Source of the DNA: a virus
Virus record (IMG/VR): IMGVR_UViG_3300012920_000022
Span: 62,001 to 126,000 of that record
DNA length: 64,000 bases
Direction: 5' to 3' (one strand)
In this document: piece after piece, positions 1 to 64,000 of the stretch
Position numbering within the stretch: the first letter of the stretch is position 1
Layout: every line of letters starts with the position of its first letter
Program-made: the position numbers and the translations under genes
The notes under the pieces: model-generated
The model's input: only the letters and a program-made list of their open reading frames with translations
Told to the model about the DNA's origin: nothing
Databases searched by the model: none

Positions 1-418
1 TTGAGTCCACCTTTATACCATCCATACCAATAATAATTGCACTATTGTCTTTTATAGCTATTGGTAAAATAATATCAGATAACTCATTTACGTTAAATGC
101 AGATTTATCTGGTTTAACTAAATCATAATAATTTCCATTTATGTTTATTAATATTTGTTTTTTGTCATTTTGATCATTTATTGATATATAGAACTCTTTG
201 CCTATATCTGGTGTTCCATTTAATTGATATATGTTATGAGTTGCATTTGATGTTTTAGTAGAATCGAATATTGTTTGATTGTTTTGATTTATGAATATTA
301 TAGATCCATCTGATTTCATTAATTTCAGATTACCATCAGTATCATCTATAAATATAATACCATATCCTGAATTGGGTGTATCTATGGATAATGGATTTTT
401 AGCTTTTAAGTTTATCAT
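1..418 (-). CDS. Partial virion or tail-fibre-like protein, C-terminus outside window
   Basis: The minus strand is open from an ATG at 418 to the left edge of the window, so only the N-terminal ~139 codons are visible. The start lies just downstream of the TAG (420-422) of the neighbouring fibre-like gene, which suggests one transcript. The protein begins MINLKAKNPLSIDTPNSGYG and is rich in Asn, Asp, Ile and Ser, with phrases such as GIIFIDDTDGNLKLMKSDGS that resemble phage tail or fibre proteins. No catalytic motif is seen. The virion role is inferred from context and composition. Confidence 0.6.
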   Translation of the reverse strand, partial: MINLKAKNPLSIDTPNSGYGIIFIDDTDGNLKLMKSDGSIIFINQNNQTIFDSTKTSNATHNIYQLNGTPDIGKEFYISINDQNDKKQILININGNYYDLVKPDKSAFNVNELSDIILPIAIKDNSAIIIGMDGIKVDS

Positions 419-419
419 G

Positions 420-1226
420 CTATAGTATTACTAGTTCACCATCTATATTAAATTCACCATCTATTGTTATAGATTGATGAACTATATATTGATAATCTTC
501 ATTTACATTTACAATTAGAGTATCAGGTATATAATTTCTAATACCATCAACTCCATCTGCATCAACCAATTCATATTCAGACCCATTGTATCTTAATAGA
601 TAGTTATTATTAGATAATGGAGTTGGTGGTAGCACTATATCATTTATTAATGATAACGTTATTAATTTAAATAACACATTAGATCCATCAAATGTGAGAA
701 ATGAATCTGCGGTATTTGCTGGTGCAAAGTTTATCTCACCACTATCGTTTCTGGTTATTGCACCATTAAGATTTATGGCATTATTTATATCTACTTCTGA
801 TAGTGAATAAAATGAGTAGTCTCTATCATACCATATATTATCATTAACATCATAAACCAGTATTCTATTATCACCAGACAATGGATAGTTAAAATCATCT
901 ACATCATCCAAATCTTTCAGGTATTGGGCACCTCCTCCACCACTACCGGAGGAATTTATCGGTTTCCACTTTGCCCCATCCCATCCCAATACTTGACCTA
1001 CGGTTGGTGCATCCGCGTTTTCAGTAGACACATCTGAATGTAAATTTATTGAACCTAATCCTTGGTTTATTGAATCCAATATTGCATCAAATGTACATTC
1101 ATATGATTCCAATACAGGTATCAAATTCTTAAAATTTTCATTTATGGTAAGTCTCATCTTGGAATTACTGGAATTGCTACCAATTTCAGATATCTTACCA
1201 TTTATTTTTATTAATGATATTGGCAT
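420..1226 (-). CDS. Tail fibre or other virion protein (268 aa)
   Basis: This protein of 268 residues has a Gly-rich linker (SSGSGGGG, about residues 91-98). Just before it is VGQVLGWDGAKWKP, a phrase type common in phage tail fibres. The C-terminal part is rich in short beta-prone segments (TIDGEFNIDGELVIL at the end). The start at 1226 is preceded on the same strand by TATAAATAAATA (1231-1242), a good T4-late-like box, supporting a late virion gene. It diverges from the LRR/helicase operon. The exact role (fibre, collar or baseplate) cannot be fixed from sequence alone. Confidence 0.65.
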   Translation of the reverse strand: MPISLIKINGKISEIGSNSSNSKMRLTINENFKNLIPVLESYECTFDAILDSINQGLGSINLHSDVSTENADAPTVGQVLGWDGAKWKPINSSGSGGGGAQYLKDLDDVDDFNYPLSGDNRILVYDVNDNIWYDRDYSFYSLSEVDINNAINLNGAITRNDSGEINFAPANTADSFLTFDGSNVLFKLITLSLINDIVLPPTPLSNNNYLLRYNGSEYELVDADGVDGIRNYIPDTLIVNVNEDYQYIVHQSITIDGEFNIDGELVIL

Positions 1227-1230
1227 GTAT

Positions 1231-1242
1231 TATTTATTTATA
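1231..1242 (-). promoter_or_regulatory. T4-late-like promoter box
   Basis: The minus strand reads TATAAATAAATA just upstream of the ATG at 1226. T4 late promoters use TATAAATA. Similar A/T boxes precede several other virion genes here (6716, 14654, 24500, 45071, 54864). In such A/T-rich DNA a chance match is possible. Confidence 0.45.
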
Positions 1243-1261
1243 ACATTAATTCTGTTGTGTT

Positions 1262-1320
1262 ATATGACAATCTGTCATATAATATCCATTGGTACGATTT
1301 TTGTAATATTTTATGTAAAA
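1262..1320 (+). promoter_or_regulatory. Early-type promoter module, copy 1 (palindrome plus sigma-54-like element)
   Basis: The palindrome ATGACA-ATC-TGTCAT (1264-1278) is followed by TTGGTACGATTTTTGTA (1289-1305). The second base pair of interest, GG at 1291-1292, lies 13 positions after the end of the palindrome, as in all other copies. TGG-N10-TTG-type spacing (GG to G at 12 nt) fits the -24/-12 sigma-54 layout, with T replacing the usual C of the GC pair. It precedes the LRR gene at 1334. This copy carries TGGTACG, like the copy at 9579. Confidence 0.75.
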
Positions 1321-1333
1321 AACCATTATCGTA

Positions 1334-2125
1334 ATGAATAACATTATAAAGTTGCTACGCAGTGGCATAGATTGTAATATAAAATTGGCATTTACTTTTG
1401 CATCATCATTGAAGTATAATACTGATGTATCTGTGGAATTAAGAAAATTTCCATTATATTGTTTGGAATATGGTGTGGAAATGGGTTACATGATGGAGTT
1501 AAAAAGTTTATGGTTAGATGAATTAAGTTTAACTGAGTTACCAGAATCAATTGGTAATCTGAAAAAATTAACTAGATTGCATGTTAGTTATAACCACTTA
1601 ACTAAATTACCAGAATCAGTTGGTAATTTGAAAAATTTGGAATGGCTATATGTTAATAATAACCACTTAACTAAATTACCAGAATCAGTTGGTAATTTAG
1701 AATCGCTAACTAGATTGTATATTAATGGTAACCACTTAACTAAATTGCCAGAATCAGTTGGTAATTTGAAAAATTTGGAATGGCTATATGTTGGTTATAA
1801 TGATTTAAACGAATTACCAGAATCAATAGGCAATTTAAAAAATTTGGAATTATTATATGTTAGTCATAACCGATTAACTAAATTGCCAGAATCAGTTGGT
1901 AATTTGAAAAAACTAGTTGAATTGTATGTTAGTCATAACCGATTAACTAAATTGCCAGAATCAGTTGGTAATTTGAAAAAACTAGTTGAATTGTATGTCA
2001 ATGATAACCGATTAACTAAATTGCCAGAATCAGTTGGTAATTTGGAATCATTAATTGAATTATGTTTTAGCTATAACAATATAAATGATTTACCTGATTC
2101 GATAATCAAATTGGTTAGTAGTTAA
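1334..2125 (+). CDS. Leucine-rich-repeat protein (263 aa)
   Basis: The N-terminal ~60 residues match the domain shared by the LRR family of this phage (IIKLLRSGIDCNIKLAF, then LRKFPLYCLEYGVEMGYM). About nine LRR units of 23 residues follow, of the LPESVGNLKNL-x-LYVxxNxLTK type (Shoc2/ROCO-like). The DNA units of 69 nt are nearly identical at 1860-2040, which points to recent tandem duplication or gene conversion. No signal peptide or membrane segment is seen, so a cytoplasmic binding protein is likely. It is the first gene after promoter copy 1 and leads into Zn protein, helicase and winged-helix genes. Function unknown; protein binding is inferred from the LRR fold. Confidence 0.9.
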   Translation: MNNIIKLLRSGIDCNIKLAFTFASSLKYNTDVSVELRKFPLYCLEYGVEMGYMMELKSLWLDELSLTELPESIGNLKKLTRLHVSYNHLTKLPESVGNLKNLEWLYVNNNHLTKLPESVGNLESLTRLYINGNHLTKLPESVGNLKNLEWLYVGYNDLNELPESIGNLKNLELLYVSHNRLTKLPESVGNLKKLVELYVSHNRLTKLPESVGNLKKLVELYVNDNRLTKLPESVGNLESLIELCFSYNNINDLPDSIIKLVSS

Positions 2126-2212
2126 TTCTAGTAGATGATTTATATTTCTATAGCTAAATTAACTAACCACCATAAGTTAAGTATACTATAGAAAATAAAA
2201 AATAGCATAATC

Positions 2213-2482
2213 ATGGGTGTAAAATCTTGCCATAGAAATAATTGTATTAGTATAATGTGTGATACATACATAAGTGATGGTGATGTAGGATATGTGTGTA
2301 CCGATTGTAAACAAGAGTTTAAAGATTACATGAAAAACATTACCAATAAATTTGATAGCTCATTTGGTGAAATATTAGGTGAACTAAAAAAATTTATGGA
2401 AACTCCTGCTGGTACCTATGCTGCTGGAGAACCCATGGATGTTGATCGTTTTTTTGAAAATTTTGAAGACCATGAAAATTAA
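2213..2482 (+). CDS. Small zinc-finger-like protein (89 aa)
   Basis: Residues 6-33 hold a Cys/His set (CHRNNC, then C, then CTDC) that could form a treble-clef or zinc-ribbon site. The C-terminal part is acidic and carries ETPAGTYAAGEP. Its end overlaps the start of the helicase gene by about 11 bp, so the two are probably co-translated. No specific family was recognised. Confidence 0.7.
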   Translation: MGVKSCHRNNCISIMCDTYISDGDVGYVCTDCKQEFKDYMKNITNKFDSSFGEILGELKKFMETPAGTYAAGEPMDVDRFFENFEDHEN

Positions 2483-3761
2483 CAATATGGAGCTATATTT
2501 CAATGATTATTATAAAGACACAATTAATAAAATAGAAAACACTAATATAAACATGGTTATATTGGGTTATGCGGGTTCTGGAAAATCAACCCTGTTAAAC
2601 TATATTGTTAATAGATCAGCAAAATCTTATATTGTAGTTGCTCCCACTGGGGTTGCTGCTGTAAATGTTGATGGGGTCACCATGCACAGCCTATTTAAAT
2701 TCCCATTATCAGTTATATTAGCTAGTGGTGTCAAAGATTTAAAGGGTACTTCATCCGAAGAAGCCCTATTAAATTGTGATACTATAATCATAGATGAAAT
2801 TGGTATGGTAAGAGCAGATCTATTGGATGGTGTTGACATATCACTAAGAAAATTAACTAAAAATGACTCCCCATTTGGTGGTAAACAATTAGTAGCATTT
2901 GGTGATGTTAGTCAACTACCACCAGTTGTAACTGATGAAGAATCTGACATCATGGATATGATGTATAATAGCCCATATTTTTTTGATTCTAATTGTGCTT
3001 GGAATTATAAGTTTTCTTATAAATTGTTAAAACATAATTATAGACAATCCGATGATAAACTCTTTATGGAAATACTTAATAGGATGAGAACAGGTAAAAC
3101 CACTCATGAAGACATTATAACAATTAATGATAATTGTTATAAGTCAGTGGATATTGATGATAAGTTTATACCATATTTATGTTCTACCAACAGGCTTGCT
3201 AATTCTATAAATGATAAAAAATTATCAGAAGTTGACCAGCCTTGCTTTGTATATGAAGCATATATCGAAGGTAATTTCAATCCCAAGAGTTCACCAGCAC
3301 CTGAAATACTCATATTAAAAAAAGGTGCCAAAGTTATGCTACTCAATAATACTAGTAGTTGGTCCAATGGTACAATGGGTGTTATAAGCCATTTAGATTC
3401 AGATACCATATTTGTAGAAACTAATGATGGGGAATATGAAATTGGCAAATCTGAATGGAGTACCAGAAGCTATAGTTATGGTAGTGGTAGAGTATTTACT
3501 AGTATAGAAGGAACTATGAAACAATATCCCATAAAGTTGGCATATGCAAACACCATCCATAAATGTCAGGGTAAACAATTTGATAACATAATTTTGGATT
3601 TATCAAGTAGGTTATTTACACATGGTCATTTGTATGTTGCTCTATCCAGATGCACTACTATGAATGGTGTTTACTTAACTAGACCCATAAAGAAATCTGA
3701 TATAACTGTTGATAAAGTTATCATTAATTTTATGAAGGACGTATATAAAGGTAATATATAA
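2472..3761 (+). CDS. dda: SF1B DNA helicase, Dda/PIF1-RecD2 type
   Basis: Motif I GYAGSGKST is near residue 33, followed by motif Ia VVAPTGVAAVNV and motif II IIDEIGMV. Motif III is FGDVSQLPPV, and the C-terminal motifs are NTIHKCQGKQFDNIILD and HLYVALSRC. This is the full set of SF1B 5'-3' helicases such as T4 Dda (about 440 aa; here about 429). Such helicases load at replication origins and move proteins off DNA. The ATG at 2472 is preferred because the longer frame reads into the preceding gene; 2487 is another possible start. It lies in the operon from promoter copy 1. Confidence 0.92.
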   Translation: MKINNMELYFNDYYKDTINKIENTNINMVILGYAGSGKSTLLNYIVNRSAKSYIVVAPTGVAAVNVDGVTMHSLFKFPLSVILASGVKDLKGTSSEEALLNCDTIIIDEIGMVRADLLDGVDISLRKLTKNDSPFGGKQLVAFGDVSQLPPVVTDEESDIMDMMYNSPYFFDSNCAWNYKFSYKLLKHNYRQSDDKLFMEILNRMRTGKTTHEDIITINDNCYKSVDIDDKFIPYLCSTNRLANSINDKKLSEVDQPCFVYEAYIEGNFNPKSSPAPEILILKKGAKVMLLNNTSSWSNGTMGVISHLDSDTIFVETNDGEYEIGKSEWSTRSYSYGSGRVFTSIEGTMKQYPIKLAYANTIHKCQGKQFDNIILDLSSRLFTHGHLYVALSRCTTMNGVYLTRPIKKSDITVDKVIINFMKDVYKGNI

Positions 3762-3771
3762 AATAAAAAAC

Positions 3772-4209
3772 ATGTCAAAAATCGTAGTCAAAGAAGACAC
3801 TAATGAAGTTATTATAGATGGTGAATCCCATATTGTATCTCCCCTACCGTTTAAGTTGTTGGTGTTTTTTGTCAATAACAATGGTAAAACAATTTCCAGG
3901 AGTACAATTATAGATAACATATGGGATAATGGTGCTGTAACTAATAGATCCGTTGATGTAGCAGTGGGGAAACTACGAAAAATACATGAATCTATCAATG
4001 AATCTATCAAAACTGTTGTTAATAGAGGATATAATTTTTCTAATAACAGTATTACCATATTGAATCAAAAAAACGTTAAATCAAAAAAAATCAGATTCGA
4101 GAAGATTGCTGAATCTGAAAATGGTGATAAATACGCTGTTTATTATTCTGGTGATGTATTTATGGTTATGCCATTATTAGAATATGAAGGGAAGTATGGA
4201 AGTATGTGA
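3772..4209 (+). CDS. Stand-alone OmpR/PhoB-type winged-helix DNA-binding protein
   Basis: Residues 25-95 match the C-terminal effector domain of OmpR/PhoB regulators: PFKLLVFFVNNNGKTISR, IIDNIWDNG, then NRSVDVAVGKLRKI and a TVVNRGYNF wing. There is no receiver domain with a phospho-acceptor Asp; the protein starts directly with the short N-terminal beta region. After the winged helix comes a basic linker and a small C-terminal segment (RFEKIAESENGDKYAVYYSG). It is the last gene of the 1.3-4.2 kb operon. A role in phage or host transcription control is inferred; the target site is unknown. Confidence 0.85.
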   Translation: MSKIVVKEDTNEVIIDGESHIVSPLPFKLLVFFVNNNGKTISRSTIIDNIWDNGAVTNRSVDVAVGKLRKIHESINESIKTVVNRGYNFSNNSITILNQKNVKSKKIRFEKIAESENGDKYAVYYSGDVFMVMPLLEYEGKYGSM

Positions 4210-4242
4210 TTAGTGTGGGTGTGAAATATAATTTGGTATTTG

Positions 4243-4273
4243 ATGTGGCTGTTACTATTGGTGATAGCCACAT
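4243..4273. terminator. Possible bidirectional terminator hairpin between convergent genes
   Basis: ATGTGGCT (4243-4250) pairs with AGCCACAT (4266-4273) around a 15-nt loop. It sits where the plus-strand winged-helix gene and the minus-strand LRR gene converge, and includes the LRR stop codon. The stem is short and has no clear T-run. Confidence 0.4.
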
Positions 4274-4935
4274 TCGTGTTTTATTGTAGAATTTCCTATT
4301 AACATTTTAGGAAAATCCACCGGATTACATGTAACATCTAGTCTTCTGAGTTTTTCTAATTTTATTATAAATTTTGGTAATTCTATAATAAAATTACCAC
4401 TAGCATCTAATTCACATAAATTTTCTAGTTTACCCATTGATTCTGGTAATTCTGTAATAAAATTATCGTTGACATTTAATCCATGGAGATTAGTTAGATC
4501 ACCTATTGATTCTGGTAATATGGTAATATGGTTTTGTGAAACATATAACCATTCCAGATTTTTCAAATTACCAATTGATTCTGGTAATTTATTGATCTTA
4601 TTATCATATAAATTTAATATCTGTAAATTCTTTAGATCGCCAATTGATTCAGGTAATTCAGTTATAGTATTTCCACACACCCTGAAATATTTTAGATTAA
4701 TTAGATCACCTATTGATTCAGGTAAATATGTAATCGTGTTATTCTCTATGAAAATAGATTCAAGATTAATTATGTGATCCATTTCTACACCATATTCCAA
4801 ACAATACATTGGATATTTTCTAAGACTTTTAGCAATAAGACTATCATATGATATTGAGGTAGCCAAAGTAAATGCTAATTTAATGTTAGTTTCATTACCA
4901 CTATTCAATAATCTCAATATATTATCATTTTCCAT
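4255..4935 (-). CDS. Leucine-rich-repeat protein (226 aa)
   Basis: It carries the family N-terminal domain (NILRLLNSGNETNIKLAFTLATS, YCLEYGVEMDHI) and about six 23-residue LRR units of the type LPESIGDLKNLQILNLYDNKI. The C-terminus ends in a short cap with Cys and His (STIKHECGYHQ). It lies 11 bp after the stop of another LRR gene in the same orientation and is probably the last gene of the operon read from promoter copy 2. No export signal is visible. Function unknown. Confidence 0.88.
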   Translation of the reverse strand: MENDNILRLLNSGNETNIKLAFTLATSISYDSLIAKSLRKYPMYCLEYGVEMDHIINLESIFIENNTITYLPESIGDLINLKYFRVCGNTITELPESIGDLKNLQILNLYDNKINKLPESIGNLKNLEWLYVSQNHITILPESIGDLTNLHGLNVNDNFITELPESMGKLENLCELDASGNFIIELPKFIIKLEKLRRLDVTCNPVDFPKMLIGNSTIKHECGYHQ

Positions 4936-4946
4936 GTTTAATGAAT

Positions 4947-6059
4947 TTATCTTGGGGAATTGTTTTTCATATCTAATATATCCAAATTTGGTAATTTATT
5001 AATTGATTCTGGTAATTTAGATAACCGATTTCCATTGAGATATAATCGTTCTAATTTAACCATATTGCCCATCATATCCGGTAGTTTTTCCAATAAATTA
5101 TAACTTAATCTAAATTCTTCCAATTTAATCATGTTATCTATAGAGTTTGGCAGTTTTTCTAACGAATTATTGGTAAAATCTAATGTTTTTAAATTTGTTA
5201 GATTACCAATTGAATCTGGTAATGATATTAACGAATTACACGAAACCCCCAATATTTGTAATCTTTTCAATTTACAAATAGATTTGGGTAATTTAATTAA
5301 TTCGTTATTACCTAGAAATAAATTAATTAAATTACCCAAATCACCTATTGAATCTGGTAATTTACTAATTATGTTATTGTATAATCCCAACCAATATAAA
5401 CTTTTCAATTTGCCAATATATATGGGGATACTTGTCAAATAATTATAATTCAAATTTAATTTTTTTAAATTTGATAATCCACATATTGGTTCTGGGAATT
5501 TACTAATTTCATTTGATTCTAGGTTTAATGTCTTTAACTTCTTTAATTTCTTCAATGATTCCGGTATTTCTGATATGCAATTATCATTGGCAATTATATG
5601 GTTTATGTCATTGAGTTCACATATTGATTCTGGAAATTCCGTGAATTTATTACATCCGATATTTAGTTTTGCTAATTTTGCTAGTTTCTTCAATGATTCT
5701 GGTATTTCTGATATGGAATTATCATTTATGATTAGTATTTTTAGATTACTGAGTTTACATATTGATTCTGGAAATTCCGTGAATTTATTATAACTTATAT
5801 CTAATTTCGTTAAATTCTGTAATTTCTCTATGGATTTTGGTAGTATGATGAGTTTATTTTTTGATAATACCAGACTTTTTAAATTCATCATATAATCCAT
5901 TTCCACATCATATTCCAAACAATATAGTGGAAATTCTCTTAGTTTTTGGGCAACATCATTACCATATGGTAATGATGTTGCCATGATGAATGCTAATTTG
6001 ACATTAGCGATATCATCAGTGTCTAATAATTGTAAAATGTTGTTTATCATTTTTATCAT
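4947..6059 (-). CDS. Leucine-rich-repeat protein (370 aa)
   Basis: The N-terminal family domain (NILQLLDTDDIANVKLAFIMATS, LREFPLYCLEYDVEMDYM) is followed by about twelve LRR units, some with variant consensus (FPESICKLSNLKILIINDN). This makes it one of the longest members here. Start at 6059 or at the internal Met at 6050. A perfect 34-nt palindrome (5949-5982) lies within the N-terminal coding part. Located between the unknown gene at 6082-6633 and another LRR gene in the operon from promoter copy 2. Confidence 0.88.
   Translation of the reverse strand: MIKMINNILQLLDTDDIANVKLAFIMATSLPYGNDVAQKLREFPLYCLEYDVEMDYMMNLKSLVLSKNKLIILPKSIEKLQNLTKLDISYNKFTEFPESICKLSNLKILIINDNSISEIPESLKKLAKLAKLNIGCNKFTEFPESICELNDINHIIANDNCISEIPESLKKLKKLKTLNLESNEISKFPEPICGLSNLKKLNLNYNYLTSIPIYIGKLKSLYWLGLYNNIISKLPDSIGDLGNLINLFLGNNELIKLPKSICKLKRLQILGVSCNSLISLPDSIGNLTNLKTLDFTNNSLEKLPNSIDNMIKLEEFRLSYNLLEKLPDMMGNMVKLERLYLNGNRLSKLPESINKLPNLDILDMKNNSPR
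5949..5982. repeat. Perfect 34-nt palindrome inside LRR gene
   Basis: GGCAACATCATTACCAT is followed directly by its exact reverse complement, with no spacer. It lies within the N-terminal coding part of the 4947-6059 gene. Confidence 0.9.
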
Positions 6060-6081
6060 ATTATTGGTGTGATACCGAAAA

Positions 6082-6633
6082 TTATTGAGATAACAAACGA
6101 TTTACCCAAAAATGGTGATTTAAATTAGCATCTGGTTTCGGAAGTAATTCATGAGCACCTCTTTCGCATATTCTGTCCATTTTCCAATCTGGTATTTGTT
6201 TTCTATTAGCCAAATCATACTCTGCCAATGCTCTATAAGTTTCATGGATGCTTGATAATAACGTGCTATACCAATCATCTTTAATGACAACATCGATGTT
6301 GTCATTACATAATAGTTTGCTAGGTAAACTAACTTTATATGAACTATTATGGTTTATGGTTATTAATGTCCAAATATCATTACCGTATTTGGTTTTATCA
6401 CTTGCTATTACTATTATTAATCCATCAGATTTTCTTTTGACGAAAAAACACATATTTATATTTTGTACACAATTTATGCTGATACCATGATAAGTGTGTG
6501 TGGATCTAATATATCTTTTATCCATCAACTTATTAAATAATGATGGTTTCATGGGTTTGAATATACCCATATTATTTTTGTGTTTTTTGTAATATTTTTT
6601 GCTTCTGCTATAATCTAAAAAATTGCTATACAT
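6082..6633 (-). CDS. Hypothetical protein (183 aa), first gene of an LRR operon
   Basis: Not recognised. The N-terminus is basic (YSRSKKYYKKHKNN), and the middle holds a beta-rich segment (GLIIVIASDKTKYGNDIWTLITI). The C-terminal half has HETYRALAEYDLANRKQIPDWK and ends GAHELLPKPDANLNHHFWVNRLLSQ. It is first after promoter copy 2 and precedes two LRR genes. A perfect 26-nt palindrome lies in its coding sequence (6282-6307). Confidence 0.75.
   Translation of the reverse strand: MYSNFLDYSRSKKYYKKHKNNMGIFKPMKPSLFNKLMDKRYIRSTHTYHGISINCVQNINMCFFVKRKSDGLIIVIASDKTKYGNDIWTLITINHNSSYKVSLPSKLLCNDNIDVVIKDDWYSTLLSSIHETYRALAEYDLANRKQIPDWKMDRICERGAHELLPKPDANLNHHFWVNRLLSQ
6282..6307. repeat. Perfect 26-nt palindrome inside a gene
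   Basis: TAATGACAACATC is followed directly by its reverse complement GATGTTGTCATTA. Within the 6082-6633 gene. Confidence 0.9.
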
Positions 6634-6672
6634 AATTTTTAATTTATATTAATGAAGTGTTTACATAAAATA

Positions 6673-6714
6673 TCACAAAACTATGCCATTGTATTAATAA
6701 TGACAAGGTGTCAT
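6673..6714 (-). promoter_or_regulatory. Early-type promoter module, copy 2
   Basis: The palindrome ATGACA-AGG-TGTCAT (6700-6714) and, on the minus strand, TGGCATAGTTTTGTGA (6688-6673) form the module. The distance from palindrome to GG is 13, as in the other copies. The -12-like part is one base shorter than elsewhere, so this is the most divergent copy. It reads into 6633. The palindrome also lies about 15 bp upstream of the plus-strand virion gene at 6729. Confidence 0.6.
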
Positions 6715-6728
6715 ATAATAAATAAAGA

Positions 6729-9341
6729 ATGAAGATAACAAGTGGATTATTGTTTTTTGATAAGCATGGTAACCCCATATCATTCAATAGTGTGGATGGT
6801 AAATTAATAACTAATCTATATTTACCTAAAACTTCCCAATATATTTGGTATGAAAATACCATATTTATAGCTGAAAAATATATCACCAGTGGTGGTGATA
6901 TATGGTATGGTTATCCAACATCAGTTAATAACAATGATATTGTTGCCACCACTGAAGATCCATTTTTTCTAATAGATCCAGATATATTACTTGATGAATC
7001 ACCCCAATTATCAATAAGCAATACAATTACTTATGAAATGGATGATGGTAGTTCATTGTCATATTCCACTATTAATGGCTGTTATATAAACGATGATGTT
7101 AACAGTAGAATACTTAGAATTGATTACTGTTTTCAAAATATATCTGATGATAATATTATTACTTCCGTAATTAATATATCAGATTCCGATATATTAATAG
7201 AAATAAATTTGTATATAGAGACGGAATTTGAGGATGAAAGATACGTTAATATGTTATCTAATTTTGGTATGGAACTCAATAGTGATTTGGCTTTCATATT
7301 TAGAAATTCTGATGTTAATGAAGATTTACCAGATAATATATTGTTGAACATTAAGCGTAAAGAGTTATTTTTAGAACATAACAATATAAAACCATATAGA
7401 AGTTTATCTAAGGCTTTATTCAATTATCTTAAATTTTTTGGTTACTATGATATTGTAGTCAAATCCATATATGAAAATCTAAATTCCTCCAAACAATATT
7501 ATGTTTTAATGGATCAGGGATATGAAGATATGGATAGGAATATAAAAAATATAAGGTATCCTAATGTTCATACGGGGTTCATATCGCTTTTTTATGATAT
7601 AATTAGAGAATCCGGAGAATATGATGATTTTTCTATACCCATAACAGAAAAAGCGTTCATGTTTAGCGATCAAGAAATATCTGTAAAATTAAATGGATTA
7701 AAGAATTTATTTGATAATCAAAACATATTGGGAGATACCAATATTAGGGACATAACAGGTGAATTGGTTTATTTTAATAGGTATGATTTAAATACCTGGA
7801 GTAATGATACTAATTCCATAGTTATCAATAATGGTGTCACCGCAAAAATACTGATACCTGATAATATAATATACATTCAAGATGTAAGACATTTATTTGA
7901 TAATATTAATTGTCAATTAGACCCTAATATAACTGCCGAAAATAGCCCAAATATTATCATTGGTGAACATAATACCTGCTGGGTGGGTTATTTTGATTAT
8001 TATAATGAAGAATTTCCAATATACGAGAATGAACCAAATGCATTGGTGGGTGCTATATTAGATGTTACCAATGATAGCTTTAATGATACTTGGGATGATA
8101 TATCGACTACATGGGATGATACTGCGTTATCATCAATATTCATAAATTGGAATAATATAGGTCATAGTTATTATTATTGGATTAAATGGACTATTAGTGG
8201 TAATGGTTTCCAGGATACTATTGAAGGTTCCATAGAAAATTATAATTCTGCTAGATTCATATTACCACTAAAGGGAAAATACGATGTGGAATTTATAATT
8301 TATGGGTATAACAATGAACTCATTATAGGTGGGGTTTATCAGCAAATAATTGTTGATTGTTATGAAGCAGAAGTCACATCTATGTTTAGGATATATGATT
8401 ATCCATTAAATATATGGCGTAGTAATTATCTTAGTTGGGATACACTAGAGAATGAATGGTCTAATCCAATATATGATAATGATAAATATATAGCCTCCCA
8501 AATAGATAACCCAATATCAGATTATAATATTTCTAACTATTTACAAATAGACACCAATGATCCACTTGTTGGTATTAATAATTTTTTAGGATGGGATGAT
8601 GTTAATGATATATCTTGGAACGATTGTTTATTTATTACATGGGACATGTTAACCTATCATATAAATAAGTTGCCATCGTTTAAAATTAATAGCGTATCTA
8701 ATGGTAGTAATTTACAGATAGGTGAAAGTGTTTATGTAACATCAGATTATAATATAGAGGAATTTAAAAAATTATCAGATGATTTAAAATTATCAGATGA
8801 TGAGGATTTTTTAAGATATGATTATACTGCAAGACCTATTTCAAGACCTACATACATAGATGTGGTTGGTAGTAATTATGGTGTTGATGCAGCTAAATAC
8901 ATAGGATCTAATAAATTAGAACTATCTGGACAACATTTACCATCATGGGAGGATATGGATGATAACTGGGAGGATATTCCTATACATTGGCAAAATATGG
9001 TGTATTTTGTTAAAACCACGGAGTATGACAATCCATTGAGTTCAGATGGTACTTTCCTAAATTATGATGGGGTTATACTACCACCCATGGTTATGGTTTA
9101 TTTTACACCATATAAATCAAAAATTCCTGGCATAACTTCTTGTTCGTGGAGGTTGATTTTAGATGATAATAATGTTGCATGGATTGATAATATATATTTC
9201 TCTTATTTTTTTGTTGGCGTTGGTAACTATGATGTGGAACTCATTATAGAAGATTCAAATGGTAATATTTCATTCAGCTTGTATAAAAATTTTATAAATA
9301 TAATACCTGCGCATGAGTATTCAAACCCCGAAAACAGATAG
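6729..9341 (+). CDS. Large virion structural protein (870 aa), probably tail or baseplate
   Basis: The protein has no enzymatic motif. It is beta-rich and Asn/Asp-rich like phage tail proteins, with PYRSLSKALFNYLKFFGYYDIV near residue 220. It carries repeated Trp-Asp/Glu-Asp phrases (TWDDISTTWDD, FLGWDDVNDISWNDCLFITWDM, SWEDMDDNWEDIPIHW). The 1550-residue protein at 14685 has similar Trp phrases, suggesting a shared fold. Upstream ATAATAAATAAAG (6716-6727) resembles a T4-late box. A baseplate-wedge or large tail role is inferred; the exact T4 counterpart is unclear. Confidence 0.7.
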   Translation: MKITSGLLFFDKHGNPISFNSVDGKLITNLYLPKTSQYIWYENTIFIAEKYITSGGDIWYGYPTSVNNNDIVATTEDPFFLIDPDILLDESPQLSISNTITYEMDDGSSLSYSTINGCYINDDVNSRILRIDYCFQNISDDNIITSVINISDSDILIEINLYIETEFEDERYVNMLSNFGMELNSDLAFIFRNSDVNEDLPDNILLNIKRKELFLEHNNIKPYRSLSKALFNYLKFFGYYDIVVKSIYENLNSSKQYYVLMDQGYEDMDRNIKNIRYPNVHTGFISLFYDIIRESGEYDDFSIPITEKAFMFSDQEISVKLNGLKNLFDNQNILGDTNIRDITGELVYFNRYDLNTWSNDTNSIVINNGVTAKILIPDNIIYIQDVRHLFDNINCQLDPNITAENSPNIIIGEHNTCWVGYFDYYNEEFPIYENEPNALVGAILDVTNDSFNDTWDDISTTWDDTALSSIFINWNNIGHSYYYWIKWTISGNGFQDTIEGSIENYNSARFILPLKGKYDVEFIIYGYNNELIIGGVYQQIIVDCYEAEVTSMFRIYDYPLNIWRSNYLSWDTLENEWSNPIYDNDKYIASQIDNPISDYNISNYLQIDTNDPLVGINNFLGWDDVNDISWNDCLFITWDMLTYHINKLPSFKINSVSNGSNLQIGESVYVTSDYNIEEFKKLSDDLKLSDDEDFLRYDYTARPISRPTYIDVVGSNYGVDAAKYIGSNKLELSGQHLPSWEDMDDNWEDIPIHWQNMVYFVKTTEYDNPLSSDGTFLNYDGVILPPMVMVYFTPYKSKIPGITSCSWRLILDDNNVAWIDNIYFSYFFVGVGNYDVELIIEDSNGNISFSLYKNFINIIPAHEYSNPENR

Positions 9342-9582
9342 TATTAAAATCATATCAAACTATTTTAGCTATTTACATAGTATTGGATTTATATTGGGTG
9401 AATTGATTGATGTGATAGAATACAATAAAGATATATATAATTTAGTAATAAAAGAATATAATGATAATAAAAACCATACTGACACAGTAACTTATAGATT
9501 TACTGTGTATTGGGATAAGGGAATTGTGGAGACAATATCAAAGTATGGCAGATGTATAGAATCATTATATACATATATATGA
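9313..9582 (+). CDS. Hypothetical small protein (89 aa)
   Basis: The ATG at 9313 overlaps the end of the large virion gene by 29 bp, and no later Met is available. The sequence (FSYLHSIGFILGELIDVIEYNKDIY, VTYRFTVYWDKGIVETISKYG) looks like a small alpha/beta protein. Its TGA lies within the palindrome of promoter copy 3. No family recognised. Confidence 0.6.
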   Translation: MSIQTPKTDSIKIISNYFSYLHSIGFILGELIDVIEYNKDIYNLVIKEYNDNKNHTDTVTYRFTVYWDKGIVETISKYGRCIESLYTYI

Positions 9583-9620
9583 CAGATTGTCATATAATAT
9601 CCATTGGTACGATTTTTGTA
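9579..9620 (+). promoter_or_regulatory. Early-type promoter module, copy 3
   Basis: ATGACA-GAT-TGTCAT (9579-9593) precedes TTGGTACGATTTTTGTA (9604-9620), with the same 13-position spacing. The block from the palindrome through TATGTAAAA is almost identical to copy 1. It drives the LRR operon starting at 9643. Confidence 0.75.
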
Positions 9621-9642
9621 ATATTTTATGTAAAAATAGATT

Positions 9643-10500
9643 ATGTCTAATATAGAGAAGTTATTAATTAGTGGTGATGATAGAAATATAAGACTTGCAT
9701 TTATGTTGATAAAATCTACTAATCCCAAATATGACGATAAAATTAGTAGCATGCTGGTGAAATATCCAATATATTGTTTAGAATATGGTGTTGAATTATA
9801 TTATTTTAAATCCATTAATGAACTCACCATAGAAAACTGGTTTTTTGGTGAATTACCAGATTCTTTATTTAATCTAACTAATCTAACTAGTTTGAACATA
9901 TTTAATACTCATATAACCAAAATTCCCGATAATATCGGGAATTTAACCAATTTATGCACATTAAATATAAAATATAACAAGAGATTGACCAAATTACCAG
10001 AATCTATTGGTAATTTGGTCAATCTCACAGATTTATGTTTATCTGATAATGGTATTAATAGTCTACCAGAATCTATTGGTAAACTTGGTAAATTGCACAC
10101 ATTAAATACAACAAATAATCAATTATCCCATGGACTTCCAGAAACAATTGGCAATTTGAAGAATCTTCAAATTCTTCAAATTGCCAATTGTTTCTTAACT
10201 AAATTACCGAAATCTATTATTAAATTGCACAATTTAACAAAATTATATATTAATAATAATTCTATTACTAAATTACCGGAATCAATAGGTGAATTAAAAA
10301 GCTTAACTCATATAATTTTTAATGATAATTATATTACCAAATTACCGAAATCAATGGGTGATCTGGATAATTTGATTTGTTTGGATATTTCTAATAACCA
10401 AATATCAAATAATGTTAGTAAATTAAATGAAATGAAGAATTTGCGTATTTTTAATAACAACTATAATAATAGTGAATTACATGAAATTCACTTTAAATGA
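9643..10500 (+). CDS. Leucine-rich-repeat protein (285 aa)
   Basis: The family N-terminal domain (IEKLLISGDDRNIRLAFMLIKS, VKYPIYCLEYGVELYYF) is followed by about eight LRR units (LPESIGNLVNLTDLCLSDNGINS). The repeat order is somewhat irregular. Two strong perfect inverted repeats lie inside the LRR region (9981-10026 and 10140-10195). First gene after promoter copy 3; its end overlaps the ATPase gene start by 20 bp. Confidence 0.88.
   Translation: MSNIEKLLISGDDRNIRLAFMLIKSTNPKYDDKISSMLVKYPIYCLEYGVELYYFKSINELTIENWFFGELPDSLFNLTNLTSLNIFNTHITKIPDNIGNLTNLCTLNIKYNKRLTKLPESIGNLVNLTDLCLSDNGINSLPESIGKLGKLHTLNTTNNQLSHGLPETIGNLKNLQILQIANCFLTKLPKSIIKLHNLTKLYINNNSITKLPESIGELKSLTHIIFNDNYITKLPKSMGDLDNLICLDISNNQISNNVSKLNEMKNLRIFNNNYNNSELHEIHFK
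9981..10026. repeat. Perfect 18-bp inverted repeat inside LRR gene
   Basis: GAGATTGACCAAATTACC (9981-9998) pairs exactly with 10009-10026 around a 10-nt loop. Confidence 0.9.
10140..10195. repeat. Perfect 25-bp inverted repeat inside LRR gene
   Basis: The 25-nt arm at 10140-10164 is the exact reverse complement of 10171-10195, with a 6-nt loop (CTTCAA). The transcript would form a very stable hairpin in mid-coding sequence. Confidence 0.9.
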
Positions 10501-11125
10501 AATAAAGAAAATGGACTATAATAATTTAGATGATCATATAGATGGTTTAGTTAACATATTAGATTCTATAGAACCCAATGGATCTGTATACTTATTAACT
10601 GGTTCTAATGGATCTGGGAAATCACTCATAAGATCACAGCTACCACACTATATATCTAGAAAATTAAATGTTGATGCTGGTAGTTGTACTGCTTCAACTA
10701 GCATGGCTTTGAGAACTGGTTCTAACCCAGAAATGGGTGGTCTTAGTGGAATGATGAGGGATACTGGATGGTTGCCCACAAGTATGGAAACTTTTGATAA
10801 TATAATTGGTTTATTGAAAGTTAAAGATAGATTTTTAACTATAGATGAGCCTGAAATAGGCATGGGGGAAGAAACTATTATGTCATTGTGTAGCATGCTC
10901 AATGATAAACTCAAAGAATTATCATCAGAAGAATTTAAGGGTTGTATGATAATAACACATAACAGATATCTAGTCGAAAATTTGGATTATGACTATTTTT
11001 TAAATACTGATGGTTATTCCAGCAAAAACGATTGGTTAAATAGAAAAATCATCCCTATTAACATCGATGAATTGATGGATAATAAACTATCAAAAGCAAT
11101 AAACAACAGGACAAATAAAAAATAG
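10481..11125 (+). CDS. Small ABC/SMC-type ATPase (214 aa)
   Basis: Walker A is YLLTGSNGSGKS (about residues 37-48), Walker B FLTIDEPEIGMGEE, with a switch-like His in MIITHNRYL. This is the layout of ABC-type ATP-binding proteins. There is no long coiled coil or membrane domain, and the LSGG-type signature is unclear (PEMGGLSGMM region could be a variant). It lies in a co-oriented block with four LRR genes. The ATG at 10481 is preferred over the GTG at 10472. Partner and substrate unknown; distinct from the gp46-type ATPase at the right edge. Confidence 0.8.
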   Translation: MKFTLNEIKKMDYNNLDDHIDGLVNILDSIEPNGSVYLLTGSNGSGKSLIRSQLPHYISRKLNVDAGSCTASTSMALRTGSNPEMGGLSGMMRDTGWLPTSMETFDNIIGLLKVKDRFLTIDEPEIGMGEETIMSLCSMLNDKLKELSSEEFKGCMIITHNRYLVENLDYDYFLNTDGYSSKNDWLNRKIIPINIDELMDNKLSKAINNRTNKK

Positions 11126-11126
11126 G

Positions 11127-11645
11127 ATGTCAACTATAATATACGATGCTTACAAATATGATGGTAATTTACAATCACTTATGGATGAATTACCCAGAGT
11201 AAGAATTGATTTCCACAAACACATAGAATCTAATCTTAAATCTTTATTTAATGATGAGATAATGGATGCAGATAATGCATATCAATCAGTTAAAAATATG
11301 GCAAAATCTGATATGAGATGGATTCAAGAATATGAAGATACATGTATACAAGTATATGTGTGTGAAGACATAATATACATACAATTATTTGGAATGATAA
11401 AAAGCATACACATACATGATGATTTAATAAAGAAATTATATGATTTTTCCTTTGATGACAGATGTATGGATGATAGTGAAAAAGATTGGTGGAAGAGTAG
11501 AGAAAAAATCTGGGGGAAAATATTTCATAAATCACCGATACCATTATATGCTGGACTATCATATAGTATCGGTGATTCCAATATTATGTTACTTGACACA
11601 ATAAGGAAAATAAGAGGTGAAAAGCCAATATATGGATACGGATAA
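11127..11645 (+). CDS. Hypothetical protein (172 aa) in LRR operon
   Basis: The gene starts 1 bp after the ATPase stop. The N-terminus reads MSTIIYDAYKYDGNLQSLMDEL, the middle has an aromatic/acidic segment (MRWIQEYEDTCIQVYVCEDIIYIQLFG), and the C-terminus ends KPIYGYG. No recognisable domain. A 12-bp inverted repeat (11530-11541/11566-11577) is within it. Translationally coupled with its neighbours by spacing. Confidence 0.7.
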   Translation: MSTIIYDAYKYDGNLQSLMDELPRVRIDFHKHIESNLKSLFNDEIMDADNAYQSVKNMAKSDMRWIQEYEDTCIQVYVCEDIIYIQLFGMIKSIHIHDDLIKKLYDFSFDDRCMDDSEKDWWKSREKIWGKIFHKSPIPLYAGLSYSIGDSNIMLLDTIRKIRGEKPIYGYG

Positions 11646-12714
11646 TAAAATATTACAATTATTAAGCAGTGATGATGATGCCAATATTAAATTAGCATTT
11701 AGCATTGTTAAACCATTACAGTATGGGGATTCTGTGGCTGTAAAGTTAAGAGAGTTTCCATATTATTGTTTGGAGCATGATCTGGAGATGGATTTTATGG
11801 TTGAATTATGTAAATTAACCATAAAACATGTAAAATTCAATAAATTACCAGAATCTATTGGTAAATTGACTAAATTGACTAAATTGACTATTGAGGATAC
11901 TGGGATATCAAAACTACCAGAATCTATTGGTAAACTAATTAATCTTAAAACGCTGTCTATTATTGGTCATACCATAACCAAACTACCAGATGCCATAGGT
12001 GATTTGACCAATTTAAGATGGTTAAATATTGAGAGAGGTACATTATCAGAACTACCAGATGCCATAGGTAATCTGGAAAATTTGGATATATTATCTATTG
12101 TTAAAAATAATTTGAATTCATTACCAGAATCTATTGGTAAACTCAATATGTTGACTATGTTGACTATTAAGTATACTGGGGTATCAAAACTACCGGAATC
12201 CATAAGCAATCTGGTAAACTTAAAGCAATTAACCATTGTGGATAGTATGTTATTAAGTTTACCAGATTGCATAGCTAAATTAGTAAACCTAGACACATTA
12301 TCTATTCCTGGTAATTTTATTACTAAATTACCAAAATCAATAGGTAATCTAAATAAACTCACCAGGGTTGATATTAGTGGAAATCAGTTAGTGGAACTAC
12401 CAGAATCAATAGGTAATTTGATAAACTTAATTTCATTGTATTTACATGACAATACCATAGCTAGATTACCAGAATCTATTGTAAAATTACGACAATTGTT
12501 GTGTTTAGATTTATCAAATAATAACTTATTTGATTTACCCAAAGAATTTACCAGTATGGTTGGTTTACAAGAATTATCTTTATTTAATAATCAACTTATG
12601 GATCTCCCACCAACCATATCAAATATGGTTGGTTTAACAACTATAAATGTACGTAGTAATAATTTTAATAAAATACCCGTATTTTATCATACTCCCATAA
12701 CTATTTTAACATGA
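11632..12714 (+). CDS. Leucine-rich-repeat protein (360 aa)
   Basis: The family N-terminal domain (KILQLLSSDDDANIKLAFSIVK, LREFPYYCLEHDLEMDFM) is followed by about twelve LRR units. Units carry motifs such as LPESIGKLTKLTKLTIEDTGISK and LPDAIGDLTNLRWLNIERGTL. The ATG at 11632 gives the expected N-terminus; the earlier GTG at 11617 is less likely. It overlaps the previous gene by 14 bp and the next LRR by 4 bp. Confidence 0.88.
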   Translation: MDTDNKILQLLSSDDDANIKLAFSIVKPLQYGDSVAVKLREFPYYCLEHDLEMDFMVELCKLTIKHVKFNKLPESIGKLTKLTKLTIEDTGISKLPESIGKLINLKTLSIIGHTITKLPDAIGDLTNLRWLNIERGTLSELPDAIGNLENLDILSIVKNNLNSLPESIGKLNMLTMLTIKYTGVSKLPESISNLVNLKQLTIVDSMLLSLPDCIAKLVNLDTLSIPGNFITKLPKSIGNLNKLTRVDISGNQLVELPESIGNLINLISLYLHDNTIARLPESIVKLRQLLCLDLSNNNLFDLPKEFTSMVGLQELSLFNNQLMDLPPTISNMVGLTTINVRSNNFNKIPVFYHTPITILT

Positions 12715-13568
12715 TGGATGATAATATATTAATATTATTAGATGGTGATGATATTAATATTAGATTAGCTTTTACCATGGTTAAATCATTGAATTATGAT
12801 GAAGTTGTTTCCGATAGATTAAGAGAATTCCCGTTATATTGTTTGGAATATGGTGTGGAAATGGATTATATGATCAATTTAAAGAGTTTAAAAATTGATC
12901 ATATGGGGATTGATAAATTACCAGATTCTATCGGGGAATTAAAAAATCTTATATCTCTGGATATAAGTCACAACCATCTCATGTACCTACCAAATAGTAT
13001 TGGGGAATTAAAAAATCTTGAACAATTATGGTTAAATAATAATTTTTTAGTTGAATTACCTGAATCGATCAAGAATCTATGTAAACTCAACATGTTGAGT
13101 TTACATGATAATGAATTTAACCATTTTCCCGAATCAATATGCAAATTACAAAATATTCAGTGGATAGATTGTGAAAATAATCTAATATATGAATTACCAG
13201 ATTCTATCGGGGAATTAAAGAATTTGAGAGAACTAAGTTTTAATCATAATTATATTAGCAAGTTGCCAGATTCTATCGGGGAATTAAAGAATCTAAGATC
13301 TTTGGATGTTGGTTTTAATAAAATGATTGAATTGCCTGATACTATAGGAGGATTATGTAAACTATTTAGATTATCTGTTTGTGATAACTATATATCTGAA
13401 TTACCAAAATCCATATCAAAACTAAAACATATTAGTTCCATAGATATAAATGATAATCCTATCGTTCACATTCCAGAATTTATATATGAATTAGAAAGCT
13501 TAAATTATTTACATCATAATGATATAACCATCAATTTAAAAACTTCCGAAACATGGAAAATAAGGTAA
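12711..13568 (+). CDS. Leucine-rich-repeat protein (285 aa)
   Basis: N-terminal domain MMDDNILILLDGDDINIRLAF, then LREFPLYCLEYGVEMDYM; about nine LRR units (LPDSIGELKNLISLDISHNHLM). Codons repeat in the LRR part, with LPDSIGELKNL recurring. A 28-nt perfect palindrome (13079-13106) lies in the coding region. Overlaps the next LRR gene by 16 bp. Confidence 0.88.
   Translation: MMDDNILILLDGDDINIRLAFTMVKSLNYDEVVSDRLREFPLYCLEYGVEMDYMINLKSLKIDHMGIDKLPDSIGELKNLISLDISHNHLMYLPNSIGELKNLEQLWLNNNFLVELPESIKNLCKLNMLSLHDNEFNHFPESICKLQNIQWIDCENNLIYELPDSIGELKNLRELSFNHNYISKLPDSIGELKNLRSLDVGFNKMIELPDTIGGLCKLFRLSVCDNYISELPKSISKLKHISSIDINDNPIVHIPEFIYELESLNYLHHNDITINLKTSETWKIR
13079..13106. repeat. Perfect 28-nt palindrome inside LRR gene
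   Basis: ATGTAAACTCAACA is directly followed by its reverse complement. No spacer. Confidence 0.9.
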
Positions 13569-14644
13569 TTAGTTTAATAAATAGTGATGATATTACTAAT
13601 ATAGATTTAGCATTTACACTAATTAAATCTATATATGCAAATGATAGTTATAGTGAAACAATATTATCTGAAATCAAATCATATCCTACATATTGTTTAA
13701 AATATGGTATAGCATTATCTTATATTAATAGATTGGATATATCCAATCTTGATGAATTTAATCTATTAATCTATCATATATCTGAATTAACATCACTATA
13801 TTATTTAAATATATATGATATAAATTTAAATGAATTACCCTCTGAAATTGGTGATCTAATAGAATTGCGTAGGTTGGATTTGAATAATAACAACCTACGC
13901 ACATTACCTGATTCTATTGGGAATTTACATAATCTATGCTGGTTATCCATAAACTATAATAGATTAGATATTTTCCCAGATTGCATTACTAAGTTATATA
14001 ATTTAAGATCATTGTTTATAACTGGTAATGGATTGTATGAATTACCAGAATCAATAGGCAAACTGAAGAATTTATCCAGTTTACATGCTGGTAACAATTA
14101 TTTTATTTCAGGCTTACCAGAATCAATAGGAGAATTAAAGAAATTACGTAATATTAGCTTTGTGAATAGTAGGCTTAACACATTACCTGATTCCATAGGT
14201 GAATTGGAAAACTTACAGACTGCTAATTTATTCTATAATCTTATCCCTAGAGTACCAGAATCAATAGGAGAATTAAAGAAATTACAAGAACTGAATCTTA
14301 ACAATAATGAAATTAGTGAATTACCAGAATCAATAGGTAAATTGATAAATCTAGAATTATTATATCTTAATTCAAATGAGCTACAAGATATACCATCATG
14401 TGTTATTGAATTAAAAAATTTAAAAGAATTACACATTGATAATAATTATTTGTATGTAATTCCTGAATCAATGGGTGAATTAACTAATTTACAAGAGTTA
14501 AGTTTGGCTAAAAACGAGCTACAGGATCTCCCATCATCAATCAATCAACTAATGAAATTAAGAGAATTGAATATATCTGAAAATTATATTGATGATTTAC
14601 CGTGGTATCTATATGACATGAATGATCTTATAGTTATTAGATGA
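13553..14644 (+). CDS. Leucine-rich-repeat protein (363 aa)
   Basis: N-terminal domain (VISLINSDDITNIDLAFTLIKS, IKSYPTYCLKYGIALSYI) and about thirteen LRR units (LPESIGKLKNLSSLHAGNNYF, VPESIGELKKLQELNLNNNE). Last gene of the 9.6-14.6 kb operon; a 9-bp hairpin follows at 14660. Function unknown. Confidence 0.88.
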   Translation: MENKVISLINSDDITNIDLAFTLIKSIYANDSYSETILSEIKSYPTYCLKYGIALSYINRLDISNLDEFNLLIYHISELTSLYYLNIYDINLNELPSEIGDLIELRRLDLNNNNLRTLPDSIGNLHNLCWLSINYNRLDIFPDCITKLYNLRSLFITGNGLYELPESIGKLKNLSSLHAGNNYFISGLPESIGELKKLRNISFVNSRLNTLPDSIGELENLQTANLFYNLIPRVPESIGELKKLQELNLNNNEISELPESIGKLINLELLYLNSNELQDIPSCVIELKNLKELHIDNNYLYVIPESMGELTNLQELSLAKNELQDLPSSINQLMKLRELNISENYIDDLPWYLYDMNDLIVIR

Positions 14645-14659
14645 CATATAAGATTAATA

Positions 14660-14683
14660 AATAACACAAATAACTGTGTTATT
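14660..14683. terminator. Hairpin after LRR operon
   Basis: AATAACACA (14660-14668) pairs with TGTGTTATT (14675-14683) around a 6-nt loop. It follows the LRR stop by 16 bp and ends just before the ATG (14685) of the structural gene. It could terminate the operon or mask the start; no long T-run follows. Confidence 0.4.
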
Positions 14684-14684
14684 A

Positions 14685-17600
14685 ATGAATAGACAATTAA
14701 TACGTACATATCCCACTATCACTGGAAACATTAAAATATCAATTTCCAGAGACAATGTTTACTTAACTACCATCAATTCTACTAATAATCTAAACAGAAA
14801 TAATTATAAATACATCAAGAGACCAAATTCTGGTAACTTTATAGATGATTTAAAAAACTTCTACAATACTATACAATCAACTGATATGTATAGTATTGTA
14901 GAAGAAAGCTTATCCGAATCAATAAGAAATGATTTTAATGATCAATATTCTACTATATATGATGCTGGATTACGTAATATATTATCATTAAAAGTACCTG
15001 AAAGACTATCTATATTTGCACCTATATATTTTAATAACACTAACGATTTCCCCAATTCATATCATATATTTAAAGTACCTGAACCTGATATTAAAAGGAA
15101 ACCTACTACTGAGATATTACCAAACAAAAAATATAGATATTTTGGTGATCATCCTATGGAATATGGTAATAATTTAATAGACAATGATAGCTTCTTAGTA
15201 ACAGATGATGTATTATTATCATATTCCATACCATCTAATGGTTATCTTATAGAAGATAAATCTACTTTGGATAATATTACCATAGAAGAAATATTGGATA
15301 AATCAAAACTGGTTCAAAGTTTTGATTTATCCAATATCCCATATATAACTAATACCTTAAATTATCCCGATTATCCCAACAAACCATATTATGTCAATTT
15401 TGATAACCAACAAATTACGATATATGGTATAGATTATATGAACGGATCTATTAATCAAAAATCCATATCCATATCTAAGTTCATAGATAGTGAGTATCAA
15501 ATCTCTGAATTTGATAGATTTATATCCAATCTATATACTAATAATAATTTAATATACCCAAATATATTAAACATAGAATTTTTATTTGATGATCCCGATG
15601 ATGGATTTCATAGATATTATGGTTTTTATGGTAATTTGGATGATAAGGCTACATTTAATTTTGATTCTTTAAAATTTTCTAATGATTATAATTTAAACTT
15701 GTTTAATGAAAATTCATTACCATTAAACAGAAATTCTTTGATTACATCAGATGATAATGTAATTATATCCCCTACCGATGTAATTGATGGTAATTTACCA
15801 ATTGATGTAATTGATGAAAATGTAATATCTTTTATTAGATCCCACAATTCTGTGATTAAAGTAAATAATCGCAAAGATCCATTAACCATGGTTAATGGAG
15901 GCATTAAAATTGGAGATTTGATAAATTATGATGGTATAATAAACATAGAATCATATGCTTTTAATAGTCCATCAAAAGCATATGTAGAAATATCGGTAAC
16001 TGATCAGTTTAAAGTAGGTGATTCTATATCTATACTTAGAAATGGTAAAACATATATGGAAATCATCGCTGATGATTTAAAAGACTATAAGCAATTACCA
16101 TATGATCCCTATAACACAGATTATGTAGAAGGAACTAATGTTGCATATTATTTCTACCCATTTGGTGATATTGAATCTATATCTAATGCCATAATAAACG
16201 CAATAAAATGGTTGTCTGATGATATGTCCGGTGTAATAGATGCAATATATCATGATGGTAAAATTATAATTTATCACAGCACCCATGGTATACAGGGTAA
16301 TCTGTTTTCCATAACTGCTAATACTAGTTCGCTGAATTTCACTAATGAAATTCGATTCAGTGGTGGCACAGATTTTTCCGATAATAATATCACATTAAAA
16401 ACTGATAACTTACCGGATTTATCCAATTTATATGTGTTAACTAATGATGGGTATGAAAAAGTTATAAGTATAAATAAACATTTTGAAATCATCAATAACA
16501 ATTTAGTTTTTTATGATGAGTATCTCAACATAACCATTAATGATTCTAAAACTTCAATTTTGGTAAATAATACCAAAGCAACACTGCTTCTAGTAGAACC
16601 ACTTAAATTCTCATTGCTAAATGTGTCCCCAATATCTGAACTTGATTTTGATTTTGATTCCGATACATATAATCTAAAATATGAGTCAGAATATTTTAGA
16701 TATTTTAAAGTCAGAAAGCTGGAAGTGGGAGTTGAGTATACTATATATAAAAATTCAGATACTGTTATAGATCCTATAATATCCCATAATGGTATTCAAT
16801 ATACTGTTGGTGACAGTTTTACATCAATCACAAATAATTTTGATATATTAGATGGAGATCCTATAATAATTGCTAATTCTCATTTTAATGATGAGGAGGT
16901 TATATCGTTTACAGGGTTTGTAACCCTTAATGATGGTCAATCAACATACAATTATGATAATCCGGAAGAAAAGTATAGATCGTTAATCAAACCAACATCT
17001 AATGAATATAGTAGATTTAAAGATAATCAATTTAATACTACTGAAAATAAAATTCATCCCAATATTTTTAAATTTGCAATTATAGGGGGTGGTGATGTTA
17101 GAGACAATCCCTATAGATTAAATTTGTCATCAGTATTTGGTAATAACTTTACTCCTGGTTTTGATTCCATAAATCAAAACCCAAATTTTTTTACTCATGA
17201 ATGGTTATATTTATCCGGTAAGCCACATGATTTTGATTTGAATAATAATTTTCCTTATTTCAATAGTACCATAGATGAAGACACCATCATAAATGATGGA
17301 TTTGATGACTATTTTGAATCTAATTTCATTACTTATAATGATAATGGTGTAATCAAAAAATATTATATAAATCCCAAATTAAGATATAGTGAGGTTGAAA
17401 AAGATGATAATGGTTATTTTGTATTTTTTAGGGGAGTTAGGATAAAACTAATTGGAAAACCATTTGATGGATATAGATTTTCTTCAATATTAGTATTCAC
17501 AAAATCAACTTATTTAAGTCCTAATAAACCAGTAAATTTAAAATTAATTGAAAATTCTAATCAGAAATTTGTATTATTAATAGTATATGTTAATATTGAA

Positions 17601-19337
17601 GATTATAAAGTATTACCAAATTTAAATGAAAAACATTTATATGAATATTCATATTTATACATGATGAACAGTCTTAAAAGATATGAGTCTAATCAATTCA
17701 AATTTGGAATTTTTTATGATTTTCCACCATTAAGTAATAATGTGTCATTATATGATGGTGGGGTTGGTATTAGCGGATTTAGGGGAGTCCAATTATATGG
17801 TAAAGTAGATCTATCTTTAACTGATTTACAAAATAGAATGACTTTTGAAACTAATAGTTTAATAGAATTATCAATTAAATTAATTGATGGGGAATTAGAC
17901 AGATTAGTTGCTATGAGTGATGATACATTTATTGGTTTTACCAATCAAAATTTTAGAATTAATGATACCTCATATGAAATAAATGCTGACAATACATTAT
18001 TGTCATTTGGTAAAGATTATATAGATTTATTACCAAATGGTATTGGAGTTTACAACATACTTAATCAAGTAGCAGGAAATAATTATAGTCCCATAATCCT
18101 AAATGATACCATATACCCCATATCTAATGCAACTTGGTTTTATAGAAATGGTGGTAAAGATTTTTATGAAGATTATGCATCATTATTATCATTTTCTAGT
18201 ATAGTTGATGGATTAAAAAATGGATTATTTGAAATGATTGGTGATAATATAACCTTAAATTTTATTGAACCATCTGAAATTACCATAAATAAATCACTGG
18301 AGTTAGTGGAAAGTTCTGTGATATCTCCAAAAAATCCCAGTAAATCAATAACCACATATGATGTCATAAACAATGATACTTCATTTAAAATTAAGAGGTA
18401 TAATGGGTTTTACGATTTGCTATTAAAAGATATATTCCTCCCAGCTTACTTAAATATAGATAAGACATGGCTATCATTTAATTTAATTACCTGGGAGGAA
18501 TACGGTAGATCTTGGGAATCAGAAATAGAATCAATACCTGTTCAAAATTGGGATATTTCTGATGCTTGGGAAGAAATCGATGAATCATTTGATTCATTTG
18601 AATTTGATATAGATGATGTAAATAAAAGCAAAACTCTATATGATGAAAATTATAATTTTGGATATGATGTATCCAAAATTAATCAATCATTTGGGAAATA
18701 TTGTAATAAAGTCTCACTATCATCAATAGGATATGAGGGAACCGGATATTTAGAAATAGATGATATCCATCTATTCAAGAAAGAGACATCTTTAAATGAT
18801 AATACTTGGTCATTTGGTTATCTTAATAATTGGATAACACTTAGTGATAATTCGTTAATATATGGCACATATTCTACCATAGAATTGCCGATATTGTTAA
18901 TGAGCAAAAACCTTAATGTCAATGAATCATTTTCCATGAATCCTAGTGATTTTATTAATATCAGTGGTAATAAAATCATCATCGACTATGGGAATTTATT
19001 TATAAATCATATATATGATTTATATCACCAATTATTCGATGGATATATATTTGATTGGGAAACCATGAATGGCAAGGAACAATTTATTAGAGATTATATA
19101 AATGAAAACATATATGATAGGTATATGATTAAAGATATATCAGTATATACGTCTGCAAATTATGAAAATAACTCCATTAACATAATACAAGGTAATATCA
19201 TATCTTTTATTAATAATGATATGATAAATAACAAAAATATTGATACCATATTAAATAATAGGGAAATAACAATAACTGTACCAATATCCAATATTGGTAT
19301 AAATGTGGGCATATCTATAAACTCAATTCATATATGA
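14685..19337 (+). CDS. Very large virion structural protein (about 1550 aa)
   Basis: At about 1550 residues, this is the longest protein in the window. It is Asn/Asp/Ile/Ser-rich and beta-prone, with a Trp-rich tract near residue 1250 (TWLSFNLITWEEYGRSW, SDAWEEIDESFDSF) like the 870-residue protein at 6729. No enzymatic motif is seen. Such size and composition suit a large tail or baseplate component. The ATG at 14685 is preferred over the GTG at 14676. TTAATAAATAAC (14654-14664) upstream resembles a late box. Two perfect inverted repeats lie near its 5' end (14858 and 15291). Confidence 0.7.
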   Translation: MNRQLIRTYPTITGNIKISISRDNVYLTTINSTNNLNRNNYKYIKRPNSGNFIDDLKNFYNTIQSTDMYSIVEESLSESIRNDFNDQYSTIYDAGLRNILSLKVPERLSIFAPIYFNNTNDFPNSYHIFKVPEPDIKRKPTTEILPNKKYRYFGDHPMEYGNNLIDNDSFLVTDDVLLSYSIPSNGYLIEDKSTLDNITIEEILDKSKLVQSFDLSNIPYITNTLNYPDYPNKPYYVNFDNQQITIYGIDYMNGSINQKSISISKFIDSEYQISEFDRFISNLYTNNNLIYPNILNIEFLFDDPDDGFHRYYGFYGNLDDKATFNFDSLKFSNDYNLNLFNENSLPLNRNSLITSDDNVIISPTDVIDGNLPIDVIDENVISFIRSHNSVIKVNNRKDPLTMVNGGIKIGDLINYDGIINIESYAFNSPSKAYVEISVTDQFKVGDSISILRNGKTYMEIIADDLKDYKQLPYDPYNTDYVEGTNVAYYFYPFGDIESISNAIINAIKWLSDDMSGVIDAIYHDGKIIIYHSTHGIQGNLFSITANTSSLNFTNEIRFSGGTDFSDNNITLKTDNLPDLSNLYVLTNDGYEKVISINKHFEIINNNLVFYDEYLNITINDSKTSILVNNTKATLLLVEPLKFSLLNVSPISELDFDFDSDTYNLKYESEYFRYFKVRKLEVGVEYTIYKNSDTVIDPIISHNGIQYTVGDSFTSITNNFDILDGDPIIIANSHFNDEEVISFTGFVTLNDGQSTYNYDNPEEKYRSLIKPTSNEYSRFKDNQFNTTENKIHPNIFKFAIIGGGDVRDNPYRLNLSSVFGNNFTPGFDSINQNPNFFTHEWLYLSGKPHDFDLNNNFPYFNSTIDEDTIINDGFDDYFESNFITYNDNGVIKKYYINPKLRYSEVEKDDNGYFVFFRGVRIKLIGKPFDGYRFSSILVFTKSTYLSPNKPVNLKLIENSNQKFVLLIVYVNIEDYKVLPNLNEKHLYEYSYLYMMNSLKRYESNQFKFGIFYDFPPLSNNVSLYDGGVGISGFRGVQLYGKVDLSLTDLQNRMTFETNSLIELSIKLIDGELDRLVAMSDDTFIGFTNQNFRINDTSYEINADNTLLSFGKDYIDLLPNGIGVYNILNQVAGNNYSPIILNDTIYPISNATWFYRNGGKDFYEDYASLLSFSSIVDGLKNGLFEMIGDNITLNFIEPSEITINKSLELVESSVISPKNPSKSITTYDVINNDTSFKIKRYNGFYDLLLKDIFLPAYLNIDKTWLSFNLITWEEYGRSWESEIESIPVQNWDISDAWEEIDESFDSFEFDIDDVNKSKTLYDENYNFGYDVSKINQSFGKYCNKVSLSSIGYEGTGYLEIDDIHLFKKETSLNDNTWSFGYLNNWITLSDNSLIYGTYSTIELPILLMSKNLNVNESFSMNPSDFINISGNKIIIDYGNLFINHIYDLYHQLFDGYIFDWETMNGKEQFIRDYINENIYDRYMIKDISVYTSANYENNSINIIQGNIISFINNDMINNKNIDTILNNREITITVPISNIGINVGISINSIHI
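14858..14904. repeat. Perfect 18-bp inverted repeat
   Basis: CTTCTACAATACTATACA (14858-14875) pairs exactly with 14887-14904; loop 11 nt. Inside the large structural gene. Confidence 0.9.
15291..15337. repeat. Perfect 20-bp inverted repeat
   Basis: ATATTGGATAAATCAAAACT (15291-15310) pairs exactly with 15318-15337; loop GGTTCAA. A 22-nt palindrome also lies at 15878-15899 and a 24-nt one at 19001-19024. Confidence 0.9.
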
Positions 19338-19488
19338 TTTTAAAGGAATCTATATAAGATATTGATATATAATATTGCAATAAAAATATCCAGTTTACTT
19401 AATTGGAAAAGATTTTTAATGGGTATGTTGAATAATGGAATAAAATTAATATTTTTCCATAAATGATAATATGTACTATATATAGATT

Positions 19489-21813
19489 ATGACTGATATA
19501 ATAGAAATTCCAAATCTGGAGATCACCCTGAGATCTATAAAAAATAGTGATAAATTACCAACTTTAACTGATAAATTAAACTGGAATTTTGATCAATTCC
19601 TAAATTTATATAATAAGCTTAAATTTATAACCACTGTTACTGGTAACAGAGGCATACCTGGGGCTACTGGAAGAGGTGAACAAGGTGAACAAGGTACAAG
19701 AGGAAGTAAAATAATATTTGAAAATAGGGTTATACAAGATACAGATCCTGTTACCAATCCGGATTTGAATATAGATGATGTAGTCATAGATTCTCAAGGA
19801 AATTATTTCACTATTATAGAAAATAATGGTTTAAAATATTCATTCTCATTCAACGTTGCTAGTGCATCCGCAGAAATATATTTGTTAACGTGGACTCAAT
19901 TCCAAAGCATCAGCAATAAACCCATCATACAAAGGTTTGGTATTAATTCTGGTACCCCCACTGATTTTTTGTTGCTCATGGGTAGGAGAACCAATAATGA
20001 TGATAACGCAGAATTTTATAAATTAGCCGTTGGATTAGAAAATAATTCTACTTCAATCCCATCATCATTAACAGTGTGTAATATAATAGATGATGTGGAT
20101 GGTAATACTCAATCAGCACCAGATAATTTTTTCAACATAGCATTTAAGTATAGAAAACAATCTAATTTGTTACCATCATCATTTACATCTGGAATACAAT
20201 ATACCCAAGAAGCTGATGATATACCAGTATTAAAAATAAAAAATGTAATAGGAGAATTAAATATATTATCTAATAGCAATGATCCAAATCTTAGCTATAT
20301 ATCTCATAATACTCCAAGAACCATATTTTGGGGATATGATCCATTACAAACCCAAAGTACATACTTTGAAATTAATGTAAACAGTAATGATAATATAAAA
20401 TTATTATCATCAAAATCCACCGATATAATAGGAACTGGCACATTATCTACATTTGGATATAGTGTAATGTCATTACATGATGTTCAAGAATTCAACTATA
20501 ATAACCTAAGCACACTTAGATTTAATAATATACCAAATGTATCAATAGAAGCTGATACAATAAATCACAATTATACTGCTAATTTTAATAAGACTGCTAA
20601 TTTTACCCAGGGTACTGGTACTATACCAAATGTTGGTTCTAATAATTTTGGTATAGAATTAAATGGTGATGGTAACTATTTTGAAGTAGGAACCCTTAGC
20701 TCCAATTCGGTTAAAAATATTGTTAGTATTTCATTACTGAGTGCATTAACTGGCACTATAATATGGGTAAAAGTTGGCTCCACTGGTTCAGGTAATTTAA
20801 GAATTACTAAAAACATTGCTTCTACTAATTATATAATTGGTGCTCAAGATACATTATATGATGAAATTGAAGGTAGTGGATCTTTTGTGTTAAGATTTGT
20901 AAGGGTTAAAGATCCATCCAATAATGCAGATTGTTGGTGGTATCTTGGTAGAGAATCTGAAAATCAATACATAGGTACCAAAATAGTTAATAATATTACT
21001 GAAAGAAACAATTTATCCAGGTGGAATGGTAGAACTGTTCATGTTATAGATGCATCCGCTGATCTGGGTCATACAGGATATGCCGGATACATGTGGGGGG
21101 GTGCTGGTTGGATCATTCAATATGATAGTAAGTTTGGTGGTACAAAAGTTGTTAATGATATAGCCACTAGAAATTCATTGGTGGTTTGGGATGGTAGAAC
21201 TGTTCATGTATTAAATGCAATATCGGATATCGGATATGCCGGATATGCCGGATATGTTTATAACCCCACATATGGATGGATCATTCAATATAAACAAGTT
21301 CAACCAGAAGATAATACATTAATTGGTGCAATAGATGCATATGCTGGTGATAATGATCCTAATGGTAAATGGTTAATATGTAATGGCAGGTCATTAAGTA
21401 GATTCACTTATTCAGATTTATTCAGTTTAATAGGAACCAGATTTGGTGCTACTTCTGCAACTACATTTAATTTACCAGATTTTAGGGGTAGATCACCCAT
21501 AGGTGCTGGATCATTATTTGCTGGATGGGGTGGTGCATTTAACGTTGGTACAATTGATGGTGTCTATGCCCACGCATTAACCATTAGTCAAATGCCACCA
21601 CACAATCATCAATTGTCAGGTTTTGTGAGTGGGTATAGACAAGTATCATCACCACCTAATGGGGCACCATCTGGTATTGATAGTGGTGGGGGTGGTGCAG
21701 ACGTGGGACTATGGAACATAAAACCATTTGCATCATCGTCTGGTAGTGGTCAGTTACATAATAACCTGCACCCAGTTCTTGGTATTAACTTCATCATAAG
21801 AGTTTTACTGTGA
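19489..21813 (+). CDS. Tail fibre with collagen-like and phage tail-collar domains (774 aa)
   Basis: Near residue 50 there is a short collagen-like Gly-X-Y run (GNRGIPGATGRGEQGEQG). After a long beta region come two copies of a ~45-residue unit (NNITERNNLSRWNGRTVHV and NDIATRNSLVVWDGRTVHV, each ending GWIIQY). The C-terminal ~170 residues match the phage tail-collar domain: NGKWLICNGRSLSR, YSDLFSLIGTRFGA, FNLPDFRGRSPIGAGS, then MPPHNHQLSG. Such proteins form fibres or collars that contact the host or hold other fibres. Its end forms part of a hairpin shared with the convergent gene. Confidence 0.88.
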   Translation: MTDIIEIPNLEITLRSIKNSDKLPTLTDKLNWNFDQFLNLYNKLKFITTVTGNRGIPGATGRGEQGEQGTRGSKIIFENRVIQDTDPVTNPDLNIDDVVIDSQGNYFTIIENNGLKYSFSFNVASASAEIYLLTWTQFQSISNKPIIQRFGINSGTPTDFLLLMGRRTNNDDNAEFYKLAVGLENNSTSIPSSLTVCNIIDDVDGNTQSAPDNFFNIAFKYRKQSNLLPSSFTSGIQYTQEADDIPVLKIKNVIGELNILSNSNDPNLSYISHNTPRTIFWGYDPLQTQSTYFEINVNSNDNIKLLSSKSTDIIGTGTLSTFGYSVMSLHDVQEFNYNNLSTLRFNNIPNVSIEADTINHNYTANFNKTANFTQGTGTIPNVGSNNFGIELNGDGNYFEVGTLSSNSVKNIVSISLLSALTGTIIWVKVGSTGSGNLRITKNIASTNYIIGAQDTLYDEIEGSGSFVLRFVRVKDPSNNADCWWYLGRESENQYIGTKIVNNITERNNLSRWNGRTVHVIDASADLGHTGYAGYMWGGAGWIIQYDSKFGGTKVVNDIATRNSLVVWDGRTVHVLNAISDIGYAGYAGYVYNPTYGWIIQYKQVQPEDNTLIGAIDAYAGDNDPNGKWLICNGRSLSRFTYSDLFSLIGTRFGATSATTFNLPDFRGRSPIGAGSLFAGWGGAFNVGTIDGVYAHALTISQMPPHNHQLSGFVSGYRQVSSPPNGAPSGIDSGGGGADVGLWNIKPFASSSGSGQLHNNLHPVLGINFIIRVLL

Positions 21814-21824
21814 TGAAGTTAATA
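21783..21824. terminator. Bidirectional terminator hairpin at convergent gene ends
   Basis: A 14-bp perfect stem (TATTAACTTCATCA at 21783-21796 and its complement at 21811-21824) spans the stop of the collar protein and the end of the minus-strand gene at 21805. Loop 14 nt. Location between convergent genes supports termination. Confidence 0.6.
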
Positions 21825-22026
21825 TATTTTCAACTTTTGTTAATAAGTCTTTGTCACTAAAGGAAGACTTATATTTGGTTTTAAGTACATTTAACCAAAA
21901 ACTACCCTCTGAAAATTTTGTTTCCATTATTTCCAATATCCATAAAACCAATATAACATCAGGGTTATGATCCATGGATAAATTTTCTCCCAGGAATTCT
22001 ATATCAATTCGCTTTTTCTTTTCCAT
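21805..22026 (-). CDS. Hypothetical small protein (73 aa)
   Basis: Begins MEKKKRIDIEFLGENLSMDHNPDV and continues with a predicted helical segment (VILVLWILEIMETKFSEGSFWLNVLK). It overlaps the upstream 142-aa gene by 23 bp and converges on the collar protein. No family recognised; its place next to a large virion gene suggests a chaperone or assembly role (inference). Confidence 0.6.
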   Translation of the reverse strand: MEKKKRIDIEFLGENLSMDHNPDVILVLWILEIMETKFSEGSFWLNVLKTKYKSSFSDKDLLTKVENILTSSQ

Positions 22027-22432
22027 TAATCATAGATTTTACAAAATCAGATCCTGCATTATATGATTCTAATTTCTTTTTTAAATGTTCTGCATACTCT
22101 GCATTCTTTTCTATATTTAATGCTAATTGTTCTACATGATCCTGATTATTGATCTTAGATATTATGTCTATAACATCTATCCTTGGGCATTTTGTCACCA
22201 TATACCCCAACAGCAAATTCATATCATAATAATCTATTATTCTATTAACATTTTTATTAAATACAGTATCAAAAAACACATTAACCTCTATCATGGGTCT
22301 TGTGTTCAAATAAGTTTCTAATAATGAATATAACTTATTTGATATTTTATATACCATGATATATTTTTCTGGATTTTCCAGGATTTCTTCCCTGCTTATA
22401 GTTCCTTCTTCTACTTTTACGTTCTCATCCAT
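22004..22432 (-). CDS. Hypothetical protein (142 aa) downstream of virion gene
   Basis: Begins MDENVKVEEGTISREEILENPEKY. It is largely helical by composition and ends in a basic KSMINGKEKAN. It starts 4 bp after the stop of the 22437-24494 structural gene, so it is likely on the same late transcript. Not recognised. Confidence 0.65.
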   Translation of the reverse strand: MDENVKVEEGTISREEILENPEKYIMVYKISNKLYSLLETYLNTRPMIEVNVFFDTVFNKNVNRIIDYYDMNLLLGYMVTKCPRIDVIDIISKINNQDHVEQLALNIEKNAEYAEHLKKKLESYNAGSDFVKSMINGKEKAN

Positions 22433-22436
22433 ATTT

Positions 22437-24494
22437 TTAAATTATAGAATAAATGAATTTTAAATCGATATTATTGGTACATGTTATTATAATTTCTGGT
22501 TTCTCAATACCATTTAATTCATTATATTGTATTGCTACAACCCTTTTTGAATAATTGCTAGGTAATGAAAATCTATTGGGTTTATCAGTATATATTATTA
22601 GTCCAAAATTATTGAAATCTATTTTTTCATTAATTTTTATTGATAATATTTGACCATTATTCCATCTGTTAGTAGTATCATCAATAAACAAAACTAAGTT
22701 TTGTTTCATTATTCTAGTTTGATCATCATTATGCAAAATTAATGTGTCATATATTCCAAGGTTATATGAGTTAAGTCTTGACGATTCACTACCAGAAATA
22801 TTAAATTTGGTATTGATTACCGAAGAATATCTTTGTCTGGTGTTGCTAATAACAATATTGTTACCATCATTATTGACTGATATTCCTCTAATGCCAATTA
22901 TATTGAATAAACTATCAATGGAAACAGAGGTTTGACCAGATAATATCTCATTAATTTTTGTGGTTATTTCATCAATTTTTCCACTAAAGTCAACCTCCCC
23001 GACTTCTAATATAGATTCTAATATGGAATTTATTTGTTGCTGCATACCATTATTAACAAGAGATTGATTAGTCAGTTCTAATTGATTAATCCTTTCTCTC
23101 ATTTCATTATTCTCAAGTATAAGTCTTTCCACATTTCTTGTTAATGCCGATATTTTAGTTACTGCTTCTGCAAATAATTGAGTAGAAAATGTATTATAAT
23201 CATTTACATTAACTTCCACGTCGGGTATGACATTATCAGCATTAACATCAAATTTCAATGATAATCTTACTCCATATGATGTTCCATTCTTTTTTAATAA
23301 AGGATCTGGTTTTACTTTGGTTATGGTTGGGATTTTTGCCGCTGCTGTACTAAAGGATTCAAGATCTTCTAAAAATAGTATACCAAATAAGTTATGAGTA
23401 CTACCATCTTCTGGTCTATTTTCATCAAATAATTCATAATATATCAATATTGCATTAAATTCATAATCTTTTGATTTATCCAATGCTGCATAATCATAGA
23501 AATTAAGAAGATTTCCAAAATCCTGGAAATCTTTATACGATGATGTGTCAAATTCAATTGATATACCATCCAATCTATTACGAACATAATCTATGGTTTT
23601 TCCACTACCACTATCTGTTCTATTGATTTCATCATTGCTGGAATCATTAAAATCAATATCTGTGTAATATGCATTTTCACCATTTACTGATTGATCCTTA
23701 AACCAATACTCATTTGGTGTTCCATTACTAGTATAATCATATGATCCAGTCGGAACATCCATATCATAGAATGCTCTAACATCTAGACCAGCATTACTTG
23801 GATTATTAGAACTGCTTTGACCTTGAATAAATTCTATATTATCGCTACCAGTTTGTTGGATAAATTTACTTGGATGGTAATTTTCATCTGATATGGTTTT
23901 AAATAAACACACTGGTGTATCACCACACTGAGTTGGCAATGTCATTAATATTTCCTTAAATGCATTAAATTCATTTCTATAATTATTTTCTTGGCTTATT
24001 TCTCCTATGAATTTAACCACTCTATTGTATAATGATGAATCATCTTCCTCAACATATCTATTTTCTACCAACGATTCATCACTAGTAGAATCTCTAAATC
24101 TTATCGCACCTATTTCTTTCAACCATTTCCAAAATACTCTTTCTGATACATTAAGTGTATTATCAGAATTATAATTTGGTTGTTTTGTTAACAATGTTTC
24201 TAAATTTAGTGCATAATTTTGAAAAGATTCCACAAAATCAAATCTATCTCCCTCTGGTGGTGGTGATGCTACACTTAGTCCTTTTGTGAAATGACCCTCT
24301 ATGTTTTCGAATTGTATATTATTATTACCAGCTGATTCTTGTATTGGTGGGATTTCCAGCATAATAAATTTACTAAAATTAAATTTAACGTTGCTATTAT
24401 TAAATGCTGATAGAGTTAAATCTTCACTTGCAGATGGGAAGGTTATAAATGTACCTTTTTTACCAAGTTTAGTTATGAGAGGAGTATTTATCAT
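22437..24494 (-). CDS. Virion structural protein with coiled coil (about 685 aa)
   Basis: The N-terminal half is rich in beta and Asn/Ser (QNYALNLETLLTKQ, SERVFWKWLKEIGAIRFRD). A coiled coil follows near residue 460 (TRNVERLILENNEMRERINQLELTNQS), and the C-terminal part is beta-rich. The ATG at 24494 is preferred to 24518 because the longer frame would start inside the operator palindrome (24511-24527), and TAATAAATAAATA lies just upstream. It diverges from the early gene at 24597. Tail or baseplate role inferred. Confidence 0.7.
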   Translation of the reverse strand: MINTPLITKLGKKGTFITFPSASEDLTLSAFNNSNVKFNFSKFIMLEIPPIQESAGNNNIQFENIEGHFTKGLSVASPPPEGDRFDFVESFQNYALNLETLLTKQPNYNSDNTLNVSERVFWKWLKEIGAIRFRDSTSDESLVENRYVEEDDSSLYNRVVKFIGEISQENNYRNEFNAFKEILMTLPTQCGDTPVCLFKTISDENYHPSKFIQQTGSDNIEFIQGQSSSNNPSNAGLDVRAFYDMDVPTGSYDYTSNGTPNEYWFKDQSVNGENAYYTDIDFNDSSNDEINRTDSGSGKTIDYVRNRLDGISIEFDTSSYKDFQDFGNLLNFYDYAALDKSKDYEFNAILIYYELFDENRPEDGSTHNLFGILFLEDLESFSTAAAKIPTITKVKPDPLLKKNGTSYGVRLSLKFDVNADNVIPDVEVNVNDYNTFSTQLFAEAVTKISALTRNVERLILENNEMRERINQLELTNQSLVNNGMQQQINSILESILEVGEVDFSGKIDEITTKINEILSGQTSVSIDSLFNIIGIRGISVNNDGNNIVISNTRQRYSSVINTKFNISGSESSRLNSYNLGIYDTLILHNDDQTRIMKQNLVLFIDDTTNRWNNGQILSIKINEKIDFNNFGLIIYTDKPNRFSLPSNYSKRVVAIQYNELNGIEKPEIIITCTNNIDLKFIYSII

Positions 24495-24510
24495 TTTATA
24501 TTTATTTATT

Positions 24511-24553
24511 ACTGACATACTGTCAGTTTGTGTAATTTGGCACGATTTTTGTA
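24511..24553 (+). promoter_or_regulatory. Early-type promoter module, copy 4
   Basis: ACTGACA-TAC-TGTCAGT (24511-24527) then TGGCACGATTTTTGTA (24538-24553), spacing 13 as elsewhere. The 59 nt from TGGCACG to the ATG at 24597 are identical to copy 6 and differ at one base from copy 7. The palindrome lies between two divergent genes. Confidence 0.78.
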
Positions 24554-24596
24554 ATATTTTATGTAAAGATTTTTTAACTTATAAATTATTAATATC

Positions 24597-25211
24597 ATGA
24601 AATCATTGAAACGTATAGATCCATTGAATTTAGTTCACGTATTAGATGTAATTGATGTAAATCCAGAAGAAATAAAGCATGAGATATCTAATGCTCATGT
24701 CATTTATCATGGTAATTTCATGAAACAACTACATGGATATGATTGTAAATCTTTGGTTGCTGTAAATGATGAGGGTGAATTTTACATAGTATTAGATAAT
24801 GACGGTTATCAAACCATTAAAATGTCTGATAAACAAATTGAGTTACTAAGACAGGAAATAAAAAGACCATTTAGCTCCAGCGATTATAATATACATATTG
24901 TATTGTGGAATGAGATTGATTATTCCAGCGTGGGTGATATATCATCCTTCTATGATGAATGTGATGAACCAGCAAAAGAATGGTTGAAATGGGCAAATGC
25001 CAATTATTATTGTGAAAAATGTATAGCTGGTGAAACAACCATATTCATAGAATATCACAGAAGCAAACGACCTACCGAAGAAAATGATTGGAGTGAGGGT
25101 AAGGTGAGAATGAAGGTAACCAATCTTGATAATGGTAATTTTGCCATTGGTAAAATAAATGATGAATCAACTGATATAGTTAAAATCATATCAGAAGCAA
25201 TCAATAGCTAA
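24597..25211 (+). CDS. Hypothetical protein (204 aa), founder of a four-member paralogous family
   Basis: Shares a layout with the proteins at 31212, 31996 and 32748: an N-terminal (I/V)(I/L)YHG/YNGN-like segment (HVIYHGNFMKQL), SLVAVNDEGEFYIVLDNDG, W-D/E-I near the middle (LWNEIDYSS), then WLKWANANYYCEKC, IFIEYHRS and VTNLDNGNFAIGKIN. No known domain recognised. It is the first gene after promoter copy 4 and precedes an LRR cluster. Function unknown. Confidence 0.8.
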   Translation: MKSLKRIDPLNLVHVLDVIDVNPEEIKHEISNAHVIYHGNFMKQLHGYDCKSLVAVNDEGEFYIVLDNDGYQTIKMSDKQIELLRQEIKRPFSSSDYNIHIVLWNEIDYSSVGDISSFYDECDEPAKEWLKWANANYYCEKCIAGETTIFIEYHRSKRPTEENDWSEGKVRMKVTNLDNGNFAIGKINDESTDIVKIISEAINS

Positions 25212-25292
25212 TTATTTTAAAAATATCAGTTAATCTATAGAGATTGCATCTATTATGGTGTAATCTCTACATATATATTAAATATTACATAT

Positions 25293-25973
25293 ATGAAAAA
25301 CGAAGAAATATTGAAAATATTGAAACATATAAATGATCCAATTTCCCTCGATAGTCTTTTTGCGACTATTAAAAAAGATCGCATTAAATATAATGGTGAA
25401 GTTGCTAAAATTATTAAGGAAAAATTTATATTTTACTGTATAAAATATAAATTAGAAATTAAACACTTGAAAAAGATTACTGAACTGAATCTATCAGATA
25501 CTATTGGTGATCATTTTGAATTACCACCATCAATAGATGTTATGGTTAATTTAAAGAAGTTGGTTATAAATAATACCAGGATAGTGAGTTTACCAGAATC
25601 GATGTGTAAATTGAAAAAATTAGAAAGATTATCTTTAAACCGCAACCAAATTATAAATTTACCAAATTCCATTGGTAAATTGAAAAATCTGGAGAGACTA
25701 TCATTAAATGACAACCAAATTATAAGTTTACCAAATTCCATTGGTAAACTAAAAAAATTAAAGTACTTGTCTTTGCGTAATAATAGATTATCAAAATTGC
25801 CATCCACTATCAATAAATTAACTAATTTAATGGTAATGTATCTAGATAATAATGAATTGGAAGAATTGCCATTTGAGGACATTGGACTTACAGAACTAAC
25901 ACTTAATGGTAATATCATCGACACCAGCAGAGAAATTAAATGGATCTATGGTTGGGAAAAACCATGGATATGA
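25293..25973 (+). CDS. Leucine-rich-repeat protein, variant N-terminal subfamily (226 aa)
   Basis: The N-terminal domain is a variant of the family (EILKHINDPISLDSLFATIKKDRIKYNG, FYCIKYKLEIKHL). About five LRR units follow (LPNSIGKLKNLERLSLNDNQI). It ends with a distinct Trp-rich cap (EIKWIYGWEKPWI). The adjacent broken gene at 26025 belongs to the same subfamily. No export signal. Confidence 0.87.
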   Translation: MKNEEILKILKHINDPISLDSLFATIKKDRIKYNGEVAKIIKEKFIFYCIKYKLEIKHLKKITELNLSDTIGDHFELPPSIDVMVNLKKLVINNTRIVSLPESMCKLKKLERLSLNRNQIINLPNSIGKLKNLERLSLNDNQIISLPNSIGKLKKLKYLSLRNNRLSKLPSTINKLTNLMVMYLDNNELEELPFEDIGLTELTLNGNIIDTSREIKWIYGWEKPWI

Positions 25974-26024
25974 TCTGTTTTAATTTCTAGTAACCCAATT
26001 ATATACCAATAAATTTATGATATT

Positions 26025-26682
26025 ATGACAAGTAAAGAAATAGTAGATATACTAACTACCATAAATGATCCCATTATTATTGATAGTCTTTTTGCGACTA
26101 TTAAATATAAAAATATTAAATATAATGGTAAGGTCAGAAATATGATTAGAAAACATTTCATATACTATTGTATTAAATATGAACTAGAGGTTAAATATCT
26201 GAGAAAAATTACTATTTTAAACCTATCAGGTAGTATAGGTTTACATCATGAATTGCCTTCACCCATAGATGTTATGGTTAATCTAGAAAAGTTAGTTATA
26301 CAAAATACAAAGATGGTTACCTTACCAGAATCAATTGGTAATCTTAAAAGATTAAAATCACTATGTCTAAATAATAATAGGCTGGTTACCTTACCAGAAT
26401 CAATTGGTAATCTTAAAAGACTGAACTTTTTATATTTGAATAATAATCAACTTACAGAATTACCAAATACGATTGGTAAGCTAAAAATATATGAGCTATA
26501 TTTGAATAATAATCAACTTACAGAATTGCCAAATACCATCAGTAATTTAACCAATTTTAAATGTATTACATTTGAACAACAATCAGCTCATAGATTTACC
26601 ATCAACTGATAATATGGAGTGGTTGGTTGAATTACTGCTAGATAATAATATAATGGATAATAGTAGACAATTTAAATTATGA
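26025..26682 (+). pseudogene. Frameshifted leucine-rich-repeat gene
   Basis: The reading frame from 26025 encodes the variant N-terminal domain and LRR units, then runs into an unrelated tail (FEQQSAHRFTIN, stop 26609). In the +1 frame from about 26568 the sequence continues as LRR: HLNNNQLIDLPSTDNMEWLVELLLDNN to a TGA at 26680-26682. Removing one A at about 26568 restores a perfect LRR register (NFKCIHLNNNQL). This is a single-base insertion in a recently intact gene, or a sequencing error. Confidence 0.8.
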
Positions 26683-26733
26683 TGACTATTTTCTAGTATT
26701 ATCCGATAGAATAATACTAAACATTTTTGATAC

Positions 26734-27291
26734 ATGACTGAAAAATTACATGATCTATTAGTTGCTGATGATATTAAATATGTACATTTAGCATTTGTCA
26801 TGATTAAAGGAAATCCACATCTTATAACAAAAGATATTATACCATATTTGAAAATATATCCATGGATGTGTCTAGAATATGGTATATTGATGGAGGACTA
26901 TAAAAAGGAATCTTCTATATATTTAACTAATTCAAATAATAGTTGTTTACCCGATAGATTATTTGATCTTACAAACATAACTGAACTATATTTATATCAT
27001 AATCAGATTAGTGAATTACCAAAATCATTGTTGAAATTACATAAATTACATAAATTATCATTGAGTGGTAATTTAATATATGATCTACCAAATTGGATAA
27101 TCGATCTAAAATATCTTAAAGTATTAGATATATCCAATAATCCTCTCCCAGATATTCCACAAGTTTTATTTAATAACCATAATTTAACAGAAATTATTTT
27201 ACCTAAAGGTTTGAGATACAGTTTCCATGTACATGTTATTGACAAACCATCAATTAGAACAAAATTAGAACAAATTTTTAAATTTACTTAA
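26734..27291 (+). CDS. Short leucine-rich-repeat protein (185 aa)
   Basis: Family N-terminal domain (LHDLLVADDIKYVHLAFVMIKG, LKIYPWMCLEYGILMEDY) and about three LRR units (ELYLYHNQISELPKSLLKLHKL, VLDISNNPLPDIPQVLF). It ends in a cap (LRYSFHVHVIDKPSIRTKLEQIF). The same length and cap recur in 27293 and 27850, which shows tandem duplication. Confidence 0.82.
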   Translation: MTEKLHDLLVADDIKYVHLAFVMIKGNPHLITKDIIPYLKIYPWMCLEYGILMEDYKKESSIYLTNSNNSCLPDRLFDLTNITELYLYHNQISELPKSLLKLHKLHKLSLSGNLIYDLPNWIIDLKYLKVLDISNNPLPDIPQVLFNNHNLTEIILPKGLRYSFHVHVIDKPSIRTKLEQIFKFT

Positions 27292-27292
27292 T

Positions 27293-27850
27293 ATGAAGGA
27301 AGAACACAATATATTATCACTGATAAAATCTGGTATAGAATCAAATATTAGATTGGCTTTTACATTAATTAAAAATGTTGGTATTATTTCGGAAGATATA
27401 GTGTCATATGTGAGAAATTATCCATGGTTGTGTTTAGAATATGACGTAGAAATTAATCATTTAATGAAACAATCCAGCCTATATTTGGTGAATACTGACA
27501 ACACATGTGTACCTGATGGTCTAAGTTCATTAGTAAATTTGAAAGAAATAAATTTGTTTGATAATAAAATAACAGAATTACCAGAATTTATAATGAAACT
27601 AATCAATCTATCAACCATTAATGTTTCAAATAATTGTCTAAATAAAATACCCGAATGGATAGTAAAACTCCCAAATTTAAGAAATTTGGACATATACTGT
27701 AATCCCTTATATGATATGCCACTATTTCTATTACATGACAATAATATAAGTAATATAACTATGTCATTTGATTGTAAATATCATTTCTATCCATATGCGC
27801 ATGATAATCCACATATAAAACATAATCTAAAGAAATTCAACTTTTTCTAA
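27293..27850 (+). CDS. Short leucine-rich-repeat protein (185 aa)
   Basis: Same architecture and exactly the same length as the preceding gene: family N-terminal domain (ILSLIKSGIESNIRLAFTLIKN), VRNYPWLCLEYDVEI, then about three LRR units and a cap (CKYHFYPYAHDNPHIKHNL). Its last base overlaps the ATG of the next gene. Confidence 0.82.
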   Translation: MKEEHNILSLIKSGIESNIRLAFTLIKNVGIISEDIVSYVRNYPWLCLEYDVEINHLMKQSSLYLVNTDNTCVPDGLSSLVNLKEINLFDNKITELPEFIMKLINLSTINVSNNCLNKIPEWIVKLPNLRNLDIYCNPLYDMPLFLLHDNNISNITMSFDCKYHFYPYAHDNPHIKHNLKKFNFF

Positions 27851-28407
27851 TGGAAGATTTTACTGATAAACTACTGGAATTATTAAAATCCGATGATGAA
27901 TCTAATGTAAAAACTGCTCTTAATATAATGCAAGGTGATATACCATGTGATATACAAAGATTATCACCATATTTGAATCATTATCCGGATCTTTGCTTAG
28001 ATTATAGTATAACGGATTGGATGTTAAATCGTAAAGAAATATTCATAGTAAACACCAAACTTGAAAAATTACATCAAAATATAGGTAAGTTAATAAATCT
28101 TAAAAGACTGTATTTATACAATAATAATTTATAAGAATTACCAAATGAATTATCCGAACTAGTAAATCTTGAGAGATTAGATTTACATGGTAATAAATTA
28201 ACTCATCTATCAGGATGGATTATGAATATGCCTAATTTGAAATACCTGGATATAAGTGAAAACCCATTATTAGATGTGCCAACTGCGATATTTAGGGATC
28301 ATAAACTAAAGGAAGTTATATTACCACTTAGATTAAAAATAAGTTTTGGTATCCATGCATACAGACACGGTAAATTTAAATCAAAAACGCTATATAGATT
28401 TTTGTAA
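27850..28407 (+). pseudogene. Leucine-rich-repeat gene with an in-frame TAA
   Basis: The ATG at 27850 opens a frame with the family domain (LLELLKSDDESNVKTALNIMQG). It stops at TAA 28132-28134, exactly where LRR consensus NNNLxELP needs one residue; the frame continues in register with ELPNELSELVNLERLDLHGNKL to a TAA at 28405-28407. The full span is 558 nt, identical in length to both preceding paralogs. One nonsense change explains it. Recoding is unlikely because TAA ends many intact genes here. Confidence 0.82.
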
Positions 28408-28713
28408 TTTTATTATTCTATCAATTATATGTTTTTCCACCATCCTATCATTATCCCATAGTTCACTAGATATGCAACAATATGTCCCACAATTTGTTAA
28501 ATTATATTTACCGGATCTTATCAACTTTATCAAGTCATGATGGGTTTTTATAAATTCATCATCCGATGGATTATTAATAAATTTATTATGAAATGCTTGG
28601 ATTTTTTGATTTTCTTTATTGATAAATAGCATGGATTCATAATTAAACCAAAATTTTTGGTTTAATTCATCTCCACATTTATCATCTGGTGTGTAATCTT
28701 CCCATATATTCAT
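28390..28713 (-). CDS. Hypothetical protein (107 aa)
   Basis: Begins MNIWEDYTPDDKCGDELNQKFWFNYES and is mostly charged and helical, with IKTHHDLIKLIRSGKYNLTNCGTYCC near the C-terminus. It converges with the LRR gene and overlaps its end by 18 bp; it overlaps the 28710 gene by 4 bp. Unrecognised. Confidence 0.65.
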   Translation of the reverse strand: MNIWEDYTPDDKCGDELNQKFWFNYESMLFINKENQKIQAFHNKFINNPSDDEFIKTHHDLIKLIRSGKYNLTNCGTYCCISSELWDNDRMVEKHIIDRIIKLQKSI

Positions 28714-29159
28714 ATTAGACTAATTATTTCATGAAAATCGTTTTTATTGTAATATTTGTGAAAACTGTTTTCCCTGTTTTTTCTATCTATACATAAAAAT
28801 TCAATATCCCCATCATCATCAATAATAATATTTTTACTATGGGTATTATTATTAAAATATATCAATATTTCACCATCACCCGTTCTTGATATGGTAAAGT
28901 CGATTTTGTTATTGTTAAATAATAAAACAAATTTGTTATTTAACAATAACAAAATCGACTTATTTTTGAAATCTAATAGTGAATAAATTTTAAAGACTTC
29001 TGCCGATTTATTTAATGCAAAATTTACCACGCAGTTGTTAAAATTTTGATAATATGATAACTCATTCATCATTATGGTTATTGACATCATGCGCCTGATA
29101 TTGTCTATTTGAGTAACCATATCAATGTATGCAACTAAACATATTATTAATATTATCAT
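28710..29159 (-). CDS. Hypothetical protein with N-terminal hydrophobic segment (149 aa)
   Basis: The N-terminus is a strong hydrophobic helix (MIILIICLVAYIDMVTQ), a membrane anchor or signal peptide. After that comes a variable Asn/Lys-rich region with IDDDGDIEFLCIDRKNRENS. A 24-bp perfect inverted repeat sits in the coding sequence. In an operon with its two neighbours by 4-bp overlaps. Confidence 0.65.
   Translation of the reverse strand: MIILIICLVAYIDMVTQIDNIRRMMSITIMMNELSYYQNFNNCVVNFALNKSAEVFKIYSLLDFKNKSILLLLNNKFVLLFNNNKIDFTISRTGDGEILIYFNNNTHSKNIIIDDDGDIEFLCIDRKNRENSFHKYYNKNDFHEIISLI
28899..28959. repeat. Perfect 24-bp inverted repeat
   Basis: The arm at 28899-28922 is the exact reverse complement of 28936-28959; loop 13 nt. 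Within the 28710-29159 gene. Confidence 0.92.
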
Positions 29160-29440
29160 ATTTTAGACTCTTTATCAAAATTAAAATATGATTCACGACC
29201 TCTTCTAGAAACACCAAATTTAGGGAATCTAACATCTTTTATACCCATCATATCCAAATATACATATGGGTTATGCCAACTGATATTTTTGCCAACTGAT
29301 AATTGATTATGGACATTGGCTGGTATTTTTGCCCTAATCATAATATATTCATCATTGGTTTTCATTAAAAATTTTACTACATCTTCTTTTACAGTTTCTT
29401 CGCTGATTTTACACCAATTTACTATGACACCTGATATCAT
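29156..29440 (-). CDS. Hypothetical protein (94 aa)
   Basis: Begins MISGVIVNWCKISEETVKEDVVKFLMKTNDEYIMI and has an Arg-rich C-terminus (FGVSRRGRESYFNFDKESKI). Overlaps the next gene by 4 bp. It follows the 29481-31109 structural gene with a 40-bp gap. No family recognised. Confidence 0.6.
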   Translation of the reverse strand: MISGVIVNWCKISEETVKEDVVKFLMKTNDEYIMIRAKIPANVHNQLSVGKNISWHNPYVYLDMMGIKDVRFPKFGVSRRGRESYFNFDKESKI

Positions 29441-29480
29441 TGTTTTCTAAAAAATTTTTAATTTTTACTATTCTTTTTAT

Positions 29481-31109
29481 TTATTCTTCCAATATCCATT
29501 CTCCCATAACTATTTTATTATGGGAATCACCAGTAGTATGTTTTAATATAAAAAACTTTCTACTATTTAATGATTTTAATTCTCTATAATATTCAGATTC
29601 AATTGAGAATACTAATTCTCCCTGGGATTTATTAGATGTTATATCCAAATATTCATTTATATGAATGAATGAATTGTCATTCTTTATGAATGACAATCTA
29701 AATATTCCATCTAATAAATCTATGGGGGTAAGTGAATCACCTTCTTTATTATATAGATTAAATTTTAATATATTATCAAATGGGTTTATGGATATGGATA
29801 ATTCTGATTGAGAAATAATGTTGTTGGAGTCATCATTACCATAACTAACATACACATCATTGTTTGATATGAATCTTATTATGTTTTTTGTTTTAACTAG
29901 TACTTGCCCACTATTTGATATAGATATGTTATCATTTGATACTATCTTATTAACAATGTTTAATGGTCTATTGTTAGTTCCGATATTTAATCTAAGTCTG
30001 GTTTTACCATATTTAGATACATCAAATGATGATAAAAATGACGATTTATTTATTGAGGTTCCATCTGCCCTGTTATATAATCTTAATGTATATTCTATGG
30101 AAAATGATACTGCAATAGCAGCATTTTTTACTATGGGTATCCATTCATTGGGTAAATCAAAATTATCATCTTGATTTACTGTCATATCAAAGGTTTTTAT
30201 AAAATTACCACCCAATTGTTCTAGTAAAGTTATTTCGTGTATTATATAATATGAATTTCCTGCCAATGAATTTAATGAAAATATGTAATCTTCAATAGAT
30301 CCACCATCCCATTGACCAAAATATCTAAAATAGTCCCCGTCTTCGGCTTCTTCTATAACAGCAGTCAATAAATCGAATTCATCTTTAGACTTTATGGAGA
30401 ACCTAAAGTTATTACCTATTATCAGATTCGCATACCCATTAACATAATCTACTGAATTTATTTCTTTAAATTCATAATATAAATTAACTTGATCTACTAA
30501 TCCCACACCATTAGTTATTATATGGGAAAAAGTATTGGGATTACCTATATTTGCCTGTTGGTTATCAAGTGACCATGCAAAACTTGGTATGATATATTCT
30601 ACATATTTATCAAATACAATGCCTGATATAAATATGGGTTTTGGATTAAAGTATATTAATTCATTATCTATATTTATATATGCATTTTCCAGTATTTTAA
30701 TTTTATTATTATTTTTCATTCTCCAATATATGGTGGATATAAATCCAGATATATTTGGAAAATTGTATCCGGATATCATGTGTATTCTTAATACATCATA
30801 TTTGATATTTAGATTTATTGGGAAAGTTATATCATTCACCGATACATTATCATCAAATAATTCATAGGGATATGCATTATCTTCATCTAATAATATAAAT
30901 TTATTAGATAATAAATCTACCGCAGTTTTGTCTTTTGTATTTTTAGTTTTTAATTTGGCGTTTTCTTTATTGATAATTATATCCGCATTATCATATTCGT
31001 TGGTTACTCGTTGAAACCCATAGGTGGAGGTATCAAATGATATATCATTTGATTTATACATGTATTCTGCTAAAAAATATTCATTAATGCGGAAAAATAT
31101 GGAAGCCAT
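29481..31109 (-). CDS. Putative virion structural protein (542 aa)
   Basis: Beta-rich and Asn/Ile-rich like the other structural proteins here, with YWRMKNNNKIKILENAYINIDNELIYFN and YYELKSLNSRKFFILKHTTGD-like C-terminal segments (EYYRELKSLNSRKFFILKH). No enzymatic motif. It diverges from the early-type operon at 31212 across promoter copy 5. Tail or fibre role is inferred by analogy only. Confidence 0.6.
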   Translation of the reverse strand: MASIFFRINEYFLAEYMYKSNDISFDTSTYGFQRVTNEYDNADIIINKENAKLKTKNTKDKTAVDLLSNKFILLDEDNAYPYELFDDNVSVNDITFPINLNIKYDVLRIHMISGYNFPNISGFISTIYWRMKNNNKIKILENAYINIDNELIYFNPKPIFISGIVFDKYVEYIIPSFAWSLDNQQANIGNPNTFSHIITNGVGLVDQVNLYYEFKEINSVDYVNGYANLIIGNNFRFSIKSKDEFDLLTAVIEEAEDGDYFRYFGQWDGGSIEDYIFSLNSLAGNSYYIIHEITLLEQLGGNFIKTFDMTVNQDDNFDLPNEWIPIVKNAAIAVSFSIEYTLRLYNRADGTSINKSSFLSSFDVSKYGKTRLRLNIGTNNRPLNIVNKIVSNDNISISNSGQVLVKTKNIIRFISNNDVYVSYGNDDSNNIISQSELSISINPFDNILKFNLYNKEGDSLTPIDLLDGIFRLSFIKNDNSFIHINEYLDITSNKSQGELVFSIESEYYRELKSLNSRKFFILKHTTGDSHNKIVMGEWILEE

Positions 31110-31123
31110 ATGATTTTTAGATT

Positions 31124-31174
31124 ATATATCATATGACAATATGATATATTACATTACATGGCACGATTTTTGTA
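31124..31174 (+). promoter_or_regulatory. Early-type promoter module, copy 5
   Basis: Here the operator is degenerate in one half (ATGACA-ATA-TGATAT), but it lies within a perfect palindrome ATATATCATAT (31124-31134) / ATATGATATAT (31139-31149). TGGCACGATTTTTGTA is at 31159-31174 with the same 13 spacing. It reads into 31212 with a leader similar to copies 4, 6 and 7. Confidence 0.72.
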
Positions 31175-31211
31175 ATATTTAGTGTAAAGATTTTTTAACT
31201 TAAAAAATAAT

Positions 31212-31952
31212 ATGGAAACATCAATAAACAAAGTAAATCCAATTGATTTAACTAAATTTGATTTAGTTAATCCAGTTACTAAAGAATTAGTAACATCATA
31301 TTTGGTATGTTATGGTAATAGCATGGAATCTTTGGTTGATTATTATAATATTAACCAAAGATCATTTATTACCGTGGATTCTGTTGGTAATCATTATTTA
31401 GTTAATGGGGATGATACTACATTGTTGACTAAAAATCATCTAGAAATACTGGAAAAAGATATTGGAAAACATTATAATTCATCAGATTTTTACATGGATG
31501 TAGACGTATCCGATTTCATTGATTGGGGGGATATTGACATAAAGTATATAGTGAAAATCGCGGATAAACAGGAACTAGATAGAAAGCTTGCTGCGCTAAG
31601 CAAAATTGAATCCATTGTGAATAGATCTGATCCAGATTTTTCATATAAAGACATATACATACACGATAAACCAAAGGACTATATAGCTGCAAAAACTTGG
31701 CTGCGTGAAATAGATCCAAACTACCATTTTGTTACTTATGTGATTAATGGTGAGCATGAGATATTGCTGGAAGTTACAAGATCGCTTGCACCATCTCAGT
31801 TGGATACTGAATCTCAGTTCAATGATATGGTGGTAAAAATTACTAATCTTGATACTGGTATATATAAACATGATGGATTGATTAATAGTTTAAATTACGA
31901 TATCAAATCATTGAATCGTAGCATAATCGAGCTAACTCACTGTGTAATTTAG
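31212..31952 (+). CDS. Paralogous family protein (246 aa)
   Basis: Close paralog of 31996 and related to 24597 and 32748. Shared parts: NPIDLTKFDL, YLVCYGNSMESLV, SFITVDSVGNHYLVNGDD, DWGDIDIK, AKTWLREIDPNYHF, EILLEVTRSLAPSQLDTESQ, and VKITNLDTG near the C-terminus. No known domain. First gene after promoter copy 5; likely co-transcribed with the next two. Function unknown. Confidence 0.8.
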   Translation: METSINKVNPIDLTKFDLVNPVTKELVTSYLVCYGNSMESLVDYYNINQRSFITVDSVGNHYLVNGDDTTLLTKNHLEILEKDIGKHYNSSDFYMDVDVSDFIDWGDIDIKYIVKIADKQELDRKLAALSKIESIVNRSDPDFSYKDIYIHDKPKDYIAAKTWLREIDPNYHFVTYVINGEHEILLEVTRSLAPSQLDTESQFNDMVVKITNLDTGIYKHDGLINSLNYDIKSLNRSIIELTHCVI

Positions 31953-31995
31953 TAACTTATCATATTATAAAATTATTAAAAACTGAAAAAATCAT

Positions 31996-32739
31996 ATGGG
32001 AACACCAACAAACACAATAGATCCTCTTAATTTATCTAGTTTTACTTTAACTAATCCCAAAACTAAGAAATCAGATTCATTCTATTTAGTTTATAATGGG
32101 AATCATATTAATTTTTTGATTAATTATTATAATATCAGCCAAGAATCGTATATTGCTATTAATTCTGCTGGTGACCATTGTATAGTAGATGGAAATAATA
32201 TGATGATGATATTAGAAGATCATCATATTATGAAATTAGAACATAACATCACAAAATGTTATATTCCATCAGATTTTTATATGAGTACCCAAATTATTGA
32301 CCGCGTAAATTGGGGAGATTTTAATATCAAACCAATAATAATGATAGAACACCAGGAAGAGCTGGATAAAAAAACCAAATTATTGGATAGGATTGGATCT
32401 ATGATTAATAAATCCAATCCCAGTTTTTCATATGAAAATATCTTCGTTCTTGGTAAGCCAAAAGATTATATGGCTGCAAAGAAATGGATAACAAGAATAA
32501 ATCCAAATTACTATTGTTGTGCTTATATAATTGATGATAAGCACGAAGTGTTATTGGAAGTTACAAGATCATTTGCACCATCTCAGTTGAATGATAAATC
32601 TCAGTTGAATGATATGGTAATAAAAATTACTAATCTAAATAATGGGGATGTTATACATGACGGTGTGGTCAATAATTTATATTATGGTTTAGATAATATA
32701 AAAAATAGTGTTATTAAATTATTAAATAATTTAATATAG
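31996..32739 (+). CDS. Paralogous family protein (247 aa)
   Basis: Aligns end to end with 31212: DPLNLSSFTLTNPKT, YLVYNGNHINFLI, SYIAINSAGDHCIV, NWGDFNIK, AKKWITRINPNYYCCAYI, EVLLEVTRSFAPSQLNDKSQ and VIKITNLNNG. It is probably a recent duplicate that has diverged. A 43-bp gap separates it from 31212. Confidence 0.8.
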   Translation: MGTPTNTIDPLNLSSFTLTNPKTKKSDSFYLVYNGNHINFLINYYNISQESYIAINSAGDHCIVDGNNMMMILEDHHIMKLEHNITKCYIPSDFYMSTQIIDRVNWGDFNIKPIIMIEHQEELDKKTKLLDRIGSMINKSNPSFSYENIFVLGKPKDYMAAKKWITRINPNYYCCAYIIDDKHEVLLEVTRSFAPSQLNDKSQLNDMVIKITNLNNGDVIHDGVVNNLYYGLDNIKNSVIKLLNNLI

Positions 32740-32747
32740 ACAATAAT

Positions 32748-33371
32748 ATGAGGTTATCGGATGAAATTAATTTGTTTAATTTGCAAAAATTAACAGATTC
32801 ATTATTACTTGATCCAGCATTTGCTGATGAATATAGTCATTTAGAACAACACATGATACTATATCACGGTGATTATATGGATTACATACTAGACAATTTA
32901 TATGATAGTCATATGGCTATATTAAATTCATGTATTTCCATAAATCAGCATGGTGAATTATATTTGATAATTGAAAATAATTATAATTATCATGCTGAAT
33001 TAATACCAGATGAGTATATTGAAGCTCAACGCGTGATATTTAATAAAAGATATATGGAGTTTATTGATTGTGATCATTTACCCTGGGATGATGTAAATTA
33101 TGATAAGTGTTACGGATTGATAAAACTTGATAACATAGATGGTTTTTATAAATCGTTATCATTAATTATGCCGAATTATCATTACCAGTATTGCCAAATT
33201 AAAGATATGAATATAGTGATAGAGTATGCTGATAATAGATTTTTAGGTGGTGATCATATGTTTGTCAAAACTACTAATGTTGATAATGGTAAATCAATAT
33301 GTAATAGATCCATTGACAATTTGGAGGATACTGTAATAAATTTACTTCGCAATCTAGACTTTATCATGTAG
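32748..33371 (+). CDS. Diverged member of the paralogous family (207 aa)
   Basis: Shorter than the two preceding paralogs but with the same order of motifs: MILYHGDYMDYIL, CISINQHGELYLIIENN, WDDVNYDK, IMPNYHYQYC, MNIVIEYADN and VKTTNVDNGKS. Last gene of this operon; its TAG is the first base triplet of the strong terminator (33369-33439). Confidence 0.78.
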   Translation: MRLSDEINLFNLQKLTDSLLLDPAFADEYSHLEQHMILYHGDYMDYILDNLYDSHMAILNSCISINQHGELYLIIENNYNYHAELIPDEYIEAQRVIFNKRYMEFIDCDHLPWDDVNYDKCYGLIKLDNIDGFYKSLSLIMPNYHYQYCQIKDMNIVIEYADNRFLGGDHMFVKTTNVDNGKSICNRSIDNLEDTVINLLRNLDFIM

Positions 33372-33439
33372 TTATCATAATATAGATATCCCCAACTATA
33401 ACTAATTTATAGTTGGGGATATCTATATTATGATAACTA
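33369..33439. terminator. Strong bidirectional terminator: perfect 33-bp inverted repeat
   Basis: The arm at 33369-33401 is the exact reverse complement of 33407-33439, with loop CTAAT. The outermost TAGs are the stop codons of the two convergent genes (33369-33371 plus, 33439-33437 minus). The core ATCCCCAACTATAA is shared, in opposite orientation, with the hairpin at 33595. Confidence 0.8.
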
Positions 33440-33571
33440 ATAAGTTCCTGGTGGTGGATTACCAGCATCTAAACCATAATTACCAGCTAATACATCTATA
33501 GCCATTGATGTATATTTAACATATTGATCATGATTTGGTAAAGGATCAACCATGTTAGTCCTAACACGCAT
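33437..33571 (-). CDS. Small ORF (44 aa) between matching hairpins
   Basis: ATG at 33571, preceded by a copy of the operator palindrome. It encodes MRVRTNMVDPLPNHDQY and ends GLDAGNPPPGTY, stop TAG at 33437-33439. The product is too short for family assignment. Its size is below usual gene-calling cutoffs. Its position between two hairpins, with the operator about 5 bp before the ATG, suggests a regulated small protein. Confidence 0.5.
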   Translation of the reverse strand: MRVRTNMVDPLPNHDQYVKYTSMAIDVLAGNYGLDAGNPPPGTY

Positions 33572-33576
33572 GGTAT

Positions 33577-33591
33577 ATGACATTTTGTCAT
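33577..33591. promoter_or_regulatory. Lone operator palindrome without the TGGCACG element
   Basis: ATGACA-TTT-TGTCAT, the same palindrome as in the seven promoter modules. Neither strand has TGGYACG at the fixed distance, so this could act as a simple operator over the 44-codon ORF. Confidence 0.6.
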
Positions 33592-33594
33592 ACT

Positions 33595-33643
33595 ATACAT
33601 ATATCCCCAACTATAAATTAGTTATAGTTGGGGATATATGTAT
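33595..33643. terminator. Second matching hairpin, 22-bp perfect inverted repeat
   Basis: Arms 33595-33616 and 33622-33643, loop ATTAG. The core (14 bp arms plus loop) is the exact reverse complement of the core of the hairpin at 33369. It lies just after the stop of the minus-strand regulator gene (33651) and likely ends its transcript. Confidence 0.75.
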
Positions 33644-33650
33644 TATGTGA

Positions 33651-34211
33651 TTATTTATTTGCCTTTTTGTTAATTATTTTGATGGCTTTATTATAAACCA
33701 TTTTACCAACTTCAATATTACGCTCTTTACAAGCCTGTGTAAGCTCTTCTGCACTATTTAATGCGCCAAGTTCTTTTACTAGAGAATTTATTTTTACTGA
33801 TTTAACTCTTTGGTAAGTCAAATCCATAGATTTGGCAATTTCAGTTATCGAATAATTTTTACTCAATAACTCTCTAATTCTGTCATTTTTTGTTAATTCT
33901 TCGTTAGATGCTATTTCCATTCCAGCATCGTCCATTTCCTTACCATTTAATCTCCTGGTTGCTGTTGTTTTAGGCTTTTGAGTGGTAAAATGCTTTCTCA
34001 ACTGGATTTTAATATTTGACTTATTTGGGTCAATATTGTTGTCTATGATAGCTTTACCAATAGACCAGCAATTTTTTGTATAAACCGCTACATCAGCTTC
34101 ACCAGTGATCTGTTTAATCTGAGATATTAATTTTGTAGAAATACCTCGCTTTGTGATTTTGTTAAATGTAACTTCAGAGATTTCTTCTATTTGATTATTT
34201 GTTAATTCCAT
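33651..34211 (-). CDS. Helix-turn-helix DNA-binding protein (186 aa)
   Basis: A helix-turn-helix is visible near residues 108-140 (KNDRIRELLSKNYSITEIAKSMDLTYQRVKSVKIN). The N-terminal ~60 residues (ISQIKQITGEADVAVYTKNCWSIGKAI) may be a dimer or ligand domain. The C-terminus is Lys-rich. The second such regulator at 39263 shares the R-x-x-x-I-R-x-L-I/L pattern. Reads from promoter copy 6 and so may control its own expression. Target inferred to be the ATGACA-N3-TGTCAT palindrome; not proven. Confidence 0.8.
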   Translation of the reverse strand: MELTNNQIEEISEVTFNKITKRGISTKLISQIKQITGEADVAVYTKNCWSIGKAIIDNNIDPNKSNIKIQLRKHFTTQKPKTTATRRLNGKEMDDAGMEIASNEELTKNDRIRELLSKNYSITEIAKSMDLTYQRVKSVKINSLVKELGALNSAEELTQACKERNIEVGKMVYNKAIKIINKKANK

Positions 34212-34254
34212 GATATTAATAATTTATAAGTTAAAAAATCTTTACATAAAATAT

Positions 34255-34296
34255 TACAAAAATCGTGCCAAATTTATTTTGGTGACATTTTGTCAT
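34255..34296 (-). promoter_or_regulatory. Early-type promoter module, copy 6
   Basis: On the minus strand: the operator (34282-34296, ATGACA-AAA-TGTCAC) then TGGCACGATTTTTGTA (34270-34255), spacing 13. The 59-nt leader to the ATG at 34211 is identical to copy 4. Upstream on the other side lies the DNA polymerase gene. Confidence 0.78.
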
Positions 34297-34489
34297 ATTT
34301 CTGTCATTTGGTGATCTATATAATTTATTATTGGGTAATTTTGTCATATTTACTATGTCAAAGTGTCATAATTTCTTTTAAATCATAAATTTATAAAGAG
34401 TTTATGGTTACACGCAATAAATTTAATAAATTTGAAACCCTGTATGACAAGATACCGTATATAAGATACAAATATTATATAAGATACTT

Positions 34490-35944
34490 ATGATAAGCTA
34501 CCAATTATTAAACAATAAGTTATTAATATCATATATTAATGATAAGGGCAAAATAGCCCACTATAGTCACGTTATTCCTGATGACGAAATGTTTACTTGG
34601 GAGAAATCTAGAACCAAAACCGGATATAGAAACCACCTGGGTGGATATGCCAGAAAGAATTATAATAAGAAACCCAATAGATTTAGGATTTGGGAAATAA
34701 TATATGGATTTGATGATGAAATTAGAAATACCATATCTAACGATAATGAACCCGATACTTGGTTCATGGATATAGAAACCGAAGTTATAGATGGATTCCC
34801 AGATGTTGATAATCCAAGAGAAAAAGTACTAACTAATTCATTTTGTAATAACAATATAGTTGTATCTACTGGTATAAAAGATTTATCAGCCATGGATAAA
34901 GAGTGGATACAACAAGAAATAAACCGACATCTTGCACCAATCAACAAGAAATATAATTTCAAATTTAAGCATTACCCAAGTGAACAATTGATGCTTAAAG
35001 AATTATTTTCAGTATTTGTCCCATCCATGCCCATGATAGTTGGTTGGAACTTCTTAAAATTTGACTGGGCTTATTTAGTAGCTAGGGCTACCAGACTTGG
35101 ACTCAATAAATTTGTATTAAAATCTTCTCCAACCGGGGTTATGGAAGATTATTATATTAAAGACAAATATAATAGGAACCATAAGCAAAAAATAAGATTA
35201 CCACTCCATAGAATAGTATTAGATGATCTGACATTATGGGAAAAATACGATTATTCTATGAAAATAAAATCATCCGCGAAATTAGATAATGTTGCAAAGG
35301 AAGTACTGGGTATCAAAAAAGTGGAATATAATGATACATTTATGGGAATGTATAATAAAGATTATAAAAGATATGTATTTTATAATGCAATAGATACTAT
35401 TCTTAATAAAGAGATACACGATAAGTTGGGATATTTTAACTCCCTCAATAAACTCAGTATGTTAACCCATACTCCAATGAATCAGGCACTATTTGTGTCA
35501 CATTGTCTGGAATCTAGATTTGTGGAAAGTTATCTTGCAAGAGGTAGACACATGGTTAGTAATTCAAATAACGATACTGATACTTACTCTGGGGCATTTG
35601 TTAAAGAACCGAATCCAGGGATATTCGATAATGTGTTAATATCGGATTTTGAGAGTCTATACCCCAATTTAACCATGAAGTTTAATATTAGTACTGATAC
35701 GTACATGGGTGTAAAATCAAGCGATAGTACGTACATATGTAGATTCACTAATGAGGAAAAAAAATTGCAGTTGGGAGAAAAGCACATAGTAACAGAAGAA
35801 GGTACTGTATTTGCATCTGATAAAATAGGTGTTGCTCCGGAGATTATCAATAGGCTTATAAATGAAAGACTATATTCTAAAAAAACAGCCAATGAAATAG
35901 ATGCTGAAAAAAATTATTTGGAAAATTTGCTAAAATCAATGTAG
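34490..35944 (+). CDS. Family B DNA polymerase, N-terminal part only (484 aa): exonuclease plus motif A
   Basis: T4 gp43-like. Exonuclease motifs: DIET (D94/E96), WNFLKFDWAYL (D192) and YNAIDT (Y298-D302). Palm motif A is DFESLYP (D386). The protein stops at residue 484, before the fingers motif (K-x3-NSxYG) and motif C (YGDTDS), neither of which occurs in this window. T4 gp43 is about 900 residues with motif A at D408. This is either one half of a split polymerase whose C-terminal subunit is elsewhere, or a broken gene. The next gene (35946) shows no polymerase motif. The TAG is followed directly by the next ATG. Confidence 0.9.
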   Translation: MISYQLLNNKLLISYINDKGKIAHYSHVIPDDEMFTWEKSRTKTGYRNHLGGYARKNYNKKPNRFRIWEIIYGFDDEIRNTISNDNEPDTWFMDIETEVIDGFPDVDNPREKVLTNSFCNNNIVVSTGIKDLSAMDKEWIQQEINRHLAPINKKYNFKFKHYPSEQLMLKELFSVFVPSMPMIVGWNFLKFDWAYLVARATRLGLNKFVLKSSPTGVMEDYYIKDKYNRNHKQKIRLPLHRIVLDDLTLWEKYDYSMKIKSSAKLDNVAKEVLGIKKVEYNDTFMGMYNKDYKRYVFYNAIDTILNKEIHDKLGYFNSLNKLSMLTHTPMNQALFVSHCLESRFVESYLARGRHMVSNSNNDTDTYSGAFVKEPNPGIFDNVLISDFESLYPNLTMKFNISTDTYMGVKSSDSTYICRFTNEEKKLQLGEKHIVTEEGTVFASDKIGVAPEIINRLINERLYSKKTANEIDAEKNYLENLLKSM

Positions 35945-35945
35945 T

Positions 35946-36434
35946 ATGAAGAAGTATGATAACATGACTATACTGAGTATATATATTCCATATGGTGTAG
36001 AAGTAATTGTTGGTAATACTGGTATGGGTGGAAAATTATATGGTGTGGGTGGAGAAAAATCAAAATTAATATCACCAGATGATGCAAAAAGCAATCATTG
36101 GGTTGATGATGATGTTTATCCTATCCTATACCCCATAGATTGTATATACAAACAAATACAAGTATTAAAGTCCACGATATGCCCCATAAATGAATTGATA
36201 TGCATGATGCATGATAGTGAGGTTGATACTCAATTGACTAATCATGTGATTATGTCAGATGAATCCATAATTGCAAACTATGAATATGGTTATAAGCTAT
36301 ATGGATCACTAGAAATCGATATTGAAAATATTCTTAATAATCCATATTGGATAGTTCAAAGCCTATTATCATGGCATATAGATGTTTTTGGATTGATAAA
36401 ACAAAAACAAGCAATTAAAAAGGACATTATTTAA
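35946..36434 (+). CDS. Hypothetical protein (162 aa)
   Basis: Starts 1 bp after the polymerase TAG and includes VEVIVGNTGMGGKLYGVGGEKSK, ISPDDAKSNHWVDDDVYPILYPID. The ending is charged (LIKQKQAIKKDII). It does not match the missing half of the polymerase. Unrecognised. Confidence 0.6.
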   Translation: MKKYDNMTILSIYIPYGVEVIVGNTGMGGKLYGVGGEKSKLISPDDAKSNHWVDDDVYPILYPIDCIYKQIQVLKSTICPINELICMMHDSEVDTQLTNHVIMSDESIIANYEYGYKLYGSLEIDIENILNNPYWIVQSLLSWHIDVFGLIKQKQAIKKDII

Positions 36435-36448
36435 TAATTAAAAATTAT

Positions 36449-36628
36449 ATGAAAACTTATATAGAATTATCTCGTAAATGTGACGGGGCTGTAGAATTAA
36501 GAATGGATGTTACTAATATGACACCCAGTAATCAAAAAAGTTGTTATGATGGTTTATATAATCAAATGGATCGTGATGAATTTGAAATATTTATATACGA
36601 ATCTGAAAAATCGTTGGAAGAAATATAA
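36449..36628 (+). CDS. Small hypothetical protein (59 aa)
   Basis: ATG at 36449 (MKTYIELSRKCDGAVELRMD) to TAA at 36626-36628. It lies between genes with the usual A/T leader (AAAAATT) and overlaps the next reading frame. No domain recognised. Confidence 0.5.
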   Translation: MKTYIELSRKCDGAVELRMDVTNMTPSNQKSCYDGLYNQMDRDEFEIFIYESEKSLEEI

Positions 36629-36815
36629 GGAAAGTAAGCGATTTGAGGAGGGAGAAGGAATTGAATTTAGAACAATAGTGGGGTGGGAATTTGCCATTAT
36701 CCTAAAAATAGATGGTAAGCGATTCTGGGTAAAGTGGGAAGATGGTCATAGTTCTGGTCATTTTTGGGTAAAATCAAAAAGGTGTAGAAAATACAAAAGT
36801 ATATTTGACGATTAA
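36576..36815 (+). CDS. Small KOW/Tudor-like protein (79 aa)
   Basis: Core EFRTIVGWEFAIILKIDGKRFWVKWEDGHSSGHFWVKSKRC resembles small SH3/KOW or Tudor-type beta-barrels. The ATG at 36576 overlaps the preceding 59-aa gene; an earlier start at 36546 is possible. A similar GDFVKYRSELGWIKGKVIDI region occurs in the 42159 gene. Function unknown. Confidence 0.55.
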   Translation: MNLKYLYTNLKNRWKKYKESKRFEEGEGIEFRTIVGWEFAIILKIDGKRFWVKWEDGHSSGHFWVKSKRCRKYKSIFDD

Positions 36816-36826
36816 AATTAAAAATT

Positions 36827-37285
36827 ATGGACGATTATCCAAAAAATTTGCTATCAGTGAATGGATTCACTGATAGCAAACATCTCATGGAACATATGGG
36901 ATTTTGCATAGTTCACTCAAATTTAGATTATCATCCTATACATAGCGCACATCAATTCATCAGATTATCATATCAATTTGATATAGATGTTAGAGAAACC
37001 TTTGATGGAATTAAATATTCCGATGAATCCACCAGGAAAATCAAATACTATTCTAAGCAACACGGTGATATTTTACATAGGTTAACTAGTATAATGTATC
37101 CAGATGTTAATTTTAGATGGAAAGGCGATGAAAATTTTGGTAATATAATAATAGAATTAAATCAATATGATTATATGTGTTTATGCTACATGTATAATCT
37201 GATTACCAATGAATATGATCAATGCAATGATGATTTTGAATACTTCATGAAATATTATAGATTAATTGATGAATCGGATGAGTAA
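36827..37285 (+). CDS. Hypothetical protein (152 aa)
   Basis: Begins MDDYPKNLLSVNGFTDSKHLMEHMGF, with HQFIRLSYQFDIDVRETFDGIKYSDE and many Tyr and Asp residues; ends RLIDESDE. It holds a 16-bp perfect inverted repeat (36847-36880). Unrecognised. Confidence 0.65.
   Translation: MDDYPKNLLSVNGFTDSKHLMEHMGFCIVHSNLDYHPIHSAHQFIRLSYQFDIDVRETFDGIKYSDESTRKIKYYSKQHGDILHRLTSIMYPDVNFRWKGDENFGNIIIELNQYDYMCLCYMYNLITNEYDQCNDDFEYFMKYYRLIDESDE
36847..36880. repeat. Perfect 16-bp inverted repeat with 2-nt loop
   Basis: TTTGCTATCAGTGAAT (36847-36862) pairs exactly with 36865-36880; loop GG. Inside the 36827-37285 gene. Confidence 0.9.
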
Positions 37286-37769
37286 TATATTGCATCATAT
37301 AAACCAGATTGAGAATAAGGAATTTGAATCACTCATACATCTAATAAATTCAGATGATATCAATAATCATTTATTATTTTTTAAAATATTGTCTGGAAAA
37401 CAGTTATCAGTTAGTGATATTATCTGTTGCTTCATATATTGTATCAAATATCCATTTGACTTAATTGAAAATAAGCTGGTTGATGGTGGTACTACAGACA
37501 TGAGTGAAAGATATACTTATTATACAGGATTTAATAATTTAATAAAATTCCATATATCTTTTAGTATAATGCAACAGTTATGTATTGGCTTTTCAACCAA
37601 TAGTGATGAAAAGCCCAGTAATCGAATATTATATAAAAGCAACTATTTGGTAAATGGTGGTATACCAACTTACAATAGAGTCATAGATTGGTTTGATAAT
37701 GAATATAAGCCATCTGCAATAAATCACATAAAAATAGAATCTGAATATATTAACAAATATAACATATGA
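37278..37769 (+). CDS. Protein with LRR-family N-terminal domain but no LRR (163 aa)
   Basis: The start region (FESLIHLINSDDINNHLLFFKILSGKQLSV, IYCIKYPFDLIENKL) resembles the N-terminal domain of the LRR family (xLLxSGxxxNIxLAFxxxKS...YCLEYGV). The rest has no LRR. ATG at 37278 overlaps the previous gene by 8 bp. This could be a non-LRR relative or a decayed copy. Similarity is by eye. Confidence 0.6.
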   Translation: MSNILHHINQIENKEFESLIHLINSDDINNHLLFFKILSGKQLSVSDIICCFIYCIKYPFDLIENKLVDGGTTDMSERYTYYTGFNNLIKFHISFSIMQQLCIGFSTNSDEKPSNRILYKSNYLVNGGIPTYNRVIDWFDNEYKPSAINHIKIESEYINKYNI

Positions 37770-38116
37770 TGGATGATAAACCTAATATTATATGCCTATG
37801 TGGATCTACTAAATTTAAGCACTACTTTGGTTTGATAAATAGAAAATTTACGTTAGAGGGATACATAGTATTACTGCCTGGGGTATATCCCCATTCAGAC
37901 GGCATCAATATATCTGATGATGCTAAAATAAAACTTGATGAATTACATAAAAGAAAAATAGACATGTCAGATCAAATATTTGTAATTGATCCTGATGGAT
38001 ATATTGGTAATTCCACTCAAAGTGAGATTGACTATGCAAAGAATAAAAATAAACCAATCACATACTTATCTTGCATGGATTTAAAACTTGAATTTAAAAC
38101 TAAAAAATCAACATGA
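37766..38116 (+). CDS. Nucleoside 2-deoxyribosyltransferase-like protein (116 aa)
   Basis: Opens with a Rossmann-like strand and loop IICLCGSTKFKHYF, then DDAKIKLDELHKRKIDMSDQIFVIDPDGYIGNSTQSEIDYAKNKNKPI. These fit the small DUF4406/nucleoside 2-deoxyribosyltransferase-like family (Asp and Glu near the C-terminus, G-x-S-T near the start). Activity not proven. ATGATG at 37766 overlaps the stop of the previous gene. Confidence 0.75.
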   Translation: MMDDKPNIICLCGSTKFKHYFGLINRKFTLEGYIVLLPGVYPHSDGINISDDAKIKLDELHKRKIDMSDQIFVIDPDGYIGNSTQSEIDYAKNKNKPITYLSCMDLKLEFKTKKST

Positions 38117-38820
38117 AAAGAAAGATATTTTTTGATACAGAATTTATAGAAACCAATGGTGTATTTTTTGATAATATGGGTAACAAAGTTATACTACCCA
38201 TATTAGAACTCATATCTATAGGTATGATAGATCAAAATGGTAAAGAATATTATGCAGTATCCAAAGATTTTGATTATAACAGAGCATATAATGATAACTG
38301 GATAAGGGAAAATGTGCTTATTAATTTGTTCCCCCAATCATATATTGATAAAGATTTGTTAAACAAATATGGAAAGTGTAATGCTAATATAGCAGATGAT
38401 ATAAAAGATTATATATATGAACCAATATTATGTGATAAATGCAATTCTCATATGACCTATTTTGAACAAACATATTGGTGTGAAGATAATAATTGTGGTA
38501 ACTGTAAAGATTTAGATGATGTGGAATTCAATATAGAATTTTTGGCATACTGTGGAGCCACAGATTTTACTAATTTATATAGAATATTTGATACCAAGTT
38601 ACTCAATATTCCCAAACATTTTCCTTGGTATTTTACTGATATTAGATATCTGGTTGATAAACATTGTGATGATCATGGTATTACCAGAAAGCAGTTAAAA
38701 AATCATCATATGTATCCTAAAAATAATAAAGAACATAATGCTCTTGATGATGCCATATGGAATAAAAAATTATGTGATTTATTACAAATATTAGATGATT
38801 ATGGTAACAAGAGTAAATAG
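38113..38820 (+). CDS. DEDD-type 3'-5' exoribonuclease with inserted zinc motif (235 aa)
   Basis: Acidic motif I is KIFFDTEFIE (residues 4-13). ELISIGMI and KEYYAVSKDFDYNRAYNDNWIRENV follow, and the C-terminal part has HNALDDA, which fits the DEDDh/RNase AS-like exonuclease family. In the middle lies a four-Cys set (CDKC ... CEDNNC.NC, about residues 114-136), a zinc ribbon not usual in the family. RNA turnover after infection is a plausible role (inference). Confidence 0.8.
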   Translation: MKRKIFFDTEFIETNGVFFDNMGNKVILPILELISIGMIDQNGKEYYAVSKDFDYNRAYNDNWIRENVLINLFPQSYIDKDLLNKYGKCNANIADDIKDYIYEPILCDKCNSHMTYFEQTYWCEDNNCGNCKDLDDVEFNIEFLAYCGATDFTNLYRIFDTKLLNIPKHFPWYFTDIRYLVDKHCDDHGITRKQLKNHHMYPKNNKEHNALDDAIWNKKLCDLLQILDDYGNKSK

Positions 38821-39181
38821 ATTTGATATTGAAGACATGATTATAGAGGGTAACCGTCTATACACACATGGGTATATGTTAGATGGAAGAAAAATCATAT
38901 ATGAAATTGGCATGTATTATGATAAGTACTATGACTTGCCATCAAACATGAATCTAGATAGTATGGATTCATATGTTAAAATACCAGATCTTAAATGTTT
39001 TCAGACAACAAAGCTTGACAACAAAAATATCATCAGAGAATTAAATGAGGATGGCATGGTGGAATTAATAAAGTATATCAAAGGGTTTATCAAAATCAAT
39101 GATAATTTTGATCACATAGATTCTTTTATAAAAAGGTTAATTGGTGAAGAAGTATATGACACTATATATGGAGTAGTATGA
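38795..39181 (+). CDS. Hypothetical protein (128 aa)
   Basis: Overlaps the exonuclease gene by 26 bp (or 20 bp from the alternative Met at 38801). Includes DIEDMIIEGNRLYTHGYMLDGRKIIYEIGMYYDKYYD. Its TGA falls in the operator of promoter copy 7. Unrecognised. Confidence 0.6.
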   Translation: MIMVTRVNRFDIEDMIIEGNRLYTHGYMLDGRKIIYEIGMYYDKYYDLPSNMNLDSMDSYVKIPDLKCFQTTKLDNKNIIRELNEDGMVELIKYIKGFIKINDNFDHIDSFIKRLIGEEVYDTIYGVV

Positions 39182-39219
39182 CAAAATGTCATCAAAATAA
39201 ATTTGGCACGATTTTTGTA
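39178..39219 (+). promoter_or_regulatory. Early-type promoter module, copy 7
   Basis: Operator ATGACA-AAA-TGTCAT (39178-39192) then TGGCACGATTTTTGTA (39204-39219), spacing 13. The 59 nt from TGGCACG to the ATG at 39263 differ by one base from copies 4 and 6. Overlaps the end of the upstream gene. Confidence 0.78.
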
Positions 39220-39262
39220 ATATTTTGTGTAAAGATTTTTTAACTTATAAATTATTAATATC

Positions 39263-39772
39263 ATGAGACAAATTATCATAACACAGACTGACATAGCAAA
39301 TAAAAATCAGCTTAAGAAGGCTTGCCAAAAATTAATTGATGATGAAAGACTGTCATTTAAGGGCAAAGAGCCTGAAGATATGAGACCTATCATTACCGAA
39401 ATATTAGCTGAACTCAACATATGGGAGACATCATTGGAATCCTCTGTTAATAAGGTTATATCTCACATATTCACTGATAGCAGAAGCAGCATGCCAAAGC
39501 ATAGTGATGGTACATCTATTGTGGTTAATGCCGTAGTAGACTCATTTGATTTTAATGAGGAGATTCCAACTACTACTAATGGTGTTGATGAAATAACCAT
39601 TTCAGTGGATGAATGTAAGAAAAAATACCAAAAAACATTAAGCACAATACCCACCAGAGCTGATAAAATAAGATTTTTGATCAGAAATGTTGGATATAAG
39701 CCATCATTTATAAGGGATGTGTTGGGTATGAAAAATTCAGTCCAAATTGTATCAATAAGAAAAAAGATGTGA
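39263..39772 (+). CDS. Helix-turn-helix regulator (169 aa), second of a pair
   Basis: The C-terminal ~40 residues (TRADKIRFLIRNVGYKPSFIRDVLGMKNSVQIVSIRKKM) look like a helix-turn-helix; the R-x-D-K-I-R-F-L-I pattern matches R-x-x-x-I-R-E-L-L in the 34211 protein. The N-terminal part includes ITQTDIANKNQLKKACQKLIDDERLSFKG. First gene of the operon from promoter copy 7, which suggests autoregulation. Target site inferred. Confidence 0.75.
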   Translation: MRQIIITQTDIANKNQLKKACQKLIDDERLSFKGKEPEDMRPIITEILAELNIWETSLESSVNKVISHIFTDSRSSMPKHSDGTSIVVNAVVDSFDFNEEIPTTTNGVDEITISVDECKKKYQKTLSTIPTRADKIRFLIRNVGYKPSFIRDVLGMKNSVQIVSIRKKM

Positions 39773-39774
39773 AT

Positions 39775-40623
39775 ATGGGAAAATTGAAAAAAATATTAGA
39801 TGAATCCTTTGGCAAGTTGCCATATGTCATTTACCGCAAAATTCAACAGTTAGAAAGCGATATTAATGGGGGACATTATAGATATCTCCCATTATCTATA
39901 CCTGAGATTTCAGATGCAGAGGTAGAAAAATTAATTCAATTCATTAACACTGATATTGATGAAATCTCAGGTTATCAAACCATATTTAATCCTGGTGATT
40001 TGGTGATTGATAAATTTACTAATGTTAAAGGAGTCATTAAAGATATTAATCCTAATAGTTCTCTATATCGCATTATCATGGAAGATAATCCAACAAAGTT
40101 ATCCCATAATAGTGCTGATAATCTGGAATTTATATCCACCATGGATGAATTATCACCCACCAATTTATCATTAAAGTTAATAAAAATATATGTCACTAAC
40201 TTTTTTAATATAACTATATTGGAAAATAATGAAATACAATATGGATTAGAGAAGTATGATTATGTGGGTAATTTTGAAGTGGTTACTGAGAAAATGATTT
40301 TATATAAGTGTATTGGTATACTGGAAAATGTGAATGGTATACCAATACACTTATATAAAATCTTTGAAGATTTTTTGACTAATACTTTGATTTATTCATG
40401 TTTTGATAACATAAATCAAAGTATTAGTCAACTTATTCTTGTTAATAAGGTGATTTTACATAATGCTAATGCTATGGAGATTGTATATGGAGGCAATATA
40501 AACATAAATGATCTATATAGTAAATGTACTACCATAATTAGTGAATCAGTTGGTGAACACATAGAATCTAATTTAGTTAATAATTATGGGAATTCTATAA
40601 CAATACTTTTAAATTTCAATTAA
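39775..40623 (+). CDS. Hypothetical protein (282 aa)
   Basis: ATG at 39775 follows the regulator gene. Residues ~45-95 hold IFNPGDLVIDKFTNVKGVIKDINPNSSLYRIIMEDN, an SH3/KOW-like segment. Two long perfect inverted repeats (26-bp arms at 40296-40362; 21-bp arms at 40375-40431) lie in its 3' part. Not recognised. Confidence 0.65.
   Translation: MGKLKKILDESFGKLPYVIYRKIQQLESDINGGHYRYLPLSIPEISDAEVEKLIQFINTDIDEISGYQTIFNPGDLVIDKFTNVKGVIKDINPNSSLYRIIMEDNPTKLSHNSADNLEFISTMDELSPTNLSLKLIKIYVTNFFNITILENNEIQYGLEKYDYVGNFEVVTEKMILYKCIGILENVNGIPIHLYKIFEDFLTNTLIYSCFDNINQSISQLILVNKVILHNANAMEIVYGGNININDLYSKCTTIISESVGEHIESNLVNNYGNSITILLNFN
40296..40362. repeat. Perfect 26-bp inverted repeat
   Basis: The arm at 40296-40321 is the exact reverse complement of 40337-40362; loop 15 nt. 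Within the 39775-40623 gene. Confidence 0.92.
40375..40431. repeat. Perfect 21-bp inverted repeat
   Basis: The arm at 40375-40395 is the exact reverse complement of 40411-40431; loop 15 nt. Adjacent to the 26-bp repeat. Confidence 0.92.
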
Positions 40624-40624
40624 T

Positions 40625-40825
40625 ATGAGAAAGCTATTTTACTTAGTTGATAATAAAAAATCACATTGTAAGTCATTAATAGGAATTAATGAGGGATATT
40701 CTATAATAAGATATGACAAGCTAGATCATATCAATACAGTTGTAGTTGATTACGCAGATGCTTACAACAAAAATCATGCAAAATACCTTTTTAAATTATC
40801 AGATTCTAATATAAACATAATTTAA
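40625..40825 (+). CDS. Small hypothetical protein (66 aa), paralog of next gene
   Basis: RKLFYLVDNKKSHCKSLIGINEGYSIIRYDK and DYADAYNKNHAKY; the next gene has IKMYCLVDNQNSNPPIVSNDTQYSVISREQ and DFTYATNHDIAKN. The two are clear paralogs. In a tightly spaced operon; function unknown. Confidence 0.65.
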   Translation: MRKLFYLVDNKKSHCKSLIGINEGYSIIRYDKLDHINTVVVDYADAYNKNHAKYLFKLSDSNINII

Positions 40826-40827
40826 TT

Positions 40828-41037
40828 ATGGCAAATAATATCAAAATGTATTGTTTAGTTGATAATCAAAATTCAAATCCACCAATAGTCTCCAATGACA
40901 CACAATATTCAGTAATATCACGTGAACAAACCCAAAATCACGAAGGCATATGTATAGTAGATTTTACATATGCTACTAATCATGATATTGCTAAAAATAA
41001 ACTCAGATCAGATCATCCTAAAAAGAATATAATATAA
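40828..41037 (+). CDS. Small hypothetical protein (69 aa), paralog of preceding gene
   Basis: Shares the YxLVDNxxS opening, the YSxIxR segment and an A-x-A-x-N-x-x-x-A-K ending with the 40625 gene. Overlaps the next ATG by one base. No domain recognised. Confidence 0.65.
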   Translation: MANNIKMYCLVDNQNSNPPIVSNDTQYSVISREQTQNHEGICIVDFTYATNHDIAKNKLRSDHPKKNII

Positions 41038-41405
41038 TGGAAGGTAAAATAACAATAATATATTATCTAGTAGAGGATAAATGGGGTAATAGGGCATCAG
41101 TAGTTTGTGAAGATCCATCGGATGATGTAGAACTATCCGATGGAATTTTTGATAAAGATCACCAGAATTTGTATTCTGGTGATCAAGCGTTTAAATTAAC
41201 TGAATGGTGTATAAACAATGGTTTAAAGCTCAAATCATTGGTTGAATATAAAGATATACACTCATTATTTGATGAAAAGCATAAAAGAATAAAGTATAAT
41301 GATGATGGTACCATTGATATTATTGATGAAAATAGCTTTAATCCAACAGCAAAATATTTCATCAATAATGAATCCGCCAATATATTCTTAAAAAAGTTTA
41401 AATAA
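41037..41405 (+). CDS. Hypothetical protein (122 aa)
   Basis: Opens with TIIYYLVEDKWGNRASVVCEDP, similar to the two preceding small proteins (Y-x-LV(E/D)), then LTEWCINNGLKLKSLVEYKDIHSLFDEKHK. Two inverted repeats with 10- and 12-bp arms lie within (41114-41144; 41157-41184). Unrecognised. Confidence 0.6.
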   Translation: MEGKITIIYYLVEDKWGNRASVVCEDPSDDVELSDGIFDKDHQNLYSGDQAFKLTEWCINNGLKLKSLVEYKDIHSLFDEKHKRIKYNDDGTIDIIDENSFNPTAKYFINNESANIFLKKFK

Positions 41406-41406
41406 T

Positions 41407-41709
41407 ATGACCAACAGAGATTATTTTTCAAATAGAATCGTAATACCTAAATTTAAAGTGTACTATATGGGTTCTAAGAAAAAATTTGTACTCAATGAAT
41501 ATGAATTAACTGAACTTATGTATAGAGTGGCTAATGGTGATGTTGATCATCATAACTTAATGGTAGAAGATGAGGATGGTAATATATCTGAGTTTGATGA
41601 TAGTGGTGTGGTTGAAGGTAATTTCAAAAACGGGTTATCAAGGTATGGTATAATTGCAAATAATCATATGAAAAGAGTTAAAGTTATAAGAAACAAAAAA
41701 CAATTATAG
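41407..41709 (+). CDS. Hypothetical protein (100 aa)
   Basis: Begins MTNRDYFSNRIVIPKFKVYYMGSKKKFVLNEYELTELMYRV; acidic middle (VEDEDGNISEFDDSG) and basic end (RVKVIRNKKQL). The gene is one base from the previous stop. Not recognised. Confidence 0.6.
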   Translation: MTNRDYFSNRIVIPKFKVYYMGSKKKFVLNEYELTELMYRVANGDVDHHNLMVEDEDGNISEFDDSGVVEGNFKNGLSRYGIIANNHMKRVKVIRNKKQL

Positions 41710-41710
41710 T

Positions 41711-42001
41711 ATGACACATCATAATGAAATTTCAGAAATACCAATACCAGATGGATTAAATGAATCATATATATTGGATAACTATTTGGATATAAAAATG
41801 GAATATGATAATCTAATACATCCATACATCATTATTTTACCATTGAATCAAGATGCTGAATTATTAAGAGAATATCTATATAAATATCTATGGAAAGATG
41901 GTATCTTGATCTGGCAAAATATATCAAGATACGGATCACGTGAATTCAATGTATCTTATAATAGTGAAATATATTTGGTAATATTAATTAGTAATGACTG
42001 A
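41711..42001 (+). CDS. Hypothetical protein (96 aa)
   Basis: Begins MTHHNEISEIPIPDGLNESYILDNYLD; contains IIILPLNQDAELLREYLYKYLWKDGILIW and ends LVILISND. Spaced 1 bp after the preceding gene; followed by the tRNA-like element. Not recognised. Confidence 0.6.
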   Translation: MTHHNEISEIPIPDGLNESYILDNYLDIKMEYDNLIHPYIIILPLNQDAELLREYLYKYLWKDGILIWQNISRYGSREFNVSYNSEIYLVILISND

Positions 42002-42010
42002 ATTTTATAT

Positions 42011-42136
42011 GGCACAACATCCACGCCCATAAGCACTCTAACCAACAAAAACATGCGCGGAGAAATATGGGTTTAAACTTGGTGTTAGTGGATGACACAT
42101 TAATTGTGATATTGGGTTCGATTCCCTATTGTGCCA
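42011..42136 (+). other. tRNA-like element with enlarged 5' arm
   Basis: A 7-bp acceptor-like stem (GGCACAA at 42011-42017 with TTGTGCC at 42129-42135) closes a 126-nt region. A T-arm-like TTGGG-TTCGATT-CCCTA lies just before the 3' stem (one mismatch). An arm GACAC-ATTAATT-GTGAT could place UAA at an anticodon. In place of a D-arm there is an enlarged structure with ATCCAC/GTGGAT (42019-42024/42088-42093) and CCCATA/TATGGG (42026-42031/42066-42071). No tRNA-typical AGNTTGGTA D-loop is visible, and no CCA is encoded. It could be a degenerate or intron-bearing tRNA, or a tRNA-like structural RNA. Confidence 0.45.
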
Positions 42137-42158
42137 CAAACCAAATGAATATAATATT

Positions 42159-42455
42159 ATGAATAAACTAATAGGATATTTTGAATGTAATAGTATACTT
42201 ATAAAATTGCTAATATTAGCTATGGTTTTGATTGTTCTAATTATAAGTATGTCATCATATATTGCCAGATCCAGGAACAAAAAGTTCATTAATAATATAA
42301 ATATAGGGGATTTTGTGAAATATAGATCGGAATTAGGGTGGATTAAAGGCAAAGTTATTGATATTAAAGATAATAAATTTAAGGTTAATGTCAGAAGTAT
42401 CTGTACAGATACCACCAGATGGATAAATAAATCTAATTGTAAAAAGCCATGGTAA
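42159..42455 (+). CDS. Small membrane-anchored SH3/KOW-like protein (98 aa)
   Basis: A transmembrane segment lies near residues 13-33 (ILIKLLILAMVLIVLIISM), followed by IGDFVKYRSELGWIKGKVIDIKDNKFKVNVRS, a KOW/SH3-like beta region as in the 36576 gene. Start ATG at 42159, after the tRNA-like element. Function unknown. Confidence 0.6.
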   Translation: MNKLIGYFECNSILIKLLILAMVLIVLIISMSSYIARSRNKKFINNINIGDFVKYRSELGWIKGKVIDIKDNKFKVNVRSICTDTTRWINKSNCKKPW

Positions 42456-42934
42456 AATATAGACTAGAAAGAATCACTATCAATACTACCAAATTATATT
42501 ATACTAGCCCCAAATTATATTATAACCAGTTTAATTCTGCTGGTAATAGATATTCACAAAATAAAATCAGAGGTGGTAGCTGGATACCAATTAATGTAAA
42601 TATATTGGATAAAAATGGTGTTATATTGGCAACCACTAATGTGAATGTAGATAAGTCAGTAGTTAGTCTTGGTAATGATTTTATAATAAAATTGGTAAAT
42701 GTGGGTGATAGGATTAGTGATAATGAGATAGAATCATTTATTAATAAAGATAAAAACCATATATGTGATATGGAAATGTTCATGGATACTATTACTCGCG
42801 TAGTTAAAAATGACAATAATCTAAATAATGAGGAGTTGAATAATGTAAGAAAATTTATTAATATGATGGGTAAATCAAAAAGATTTTCTATTATGGCTCA
42901 TAATTATATAAAAAATCATGAGCGTCATGAATAA
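42449..42934 (+). CDS. Hypothetical protein (161 aa)
   Basis: Begins MVKYRLERITINTTKLYYTSPKLYYNQF; Arg/Asn-rich with GGSWIPINVNILDKNGVIL. Last plus-strand gene of this block; it overlaps by 10 bp the stop of the convergent lyase gene. Unrecognised. Confidence 0.6.
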   Translation: MVKYRLERITINTTKLYYTSPKLYYNQFNSAGNRYSQNKIRGGSWIPINVNILDKNGVILATTNVNVDKSVVSLGNDFIIKLVNVGDRISDNEIESFINKDKNHICDMEMFMDTITRVVKNDNNLNNEELNNVRKFINMMGKSKRFSIMAHNYIKNHERHE

Positions 42935-44271
42935 TATGATAACCCTTGGTAGTTTGATATATCAATGTTATTTTTTATTTCTTCTATGACACCGGATGAT
43001 ATGCCATATTTGTGTAAATTGTCACAGAATTTCATTATATCATCCGGTGTCATATTATTTTTTGCATTAGACCAGTTTTTACATATTTCATATGCATTAA
43101 CAACACCCTCCCTTTTCATTATTGTTTGGATACCCTCCATTAATACTATACTATACTTACTCAATTCTTCTAATATAAATTCCTTGTTAAATGATATTTT
43201 TTTCATACCCTTTAAAATTTTTCTAATGCCCACTATAAAATATCCTAAAGGAACTCCAATATTATCATATAGCACACTGTTTGATAAATCACCATATAAC
43301 CTAGATTTAGTTAATCTTATCTTCATTGAGTTAATAATATAGCTTGACATATTTAGATTACCTTCAGCCAAGTCAAATTCTGATAAATCAGTTTTGTGTG
43401 GCATAGAGGAATCTCCTATGATGGTACTACCTTTTTTTATTATGTACCCCATAAGACCATAAGACCACATATCCATGGATAAATCAACAAGCACTCCATT
43501 AATTTTATTAATGGAATCAATAAAAGATACCAAACCATCATTACTACCAACCTGAGTGGTAAATTTTTCTCTTGGTAAGTCATATTTATATACAAATTCA
43601 TCCATTAATTTATGCCAATCTGCATTAGGTAACGACATGTAGTGTGCATTCAAATTACCAGTTGTGCCACCAAATTTCACATAAACTGTTGATTGTTTGT
43701 ATTCTTTTAAACACCTACATATCCTATCTTTATAAACTCTAAATATTTGTGATATAGTGGTGGGAGTACATGGTTGACCTTGTGACCTGGGTATGAAAAC
43801 TGTTTCATCATATTTATCTATAAATACATCAAATTGGTTAATTATATCATCTGTATATTTTGATATTGTTGGTTTGAAATCATTTATCATAATAGCCATA
43901 GATAATGATGATACATCTTCGGATGATAATCCATAATGTATATAGGATATATTACTATCTATATGTTTTTTAATATATTCATTTATGGCATATATTTGAT
44001 CACCGTATTTTTTAGCTAAATCTATAATAAATTTAGCTGATGACATATCATATTTAATATATAGTTGCTTAATTTCGTTTATCTCACCTATATTGAATGG
44101 TCTGCATGGTGTTTCATCCAGATTACAAATATAGATGAGATAATCGCATGCAACCATTAGTTTATATTTTATGGTTGCATATTCTGAGAAATAATATGAT
44201 AGATCTATTAAATCTTCAAAATACTTACCAGTTAATGGTGATATAGATAATATTTCACTATTAGTTAACAA
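42925..44271 (-). CDS. purB: PurB-like adenylosuccinate lyase superfamily protein with altered active site (448 aa)
   Basis: Aligns along its length with E. coli-type PurB (about 456 aa): YIHYGLSSEDVSSL (family TSEDINN), IPRSQGQPCTP (family RTHGQPATP), GGTTGNLNAHY (family GAVGNYNAH) and the flexible-loop signature GDSSMPHKTDLSEFDLAEGNL. The THGQ histidine, the general acid in PurB, is Gln here (codon CAA), and EPHD is GSND. Other catalytic parts are kept. Normal PurB acts on adenylosuccinate and SAICAR in purine synthesis; this one may be inactive or act on another substrate. TTG start (44271) fits the family N-terminus. It holds an 18-bp inverted repeat (42985-43054). Confidence 0.88.
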   Translation of the reverse strand: MLTNSEILSISPLTGKYFEDLIDLSYYFSEYATIKYKLMVACDYLIYICNLDETPCRPFNIGEINEIKQLYIKYDMSSAKFIIDLAKKYGDQIYAINEYIKKHIDSNISYIHYGLSSEDVSSLSMAIMINDFKPTISKYTDDIINQFDVFIDKYDETVFIPRSQGQPCTPTTISQIFRVYKDRICRCLKEYKQSTVYVKFGGTTGNLNAHYMSLPNADWHKLMDEFVYKYDLPREKFTTQVGSNDGLVSFIDSINKINGVLVDLSMDMWSYGLMGYIIKKGSTIIGDSSMPHKTDLSEFDLAEGNLNMSSYIINSMKIRLTKSRLYGDLSNSVLYDNIGVPLGYFIVGIRKILKGMKKISFNKEFILEELSKYSIVLMEGIQTIMKREGVVNAYEICKNWSNAKNNMTPDDIMKFCDNLHKYGISSGVIEEIKNNIDISNYQGLSYYS

Positions 44272-44275
44272 TTTA

Positions 44276-45019
44276 TTATATTTTTGATTTTAAATTTCTG
44301 ACTCTGCAATATTCCATGATAAAAAACGAATCCACCATATCATTTATTGGTGATTCCACCTTATTTTTAATCACAGTTGGGGTTTCCTGAATTTGAGTTA
44401 TATATATGGATTCATCCTCGTTATTTAAAAAATTGAGCAACGGATCTGATTCATTACCAATATTTTTAAATAAATTTAACATATCAAATTTATTATAATT
44501 ACCTTTTCCAAAATGAGCTTTCACACTTGGTGATGGATAAACTTCAATACCATTTACAGGTTTAAACATATTGATAATATTTAGCTTCATGAATGATGTT
44601 ATTTCCACCAATTGAACCAATGTATCACTTGGTGATCCATATGAATAATGTTCAAATGATATAATAAATTCATCGGTACCAGATAAACCATTTAAATGTG
44701 GTGATATTGCATCACATAAAATATTAGATATCTTATAAGCCCTATCCATTATTTCGGTATGCCACGAATTAATATCTTTTTTTCTTTTGGCGGATGATAT
44801 TGCTGGTGACCTAAAATACATACCATTAATACCGTCATAATTTGTCAAATTTGTCAATAAATCTGATTTACTAATCCAGTCTGCATCATTCTTTAAAGAT
44901 TTAGATTTAGATATAGTTAATAAATTAGTTAGATGATAATATGTTATCTTATCATCTTTACTATCATGAACACATATTGATGTACTATTTACTGAAGCAT
45001 CTATTCCTATGGTTACCAT
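44276..45019 (-). CDS. RuvC-like Holliday-junction resolvase (247 aa)
   Basis: The RNase H-fold start TIGIDASVNSTSICV gives the first Asp (D7). A central strand IISFEHYSYGS gives a Glu, and the C-terminal NDMVDSFFIMEY gives the last acidic pair. This matches phage crossover-junction endonucleases of the RuvC fold. A 4-bp gap separates it from the PurB-like gene. It probably processes recombination intermediates together with the gp46 homologue; resolvase activity is inferred. Confidence 0.72.
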   Translation of the reverse strand: MVTIGIDASVNSTSICVHDSKDDKITYYHLTNLLTISKSKSLKNDADWISKSDLLTNLTNYDGINGMYFRSPAISSAKRKKDINSWHTEIMDRAYKISNILCDAISPHLNGLSGTDEFIISFEHYSYGSPSDTLVQLVEITSFMKLNIINMFKPVNGIEVYPSPSVKAHFGKGNYNKFDMLNLFKNIGNESDPLLNFLNNEDESIYITQIQETPTVIKNKVESPINDMVDSFFIMEYCRVRNLKSKI

Positions 45020-45070
45020 ATGTTATTTTTACGTAACATAAGTGAGCTAAAATAATAAAGTTACATAAAA

Positions 45071-45090
45071 TTAATAAATAATAAATAATA
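45071..45090 (+). promoter_or_regulatory. T4-late-like A/T box before tail tube gene
   Basis: TTAATAAATAATAAATAATA precedes the tail tube start by about 20 bp. It resembles the late TATAAATA element; low-complexity A/T makes this only suggestive. Confidence 0.4.
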
Positions 45091-45107
45091 AAAATATTGA
45101 AAAATCT

Positions 45108-45659
45108 ATGGCATACCATTTCAAAGATTCTAGAACATCCACGTCGCTGGATGAGCCAGTTTATTTAACTAAATTTGTGGCAACTTTTATATTACCACCT
45201 TCACTTAGAGAAAGATATGGGACAGAACTATTAACTGAGCAAATAAAAAGAATAGGAGGGCTAGAGACTAACAAAATGCCAGAAGCAGTTGAGCAAATGT
45301 ATAGATTTCATAAGAGAAGATTTGCTGGATCTGTGGTGGAGACTAATGTTGATTTAGAAATGGAATTTGAAGCCAATGTTGATGAAAATCTAAGGATATA
45401 TCCATATAATATACTAGAAGATTGGAGTAAATTAGTATATGATCCAAACACTGGGTTCCAGACCATCAAAAGAGAATATGCAGGTCAAGTTATTATAGAT
45501 CTACATGATAAAGTTGGGAATATACTAAGAAAATGGTATTTCAAAACTATATTCCCAGTAGTTGGATTGACCGCCATGGAATTGAATTATGGAGAAGAGT
45601 CTATATATGTACCCTCAATAACATATGCAGCTGAAAATTTTGAAGATTTAACCAACTAA
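45108..45659 (+). CDS. T4 gp19-like tail tube protein (183 aa)
   Basis: Contains DENLRIYPYNILEDWSKLVYDPNTGF, then YAGQVIIDLHDKVGNILRKWYFKTIFPV and a C-terminal AAENFEDLTN. This pattern fits the gp19 tail tube family (T4 gp19 is 163 aa), which forms the inner tube of contractile tails. Alone on the plus strand, it diverges from the replication/metabolic cluster and converges with the phosphatase gene (12-bp overlap). Confidence 0.87.
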   Translation: MAYHFKDSRTSTSLDEPVYLTKFVATFILPPSLRERYGTELLTEQIKRIGGLETNKMPEAVEQMYRFHKRRFAGSVVETNVDLEMEFEANVDENLRIYPYNILEDWSKLVYDPNTGFQTIKREYAGQVIIDLHDKVGNILRKWYFKTIFPVVGLTAMELNYGEESIYVPSITYAAENFEDLTN

Positions 45660-46442
45660 ATTGATAAATATATCATTATCTTCACAAAAATCATCTGCAT
45701 GATAACATTCGCCAACTCCCAAATTCCTGGCAAATAATAAATCACTATCAGAAAAATCTTTTTTATGAGTTTTTATGAGTTTAACATGATCTCCAGTAAC
45801 AATGCATCTATAAACTGAGTTACTTGTCTCTATGGTATCATCACTGTCGTTGATTTCATGAACGTAATCTTCACCGTAATCTTCACCAATAGTTAATATT
45901 AATTTTCCGTCTACATTTCTAGTATAATTTATTGGTTTTCCAAATGGGTTTAAGTTTTCGTGCCTTCCATCATCTATGGGATATACATATTTGATTTCTT
46001 TTTTTGGTAATTCTATTTTTAATCCCATAGCATCACCCACCATTATTGATTCTGAATAATCATATTCATTTTGATCATATAATTCTAAGAACCATTTTGC
46101 GTTGGGTTTTCTAATATCATGACCATCGTGTAGCCCAATATGATATGATAATACATTATTATCATAATTATGGGCTGTGTTGGTATTGATCATTTTGTTA
46201 TTGTGATCAAAGTTAATATATTGGGTTATTTCTCTAACAACTTCATTTACCTTATGTGATACAAATGAGGGTTTATCATAGCCCTTGTTAATACCACCCT
46301 GATTGGTAACTATAACTATACTATAGCCTGATTTATTATATTTGTATATATTTTTTAAAATACCGGATTTAAACCTCCAGTTTCCCATATTATCAGATAC
46401 AATAATGGTATCATCTAAATCTAATATCAATAATTTTTTCAT
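45648..46442 (-). CDS. Polynucleotide 3'-phosphatase-like (HAD) with inserted segment (264 aa)
   Basis: HAD motifs match the PNKP/PNK3P family: LLILDLDDTI (motif I), IVTNQGGINKG (motif II), GHDIRKPNAKWF, and MVGDAM (motif IV). After GDAM an ~85-residue insert (KYVYPIDDGRHENLNPFGKPINYTRN ...) separates it from the usual final DFSDSDLLFARNLGVG. Removes 3' phosphates so DNA/RNA ends can be ligated or extended. No kinase domain is present. Insert function unknown. Confidence 0.82.
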   Translation of the reverse strand: MKKLLILDLDDTIIVSDNMGNWRFKSGILKNIYKYNKSGYSIVIVTNQGGINKGYDKPSFVSHKVNEVVREITQYINFDHNNKMINTNTAHNYDNNVLSYHIGLHDGHDIRKPNAKWFLELYDQNEYDYSESIMVGDAMGLKIELPKKEIKYVYPIDDGRHENLNPFGKPINYTRNVDGKLILTIGEDYGEDYVHEINDSDDTIETSNSVYRCIVTGDHVKLIKTHKKDFSDSDLLFARNLGVGECYHADDFCEDNDIFINLVG

Positions 46443-46453
46443 AATTACAATTT

Positions 46454-47344
46454 TTAATTTGGATCTTTTAAATATCTATCGTGTTCGCCATTTTTCAGTT
46501 GTCTCATAACATCTTTAATATTATAACCAATATGAATATGACTTAATTGATCACATTGACAATACCATCCATCATTAGCCCAATAGAAAAGTTCTATATT
46601 ACCAGTAAATCCTCTATTTTTCATTTCATTTATTATCTTTCTTTTATTTTTACTCATTGGGGTTTTTTTGATGTTTATGTGATTTTTTGTATTTATTTGA
46701 TCACGCTTAGTTAATTTTATTGGTAGTATGCCAACTCCATTCATATTTATGCTCCAAGCTTTTTTATGATCTATTCTAAGTTCATCCCCACATACCACCA
46801 TACCTTTCATACCATTTATAAAGAAATTCAATGTACACATTTTTGCGCACATTTCATCAATATCGGTACAATAAAAATAGTTATTAGGGTGATCCTTAGC
46901 TATATCCAACATAGTTCTACCAGATCCCGCAGAAGGATCATAGAATGACTTATCAGTAATCACATCAGGAACACATATCATACCCATTAATTTACATATA
47001 GAACTTGGTGTAAATACTTGACCCATCTTCTTATCACTAAAATTCTCCATAAATATGTGACCCAATATATCTGAATAATTATGATCATATGCACTATTTA
47101 CAAATATGGATATGAGTTCTGAAAATGAATCTATTTCATTCCTGTCATAATTTTTTATGATATCCATATATAATGATTCATTATTCTCATCTTTCATGGA
47201 TAAAGAAGACTGTATATTAATTGAATGGTATGTACATATGGCTAATTGTAAAAAATCTTTAAATATTTGTCTTCTGCCGTGTTTACCACCCAAATCAAAT
47301 AATATATCAGTAAATCGTTTTATATAGGGATTTAAATTAATCAT
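46454..47344 (-). CDS. N6-adenine methyltransferase-like protein lacking NPPY motif (296 aa)
   Basis: The SAM-binding start of HsdM/N6 methylases is clear: MGQVFTPSSICKLM, then YDPSAGSGRTMLDIA (motif I) and YCTDIDEMCAKMC. The catalytic NPPY/F motif expected after GDEL is not seen (AWSINMNGVGILPIKLT). The C-terminal half is unrelated (RGFTGNIELFYWANDGWYCQCDQLSHI). It may be inactive or use another site. 4-bp overlap with the next gene. Confidence 0.7.
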   Translation of the reverse strand: MINLNPYIKRFTDILFDLGGKHGRRQIFKDFLQLAICTYHSINIQSSLSMKDENNESLYMDIIKNYDRNEIDSFSELISIFVNSAYDHNYSDILGHIFMENFSDKKMGQVFTPSSICKLMGMICVPDVITDKSFYDPSAGSGRTMLDIAKDHPNNYFYCTDIDEMCAKMCTLNFFINGMKGMVVCGDELRIDHKKAWSINMNGVGILPIKLTKRDQINTKNHINIKKTPMSKNKRKIINEMKNRGFTGNIELFYWANDGWYCQCDQLSHIHIGYNIKDVMRQLKNGEHDRYLKDPN

Positions 47345-47553
47345 ATTATGTCTATTTCATGATTACTAACAGTACATGAAAACCCATCTGTATTTAATGT
47401 ATCCTCTACATGATATTCACCATCACTATTTTGATATAATACAGTTACAATATCACCAGATTTTCTACTGGTTCCATTGTCTAATTCTATATCAACTTTT
47501 AATATTCCTTTTTTGTTGATGGTATTACCAAATATTTCGCTTAGTTTTGCCAT
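47341..47553 (-). CDS. Small SH3-like protein (70 aa)
   Basis: Short beta-rich protein (GILKVDIELDNGTSRKSGDIVTVLYQNSDGEYHVEDT). Overlaps the methylase-like gene by 4 bp. Several such small beta proteins occur here (36576, 42159). Function unknown. Confidence 0.6.
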   Translation of the reverse strand: MAKLSEIFGNTINKKGILKVDIELDNGTSRKSGDIVTVLYQNSDGEYHVEDTLNTDGFSCTVSNHEIDII

Positions 47554-47554
47554 A

Positions 47555-48112
47555 TCAAAATTTATTATATGTGTCTAAATGTTTATACTTTTTTCTGATT
47601 TTGGTGGGTGATTGATATATTTTCCACAAACCACGTTTCTTATTTTTAGCGTGATTTTCTGCTTTTCTTAATATGCTTATGTGCTTATTGTTTGGTAAAA
47701 CTTCGTCAACAAACCCCATACCATTATATGCTATCATTTTATTAATCATTTCACCACCCATATATACATAACACAGATGCCTATTAAATTTATCAATTCT
47801 TTGTTTATCATATGATATAGTAACCTTTTGATTTAATATGAGTTTAATCAACCATTCTTTGGATTCTTTACCATATGGTTCTATATCTTTAAATGATTTT
47901 TGGGATTCCGGAGCATTGACACCTATTAGTCTAATAACTTTTTCACCTCTATACTTACGACTCCTGGGTACTTTTTTAGCATTCTTATTTCCTATTGCTA
48001 TTGTATCTCCATCTAATACCCTTAATACAGTATATTTTTTATTATAAACTGATATCTTTATAAACAATAGCAATAAAATACAAATTATTAAAATTATTAT
48101 AGTAATGTCCAT
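47555..48112 (-). CDS. Staphylococcal-nuclease-like (TNase) protein with membrane anchor (185 aa)
   Basis: The N-terminal hydrophobic segment (MDITIIILIICILLLLFIKIS) anchors or exports it. The SNase core follows: RVLDGDTIAIG, KVIRLIGVNAPES, EPYGKESKEW and RIDKFNRHLCYVYMGGEMIN. Arg in RLIGV and Asp in DGDT match the catalytic set. It would degrade DNA or RNA in the periplasm or outside; possible host DNA breakdown or defence against competitors. Confidence 0.82.
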   Translation of the reverse strand: MDITIIILIICILLLLFIKISVYNKKYTVLRVLDGDTIAIGNKNAKKVPRSRKYRGEKVIRLIGVNAPESQKSFKDIEPYGKESKEWLIKLILNQKVTISYDKQRIDKFNRHLCYVYMGGEMINKMIAYNGMGFVDEVLPNNKHISILRKAENHAKNKKRGLWKIYQSPTKIRKKYKHLDTYNKF

Positions 48113-48561
48113 TATATACCGTTTTTTAATTCAACATTAATGGTCTTATCATAGCAGGTTACATTGATAAAATTTATTAGACCATAGGGTAAGCAAAGTA
48201 ACAGTAGGTTATATACATCGTTGGAACTGTGTTCTATAATTAATCTATTGCTAATTATACGCTTACTTTTAATCCAACTTGTATCGCCACTATCACCGAT
48301 CAGTGTCATTAAATCAGTAATGTCAGATATATATGGTGAGTGTATTTCTGGGAATGGATCTGCTGGTATATTAGTCCAGCACTTTATTTCATTATCATTA
48401 AAACAATCGGTAGATATACCAGTGTCACCAATCCATTTATATCCACCCCATCCACCATTAGATTTATATTTAACTATACGATGATGACCATTGGTTAATA
48501 TAATATAATAATCACCATCACGTTTTGGCTTGTTATATGGACTTTTCCATTGATTATTCAT
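48112..48561 (-). CDS. DUF551-like small protein (149 aa)
   Basis: Starts MNNQWKSPYNKPKRDGDYYIILTNGHHRIVKYKSNGGWGGYKW and has KCWTNIPADPFPEI, the W-x3-P pattern of DUF551-like proteins common in phages. Function unknown. Overlaps the next gene by one base. Confidence 0.55.
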   Translation of the reverse strand: MNNQWKSPYNKPKRDGDYYIILTNGHHRIVKYKSNGGWGGYKWIGDTGISTDCFNDNEIKCWTNIPADPFPEIHSPYISDITDLMTLIGDSGDTSWIKSKRIISNRLIIEHSSNDVYNLLLLCLPYGLINFINVTCYDKTINVELKNGI

Positions 48562-48565
48562 ATGG

Positions 48566-48712
48566 TTATTCGTTTAATTTAATAAATATACTCTTAATTT
48601 TATCCAAATTATTGAGTTCTATTTTAGATATAATACCATCACCATTATATTTGGTAATTTCTTTGGTAATTTCACCACAAACTTGATAGAATTTAGATAA
48701 ATTCTTTATCAT
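48566..48712 (-). CDS. Small hypothetical protein (48 aa)
   Basis: ATG at 48712 to TAA 48566-48568 (MIKNLSKFYQVCGEITKEIT... ends FIKLNE). Overlaps the end of the upstream gene by 20 bp. Plausible from spacing and composition only. Confidence 0.4.
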   Translation of the reverse strand: MIKNLSKFYQVCGEITKEITKYNGDGIISKIELNNLDKIKSIFIKLNE

Positions 48713-49235
48713 TTTTAGGATATAGATGTATTAGCATGCTTTGTTCAAATTTATATAAATTCTTTACCATCATGTGGGATTTTATATTATGCTCAATCAA
48801 ATTATCATAATAGTCCACAAAATAGGTATAATATACTACCATAGTATCATCGCTGTCATTGCCCATCAAAAATTCCTCGAATGAATATAGTGCAAATCTA
48901 TACCTGGAAATCTCAATTTCATTCGTAGGAATTTCATATTTTTGATAAATATTACCATCAATGCTAAGGTAGTGTCCTATATTATCCATACCCAAACTAA
49001 CCACATGGCAATTTTTGATAAATCTGAGATATGATAAAACCAACTCCATATCCAGAATATTTTTATTAATTGAATCATGATTTGATAGAAGCTTTAAATG
49101 ATCTTTGGGTACTTTCTTAGCCTCACTTTGACTATAAATACCAATTAATATGTCATCATCAAAAGCACCATTACCATCAATAACCAAATATTTATTACCA
49201 TCAAATTCAACTATATCACCTATGTTATAATCCAT
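48693..49235 (-). CDS. Hypothetical protein (180 aa)
   Basis: ATG at 49235 gives MDYNIGDIVEFDGNKYLVIDGNGAFDDDILIG, a likely natural start; 49250 is an alternative. Contains a region FALYSFEEFLMGNDSDDTMVVYYTYFVDYYDN. No family recognised. Confidence 0.6.
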   Translation of the reverse strand: MDYNIGDIVEFDGNKYLVIDGNGAFDDDILIGIYSQSEAKKVPKDHLKLLSNHDSINKNILDMELVLSYLRFIKNCHVVSLGMDNIGHYLSIDGNIYQKYEIPTNEIEISRYRFALYSFEEFLMGNDSDDTMVVYYTYFVDYYDNLIEHNIKSHMMVKNLYKFEQSMLIHLYPKNDKEFI

Positions 49236-49239
49236 AATT

Positions 49240-49485
49240 TTACCAAGCATTATATTGTAATTCTGTAACTTCTTGAAATCCTGTTATTGATAAGCTATGG
49301 GTAACAATATTTTTAATTTTTTCAACTAAATGATTGTTGATTTCTAATATAACTTCTTCCTCTGATATAAACTGTTCATCACCCAATGGGACTTTAAAAC
49401 TACTTTTAGTTGTCATTTTGTTTGTTTTAAATGATTCCTCATTTATCCCATACACACATTCATAAAAAAATATATAGTATGTCAT
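49240..49485 (-). CDS. Hypothetical protein (81 aa)
   Basis: Begins MTYYIFFYECVYGINEESFKTNKMTTKSSFKV; acidic middle (LGDEQFISEEEVILEINNHL). Unrecognised. Confidence 0.55.
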   Translation of the reverse strand: MTYYIFFYECVYGINEESFKTNKMTTKSSFKVPLGDEQFISEEEVILEINNHLVEKIKNIVTHSLSITGFQEVTELQYNAW

Positions 49486-49488
49486 AAT

Positions 49489-49968
49489 TTAATGATTAAT
49501 TTTCCTCCAATACATAGCAGTAAATCCAGATAACAGATGATAGTCACTATTTAAATTTATGTTTATTATATTATATTCCCCATCACTGTGATATCCCACA
49601 TAACTATTTTCCATATCAGATAGTATGATTATCTGATCATTTGGTGGGTGTGCAGATATATGATTCCAGGATATATTCATTTTCCTAGTGATGAAATCGT
49701 CTATGAGATCATTAAAATTCTCATAAACAATATCATTTACATCAATAAAATTTTTAAAATTGTCTATGTCTATAAGATGTTTATTATCCATAGCACAAAT
49801 AGGTTTGTAGAACAAAAAATCTTCACCATATTTTTTCATTCTATACAATATGCCATTTGGCGTATATGCATTACTAACGCCAAATTTTTCACATCCACAG
49901 AATCTACATTCATGAGTGCCATTATCAGTAAGATTCCATGAATGATTATTATTGATTATTTTACTCAT
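49489..49968 (-). CDS. Cys-rich DUF551-like protein (159 aa), paralog of next gene
   Basis: Start ATG 49968 (MSKIINNNHSWNLTDNGTHECRFCGCEKFG). A Cys-x2-Cys-x-Cys set may bind zinc; the C-terminal WNHISAHPPNDQIIILSD resembles DUF551. The 49974 gene has the same order (HKWINIKNEPYNN, CSFCGC, WNYIDENMPINKLIIITDL), so they are paralogs. Confidence 0.6.
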   Translation of the reverse strand: MSKIINNNHSWNLTDNGTHECRFCGCEKFGVSNAYTPNGILYRMKKYGEDFLFYKPICAMDNKHLIDIDNFKNFIDVNDIVYENFNDLIDDFITRKMNISWNHISAHPPNDQIIILSDMENSYVGYHSDGEYNIININLNSDYHLLSGFTAMYWRKINH

Positions 49969-49973
49969 AATTT

Positions 49974-50456
49974 TTAACTTATGTGTTTCCAATAATATGG
50001 GATAGCAATATCATGACTATCATTCAATGAATCATCCATAACATTGTTATCTAATAATCTCCAATATTGGTTACTATTTTTATATCCTACTACACATGAT
50101 GTTAAATCGGTGATTATGATTAATTTATTAATTGGCATATTTTCATCTATATAGTTCCAGCCTTGGAGCTGTTTTCTAATAATGAAATCATTAAACGCAT
50201 CTGGGTGACCTATCTTATTGAGTTTCAAAAAATTTCTAAAGCTATCAAAACTCTCCAAAATCTTTGAGCCTAACTTACATATGGGTTCCATCATAAGATA
50301 TTTACTGGATATATTAACATCTCTATACATTGTTGGTATGTGTGACATACTAAAGTGATGTCTGCTGCACCCACAAAAACTACACTTATCGTAGTTATTA
50401 TAAGGTTCATTTTTGATATTAATCCATTTATGATTATTTGTAATTATTTTATCCAT
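49974..50456 (-). CDS. Cys-rich DUF551-like protein (160 aa), paralog of preceding gene
   Basis: ATG at 50456 (MDKIITNNHKWINIKNEPYNNYDKCSFCGCSRHHF). Ends PYYWKHIS. Shared zinc-like motif and DUF551-like C-terminal segment with 49489. Overlaps the methylase gene stop by a few bases. Confidence 0.6.
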   Translation of the reverse strand: MDKIITNNHKWINIKNEPYNNYDKCSFCGCSRHHFSMSHIPTMYRDVNISSKYLMMEPICKLGSKILESFDSFRNFLKLNKIGHPDAFNDFIIRKQLQGWNYIDENMPINKLIIITDLTSCVVGYKNSNQYWRLLDNNVMDDSLNDSHDIAIPYYWKHIS

Positions 50457-51286
50457 CAAAATACATTGAGATTATTTTTAAATTTATTTTCAGTATATGG
50501 TATATATAAACCCTTATTTATGGGATCACAATGTTTAAAAAATATGTCACGATTCTTTTCAAATCCTATAAAATTTCTACCAGTTTCTATACAAGCCTTA
50601 GCCGTAGATCCAGAACCCATACACGGATCTAATATTACACTGTTTTTATCTGAGTATGTTTCTATTATATGTCTCATTAATGATGTGGGTTTAAGTGTGG
50701 CAAAAAAAGGGGATGGTATGGGGCTAAAATCCAATACAGAATTTACTAATATTTCTAATTCATAGTCATTATAGTCACTCACTATAATGGATTTAGGGTA
50801 TTTTAAATTGCTTTTATTGGTATCTAAACTTTTGAATTTACCATAGTTATTATTAGTTATGTTTTTATGTTTGTGGGCATTACCTTTTGAATGGGAGGGT
50901 TTACCAGTAGTAAATTGGGGGTTATAGATAGGCAGTTTTTTATAATATATTGTTATTTCTTCATGATTAACCAAAGGAATCCTGTTAGAATTTAAAAATC
51001 CTGTTGTTTTTTCACCTTTCTTCCATATATTAGTATATCTATAGTATTTTTTATTGGACATCATTAATTCGGCAGTAAATATGCCCTGGGATGTTAATAT
51101 AATGGGAGTGTTTGATTTAGATACTCTGAATATATTATTCCAAAATTTATCTAAATCAATTTTAATATCCCATTCATTTTTACTATGACCATATGGTAAA
51201 TCGGCAAATACCATATCCACAAAACCATCCGGTATATTATCAAAACCATCAAACATATCTATATGTTGTATTTGATTTAGCATCAT
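50456..51286 (-). CDS. DNA methyltransferase, N4/N6-type with DLPY motif (276 aa)
   Basis: N-terminal DMVFADLPYGHSKNEWDIKIDL (catalytic DLPY, motif IV), a variable target-recognition region with KKGEKTTGFLNSNRIPLVNHEEITIYYKK, and C-terminal LDPCMGSGSTAKAC (SAM-binding motif I). This motif order is beta-class. It methylates A or C in phage DNA and may protect it from host restriction. No partner nuclease is visible next to it. Confidence 0.85.
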   Translation of the reverse strand: MMLNQIQHIDMFDGFDNIPDGFVDMVFADLPYGHSKNEWDIKIDLDKFWNNIFRVSKSNTPIILTSQGIFTAELMMSNKKYYRYTNIWKKGEKTTGFLNSNRIPLVNHEEITIYYKKLPIYNPQFTTGKPSHSKGNAHKHKNITNNNYGKFKSLDTNKSNLKYPKSIIVSDYNDYELEILVNSVLDFSPIPSPFFATLKPTSLMRHIIETYSDKNSVILDPCMGSGSTAKACIETGRNFIGFEKNRDIFFKHCDPINKGLYIPYTENKFKNNLNVF

Positions 51287-51507
51287 ATCATATAACTATC
51301 ATAGTCTTCAATCCAATCACCAAACATCAATCTATTTATGGATTTCATGTCGTCTTCTGTGGTTTTTCTATTGATATTTTTATTATTGAGTTTACCTTTT
51401 ATAAACATGGCACCACATTTAGTGCATTTCAATAATTGGAAGTTATTTTTACCATCTATAGAACTGTATTCTAATGTGTGTTTTTTCTTATGGAATATAT
51501 GGATCAT
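51283..51507 (-). CDS. Small zinc-ribbon protein (74 aa), paralog of next gene
   Basis: MIHIFHKKKHTLEYSSIDGKNNF, then CTKCGAMFIKGK and NRKTTEDD. The next gene has the same layout (MIHIFHKKKHCLQYK, CKECGKLFVKGK, NRKASDDD), so these are tandem paralogs. Confidence 0.7.
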   Translation of the reverse strand: MIHIFHKKKHTLEYSSIDGKNNFQLLKCTKCGAMFIKGKLNNKNINRKTTEDDMKSINRLMFGDWIEDYDSYMI

Positions 51508-51773
51508 GATATTTTATATGATTTTAATCTATTAACCATATCAGCATTGATTGATAACAACATAGGATTAGCATCATTGGGTATACACTGAATTGTATTC
51601 AATATAATATCTATGTCATCATCAGATGCTTTTCTATTAACAGATTTTTTACCAATTTTTCCTTTTACAAACAATTTGCCACATTCTTTACATTCTTTTA
51701 ATGCAAAATCATGGTCGCCATCATCGGATTTATATTGTAAGCAATGTTTTTTCTTATGGAATATATGAATCAT
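51504..51773 (-). CDS. Small zinc-ribbon protein (89 aa), paralog of preceding gene
   Basis: HFHKKKHC, KECKECGKLFVKGKIGKKSVNRKASDDDI and a C-terminal extension (NADMVNRLKSYKIS). The CxxC motif and matching start support a duplicated zinc-ribbon protein. Unknown function. Confidence 0.7.
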   Translation of the reverse strand: MIHIFHKKKHCLQYKSDDGDHDFALKECKECGKLFVKGKIGKKSVNRKASDDDIDIILNTIQCIPNDANPMLLSINADMVNRLKSYKIS

Positions 51774-52201
51774 TTTTTCTTATGTTTATCTTTTTTGGTT
51801 AAATCTTTTTTTATTTTTTTTAAATCAGATATCAATATATCAGGTACAAATCTTATCATGAAATTAATATCACTATCATTCAACTGGTTTAATTTCATAT
51901 ACACATTTAAATGATCTTTATCAATTTTGGTATTGTTTGCTTTATCAGTTTTAGTAAATATCCACCTGGGTGGTGAACCACGATGCTTAGATAGTAAAAA
52001 TCTATGCATATAATCCATAGCATAAACTGGATTAATCTTTATTACAGTGAGGTTGGATGCAAATACCGGATATGCTATGGATATGGTTCTTAATGACATA
52101 AAATAATACTTCTTTTTATCTGCATCTAATAAGGTATCCCATTTATCTTTACTCCCAAACAGATACAACTTTATAAAATCAAATAATGATATTTTATTCA
52201 T
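51770..52201 (-). CDS. Putative clamp-loader small subunit, gp62-like (143 aa)
   Basis: FIKLYLFGSKDKWDTLLDADKKKYYFMSLRTISIAYPV resembles the start of T4-type clamp-loader small subunits, and it ends with a Lys-rich tail. It sits just before the RNase H and gp44-like genes in the same orientation, as in T4-like replication clusters. Similarity is moderate. Confidence 0.55.
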   Translation of the reverse strand: MNKISLFDFIKLYLFGSKDKWDTLLDADKKKYYFMSLRTISIAYPVFASNLTVIKINPVYAMDYMHRFLLSKHRGSPPRWIFTKTDKANNTKIDKDHLNVYMKLNQLNDSDINFMIRFVPDILISDLKKIKKDLTKKDKHKKK

Positions 52202-52203
52202 AA

Positions 52204-53235
52204 TTAAAACACATCTTCTTTAGTAGAACTACCAATATTAATAAAATGTTTTAAATATTTCTTATCTGGTATTTTATGGGGTTTCCATCCAGAAATACAT
52301 TTTATTAAATCGTTCAAAACATAGTTTGGATATGATTCTTTACGAAGCAATATAGCTTTCATATTTAATTTGATATTTTCTTCTATTTTGATGGTGTCTT
52401 TAGAATGGCTATCTTTACCATTACACGAAGCAAACACATACTTGGCTATCTTAGCAGGATCACTTAATGATAATTTGTCCATAGACTCATTAAGCATATT
52501 GGTAGCTCTTGATTTCGTATAGCTAATATTTTTAGCCCCCCTATAATAACAGCTTGGTATGTTATCTGTTTTATCTCCGGACAGTATCTTTACCATAATA
52601 TCCAATTTTGGATCAATTAATTTGACTATTGAATTAATTGAATTAATTATGGCTGTTTCTCTCATATCAAGATTAAAAAAATCATCCACATTGGTGGATC
52701 TGGGTAATTTTTTATCAGATACAAATTCACCATCAGATTTCATCACTACACACCATGAACTATTATCAACCCTTATTAATTGATGGAGATCACTATCATT
52801 ACTAATAATGATTGAATTTCTACCATTTTGCCTATCGCTATCAGTGAGACCAAATATTATATCATCAGCCTCCAATTTATCAGCACTTAAAGTCTGAAAC
52901 CCAAGTTCATTTAGTCTGTTTATGAATCTATTTATACAATCTATTAATATATTTTGATCAAATGGTTTGTCTTTATGTTTTCTATTACCCTTATAATCTA
53001 TATCCAGGCTATGTCTCCAAGAATCACCTTGATCAGTTATAAAAGTAATGGTGGATGATTTAGATATGACCGGATGATTTAGATAATGTATAAATCCTGA
53101 ATAAAATCCTTTCATCAATTCATCAATATCATTTTGATTAGTTAAGTATTTTTCAGGTCTGTCTTTATATTTATATGAAAACTTATATGCAAACCTGTAA
53201 AACATTAAATTGCCATCTATATATGTGTTTACCAT
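52204..53235 (-). CDS. rnh: 5'-3' exonuclease / RNase H (FEN-like), T4 rnh type (343 aa)
   Basis: FEN motifs in order: YIDGNLMFYRF (catalytic DGN), DIDYKGNRKHKDK (YKGNR helix), LEADDIIFGL (EADD), IIISNDSDLHQL (NDSDL) and LSGDKTDNIPSCYY (GDxxDNIP). T4 RNase H is about 305 aa. It removes RNA primers and 5' flaps during lagging-strand synthesis. Neighbours the clamp loader. Confidence 0.93.
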   Translation of the reverse strand: MVNTYIDGNLMFYRFAYKFSYKYKDRPEKYLTNQNDIDELMKGFYSGFIHYLNHPVISKSSTITFITDQGDSWRHSLDIDYKGNRKHKDKPFDQNILIDCINRFINRLNELGFQTLSADKLEADDIIFGLTDSDRQNGRNSIIISNDSDLHQLIRVDNSSWCVVMKSDGEFVSDKKLPRSTNVDDFFNLDMRETAIINSINSIVKLIDPKLDIMVKILSGDKTDNIPSCYYRGAKNISYTKSRATNMLNESMDKLSLSDPAKIAKYVFASCNGKDSHSKDTIKIEENIKLNMKAILLRKESYPNYVLNDLIKCISGWKPHKIPDKKYLKHFINIGSSTKEDVF

Positions 53236-53237
53236 GA

Positions 53238-54188
53238 TTATTTTTTTGTAATTAGCATATTTAATTTAAATATGCAAGATTTAAGGTGAAGAATTGGGTC
53301 AATAGAATTCTCAATCTGGGTTAAGCAATTTGATAGAATTACGTTGATATTTCCAATTTTATCACCCAAACTTGGTTTATTCTCCATTATCCAATCTATG
53401 AAACTAGTGTGAAGAGATTTTATGATCATCTCTTCACAACCAGCATATTTCATCAATTTAGTATGAATACTAAATTGATCTGATGTTGACTTGATTATTA
53501 GTCCATATATATCCATGTATTCATGTAAGCTACTATCAACATCTTTTGAGGTAACTTCTTTAACACCGGATCTATATATACCTTCTATGGCATTATATGC
53601 AGATCTATAGTTTGGAAATAACCTATATATTTTCCCAACTGAATCATCATCAAATGACATTTTCAATAATTTTATGATATCATCCATTCTTTTATTAAAT
53701 TTGGATGACATTTCATCACGTTCATCACCCATTTGTGGAGTAAAGTCTATCTTAGTGAATCTAGACATTACATATTTATCAATCTTAGATGGATGATTAG
53801 TAGTTGCTAAATAGTACACATTAGAAAATTGATCCATGAATGATTTCATGGCATCTTGGAATTTATCAGATGACCTATCTAATTCTTCTAAGTATACTAT
53901 TTTAGGATTATTGTTATCCTTAAATGATATGGAATTGTTTTCACAAAATGGTTGTATAACTTCCCTAAGATAATCTATATTACCATCAGACGACGCATTA
54001 ATGTATTTATAATTGTAGTCTTTCAATAATATCTTTGCGGTTGCACTTTTACCCACTCCAGGTGAATCAGAATAAAACATCAAATTACAATTAATACCAT
54101 CAGATATTAAATTTTTTATTCTTTTGGGTAATATTAATTGAGAAATATCCTTTGGAGCTAATTTTTTTGTTATAGGTTCTTTTAGCAT
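53238..54188 (-). CDS. Clamp-loader large subunit, gp44-like AAA+ ATPase (316 aa)
   Basis: Walker A SPGVGKSATA, Walker B KIVYLEELD, and SRF (VMSRFTKIDF), an SRC-like motif. Length matches T4 gp44 (319 aa). It loads the sliding clamp with ATP hydrolysis. A 13-bp and a 10-bp inverted repeat (53452-53479; 53409-53437) lie within. Confidence 0.9.
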   Translation of the reverse strand: MLKEPITKKLAPKDISQLILPKRIKNLISDGINCNLMFYSDSPGVGKSATAKILLKDYNYKYINASSDGNIDYLREVIQPFCENNSISFKDNNNPKIVYLEELDRSSDKFQDAMKSFMDQFSNVYYLATTNHPSKIDKYVMSRFTKIDFTPQMGDERDEMSSKFNKRMDDIIKLLKMSFDDDSVGKIYRLFPNYRSAYNAIEGIYRSGVKEVTSKDVDSSLHEYMDIYGLIIKSTSDQFSIHTKLMKYAGCEEMIIKSLHTSFIDWIMENKPSLGDKIGNINVILSNCLTQIENSIDPILHLKSCIFKLNMLITKK

Positions 54189-54803
54189 TTATTTGTAAGT
54201 TAACTGATTAAAACCATTTTGATCAGATTCTACTGGTGACTGATTGGAAAAGTTTATGAGATCTACTATCACAGATTTGGTATAGAGCCATTTATTTTTA
54301 GCATATTCTGGTGACCAAAATTCATCTCTGGGAGCAGTTTTATCCATCATAAACGACATTTCATATTGGGCTAAATTCTTATCCATCTGTTTCACCAATT
54401 GGGACATATCATGGGGGAAGTTGAATCTTTGACCTAACATAAACATTATTTGGTTTTCTATCTTATCTACTTGATCTCTAACCAAATTTTTCAACGGTCT
54501 TGTCATATCACCTATAAATGCTTCAGAAGCGTCATGATATAAAAACTGGTAAGCATCATAGATGTGACCCATTAACATCAATGATTCTGCACCTTTTACA
54601 CAGTGTTGGGCTATAGAATAAAAATAGCCAGTGTTACCCACATATCTACACTGATTGGATAATGATGATGCAATCAATTCATCATTTATCCAATCATAAT
54701 TTTCAAAATCGAGTATGTTGTATACAACATTATTTTGTCCAATAGTATCGCCAACTTTGTTAGCGTCATTGTTTATGGATTGTAATCCTATTAATCTTTT
54801 CAT
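54189..54803 (-). CDS. HD-domain (d)NTP/nucleotide phosphohydrolase (204 aa)
   Basis: HD motifs: FYSIAQHCVKGAES (first His), FLYHDASEAFIGDMTRPLK (HD and GD). NQCRYVGNTG precedes. Phage proteins of this shape resemble YfbR-type 5'-deoxynucleotidases and DatZ-type dATP hydrolases. A role in dNTP-pool control is inferred. ATG at 54803; longer frame reads into the protease promoter region. Confidence 0.8.
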   Translation of the reverse strand: MKRLIGLQSINNDANKVGDTIGQNNVVYNILDFENYDWINDELIASSLSNQCRYVGNTGYFYSIAQHCVKGAESLMLMGHIYDAYQFLYHDASEAFIGDMTRPLKNLVRDQVDKIENQIMFMLGQRFNFPHDMSQLVKQMDKNLAQYEMSFMMDKTAPRDEFWSPEYAKNKWLYTKSVIVDLINFSNQSPVESDQNGFNQLTYK

Positions 54804-54863
54804 AAATGATGTTTTATATTGATGATGTTTTATATAATAACATATACCCATAATCTTGGTTAC

Positions 54864-54884
54864 TAATAAATAAATAAATATAAA
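54864..54884 (+). promoter_or_regulatory. T4-late-like A/T box before prohead protease gene
   Basis: TAATAAATAAATAAATATAA runs up to about 7 bp before the start at 54891. Matches the late box type; A/T-rich context limits confidence. Confidence 0.45.
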
Positions 54885-54890
54885 ACTCAT

Positions 54891-56627
54891 ATGGCGCATA
54901 AAAATAAAACTCATATTTTTATATATGAGGAAATGGATATAATGTTAAGTCAGTCAGATAAGGAAAATGTATACACTGGTATATGTGCAGACTTTAATGG
55001 AAGGAATGAAAATAACAGATTATATGACAAAGATGACTATTTAAAACATTTGCCATATTTAAATGAGTTAATTAAAGATAATAAACTATATGGGGAAATA
55101 GATCACCCACATCGATATGAGGTGGATGAGGATAAGATAAGTCACCAAATAATAGCCCTATGGTATGATGAAGAGGCTAATCAAGTAATGATAGCCATAA
55201 AATTACTTGATACTGATGAAGGAAAAAGAGCCAAAGCGAAAGCTCTGGAAAATGGTAATCAGATAAATATAAGTTCCAGAGCATCCGGATACATGGATGA
55301 AGAATTAAACGTAGAATTGGAACGCATTTACACATATGACATAGTAGACGTACCAGGATTTAAAAATGCTACACTCAAACCATTGAATGAGAATAGAAAC
55401 AATGGGAACAACTCGTCGATATATTTATTAGTTATAAATGAAAATAAAATTGTGCACAATATGGATGACAATAATAAATCCACCAACATAGATGATTTAA
55501 TTAACGAAAATAGATTGCTTAGATCTACTGTAAATAGCTTGCTTGAAAAAGCAAATGAATCAGATAGGAAGTTGAATGCAGTGGTAGCATATTTATCTAT
55601 GATCAATGAAGATTCAAATCATCATAAAAATTACACTAACAGTATTGCCAAATACGTGAATAAACTCACTGATCACGTTGATAAAAATTCTGAGTTTACC
55701 AACAAACTTGCAGATCACGTTGATGAAAGCAATAGGTATGTGAATAAACTCACTGATCACGTTGATAAAAATTCTGAGTTTACCAACAAACTTGCAGATT
55801 ATGCAGATTACCTTGGGATTAATCTCAATAAATCTATGAGTTTCATTAATGAAAATTCTGAGTTTACCAACAAACTTGCAGATTATGCAGATTACCTTGG
55901 GATTAATCTCAATAAATCCATAAACGTAATGGATGAAAATTCTGATTTTACCAACAAACTTGCAGATTATTCAAATTATATGAATGAAAATTTGAATAAT
56001 GTTATATCAAAATTGGATGAAAATTCTGATTTTACCAACAAACTTGCAGATGCTTATGATAATACTGCTGATTTCATAAACAATAAAGTGGGTGCTGGTA
56101 AAATTAAACCGAAAAAGAAAAAGACCGAAAAAGAAAAATCAATGGAGTTGGTTGAAAAAGTGAAAAGTAGACAAAATGACAAACAACTCCAAATATTAGT
56201 ATCCAAATATCCCTTCGTAAAAAGTTTAAATGAATCATATTTAACAAAATTCAAATTACTAAATTCCAATAAAAAACGAATTATATCTGATTTTATCAAT
56301 GAAAACAATGATGTTACAGTATCATCATTAATGGGTAAAATTGATGAAATAAATAATGTAACTACATTAGAAGAACAATTTGAATCCAGGATACCCCAAT
56401 ACATATTTCCAATATGGGAATCATTATCTACAACCGATAAACATAATATAGTATCCCAATATAATAGCAGAAAGATTGAAAGTAATGAAGACAATAAAAG
56501 ATTTTGGGAGTCTATAGATTTGAGGAAGTATAAAAATAGTAAAATCGTTAATGAGAACCATGGTGGTGGTGAATATAATATGTCGGGATATAGCATGGAT
56601 GATGTAGACAAATTGCTGAAATTTTAA
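54891..56627 (+). CDS. Prohead protease-scaffold fusion (578 aa)
   Basis: The N-terminal ~165 residues match the T4 gp21 protease (family U9): GEIDHPHR (His72), NISSRASGY (Ser128/129) and TYDIVDVPG (Asp150/153). T4 splits protease (gp21, 212 aa) and scaffold (gp22); here one chain holds both. After a linker lies a coiled-coil scaffold with repeated units of NSEFTNKLADxxDYLGINLNKS. The C-terminus (ENHGGGEYNMSGYSMDDVDKLLKF) may bind the portal or capsid. Cleaves head proteins at (I/L)-x-E sites during maturation. Confidence 0.87.
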   Translation: MAHKNKTHIFIYEEMDIMLSQSDKENVYTGICADFNGRNENNRLYDKDDYLKHLPYLNELIKDNKLYGEIDHPHRYEVDEDKISHQIIALWYDEEANQVMIAIKLLDTDEGKRAKAKALENGNQINISSRASGYMDEELNVELERIYTYDIVDVPGFKNATLKPLNENRNNGNNSSIYLLVINENKIVHNMDDNNKSTNIDDLINENRLLRSTVNSLLEKANESDRKLNAVVAYLSMINEDSNHHKNYTNSIAKYVNKLTDHVDKNSEFTNKLADHVDESNRYVNKLTDHVDKNSEFTNKLADYADYLGINLNKSMSFINENSEFTNKLADYADYLGINLNKSINVMDENSDFTNKLADYSNYMNENLNNVISKLDENSDFTNKLADAYDNTADFINNKVGAGKIKPKKKKTEKEKSMELVEKVKSRQNDKQLQILVSKYPFVKSLNESYLTKFKLLNSNKKRIISDFINENNDVTVSSLMGKIDEINNVTTLEEQFESRIPQYIFPIWESLSTTDKHNIVSQYNSRKIESNEDNKRFWESIDLRKYKNSKIVNENHGGGEYNMSGYSMDDVDKLLKF

Positions 56628-56639
56628 TGAACAAAAACA

Positions 56640-58373
56640 ATGAGTAGAGAAAATTTAATAAAACAACGCATATATGATTCCTGGATTCCAAGAATCAAAA
56701 AAAGAATTAAAGCTGGTGAAAAATCCGGTAAAATATTCAATAATATATCAGAAGCTAAACTGAAGAAAATAGCAGAAATGGCTGATGTTAGATTCAGATC
56801 ATTACAAAGACCCAAATTGATTACTGAAAGTACAGCAACATTAGATGGAACTCCTGGTAGACCAAACTTTGATTTTGGTAACAACCCAATGCAGGGCTTA
56901 CAGGATTTCTATACCACAAAAGGCTCCGCAGAAGTTTATCAAAGTTTGTTTGGTGTATTTGTAGAAGCTGCTGCTACAACGGTGATATTTGATCTATTAC
57001 CCATGTTGGTGCAAACTAAATCATCTGGTAGTATATATATAGCAGAACCTATTTATTCCAATGGTAGATTGGAAAGTACTGAAAATAGGGTTGATGTTGT
57101 TCAAGTCAAAACAAGTCAAACAGGTAATCCTGCTGCTCTGGTAGTCGGTAACACATACACATTAAAAACTGCTGCTACTGGTGGTGAGGATATAGCAGAT
57201 GTAATCTATGTGGGGAAACACCGGGTTAGTGGTCATCCAGTGTTTAGAATAGAAACTAATGGTAATGATAACTCCGGTGGTGGAGGTACAGACTGGACTA
57301 GCGCGCTTATTAAAGATTGGTTTGATGGAACATCCGGTATATATGATGATGCATCAAATTACTATTCATTTGATGCAGATAGTGTTGATTATGTAGAGGG
57401 ATTCCTAAATAACATCATGGGATTCTCAGGTGCAGGTTTAAATAATGATAAACCTTGGTACATAGGTAGAAATGATGGTAAAACATATAATGAACATATG
57501 TCAAGGGATACTGGTAGAAGAACTGAGTATAGATCGTCTGCTATAAGAACTTGGCACCGTAATTTTTCTCCTGGAACTGTTCATTTAGATATGGAATTCC
57601 TAACAGAGGATATTCAAGATGCAATGATGGATCATTCATTTGATCTAATCGCATTTGGTGATCAAATACTTGCAGATCAATTGAGCCAGCAAATGAATGA
57701 CCACGGTCTTGCCAGAATGTTTGCCAATGGATGGTCACACCATCACGCACTACATACTGGTAGTGATGGATCATTTAACTTAAATTTCGTGTTGGATGAA
57801 AGTAGCAATACTGGTAGTAGTTTGGATTATCTTGGTAAGGAAGATACATTGTTAAATATTAGTGGTGCTGCGGGTGTTTTACCAGCAAGTGGTGCAATAT
57901 CAGAAAATCTATCAACTCTACAAAGAAGGCTTGTAACCAGAATAGGGTATGCTAGTAGTGTAATACACACTAGAGCCAGAAAAGGTAAAGGTGACCAAGT
58001 GGTAATGAACACCAAATTTGGTAATGCAGTAGAGGATATAAGAGGATTCGTTCCCGTTCCCTTCGATAATGATTTAAATGATGGGAATTTGGCATACATA
58101 GGCACATTTAAAGGCATGAGAGCTTATGTAGATCCATTAATGGATCTGAATGATGACAGAATCAATGTTAGCAGACATGGTGGTGAAAAAGATCCTGGGA
58201 TCAAATTTGCCCCATATATCTTGGCGGAAAAAATCAGTACCACGGCTGAGGGTACCATGGCTGAAAAAACAGCCTTGAAATCAAGGTATTCTGTTGTAGA
58301 AGCTGGTAGTAATCCAGAACTCAATTATTTGACTTTTGTAGTAGAAGAAGCAGATGGTTACGGATTAGTTTAA
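56640..58373 (+). CDS. Major capsid protein, gp23-like (577 aa)
   Basis: N-terminal ~63 residues end in RPKLITES, a likely gp21-type maturation site (L-I-T-E). T4 gp23 loses 65 residues the same way. Gly/Asn-rich HK97-fold features follow (GLQDFYTTKGSAEVYQSLFGVFVEAAATTVIFDLLPMLVQTKSSG). Size (T4 gp23 is 521 aa) and position after the protease fit. Follows it by 12 bp. Confidence 0.88.
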   Translation: MSRENLIKQRIYDSWIPRIKKRIKAGEKSGKIFNNISEAKLKKIAEMADVRFRSLQRPKLITESTATLDGTPGRPNFDFGNNPMQGLQDFYTTKGSAEVYQSLFGVFVEAAATTVIFDLLPMLVQTKSSGSIYIAEPIYSNGRLESTENRVDVVQVKTSQTGNPAALVVGNTYTLKTAATGGEDIADVIYVGKHRVSGHPVFRIETNGNDNSGGGGTDWTSALIKDWFDGTSGIYDDASNYYSFDADSVDYVEGFLNNIMGFSGAGLNNDKPWYIGRNDGKTYNEHMSRDTGRRTEYRSSAIRTWHRNFSPGTVHLDMEFLTEDIQDAMMDHSFDLIAFGDQILADQLSQQMNDHGLARMFANGWSHHHALHTGSDGSFNLNFVLDESSNTGSSLDYLGKEDTLLNISGAAGVLPASGAISENLSTLQRRLVTRIGYASSVIHTRARKGKGDQVVMNTKFGNAVEDIRGFVPVPFDNDLNDGNLAYIGTFKGMRAYVDPLMDLNDDRINVSRHGGEKDPGIKFAPYILAEKISTTAEGTMAEKTALKSRYSVVEAGSNPELNYLTFVVEEADGYGLV

Positions 58374-58406
58374 TGCTAATTGCTCATGTATAGCAGGGTC
58401 GAAAAC

Positions 58407-58428
58407 GGTGGGTAAAAACTTACCCACC
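58407..58428. terminator. Bidirectional terminator hairpin after capsid gene
   Basis: GGTGGGTAA (58407-58415) pairs with TTACCCACC (58420-58428), loop AAAC. The stem includes the TAA of the convergent membrane-protein gene. A GC-rich 9-bp stem between convergent genes supports termination. Confidence 0.7.
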
Positions 58429-59427
58429 TATTTCTTCCATAACTTTTTTACCGTTGATAATATATTGATCCTTATTAAAAATACTTTCCCAATTGCTTAT
58501 AAAAATTTCGGTTTCTAATAATTTTTGTTCATCTGAATCCGGATTTTGCCTCATATTGGTTAACGCACCTTTTTTACCAGCGATCTTATTTCTCATCTTG
58601 CCCATATCTATCTCAGATATAATATGCCTTATATCATTCAATAAATTTTTATTATTTTCACCCAATACTTGATTTTCAGATTTTAACTCATCATTTTTAG
58701 CCACTAATTTATCATAATTAAATTCAAGATCATTTAGCGATTTATTTACCATATCAAGTTCCTTACTTGAATTCTCTAATTCTTTTTTGATTATGCTATT
58801 ATCAGATTCATTGGTTTTTAGCTGATTCTCATGAGATGCCAATGTATCCTTAATGTCATTTATACTGGATATGATATTGTCTGTAATATTGTCTGATGTT
58901 GCATCCACGCCCAGTAACTTAGATAATAAACCAACTAAATCATCATAATCATTAGTAATCTTAATGGCTTGATCTCTTTTAACATTATTGATCCTGAATT
59001 GTTCAGACAGGTGATAAAGACCTCTGGCAGTAAATATGGAAAAGAACACTACCACACCTATCAAACCATAATTTTCAGTTGTTATAAATTTAGGTATCAA
59101 ATTCCCATAAAAAAATAGTGATATTATTAAATCGTAAAATAGGAATTCTCTATTTATATTTATACCTTTTTTTCCATCAGCAGTATTATTAATTAATATG
59201 CTAGCAGTTATATTCATGGATGAGAAAGAAAAAAATAAAGCAGATATTATGCTTATGCTTATATGGTATTTACTAAACATAAGTTCTGAGATCATCCAGC
59301 CCAACTTAAAATACATTTGGGCAAAATATATCATAACACTCAAAAGTGAAAATAGAGAATAATCCTCATGTTTCATAAATTCGCTTATCGGGGATACGAA
59401 TTTATTCATTATAGTATTTTTGCTCAT
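58420..59427 (-). CDS. Four-helix membrane protein with coiled coil (335 aa)
   Basis: Hydrophobic segments near residues 23-45, 55-80, 95-115 and 120-140 suggest membrane insertion. A coiled coil follows (NESDNSIIKKELENSSKELDMVNKSLNDLEFNYDKLVAKNDELKSENQVLGENNKNLL, about residues 210-265). Possibly an inner-membrane or superinfection-exclusion protein; unknown. Confidence 0.65.
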   Translation of the reverse strand: MSKNTIMNKFVSPISEFMKHEDYSLFSLLSVMIYFAQMYFKLGWMISELMFSKYHISISIISALFFSFSSMNITASILINNTADGKKGININREFLFYDLIISLFFYGNLIPKFITTENYGLIGVVVFFSIFTARGLYHLSEQFRINNVKRDQAIKITNDYDDLVGLLSKLLGVDATSDNITDNIISSINDIKDTLASHENQLKTNESDNSIIKKELENSSKELDMVNKSLNDLEFNYDKLVAKNDELKSENQVLGENNKNLLNDIRHIISEIDMGKMRNKIAGKKGALTNMRQNPDSDEQKLLETEIFISNWESIFNKDQYIINGKKVMEEIGG

Positions 59428-59428
59428 C

Positions 59429-60244
59429 TTAAAAAATTTTATGTATATTCAATGAAATATCAAAATTTGTAATTATAAGTTCTGATGTTTTTCTCTCCCT
59501 ATCATTTTTATGTAATGAATAATTCACATTAGTATCAAATATATTATATTCATCATATAAATCTCTATAGAATTGATTATCAGGAACAGTTAATATAAAC
59601 TTACCGGATATATTAGATATATTGTTTTTCAATGTAGTCTGATCATCTATATTATCCATATTATGGATATAATATTTAGTACTAACGGTATTACTAGTAA
59701 TATATGGTGGGTCTATGAAAAATAATACATGTTCATCATCATATTTTGATATAATAACCTCATATGATTGATTTTCTATATATACGTCTTTAATTCCTTC
59801 ATAGATGTCTTTGATGATATTTATTATGTGGTCTTTGCTAGTGGGTTTTCTAGTTTTTGAAGTACCAAAAGAATTGTAATTATCATTGCTAAATCTTCCC
59901 CTATATCCATATATAATTAAATACAAAAACCTATATGCTTTATCGATATTATTTTTGGGTTTTGATTTTCTGATATTATCATATAATAATCTGGAACATA
60001 TATTCCATTCAAATTTATCCAACAATTCATCTAAATTGTTGGATATCACCGTAAATAAATTTGTTATATCACCATTGATTTCATTCAAACATCTGGGATA
60101 TTTGGTATTATTGATAGTATATACGCAACTTCCACCAAATAATTCTACCAAAAATTTTGCATCAGAGTTTTTGGTAATATCGAGTAGCATGTTTAAAATC
60201 CTGGATTTAGAACCAAGATATGGAAAAGATTTTTTTAACCCCAT
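59429..60244 (-). CDS. dam: DNA adenine methylase, Dam/D12 class (271 aa)
   Basis: FPYLGSKSRIL (SAM-binding start), FLVELFGGSC (motif I), VLFFIDPPYI (DPPY, motif IV) and TSELIITNF (final motif). Matches Dam-type alpha-class N6-adenine methylases (T4 Dam is 259 aa). Likely protects phage DNA from restriction. One-base overlap with the next gene. Confidence 0.87.
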   Translation of the reverse strand: MGLKKSFPYLGSKSRILNMLLDITKNSDAKFLVELFGGSCVYTINNTKYPRCLNEINGDITNLFTVISNNLDELLDKFEWNICSRLLYDNIRKSKPKNNIDKAYRFLYLIIYGYRGRFSNDNYNSFGTSKTRKPTSKDHIINIIKDIYEGIKDVYIENQSYEVIISKYDDEHVLFFIDPPYITSNTVSTKYYIHNMDNIDDQTTLKNNISNISGKFILTVPDNQFYRDLYDEYNIFDTNVNYSLHKNDRERKTSELIITNFDISLNIHKIF

Positions 60245-60459
60245 TATTCCTCCAATTGTAGTGAATCTATCATGATTTCAGTATTGAATCCATCAGAATA
60301 TACTTCTTCTGCGGTTTCACAATCTTTACCAAAATAAAGATAGCCCCAACCAGCCCAATCTAATGCAATAGGTAATATACCCTCATTCTTTAACGATTCC
60401 AATTTTTGGATAACAGTTTTGACTTTCTTTATTTGTCTTTTTGTGAGTTTTTTGCCCAT
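60244..60459 (-). CDS. Small hypothetical protein (71 aa)
   Basis: MGKKLTKRQIKKVKTVIQKLESLKNEGILPIALDWAGWGYLYFGKDCETAEEVYSDGF. Basic N-terminus and acidic C-terminus; overlaps the Dam gene by one base. Not recognised. Confidence 0.6.
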   Translation of the reverse strand: MGKKLTKRQIKKVKTVIQKLESLKNEGILPIALDWAGWGYLYFGKDCETAEEVYSDGFNTEIMIDSLQLEE

Positions 60460-60462
60460 GGT

Positions 60463-60786
60463 TTATATGTTAGAATAATTATCTAATGTAGACAAATTAT
60501 CAATACAATCATACTCAGTGTGGACTAAGCTATTATTGGAATTGTATATTTCTGCATTAACAATAATATCTTTGGTTATATTATTATTGTTAATGTATCC
60601 TCCAAGGTAGTTGCTTAGTATCACCAGATATCCATTATCAAATTCTTTTGCATAAACCAGATCAGTTGTATCACTATCTCTATTAGATAGTTCATGTAAT
60701 GTGTAACCAGCAGATGTGATTTTACCTATAATTTCATTAACGAAATCAGTGTTATCATTATCAAACTTTTTAATATCAAACTCCAT
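60463..60786 (-). CDS. Hypothetical protein (107 aa)
   Basis: MEFDIKKFDNDNTDFVNEIIGKITSAGYTLHELSNRDSDTTDLVYAKEFDNGYLVIL. No family recognised; 4-bp spacing to the next gene. Confidence 0.55.
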   Translation of the reverse strand: MEFDIKKFDNDNTDFVNEIIGKITSAGYTLHELSNRDSDTTDLVYAKEFDNGYLVILSNYLGGYINNNNITKDIIVNAEIYNSNNSLVHTEYDCIDNLSTLDNYSNI

Positions 60787-60800
60787 AATATGAAAGTGTT

Positions 60801-61328
60801 TTAATAAACAATAATTTTATTAGCCAAATGATCAGTAACCTTATCCGGATTATCCATCATTGTCCTGCAGTATTTTCTTAAATCATTGGAATATTTCGTA
60901 AATTTAAAATCTTTAACAGCAGTAGTGAATTTGGATGTAAATTTACTATAGCTATTGGCTAATTCTGTAAATCTGTCATATGATTCACTATAATAAGATT
61001 CATATAACTGTGATATCCTTAATATTATTTTTGATATCCTTGCGTTATCATTATTTAATATCATTCTAGACATATTATTATCCATATAATCACTATTTAT
61101 AATATATGAATAGTGAGATATGTGGTCGTCAAGTCCTAGTAATGATTTAACATCTAATTTATTACCATATAATGATATATACATCATTATTTCATCATTA
61201 TAGACATCAAAATGGTCTAACAACAATTTTGAATATTCATATATTACATTATATGAATTTATTTCATCTGGTGATAATCCTTCCAGTACTTTGTTTTTTA
61301 TTTCTTCGTGATTTATTAATATATCCAT
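60801..61328 (-). CDS. Hypothetical protein (175 aa) coupled to gp46 homologue
   Basis: MDILINHEEIKNKVLEGLSPDEINSYNVIYEYSKLLLDHFD; helical by composition. Overlaps the gp46-like gene by 13 bp, so it may act with it, but it does not look like gp47 nuclease (no metallophosphoesterase motifs). Unknown. Confidence 0.6.
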   Translation of the reverse strand: MDILINHEEIKNKVLEGLSPDEINSYNVIYEYSKLLLDHFDVYNDEIMMYISLYGNKLDVKSLLGLDDHISHYSYIINSDYMDNNMSRMILNNDNARISKIILRISQLYESYYSESYDRFTELANSYSKFTSKFTTAVKDFKFTKYSNDLRKYCRTMMDNPDKVTDHLANKIIVY

Positions 61329-64000
61329 TCTATATTAGATAAGTTATTAGATTTTTTCACACTTATAACATGATCAGCATCTATATCATGAGAATGCTCA
61401 ACTATAAAAATAGTATTTATACCATTACTAATATGTTTTAGTATTTTTTTGAATTCTTCAACACTATTTTTACTTAATTTACCAAGTATTTCGTCAATAA
61501 GTAATATATTACAGTTAAAATTAGAATTATACTTTCTTATCAAAAATCTTAATATCAATGATATTAAAGTTCTTTCTTTACCAGATCCATCCAATACAGA
61601 ATAATGACCATCTGGGTTGTTTATATTATACATAAACAATGACATGTCATCAAAAAATATGTTGAATTCTTGATCACTCAATATATGATCAAATTCAATT
61701 TGCATATTTTTAAGTATATCAGTTATTATTATATAAGGAATACCATCTCTACCCATCATTTCCATATAGTAATTGAATATAGATATTTCCCATCTTTGTA
61801 TCAAATATTTTTCTAATGTTTGGTTTGCTTCACTTATATCATGTGTTATTTTACCATATTCTATATTACTATCTGAAAGCTTACCATTCAGTTCATTGAT
61901 AGTATTATCAAGTATTGATATCTCATTATTGATATCAATTAATTTAGATGCTTGTGCTAAATTAATTGATATGTTTTCCTTCACTAAATGCACTTTGGAT
62001 ATTTTTTCTTTAATATCATCTAATTTATTAGATATTTCTTTAATATCATCATCAATTAATTTAATATCATCATCAATATTTTTCTTTAGATTCAGATTTT
62101 CGCTATTTATATTTTCTATATTTTCTTTATGGGCAACAATAGAAATTTCCAAATTAGTTTTCTCAGTATCGATATTGGATAATTTATTATTTACATTAAT
62201 TTGATCATTGGTTAATGATGACAAATCTTTTTGTATATCAGATATGTCTATTAATTTGGAATTTAATTTGTTTAATTTAGTCTCTAGTTTCTTTATTAAT
62301 CCAACATATTCATTATTAGTAGATTCAATAGATTTTGTCAATGCTGATATTTTTAATTCAATTTCATCTATATCACATCTAGTAGAATTAATGGATGAAT
62401 TATTGTCATCAATTTCTTTATTAGATGACAATATCATCTTATCATCCACCACATCTCCACCACAAGTTGGACATATGTTATTATCAATAGATTCACGATC
62501 ATCTTGTAATCTATCTTTTATATCCAAATAACCATTTAGCTTTTGATTAAGTGTAGATTTGTTTATATTGAGGTTATTTAGATGTAATTCATGTTGCTGA
62601 TTTTGTTTATTAAATTTATCGTTAGTAGATTCAATCTCAGCTCTGATTTCTGATATACTATTATCTATACTATTATTGGTATCATTAATATTATTAAATT
62701 TTTGGTTTATATCAACAAGCTTGTTATTAATGATAGCCAATTTATCGTTTAACGATTTTTTTCTGCTATTAAGTAATTCAAGTTTATTTTCACACAATTT
62801 AATATTTTTATTGATATCCAATATTTTAGTTTTGTTGGTAGATATTATTTTATCTATATTTTTATTAAGTATGTGATGTTTTTTTATTTGAAGTTCTTTA
62901 AGCTTACCATTGAGTTCTTTAAGCTTACCATTGAGTTTGGTTTGGATATTATCAATTGCATCCATAGTATCCAAGTTTTTGGGTAATTCTTTTATAGATA
63001 AATAGGTATCATTTTTTTCTAATTCTAGATTTGATTTATTGGTTTTATTGGTTTCTATGGATTTTTCTAAAAAAGTTATATCATCAATGATCTTAGCTTT
63101 TTTAGATGACAATTCACTTATTTTTTCCCTATGCTTAGATTCATCTATTTTTATTAAACCATTATCGCTGATATATTGATTTTTCAATTTTTTAGCTTCG
63201 CTATGTTTTCTTTCAAATATGTGTAATCCAAAGTCAGATATTAATCTATCTTTGAATATTCTATTATCCATAGATAAGACATGATTTAAATTATCAGAAT
63301 TTATAAAACAAGAATTCATAAATTCTGATAGATCTCCAAAATATTTGATCATGTCATCCTGATTTTCACTACACTTGGTACTTATAGATTTTATCTCATT
63401 ATTTTTATTCCTTTTTATAGTCGTTTCCCTGGATATGATTATTTCATCATTATTAATAATAAATGTGCCTTTGACATAACATTTATCTGATTCAGTATTA
63501 TTATTGATAAATTTTAAATCCTGATGTTTTACTTTTTTAGATAAGTATGTCTTACCATATAACAAATAAGTAATTGCATTATATATGTTACTTTTACCAG
63601 ATTGGTTCTCACCATCTATTTTTATAATACCATCCTTAAAATCGATTGTTATTTCACGATCTGGATAACTCCTAAAATTGAAAATAGTAATGCTTAATAT
63701 GTTCCAATCAATATATTCATTATTATCAGTAACCAGAGTGCTAATTTCGTGATCCATGTTTTTTATAGCAGCTGTCATTTTATCTGATAAATTCATGTCA
63801 GATAAGTATTTATTAACATGTAATTCAGTGTCAATTAGACTATACTTATCAAATTTATCAACAGATTCTGAAAAATATGGCTTTATAACTAAATCTTTGA
63901 TATTTTTAAATCTATCATTGAACTCAAATATTATTTGATTTTTTATAGATTTAAATAAATCGTGATTTTTTATATGTAATTTTACCTTAATTCTATATAA
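61316..64000 (-). CDS. Recombination ATPase gp46/SbcC/Rad50-like, 5' end beyond window
   Basis: Walker A DGENQSGKSN (about 62-71 from the internal Met at 63796), long coiled coils broken by a CPTCGG zinc hook, signature LDGSGKERTLISLILRFL, and Walker B ILLIDEILGKLSKNS. With its nuclease partner (gp47/SbcD, not in this window) it resects DNA ends for recombination-dependent replication. No stop interrupts the frame from 63796 to the edge (YRIKVKLHIKNHDLFKS ... HVNKYLSDM), so the true N-terminus may lie outside. Confidence 0.9.
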   Translation of the reverse strand, partial: LYRIKVKLHIKNHDLFKSIKNQIIFEFNDRFKNIKDLVIKPYFSESVDKFDKYSLIDTELHVNKYLSDMNLSDKMTAAIKNMDHEISTLVTDNNEYIDWNILSITIFNFRSYPDREITIDFKDGIIKIDGENQSGKSNIYNAITYLLYGKTYLSKKVKHQDLKFINNNTESDKCYVKGTFIINNDEIIISRETTIKRNKNNEIKSISTKCSENQDDMIKYFGDLSEFMNSCFINSDNLNHVLSMDNRIFKDRLISDFGLHIFERKHSEAKKLKNQYISDNGLIKIDESKHREKISELSSKKAKIIDDITFLEKSIETNKTNKSNLELEKNDTYLSIKELPKNLDTMDAIDNIQTKLNGKLKELNGKLKELQIKKHHILNKNIDKIISTNKTKILDINKNIKLCENKLELLNSRKKSLNDKLAIINNKLVDINQKFNNINDTNNSIDNSISEIRAEIESTNDKFNKQNQQHELHLNNLNINKSTLNQKLNGYLDIKDRLQDDRESIDNNICPTCGGDVVDDKMILSSNKEIDDNNSSINSTRCDIDEIELKISALTKSIESTNNEYVGLIKKLETKLNKLNSKLIDISDIQKDLSSLTNDQINVNNKLSNIDTEKTNLEISIVAHKENIENINSENLNLKKNIDDDIKLIDDDIKEISNKLDDIKEKISKVHLVKENISINLAQASKLIDINNEISILDNTINELNGKLSDSNIEYGKITHDISEANQTLEKYLIQRWEISIFNYYMEMMGRDGIPYIIITDILKNMQIEFDHILSDQEFNIFFDDMSLFMYNINNPDGHYSVLDGSGKERTLISLILRFLIRKYNSNFNCNILLIDEILGKLSKNSVEEFKKILKHISNGINTIFIVEHSHDIDADHVISVKKSNNLSNIEWIY

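What the first reader, a model, noticed from the sequence alone, without database searches (positions are those of the whole stretch)
42925..44271. PurB-like lyase with catalytic His replaced
The protein aligns with E. coli-type PurB over almost its whole length, including the SSMPHK loop, but the THGQ histidine (general acid in PurB) is Gln and the conserved EPHD is GSND. A phage keeping the fold but changing the acid/base residue may have a new substrate, a regulatory role, or loss of activity.
Basis: partly seen in the sequence, partly recalled or inferred. Interest (0 to 1): 0.7.

Follow-up and report, generated by a model that had tools for sequence, protein, structure and literature searches.

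The report
Phage PurB with dismantled active site
A virus of Bacteroidota-type bacteria, which seems able to make the alternative DNA letter 'Z' (2-aminoadenine), carries a well-folded relative of the purine enzyme PurB in which nearly the whole catalytic machinery has been replaced, suggesting an enzyme turned into a non-catalytic or repurposed protein.

Summary
The Gln at the catalytic-His position is real but is a small part of the change. The gene (42925-44271, minus strand, 448 aa, intact, TTG start) encodes an E. coli-type PurB fold (AlphaFold pLDDT 89, TM 0.91 to E. coli PurB). R15K, D92Q and N309L are also lost. The EPHD region is variable and uninformative. Every other phage PurB found keeps the acid/base pair. 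The same 136-kb genome encodes a PurZ-like synthetase (Asp13 to Ser), a MazG-like protein and a guanylate kinase. Its relatives MaF61 and two IMG/VR phages carry the same four genes with an intact PurB. So this looks like the lyase of a 2-aminoadenine (Z) cassette that in this phage lost ordinary catalysis while the reading frame was maintained. Best reading: a pseudoenzyme; a mixed tetramer with host PurB is a guess that no test here supports. Decay of the cassette (this phage alone among ten PurZ phages has a Dam-type methylase) and a new lyase activity remain open. Literature searched describes the lyase step as host-encoded.

The parts
42925..44271 (-). PurB-like ORF, 448 aa, TTG start, TGA stop; active-site-substituted adenylosuccinate lyase paralogue
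43780..43782 (-). codon 164, Gln in place of the catalytic acid His (E. coli His171, S. aureus His141)
   Evidence: 104/104 other PurBs have His
43411..43413 (-). codon 287, Asp in place of the proposed catalytic base, first Ser of GSSxMPHK (E. coli Ser295)
   Evidence: 104/104 others have Ser
43387..43389 (-). codon 295, Asp in place of the invariant Asn of the signature loop (E. coli Asn303)
43999..44001 (-). codon 91, Asp in place of invariant His (E. coli His91, S. aureus His68); codon 92 is Gln in place of the ribose-binding Asp
43264..43293 (-). codons 327-336: the stretch QRDLTDSTVLRN of relatives reads YGDLSNSVLYDN; two invariant Arg (E. coli 335 and 344) become Gly and Asp
54189..54914 (-). 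HD-domain nucleotidase-like protein (YfbR/PHROG 318), possible DatZ-like pool enzyme
   Evidence: (below Pfam cut-off); assignment to DatZ is inference
59429..60244 (-). D12/Dam-type adenine-N6 DNA methyltransferase (DPPY kept), found in none of nine other PurZ phages tested; bears on whether the genome still carries adenine
50456..51286 (-). N6/N4 DNA methyltransferase (DLPY motif)

Best explanation
The gene is a phage-lineage copy of Bacteroidota-type PurB that once served as the lyase of a phage 2-aminoadenine cassette (MazG-like: dGTP to dGMP; PurZ: dGMP + Asp to succino-2-amino-dAMP; PurB: to dZMP + fumarate; guanylate kinase: dZMP to dZDP). In this phage it has lost adenylosuccinate-lyase catalysis but the fold and reading frame were kept: a pseudoenzyme. 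The lyase step, if still used, is done by host PurB, as in the studied Z phages. Its retained job is most likely non-catalytic; my leading guess is assembly into mixed tetramers with host PurB, whose active sites are each built from three subunits, so that host lyase activity is damped or redirected. Shown: fold, residue changes, companion genes, intact relatives, maintained frame. Inferred: loss of activity, Z chemistry, direction of evolution. Guessed: the mixed tetramer.
For: Fold: AF2 pLDDT 89.3, pTM 0.88; TM 0.91 to E. coli PurB 2ptr. Active site: H91D, T122S, H171Q, S295D, N303D, R335G, R344D at columns identical in 104/104 others, plus R15K, D92Q, N309L. S. aureus PurB structure assigns these roles: Arg4, Tyr5, Asn276, Ser306, Arg310 phosphate; Asp69 ribose; His141 acid; Ser262 base (PMC2917274). 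In other divergent phage PurBs the active site is spared relative to other conserved columns; here it is not (10/19 lost versus 28/73; L050 0/19 versus 16/73). Frame maintained: neutral drift enough to change 11 of 20 sites would leave on average 18 stops, minimum 5 in 300 runs; codon usage is like neighbours. Cassette: PurZ-like gene, MazG, guanylate kinase; the same set with intact PurB in MaF61, G026, G027. Tree: window sits in an all-phage PurB clade, support 95/98. Active sites from three subunits (PMC2917274, PMC6301967).
Against: No biochemical data. The second Ser (Ser288) is kept, and one structural study favours that Ser (human Ser290) as the true base. Asp287 could itself act as a base. 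Lys293, Gln240, Ser117, Tyr17 and Ser332 are also kept. Tetramer-core helices are not specially conserved towards host PurB, so the mixed tetramer has no positive support. No close relative with the same changes was found, so persistence over time is untested. The window branch is the longest in the tree (3.67), so its place is unsure. Guanylate kinase also occurs in some PurA-type phages (4/10), so it is not specific to Z phages. That the phage makes Z is not shown.
Confidence: 0.5

Rival explanations
1. Decaying remnant. This phage is leaving the Z strategy: the lyase has lost its active site because host PurB suffices or because Z is no longer made, and DNA methyltransferases protect an adenine genome instead.
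For: Only this genome of ten PurZ phages has a D12/Dam-type methyltransferase, and it has a second intact N6/N4 methylase. PurB is the only member of the cassette with ruined catalytic residues. Very long branch.
Against: 448 codons without a stop although half the active-site residues changed. The structural core is kept (pLDDT 89). The PurZ motifs are intact. One genome is a thin basis for the methylase link, and several of the compared records are fragments.
Confidence: 0.2
2. Neofunctionalised lyase: the Asp287/Gln164 pair and altered pocket cleave a different substrate, perhaps a non-phosphorylated succinyl compound, since the phosphate- and ribose-binding residues are lost but Lys293, Ser288, Gln240 and Ser117 remain.
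For: Retained residues lie mostly in the succinyl/N6 half of the pocket. The ASL superfamily is known for varied substrates (Foldseek also hits CMLE and the decarboxylase Tad1). Frame maintained.
Against: The signature-loop Asn, which helps hold the carboxylate throughout the superfamily (own knowledge), is Asp. Acid and proposed base are both replaced. No conserved alternative His is evident. No gene next to it suggests a new pathway.
Confidence: 0.22
3. Still a working lyase tuned to succino-2-amino-dAMP (dSMP), with an unusual catalytic pair.
For: PurZ-like, MazG-like and guanylate kinase genes in the genome. Ser288 kept; Asp could serve as a base.
Against: All other PurB proteins found in PurZ phages (MaF61, G026, G027, actinophages) keep the full canonical active site, so dSMP does not require these changes. 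The phosphate-binding Arg residues are lost.
Confidence: 0.08

Closest known systems
E. coli-type adenylosuccinate lyase PurB (PRK09285; PDB 2ptr, 2ptq, 3bhg)
   Same: Full-length fold, TM 0.91, 25-34% identity, C-terminal ASL_C domain
   Different: Acid, proposed base, signature-loop Asn, His91-Asp92 and three Arg of the nucleotide pocket replaced
PurB-like lyases of PurZ phages: Flavobacterium phage MaF61, IMG/VR G026 and G027, actinophages Archimedes, Hiyaa, Galactica, Keanu
   Same: Phage-encoded PurB family gene in a genome with a PurZ-type synthetase
   Different: All aligned members keep His171, Ser295, Asn303, Arg335 and Arg344. The window gene is about 25% identical to MaF61's
2-aminoadenine pathway of phages phiVC8, SH-Ab 15497, S-2L
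   Same: PurZ with Ser in place of the PurA catalytic Asp; nucleotide-pool enzymes
   Different: In those phages the lyase and kinase steps are assigned to host enzymes (PMC12884076). Here the phage carries PurB-like and guanylate kinase genes and a family B polymerase split in two genes, instead of DpoZ or PrimPol
delta-1 crystallin and other silent members of the ASL/fumarase superfamily (own knowledge)
   Same: Superfamily fold kept without its enzyme activity
   Different: A lens structural protein in birds; unrelated role and different loss pattern

Membership tests
Adenylosuccinate lyase (PurB), by homology | Full-length sequence and fold similarity with N-terminal, central and ASL_C domains | tested here: met
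   the NCBIfam equivalog score of 304 is below its 446-bit cut-off
Adenylosuccinate lyase (PurB), as a catalyst | Catalytic acid His (E. coli 171) | tested here: not met
   Gln164; 104/104 others have His
Adenylosuccinate lyase (PurB), as a catalyst | Signature loop GSSxMPxKxNP with the base Ser (E. coli 295) and Asn303 | tested here: not met
   GDSSMPHKTDL: Ser295 to Asp, Asn303 to Asp; the second Ser is kept
Adenylosuccinate lyase (PurB), as a catalyst | Phosphate and ribose binding set (Arg15, Tyr16, His91, Asp92, Asn309, Arg335, Ser340, Arg344) | tested here: not met
   Only Tyr16 and Ser340 are kept; roles from PMC2917274
Adenylosuccinate lyase (PurB), as a catalyst | Lyase activity on adenylosuccinate or SAICAR | not testable with these tools
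   needs an assay
PurZ-type Z-genome phage | PurZ with Ser replacing the catalytic Asp13 of PurA | tested here: met
   P0004 GAGSSGKAK; phrog_1211 E=1e-37; similar to phiVC8 PurZ 6fm1 and S-2L PurZ 7odx
PurZ-type Z-genome phage | dGTP/dATP pool enzymes (MazZ, DatZ) | tested here: inconclusive
   A MazG-domain protein and a YfbR/HD-like protein are present, but their specificity cannot be told
PurZ-type Z-genome phage | DpoZ (PolA family) or PrimPol with DatZ for Z incorporation | tested here: inconclusive
   The replicative polymerase found is family B, split in two genes; no dedicated search for DpoZ was made
PurZ-type Z-genome phage | 2-aminoadenine in virion DNA | not testable with these tools
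   needs LC-MS of DNA; adenine methylases argue for caution

The most novel reading that the evidence does not exclude
A phage-encoded, catalytically dead PurB that joins host PurB tetramers and retunes them during infection, part of a phage-encoded route to 2-aminoadenine nucleotides (MazG, PurZ, PurB, guanylate kinase) in Bacteroidota-type myoviruses.
Probability: 0.15. Interest if true: 0.8.

Novelty: new variant of a known kind. Interest (0 to 1): 0.58.

Why it matters
The Z-DNA papers found here assign the lyase and kinase steps of dZTP synthesis to the host. This lineage suggests a phage route that carries its own PurB and guanylate kinase, in a host group (Bacteroidota-type) not named in the 2026 survey. 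The window phage supplies a natural case in which only the lyase has been stripped of its catalytic residues. Comparing it with MaF61, which has a cultured host, makes the question 'why does a Z phage carry PurB, and can it do without the catalysis?' directly testable.

Tried and rejected
Isolated sequencing error: rejected, about ten independent changes. Misalignment hiding a catalytic Ser: rejected, no gap lies between Gly286 and MPHK, so Asp falls exactly on the first Ser. Acinetobacter 'phage' MD-2021a PurB (H1, H2): bacterial contamination, nudJ-trmU-ycfC-purB context. Salmonella, Listeria and Enterococcus 'phage' hits: unannotated wastewater contigs, not used. EPHD to GSND as evidence: rejected, a variable region. 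Close relatives of the window PurB: a scan with the protein alone gave none; scans with alignments gave only intact PurBs. Sister phages through the capsid protein: the nearest (L077, 51% identity) is a 29-kb fragment without a PurB match. Interface conservation as support for mixed tetramers: no signal. Excess loss at the active site over other conserved columns: not significant (p=0.3); what differs is that the usual protection of the active site is absent. A second, intact PurB in the same record: not found.

Full report
What is there. The ORF 42925-44271 (minus strand) encodes 448 aa from a TTG start just downstream of a RuvC-like gene to a TGA stop. It is an E. coli-type PurB by sequence (NF006764 304 bits; Pfam ASL_C and Lyase_1 over cut-off; best PDB matches are all E. 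coli-type adenylosuccinate lyases) and by predicted fold (pLDDT 89.3, pTM 0.88; TM 0.91 to 2ptr). The best 80 cellular matches are nearly all Bacteroidota PurBs at 29-34% identity. The window lies in a 135,755-base IMG/VR virus record. Its major capsid protein is 38% identical to that of Flavobacterium myovirus MaF61 (myovirus morphology from PMC13269007).

The His change is part of a wholesale loss. I aligned the protein with PurBs from IMG/VR phages, MaF61, actinophages, one Acinetobacter copy and 80 cellular genomes. In 104 other sequences twelve pocket columns never vary (H91, T122, S123, H171, Q247, S295, S296, M298, K301, N303, R335, R344; E. coli numbering, site list recalled from UniProt P0AB89 and matched to the contacts published for S. 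aureus PurB, PMC2917274). The window protein changes seven of these: H91D, T122S, H171Q, S295D, N303D, R335G, R344D. It also has R15K, N90G, D92Q and N309L. The EPHD to GSND difference falls in a variable stretch and means little. No other sequence in the set loses the acid or the first Ser.

Is it a real, maintained gene? GC3 and codon usage match the neighbouring genes. If the gene had drifted neutrally far enough to change 11 of 20 pocket residues, about 18 stop codons would be expected (minimum 5 in 300 simulations), against none seen. In other divergent phage PurBs the pocket is spared while other conserved columns change (L050 0/19 versus 16/73). In the window protein pocket and non-pocket conserved columns are lost at similar rates (10/19 versus 28/73, p=0.3). 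This fits a fold under selection with the catalytic constraint lifted. It does not show what the protein does now.

Surroundings: a 2-aminoadenine cassette. The same record encodes a 415-aa PurA-family protein (G000:32368-33615, minus) whose P-loop reads GSSGKAK, with Ser in place of the PurA catalytic Asp. It matches PHROG 1211 (2-aminooxy adenylosuccinate synthetase) and the phiVC8 and S-2L PurZ structures, and shares the LTKLPRRV and NFxNYV motifs with MaF61. Phage PurA-family proteins fell into two sets: PurZ-type (GSS/GSE) and PurA-type (GDxxKGK). The record also has a MazG-domain protein (G000:134460-134996) and a guanylate kinase (G000:134986-135513) in adjoining genes, and an HD nucleotidase-like gene at window 54189-54914. 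MaF61, G026 and G027 carry the same four: PurZ, PurB, guanylate kinase, MazG, each with an intact PurB pocket. Published accounts assign the lyase and kinase steps to the host (PMC12884076; PMC12783734); no paper found discusses phage-encoded PurB in Z phages. Guanylate kinase also occurs in 4 of 10 phages of the PurB set without PurZ, so alone it is not diagnostic.

Evolution. A careful tree places the window protein in a clade of phage PurBs only (support 95/98), with MaF61, G027 and L050 (PurZ type) and L033, L035, L039 and L046 (PurA type), inside Bacteroidota-type PurBs. Its branch is the longest (3.67), so the exact place is unsure. The simplest story is an ancestral phage PurB whose catalytic residues were lost in this branch.

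How it may work. Loss of adenylosuccinate-lyase activity is the most likely consequence: acid and proposed base are replaced, the signature-loop Asn is Asp, and most phosphate and ribose ligands are gone. One structural study argues that the second Ser (human Ser290) is the true base (PMC6301967); that Ser is kept here as Ser288, so complete inactivity is an inference. Because each PurB active site is built from three subunits, a dead subunit could poison or retune host PurB tetramers. I found no special conservation of the tetramer core towards host PurB, so this remains a guess. Alternatives are decay and new chemistry. For decay: this is the only one of ten PurZ phages with a D12/Dam-type methylase, which would suit a genome that still contains adenine. 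For new chemistry: the retained residues Lys293, Ser288, Gln240 and Ser117 sit in the succinyl/N6 half of the pocket.

Verdict. It is a new variant of a known kind: an active-site-stripped PurB in a phage lineage with a PurZ cassette.

Noticed in passing
G000:32368-33615 (L008:12368-13615, minus), outside the window: PurZ-like synthetase of 415 aa, 42% identical to that of Flavobacterium phage MaF61: a putative Z-genome lineage of Bacteroidota-type myoviruses, a host group not named in the 2026 Z-phage survey.
   Followed up: partly
34490-35944 (plus) and G000:131541-132719 (L011:5641-6819, minus): Family B DNA polymerase appears split into two genes about 33 kb apart on opposite strands, the break falling near the start of the polymerase domain.
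   Followed up: no
1334-2125, 4255-4935, 4947-6059, 9643-10500, 11617-14644, 25293-26609 and L011:918-1475, 6823-7758: At least 12 leucine-rich-repeat proteins (LPESIGxLxNL repeats), many sharing an N-terminal cap (NIxLAF...YPxYCLEYGVEM): a large paralogous family in one phage.
   Followed up: partly
46454-47344, 50456-51286, 59429-60244 (all minus): Three DNA methyltransferase genes; the first lacks an NPPY-type motif, the other two keep DLPY and DPPY. GATC is under-represented in the genome (438 seen, 640 expected).
   Followed up: partly
L022 / G004 (IMG/VR 169,621-base phage): Its PurZ relative (43% identity) contains one in-frame TAG, possibly TAG recoding.
   Followed up: no
L019, L033, L035, L039, L041, L045, L046, L047 and their genomes: A second set of large phages carries PurB with a canonical Asp-type PurA (adjacent in L019), suggesting phage-encoded AMP synthesis rather than Z synthesis.
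   Followed up: partly
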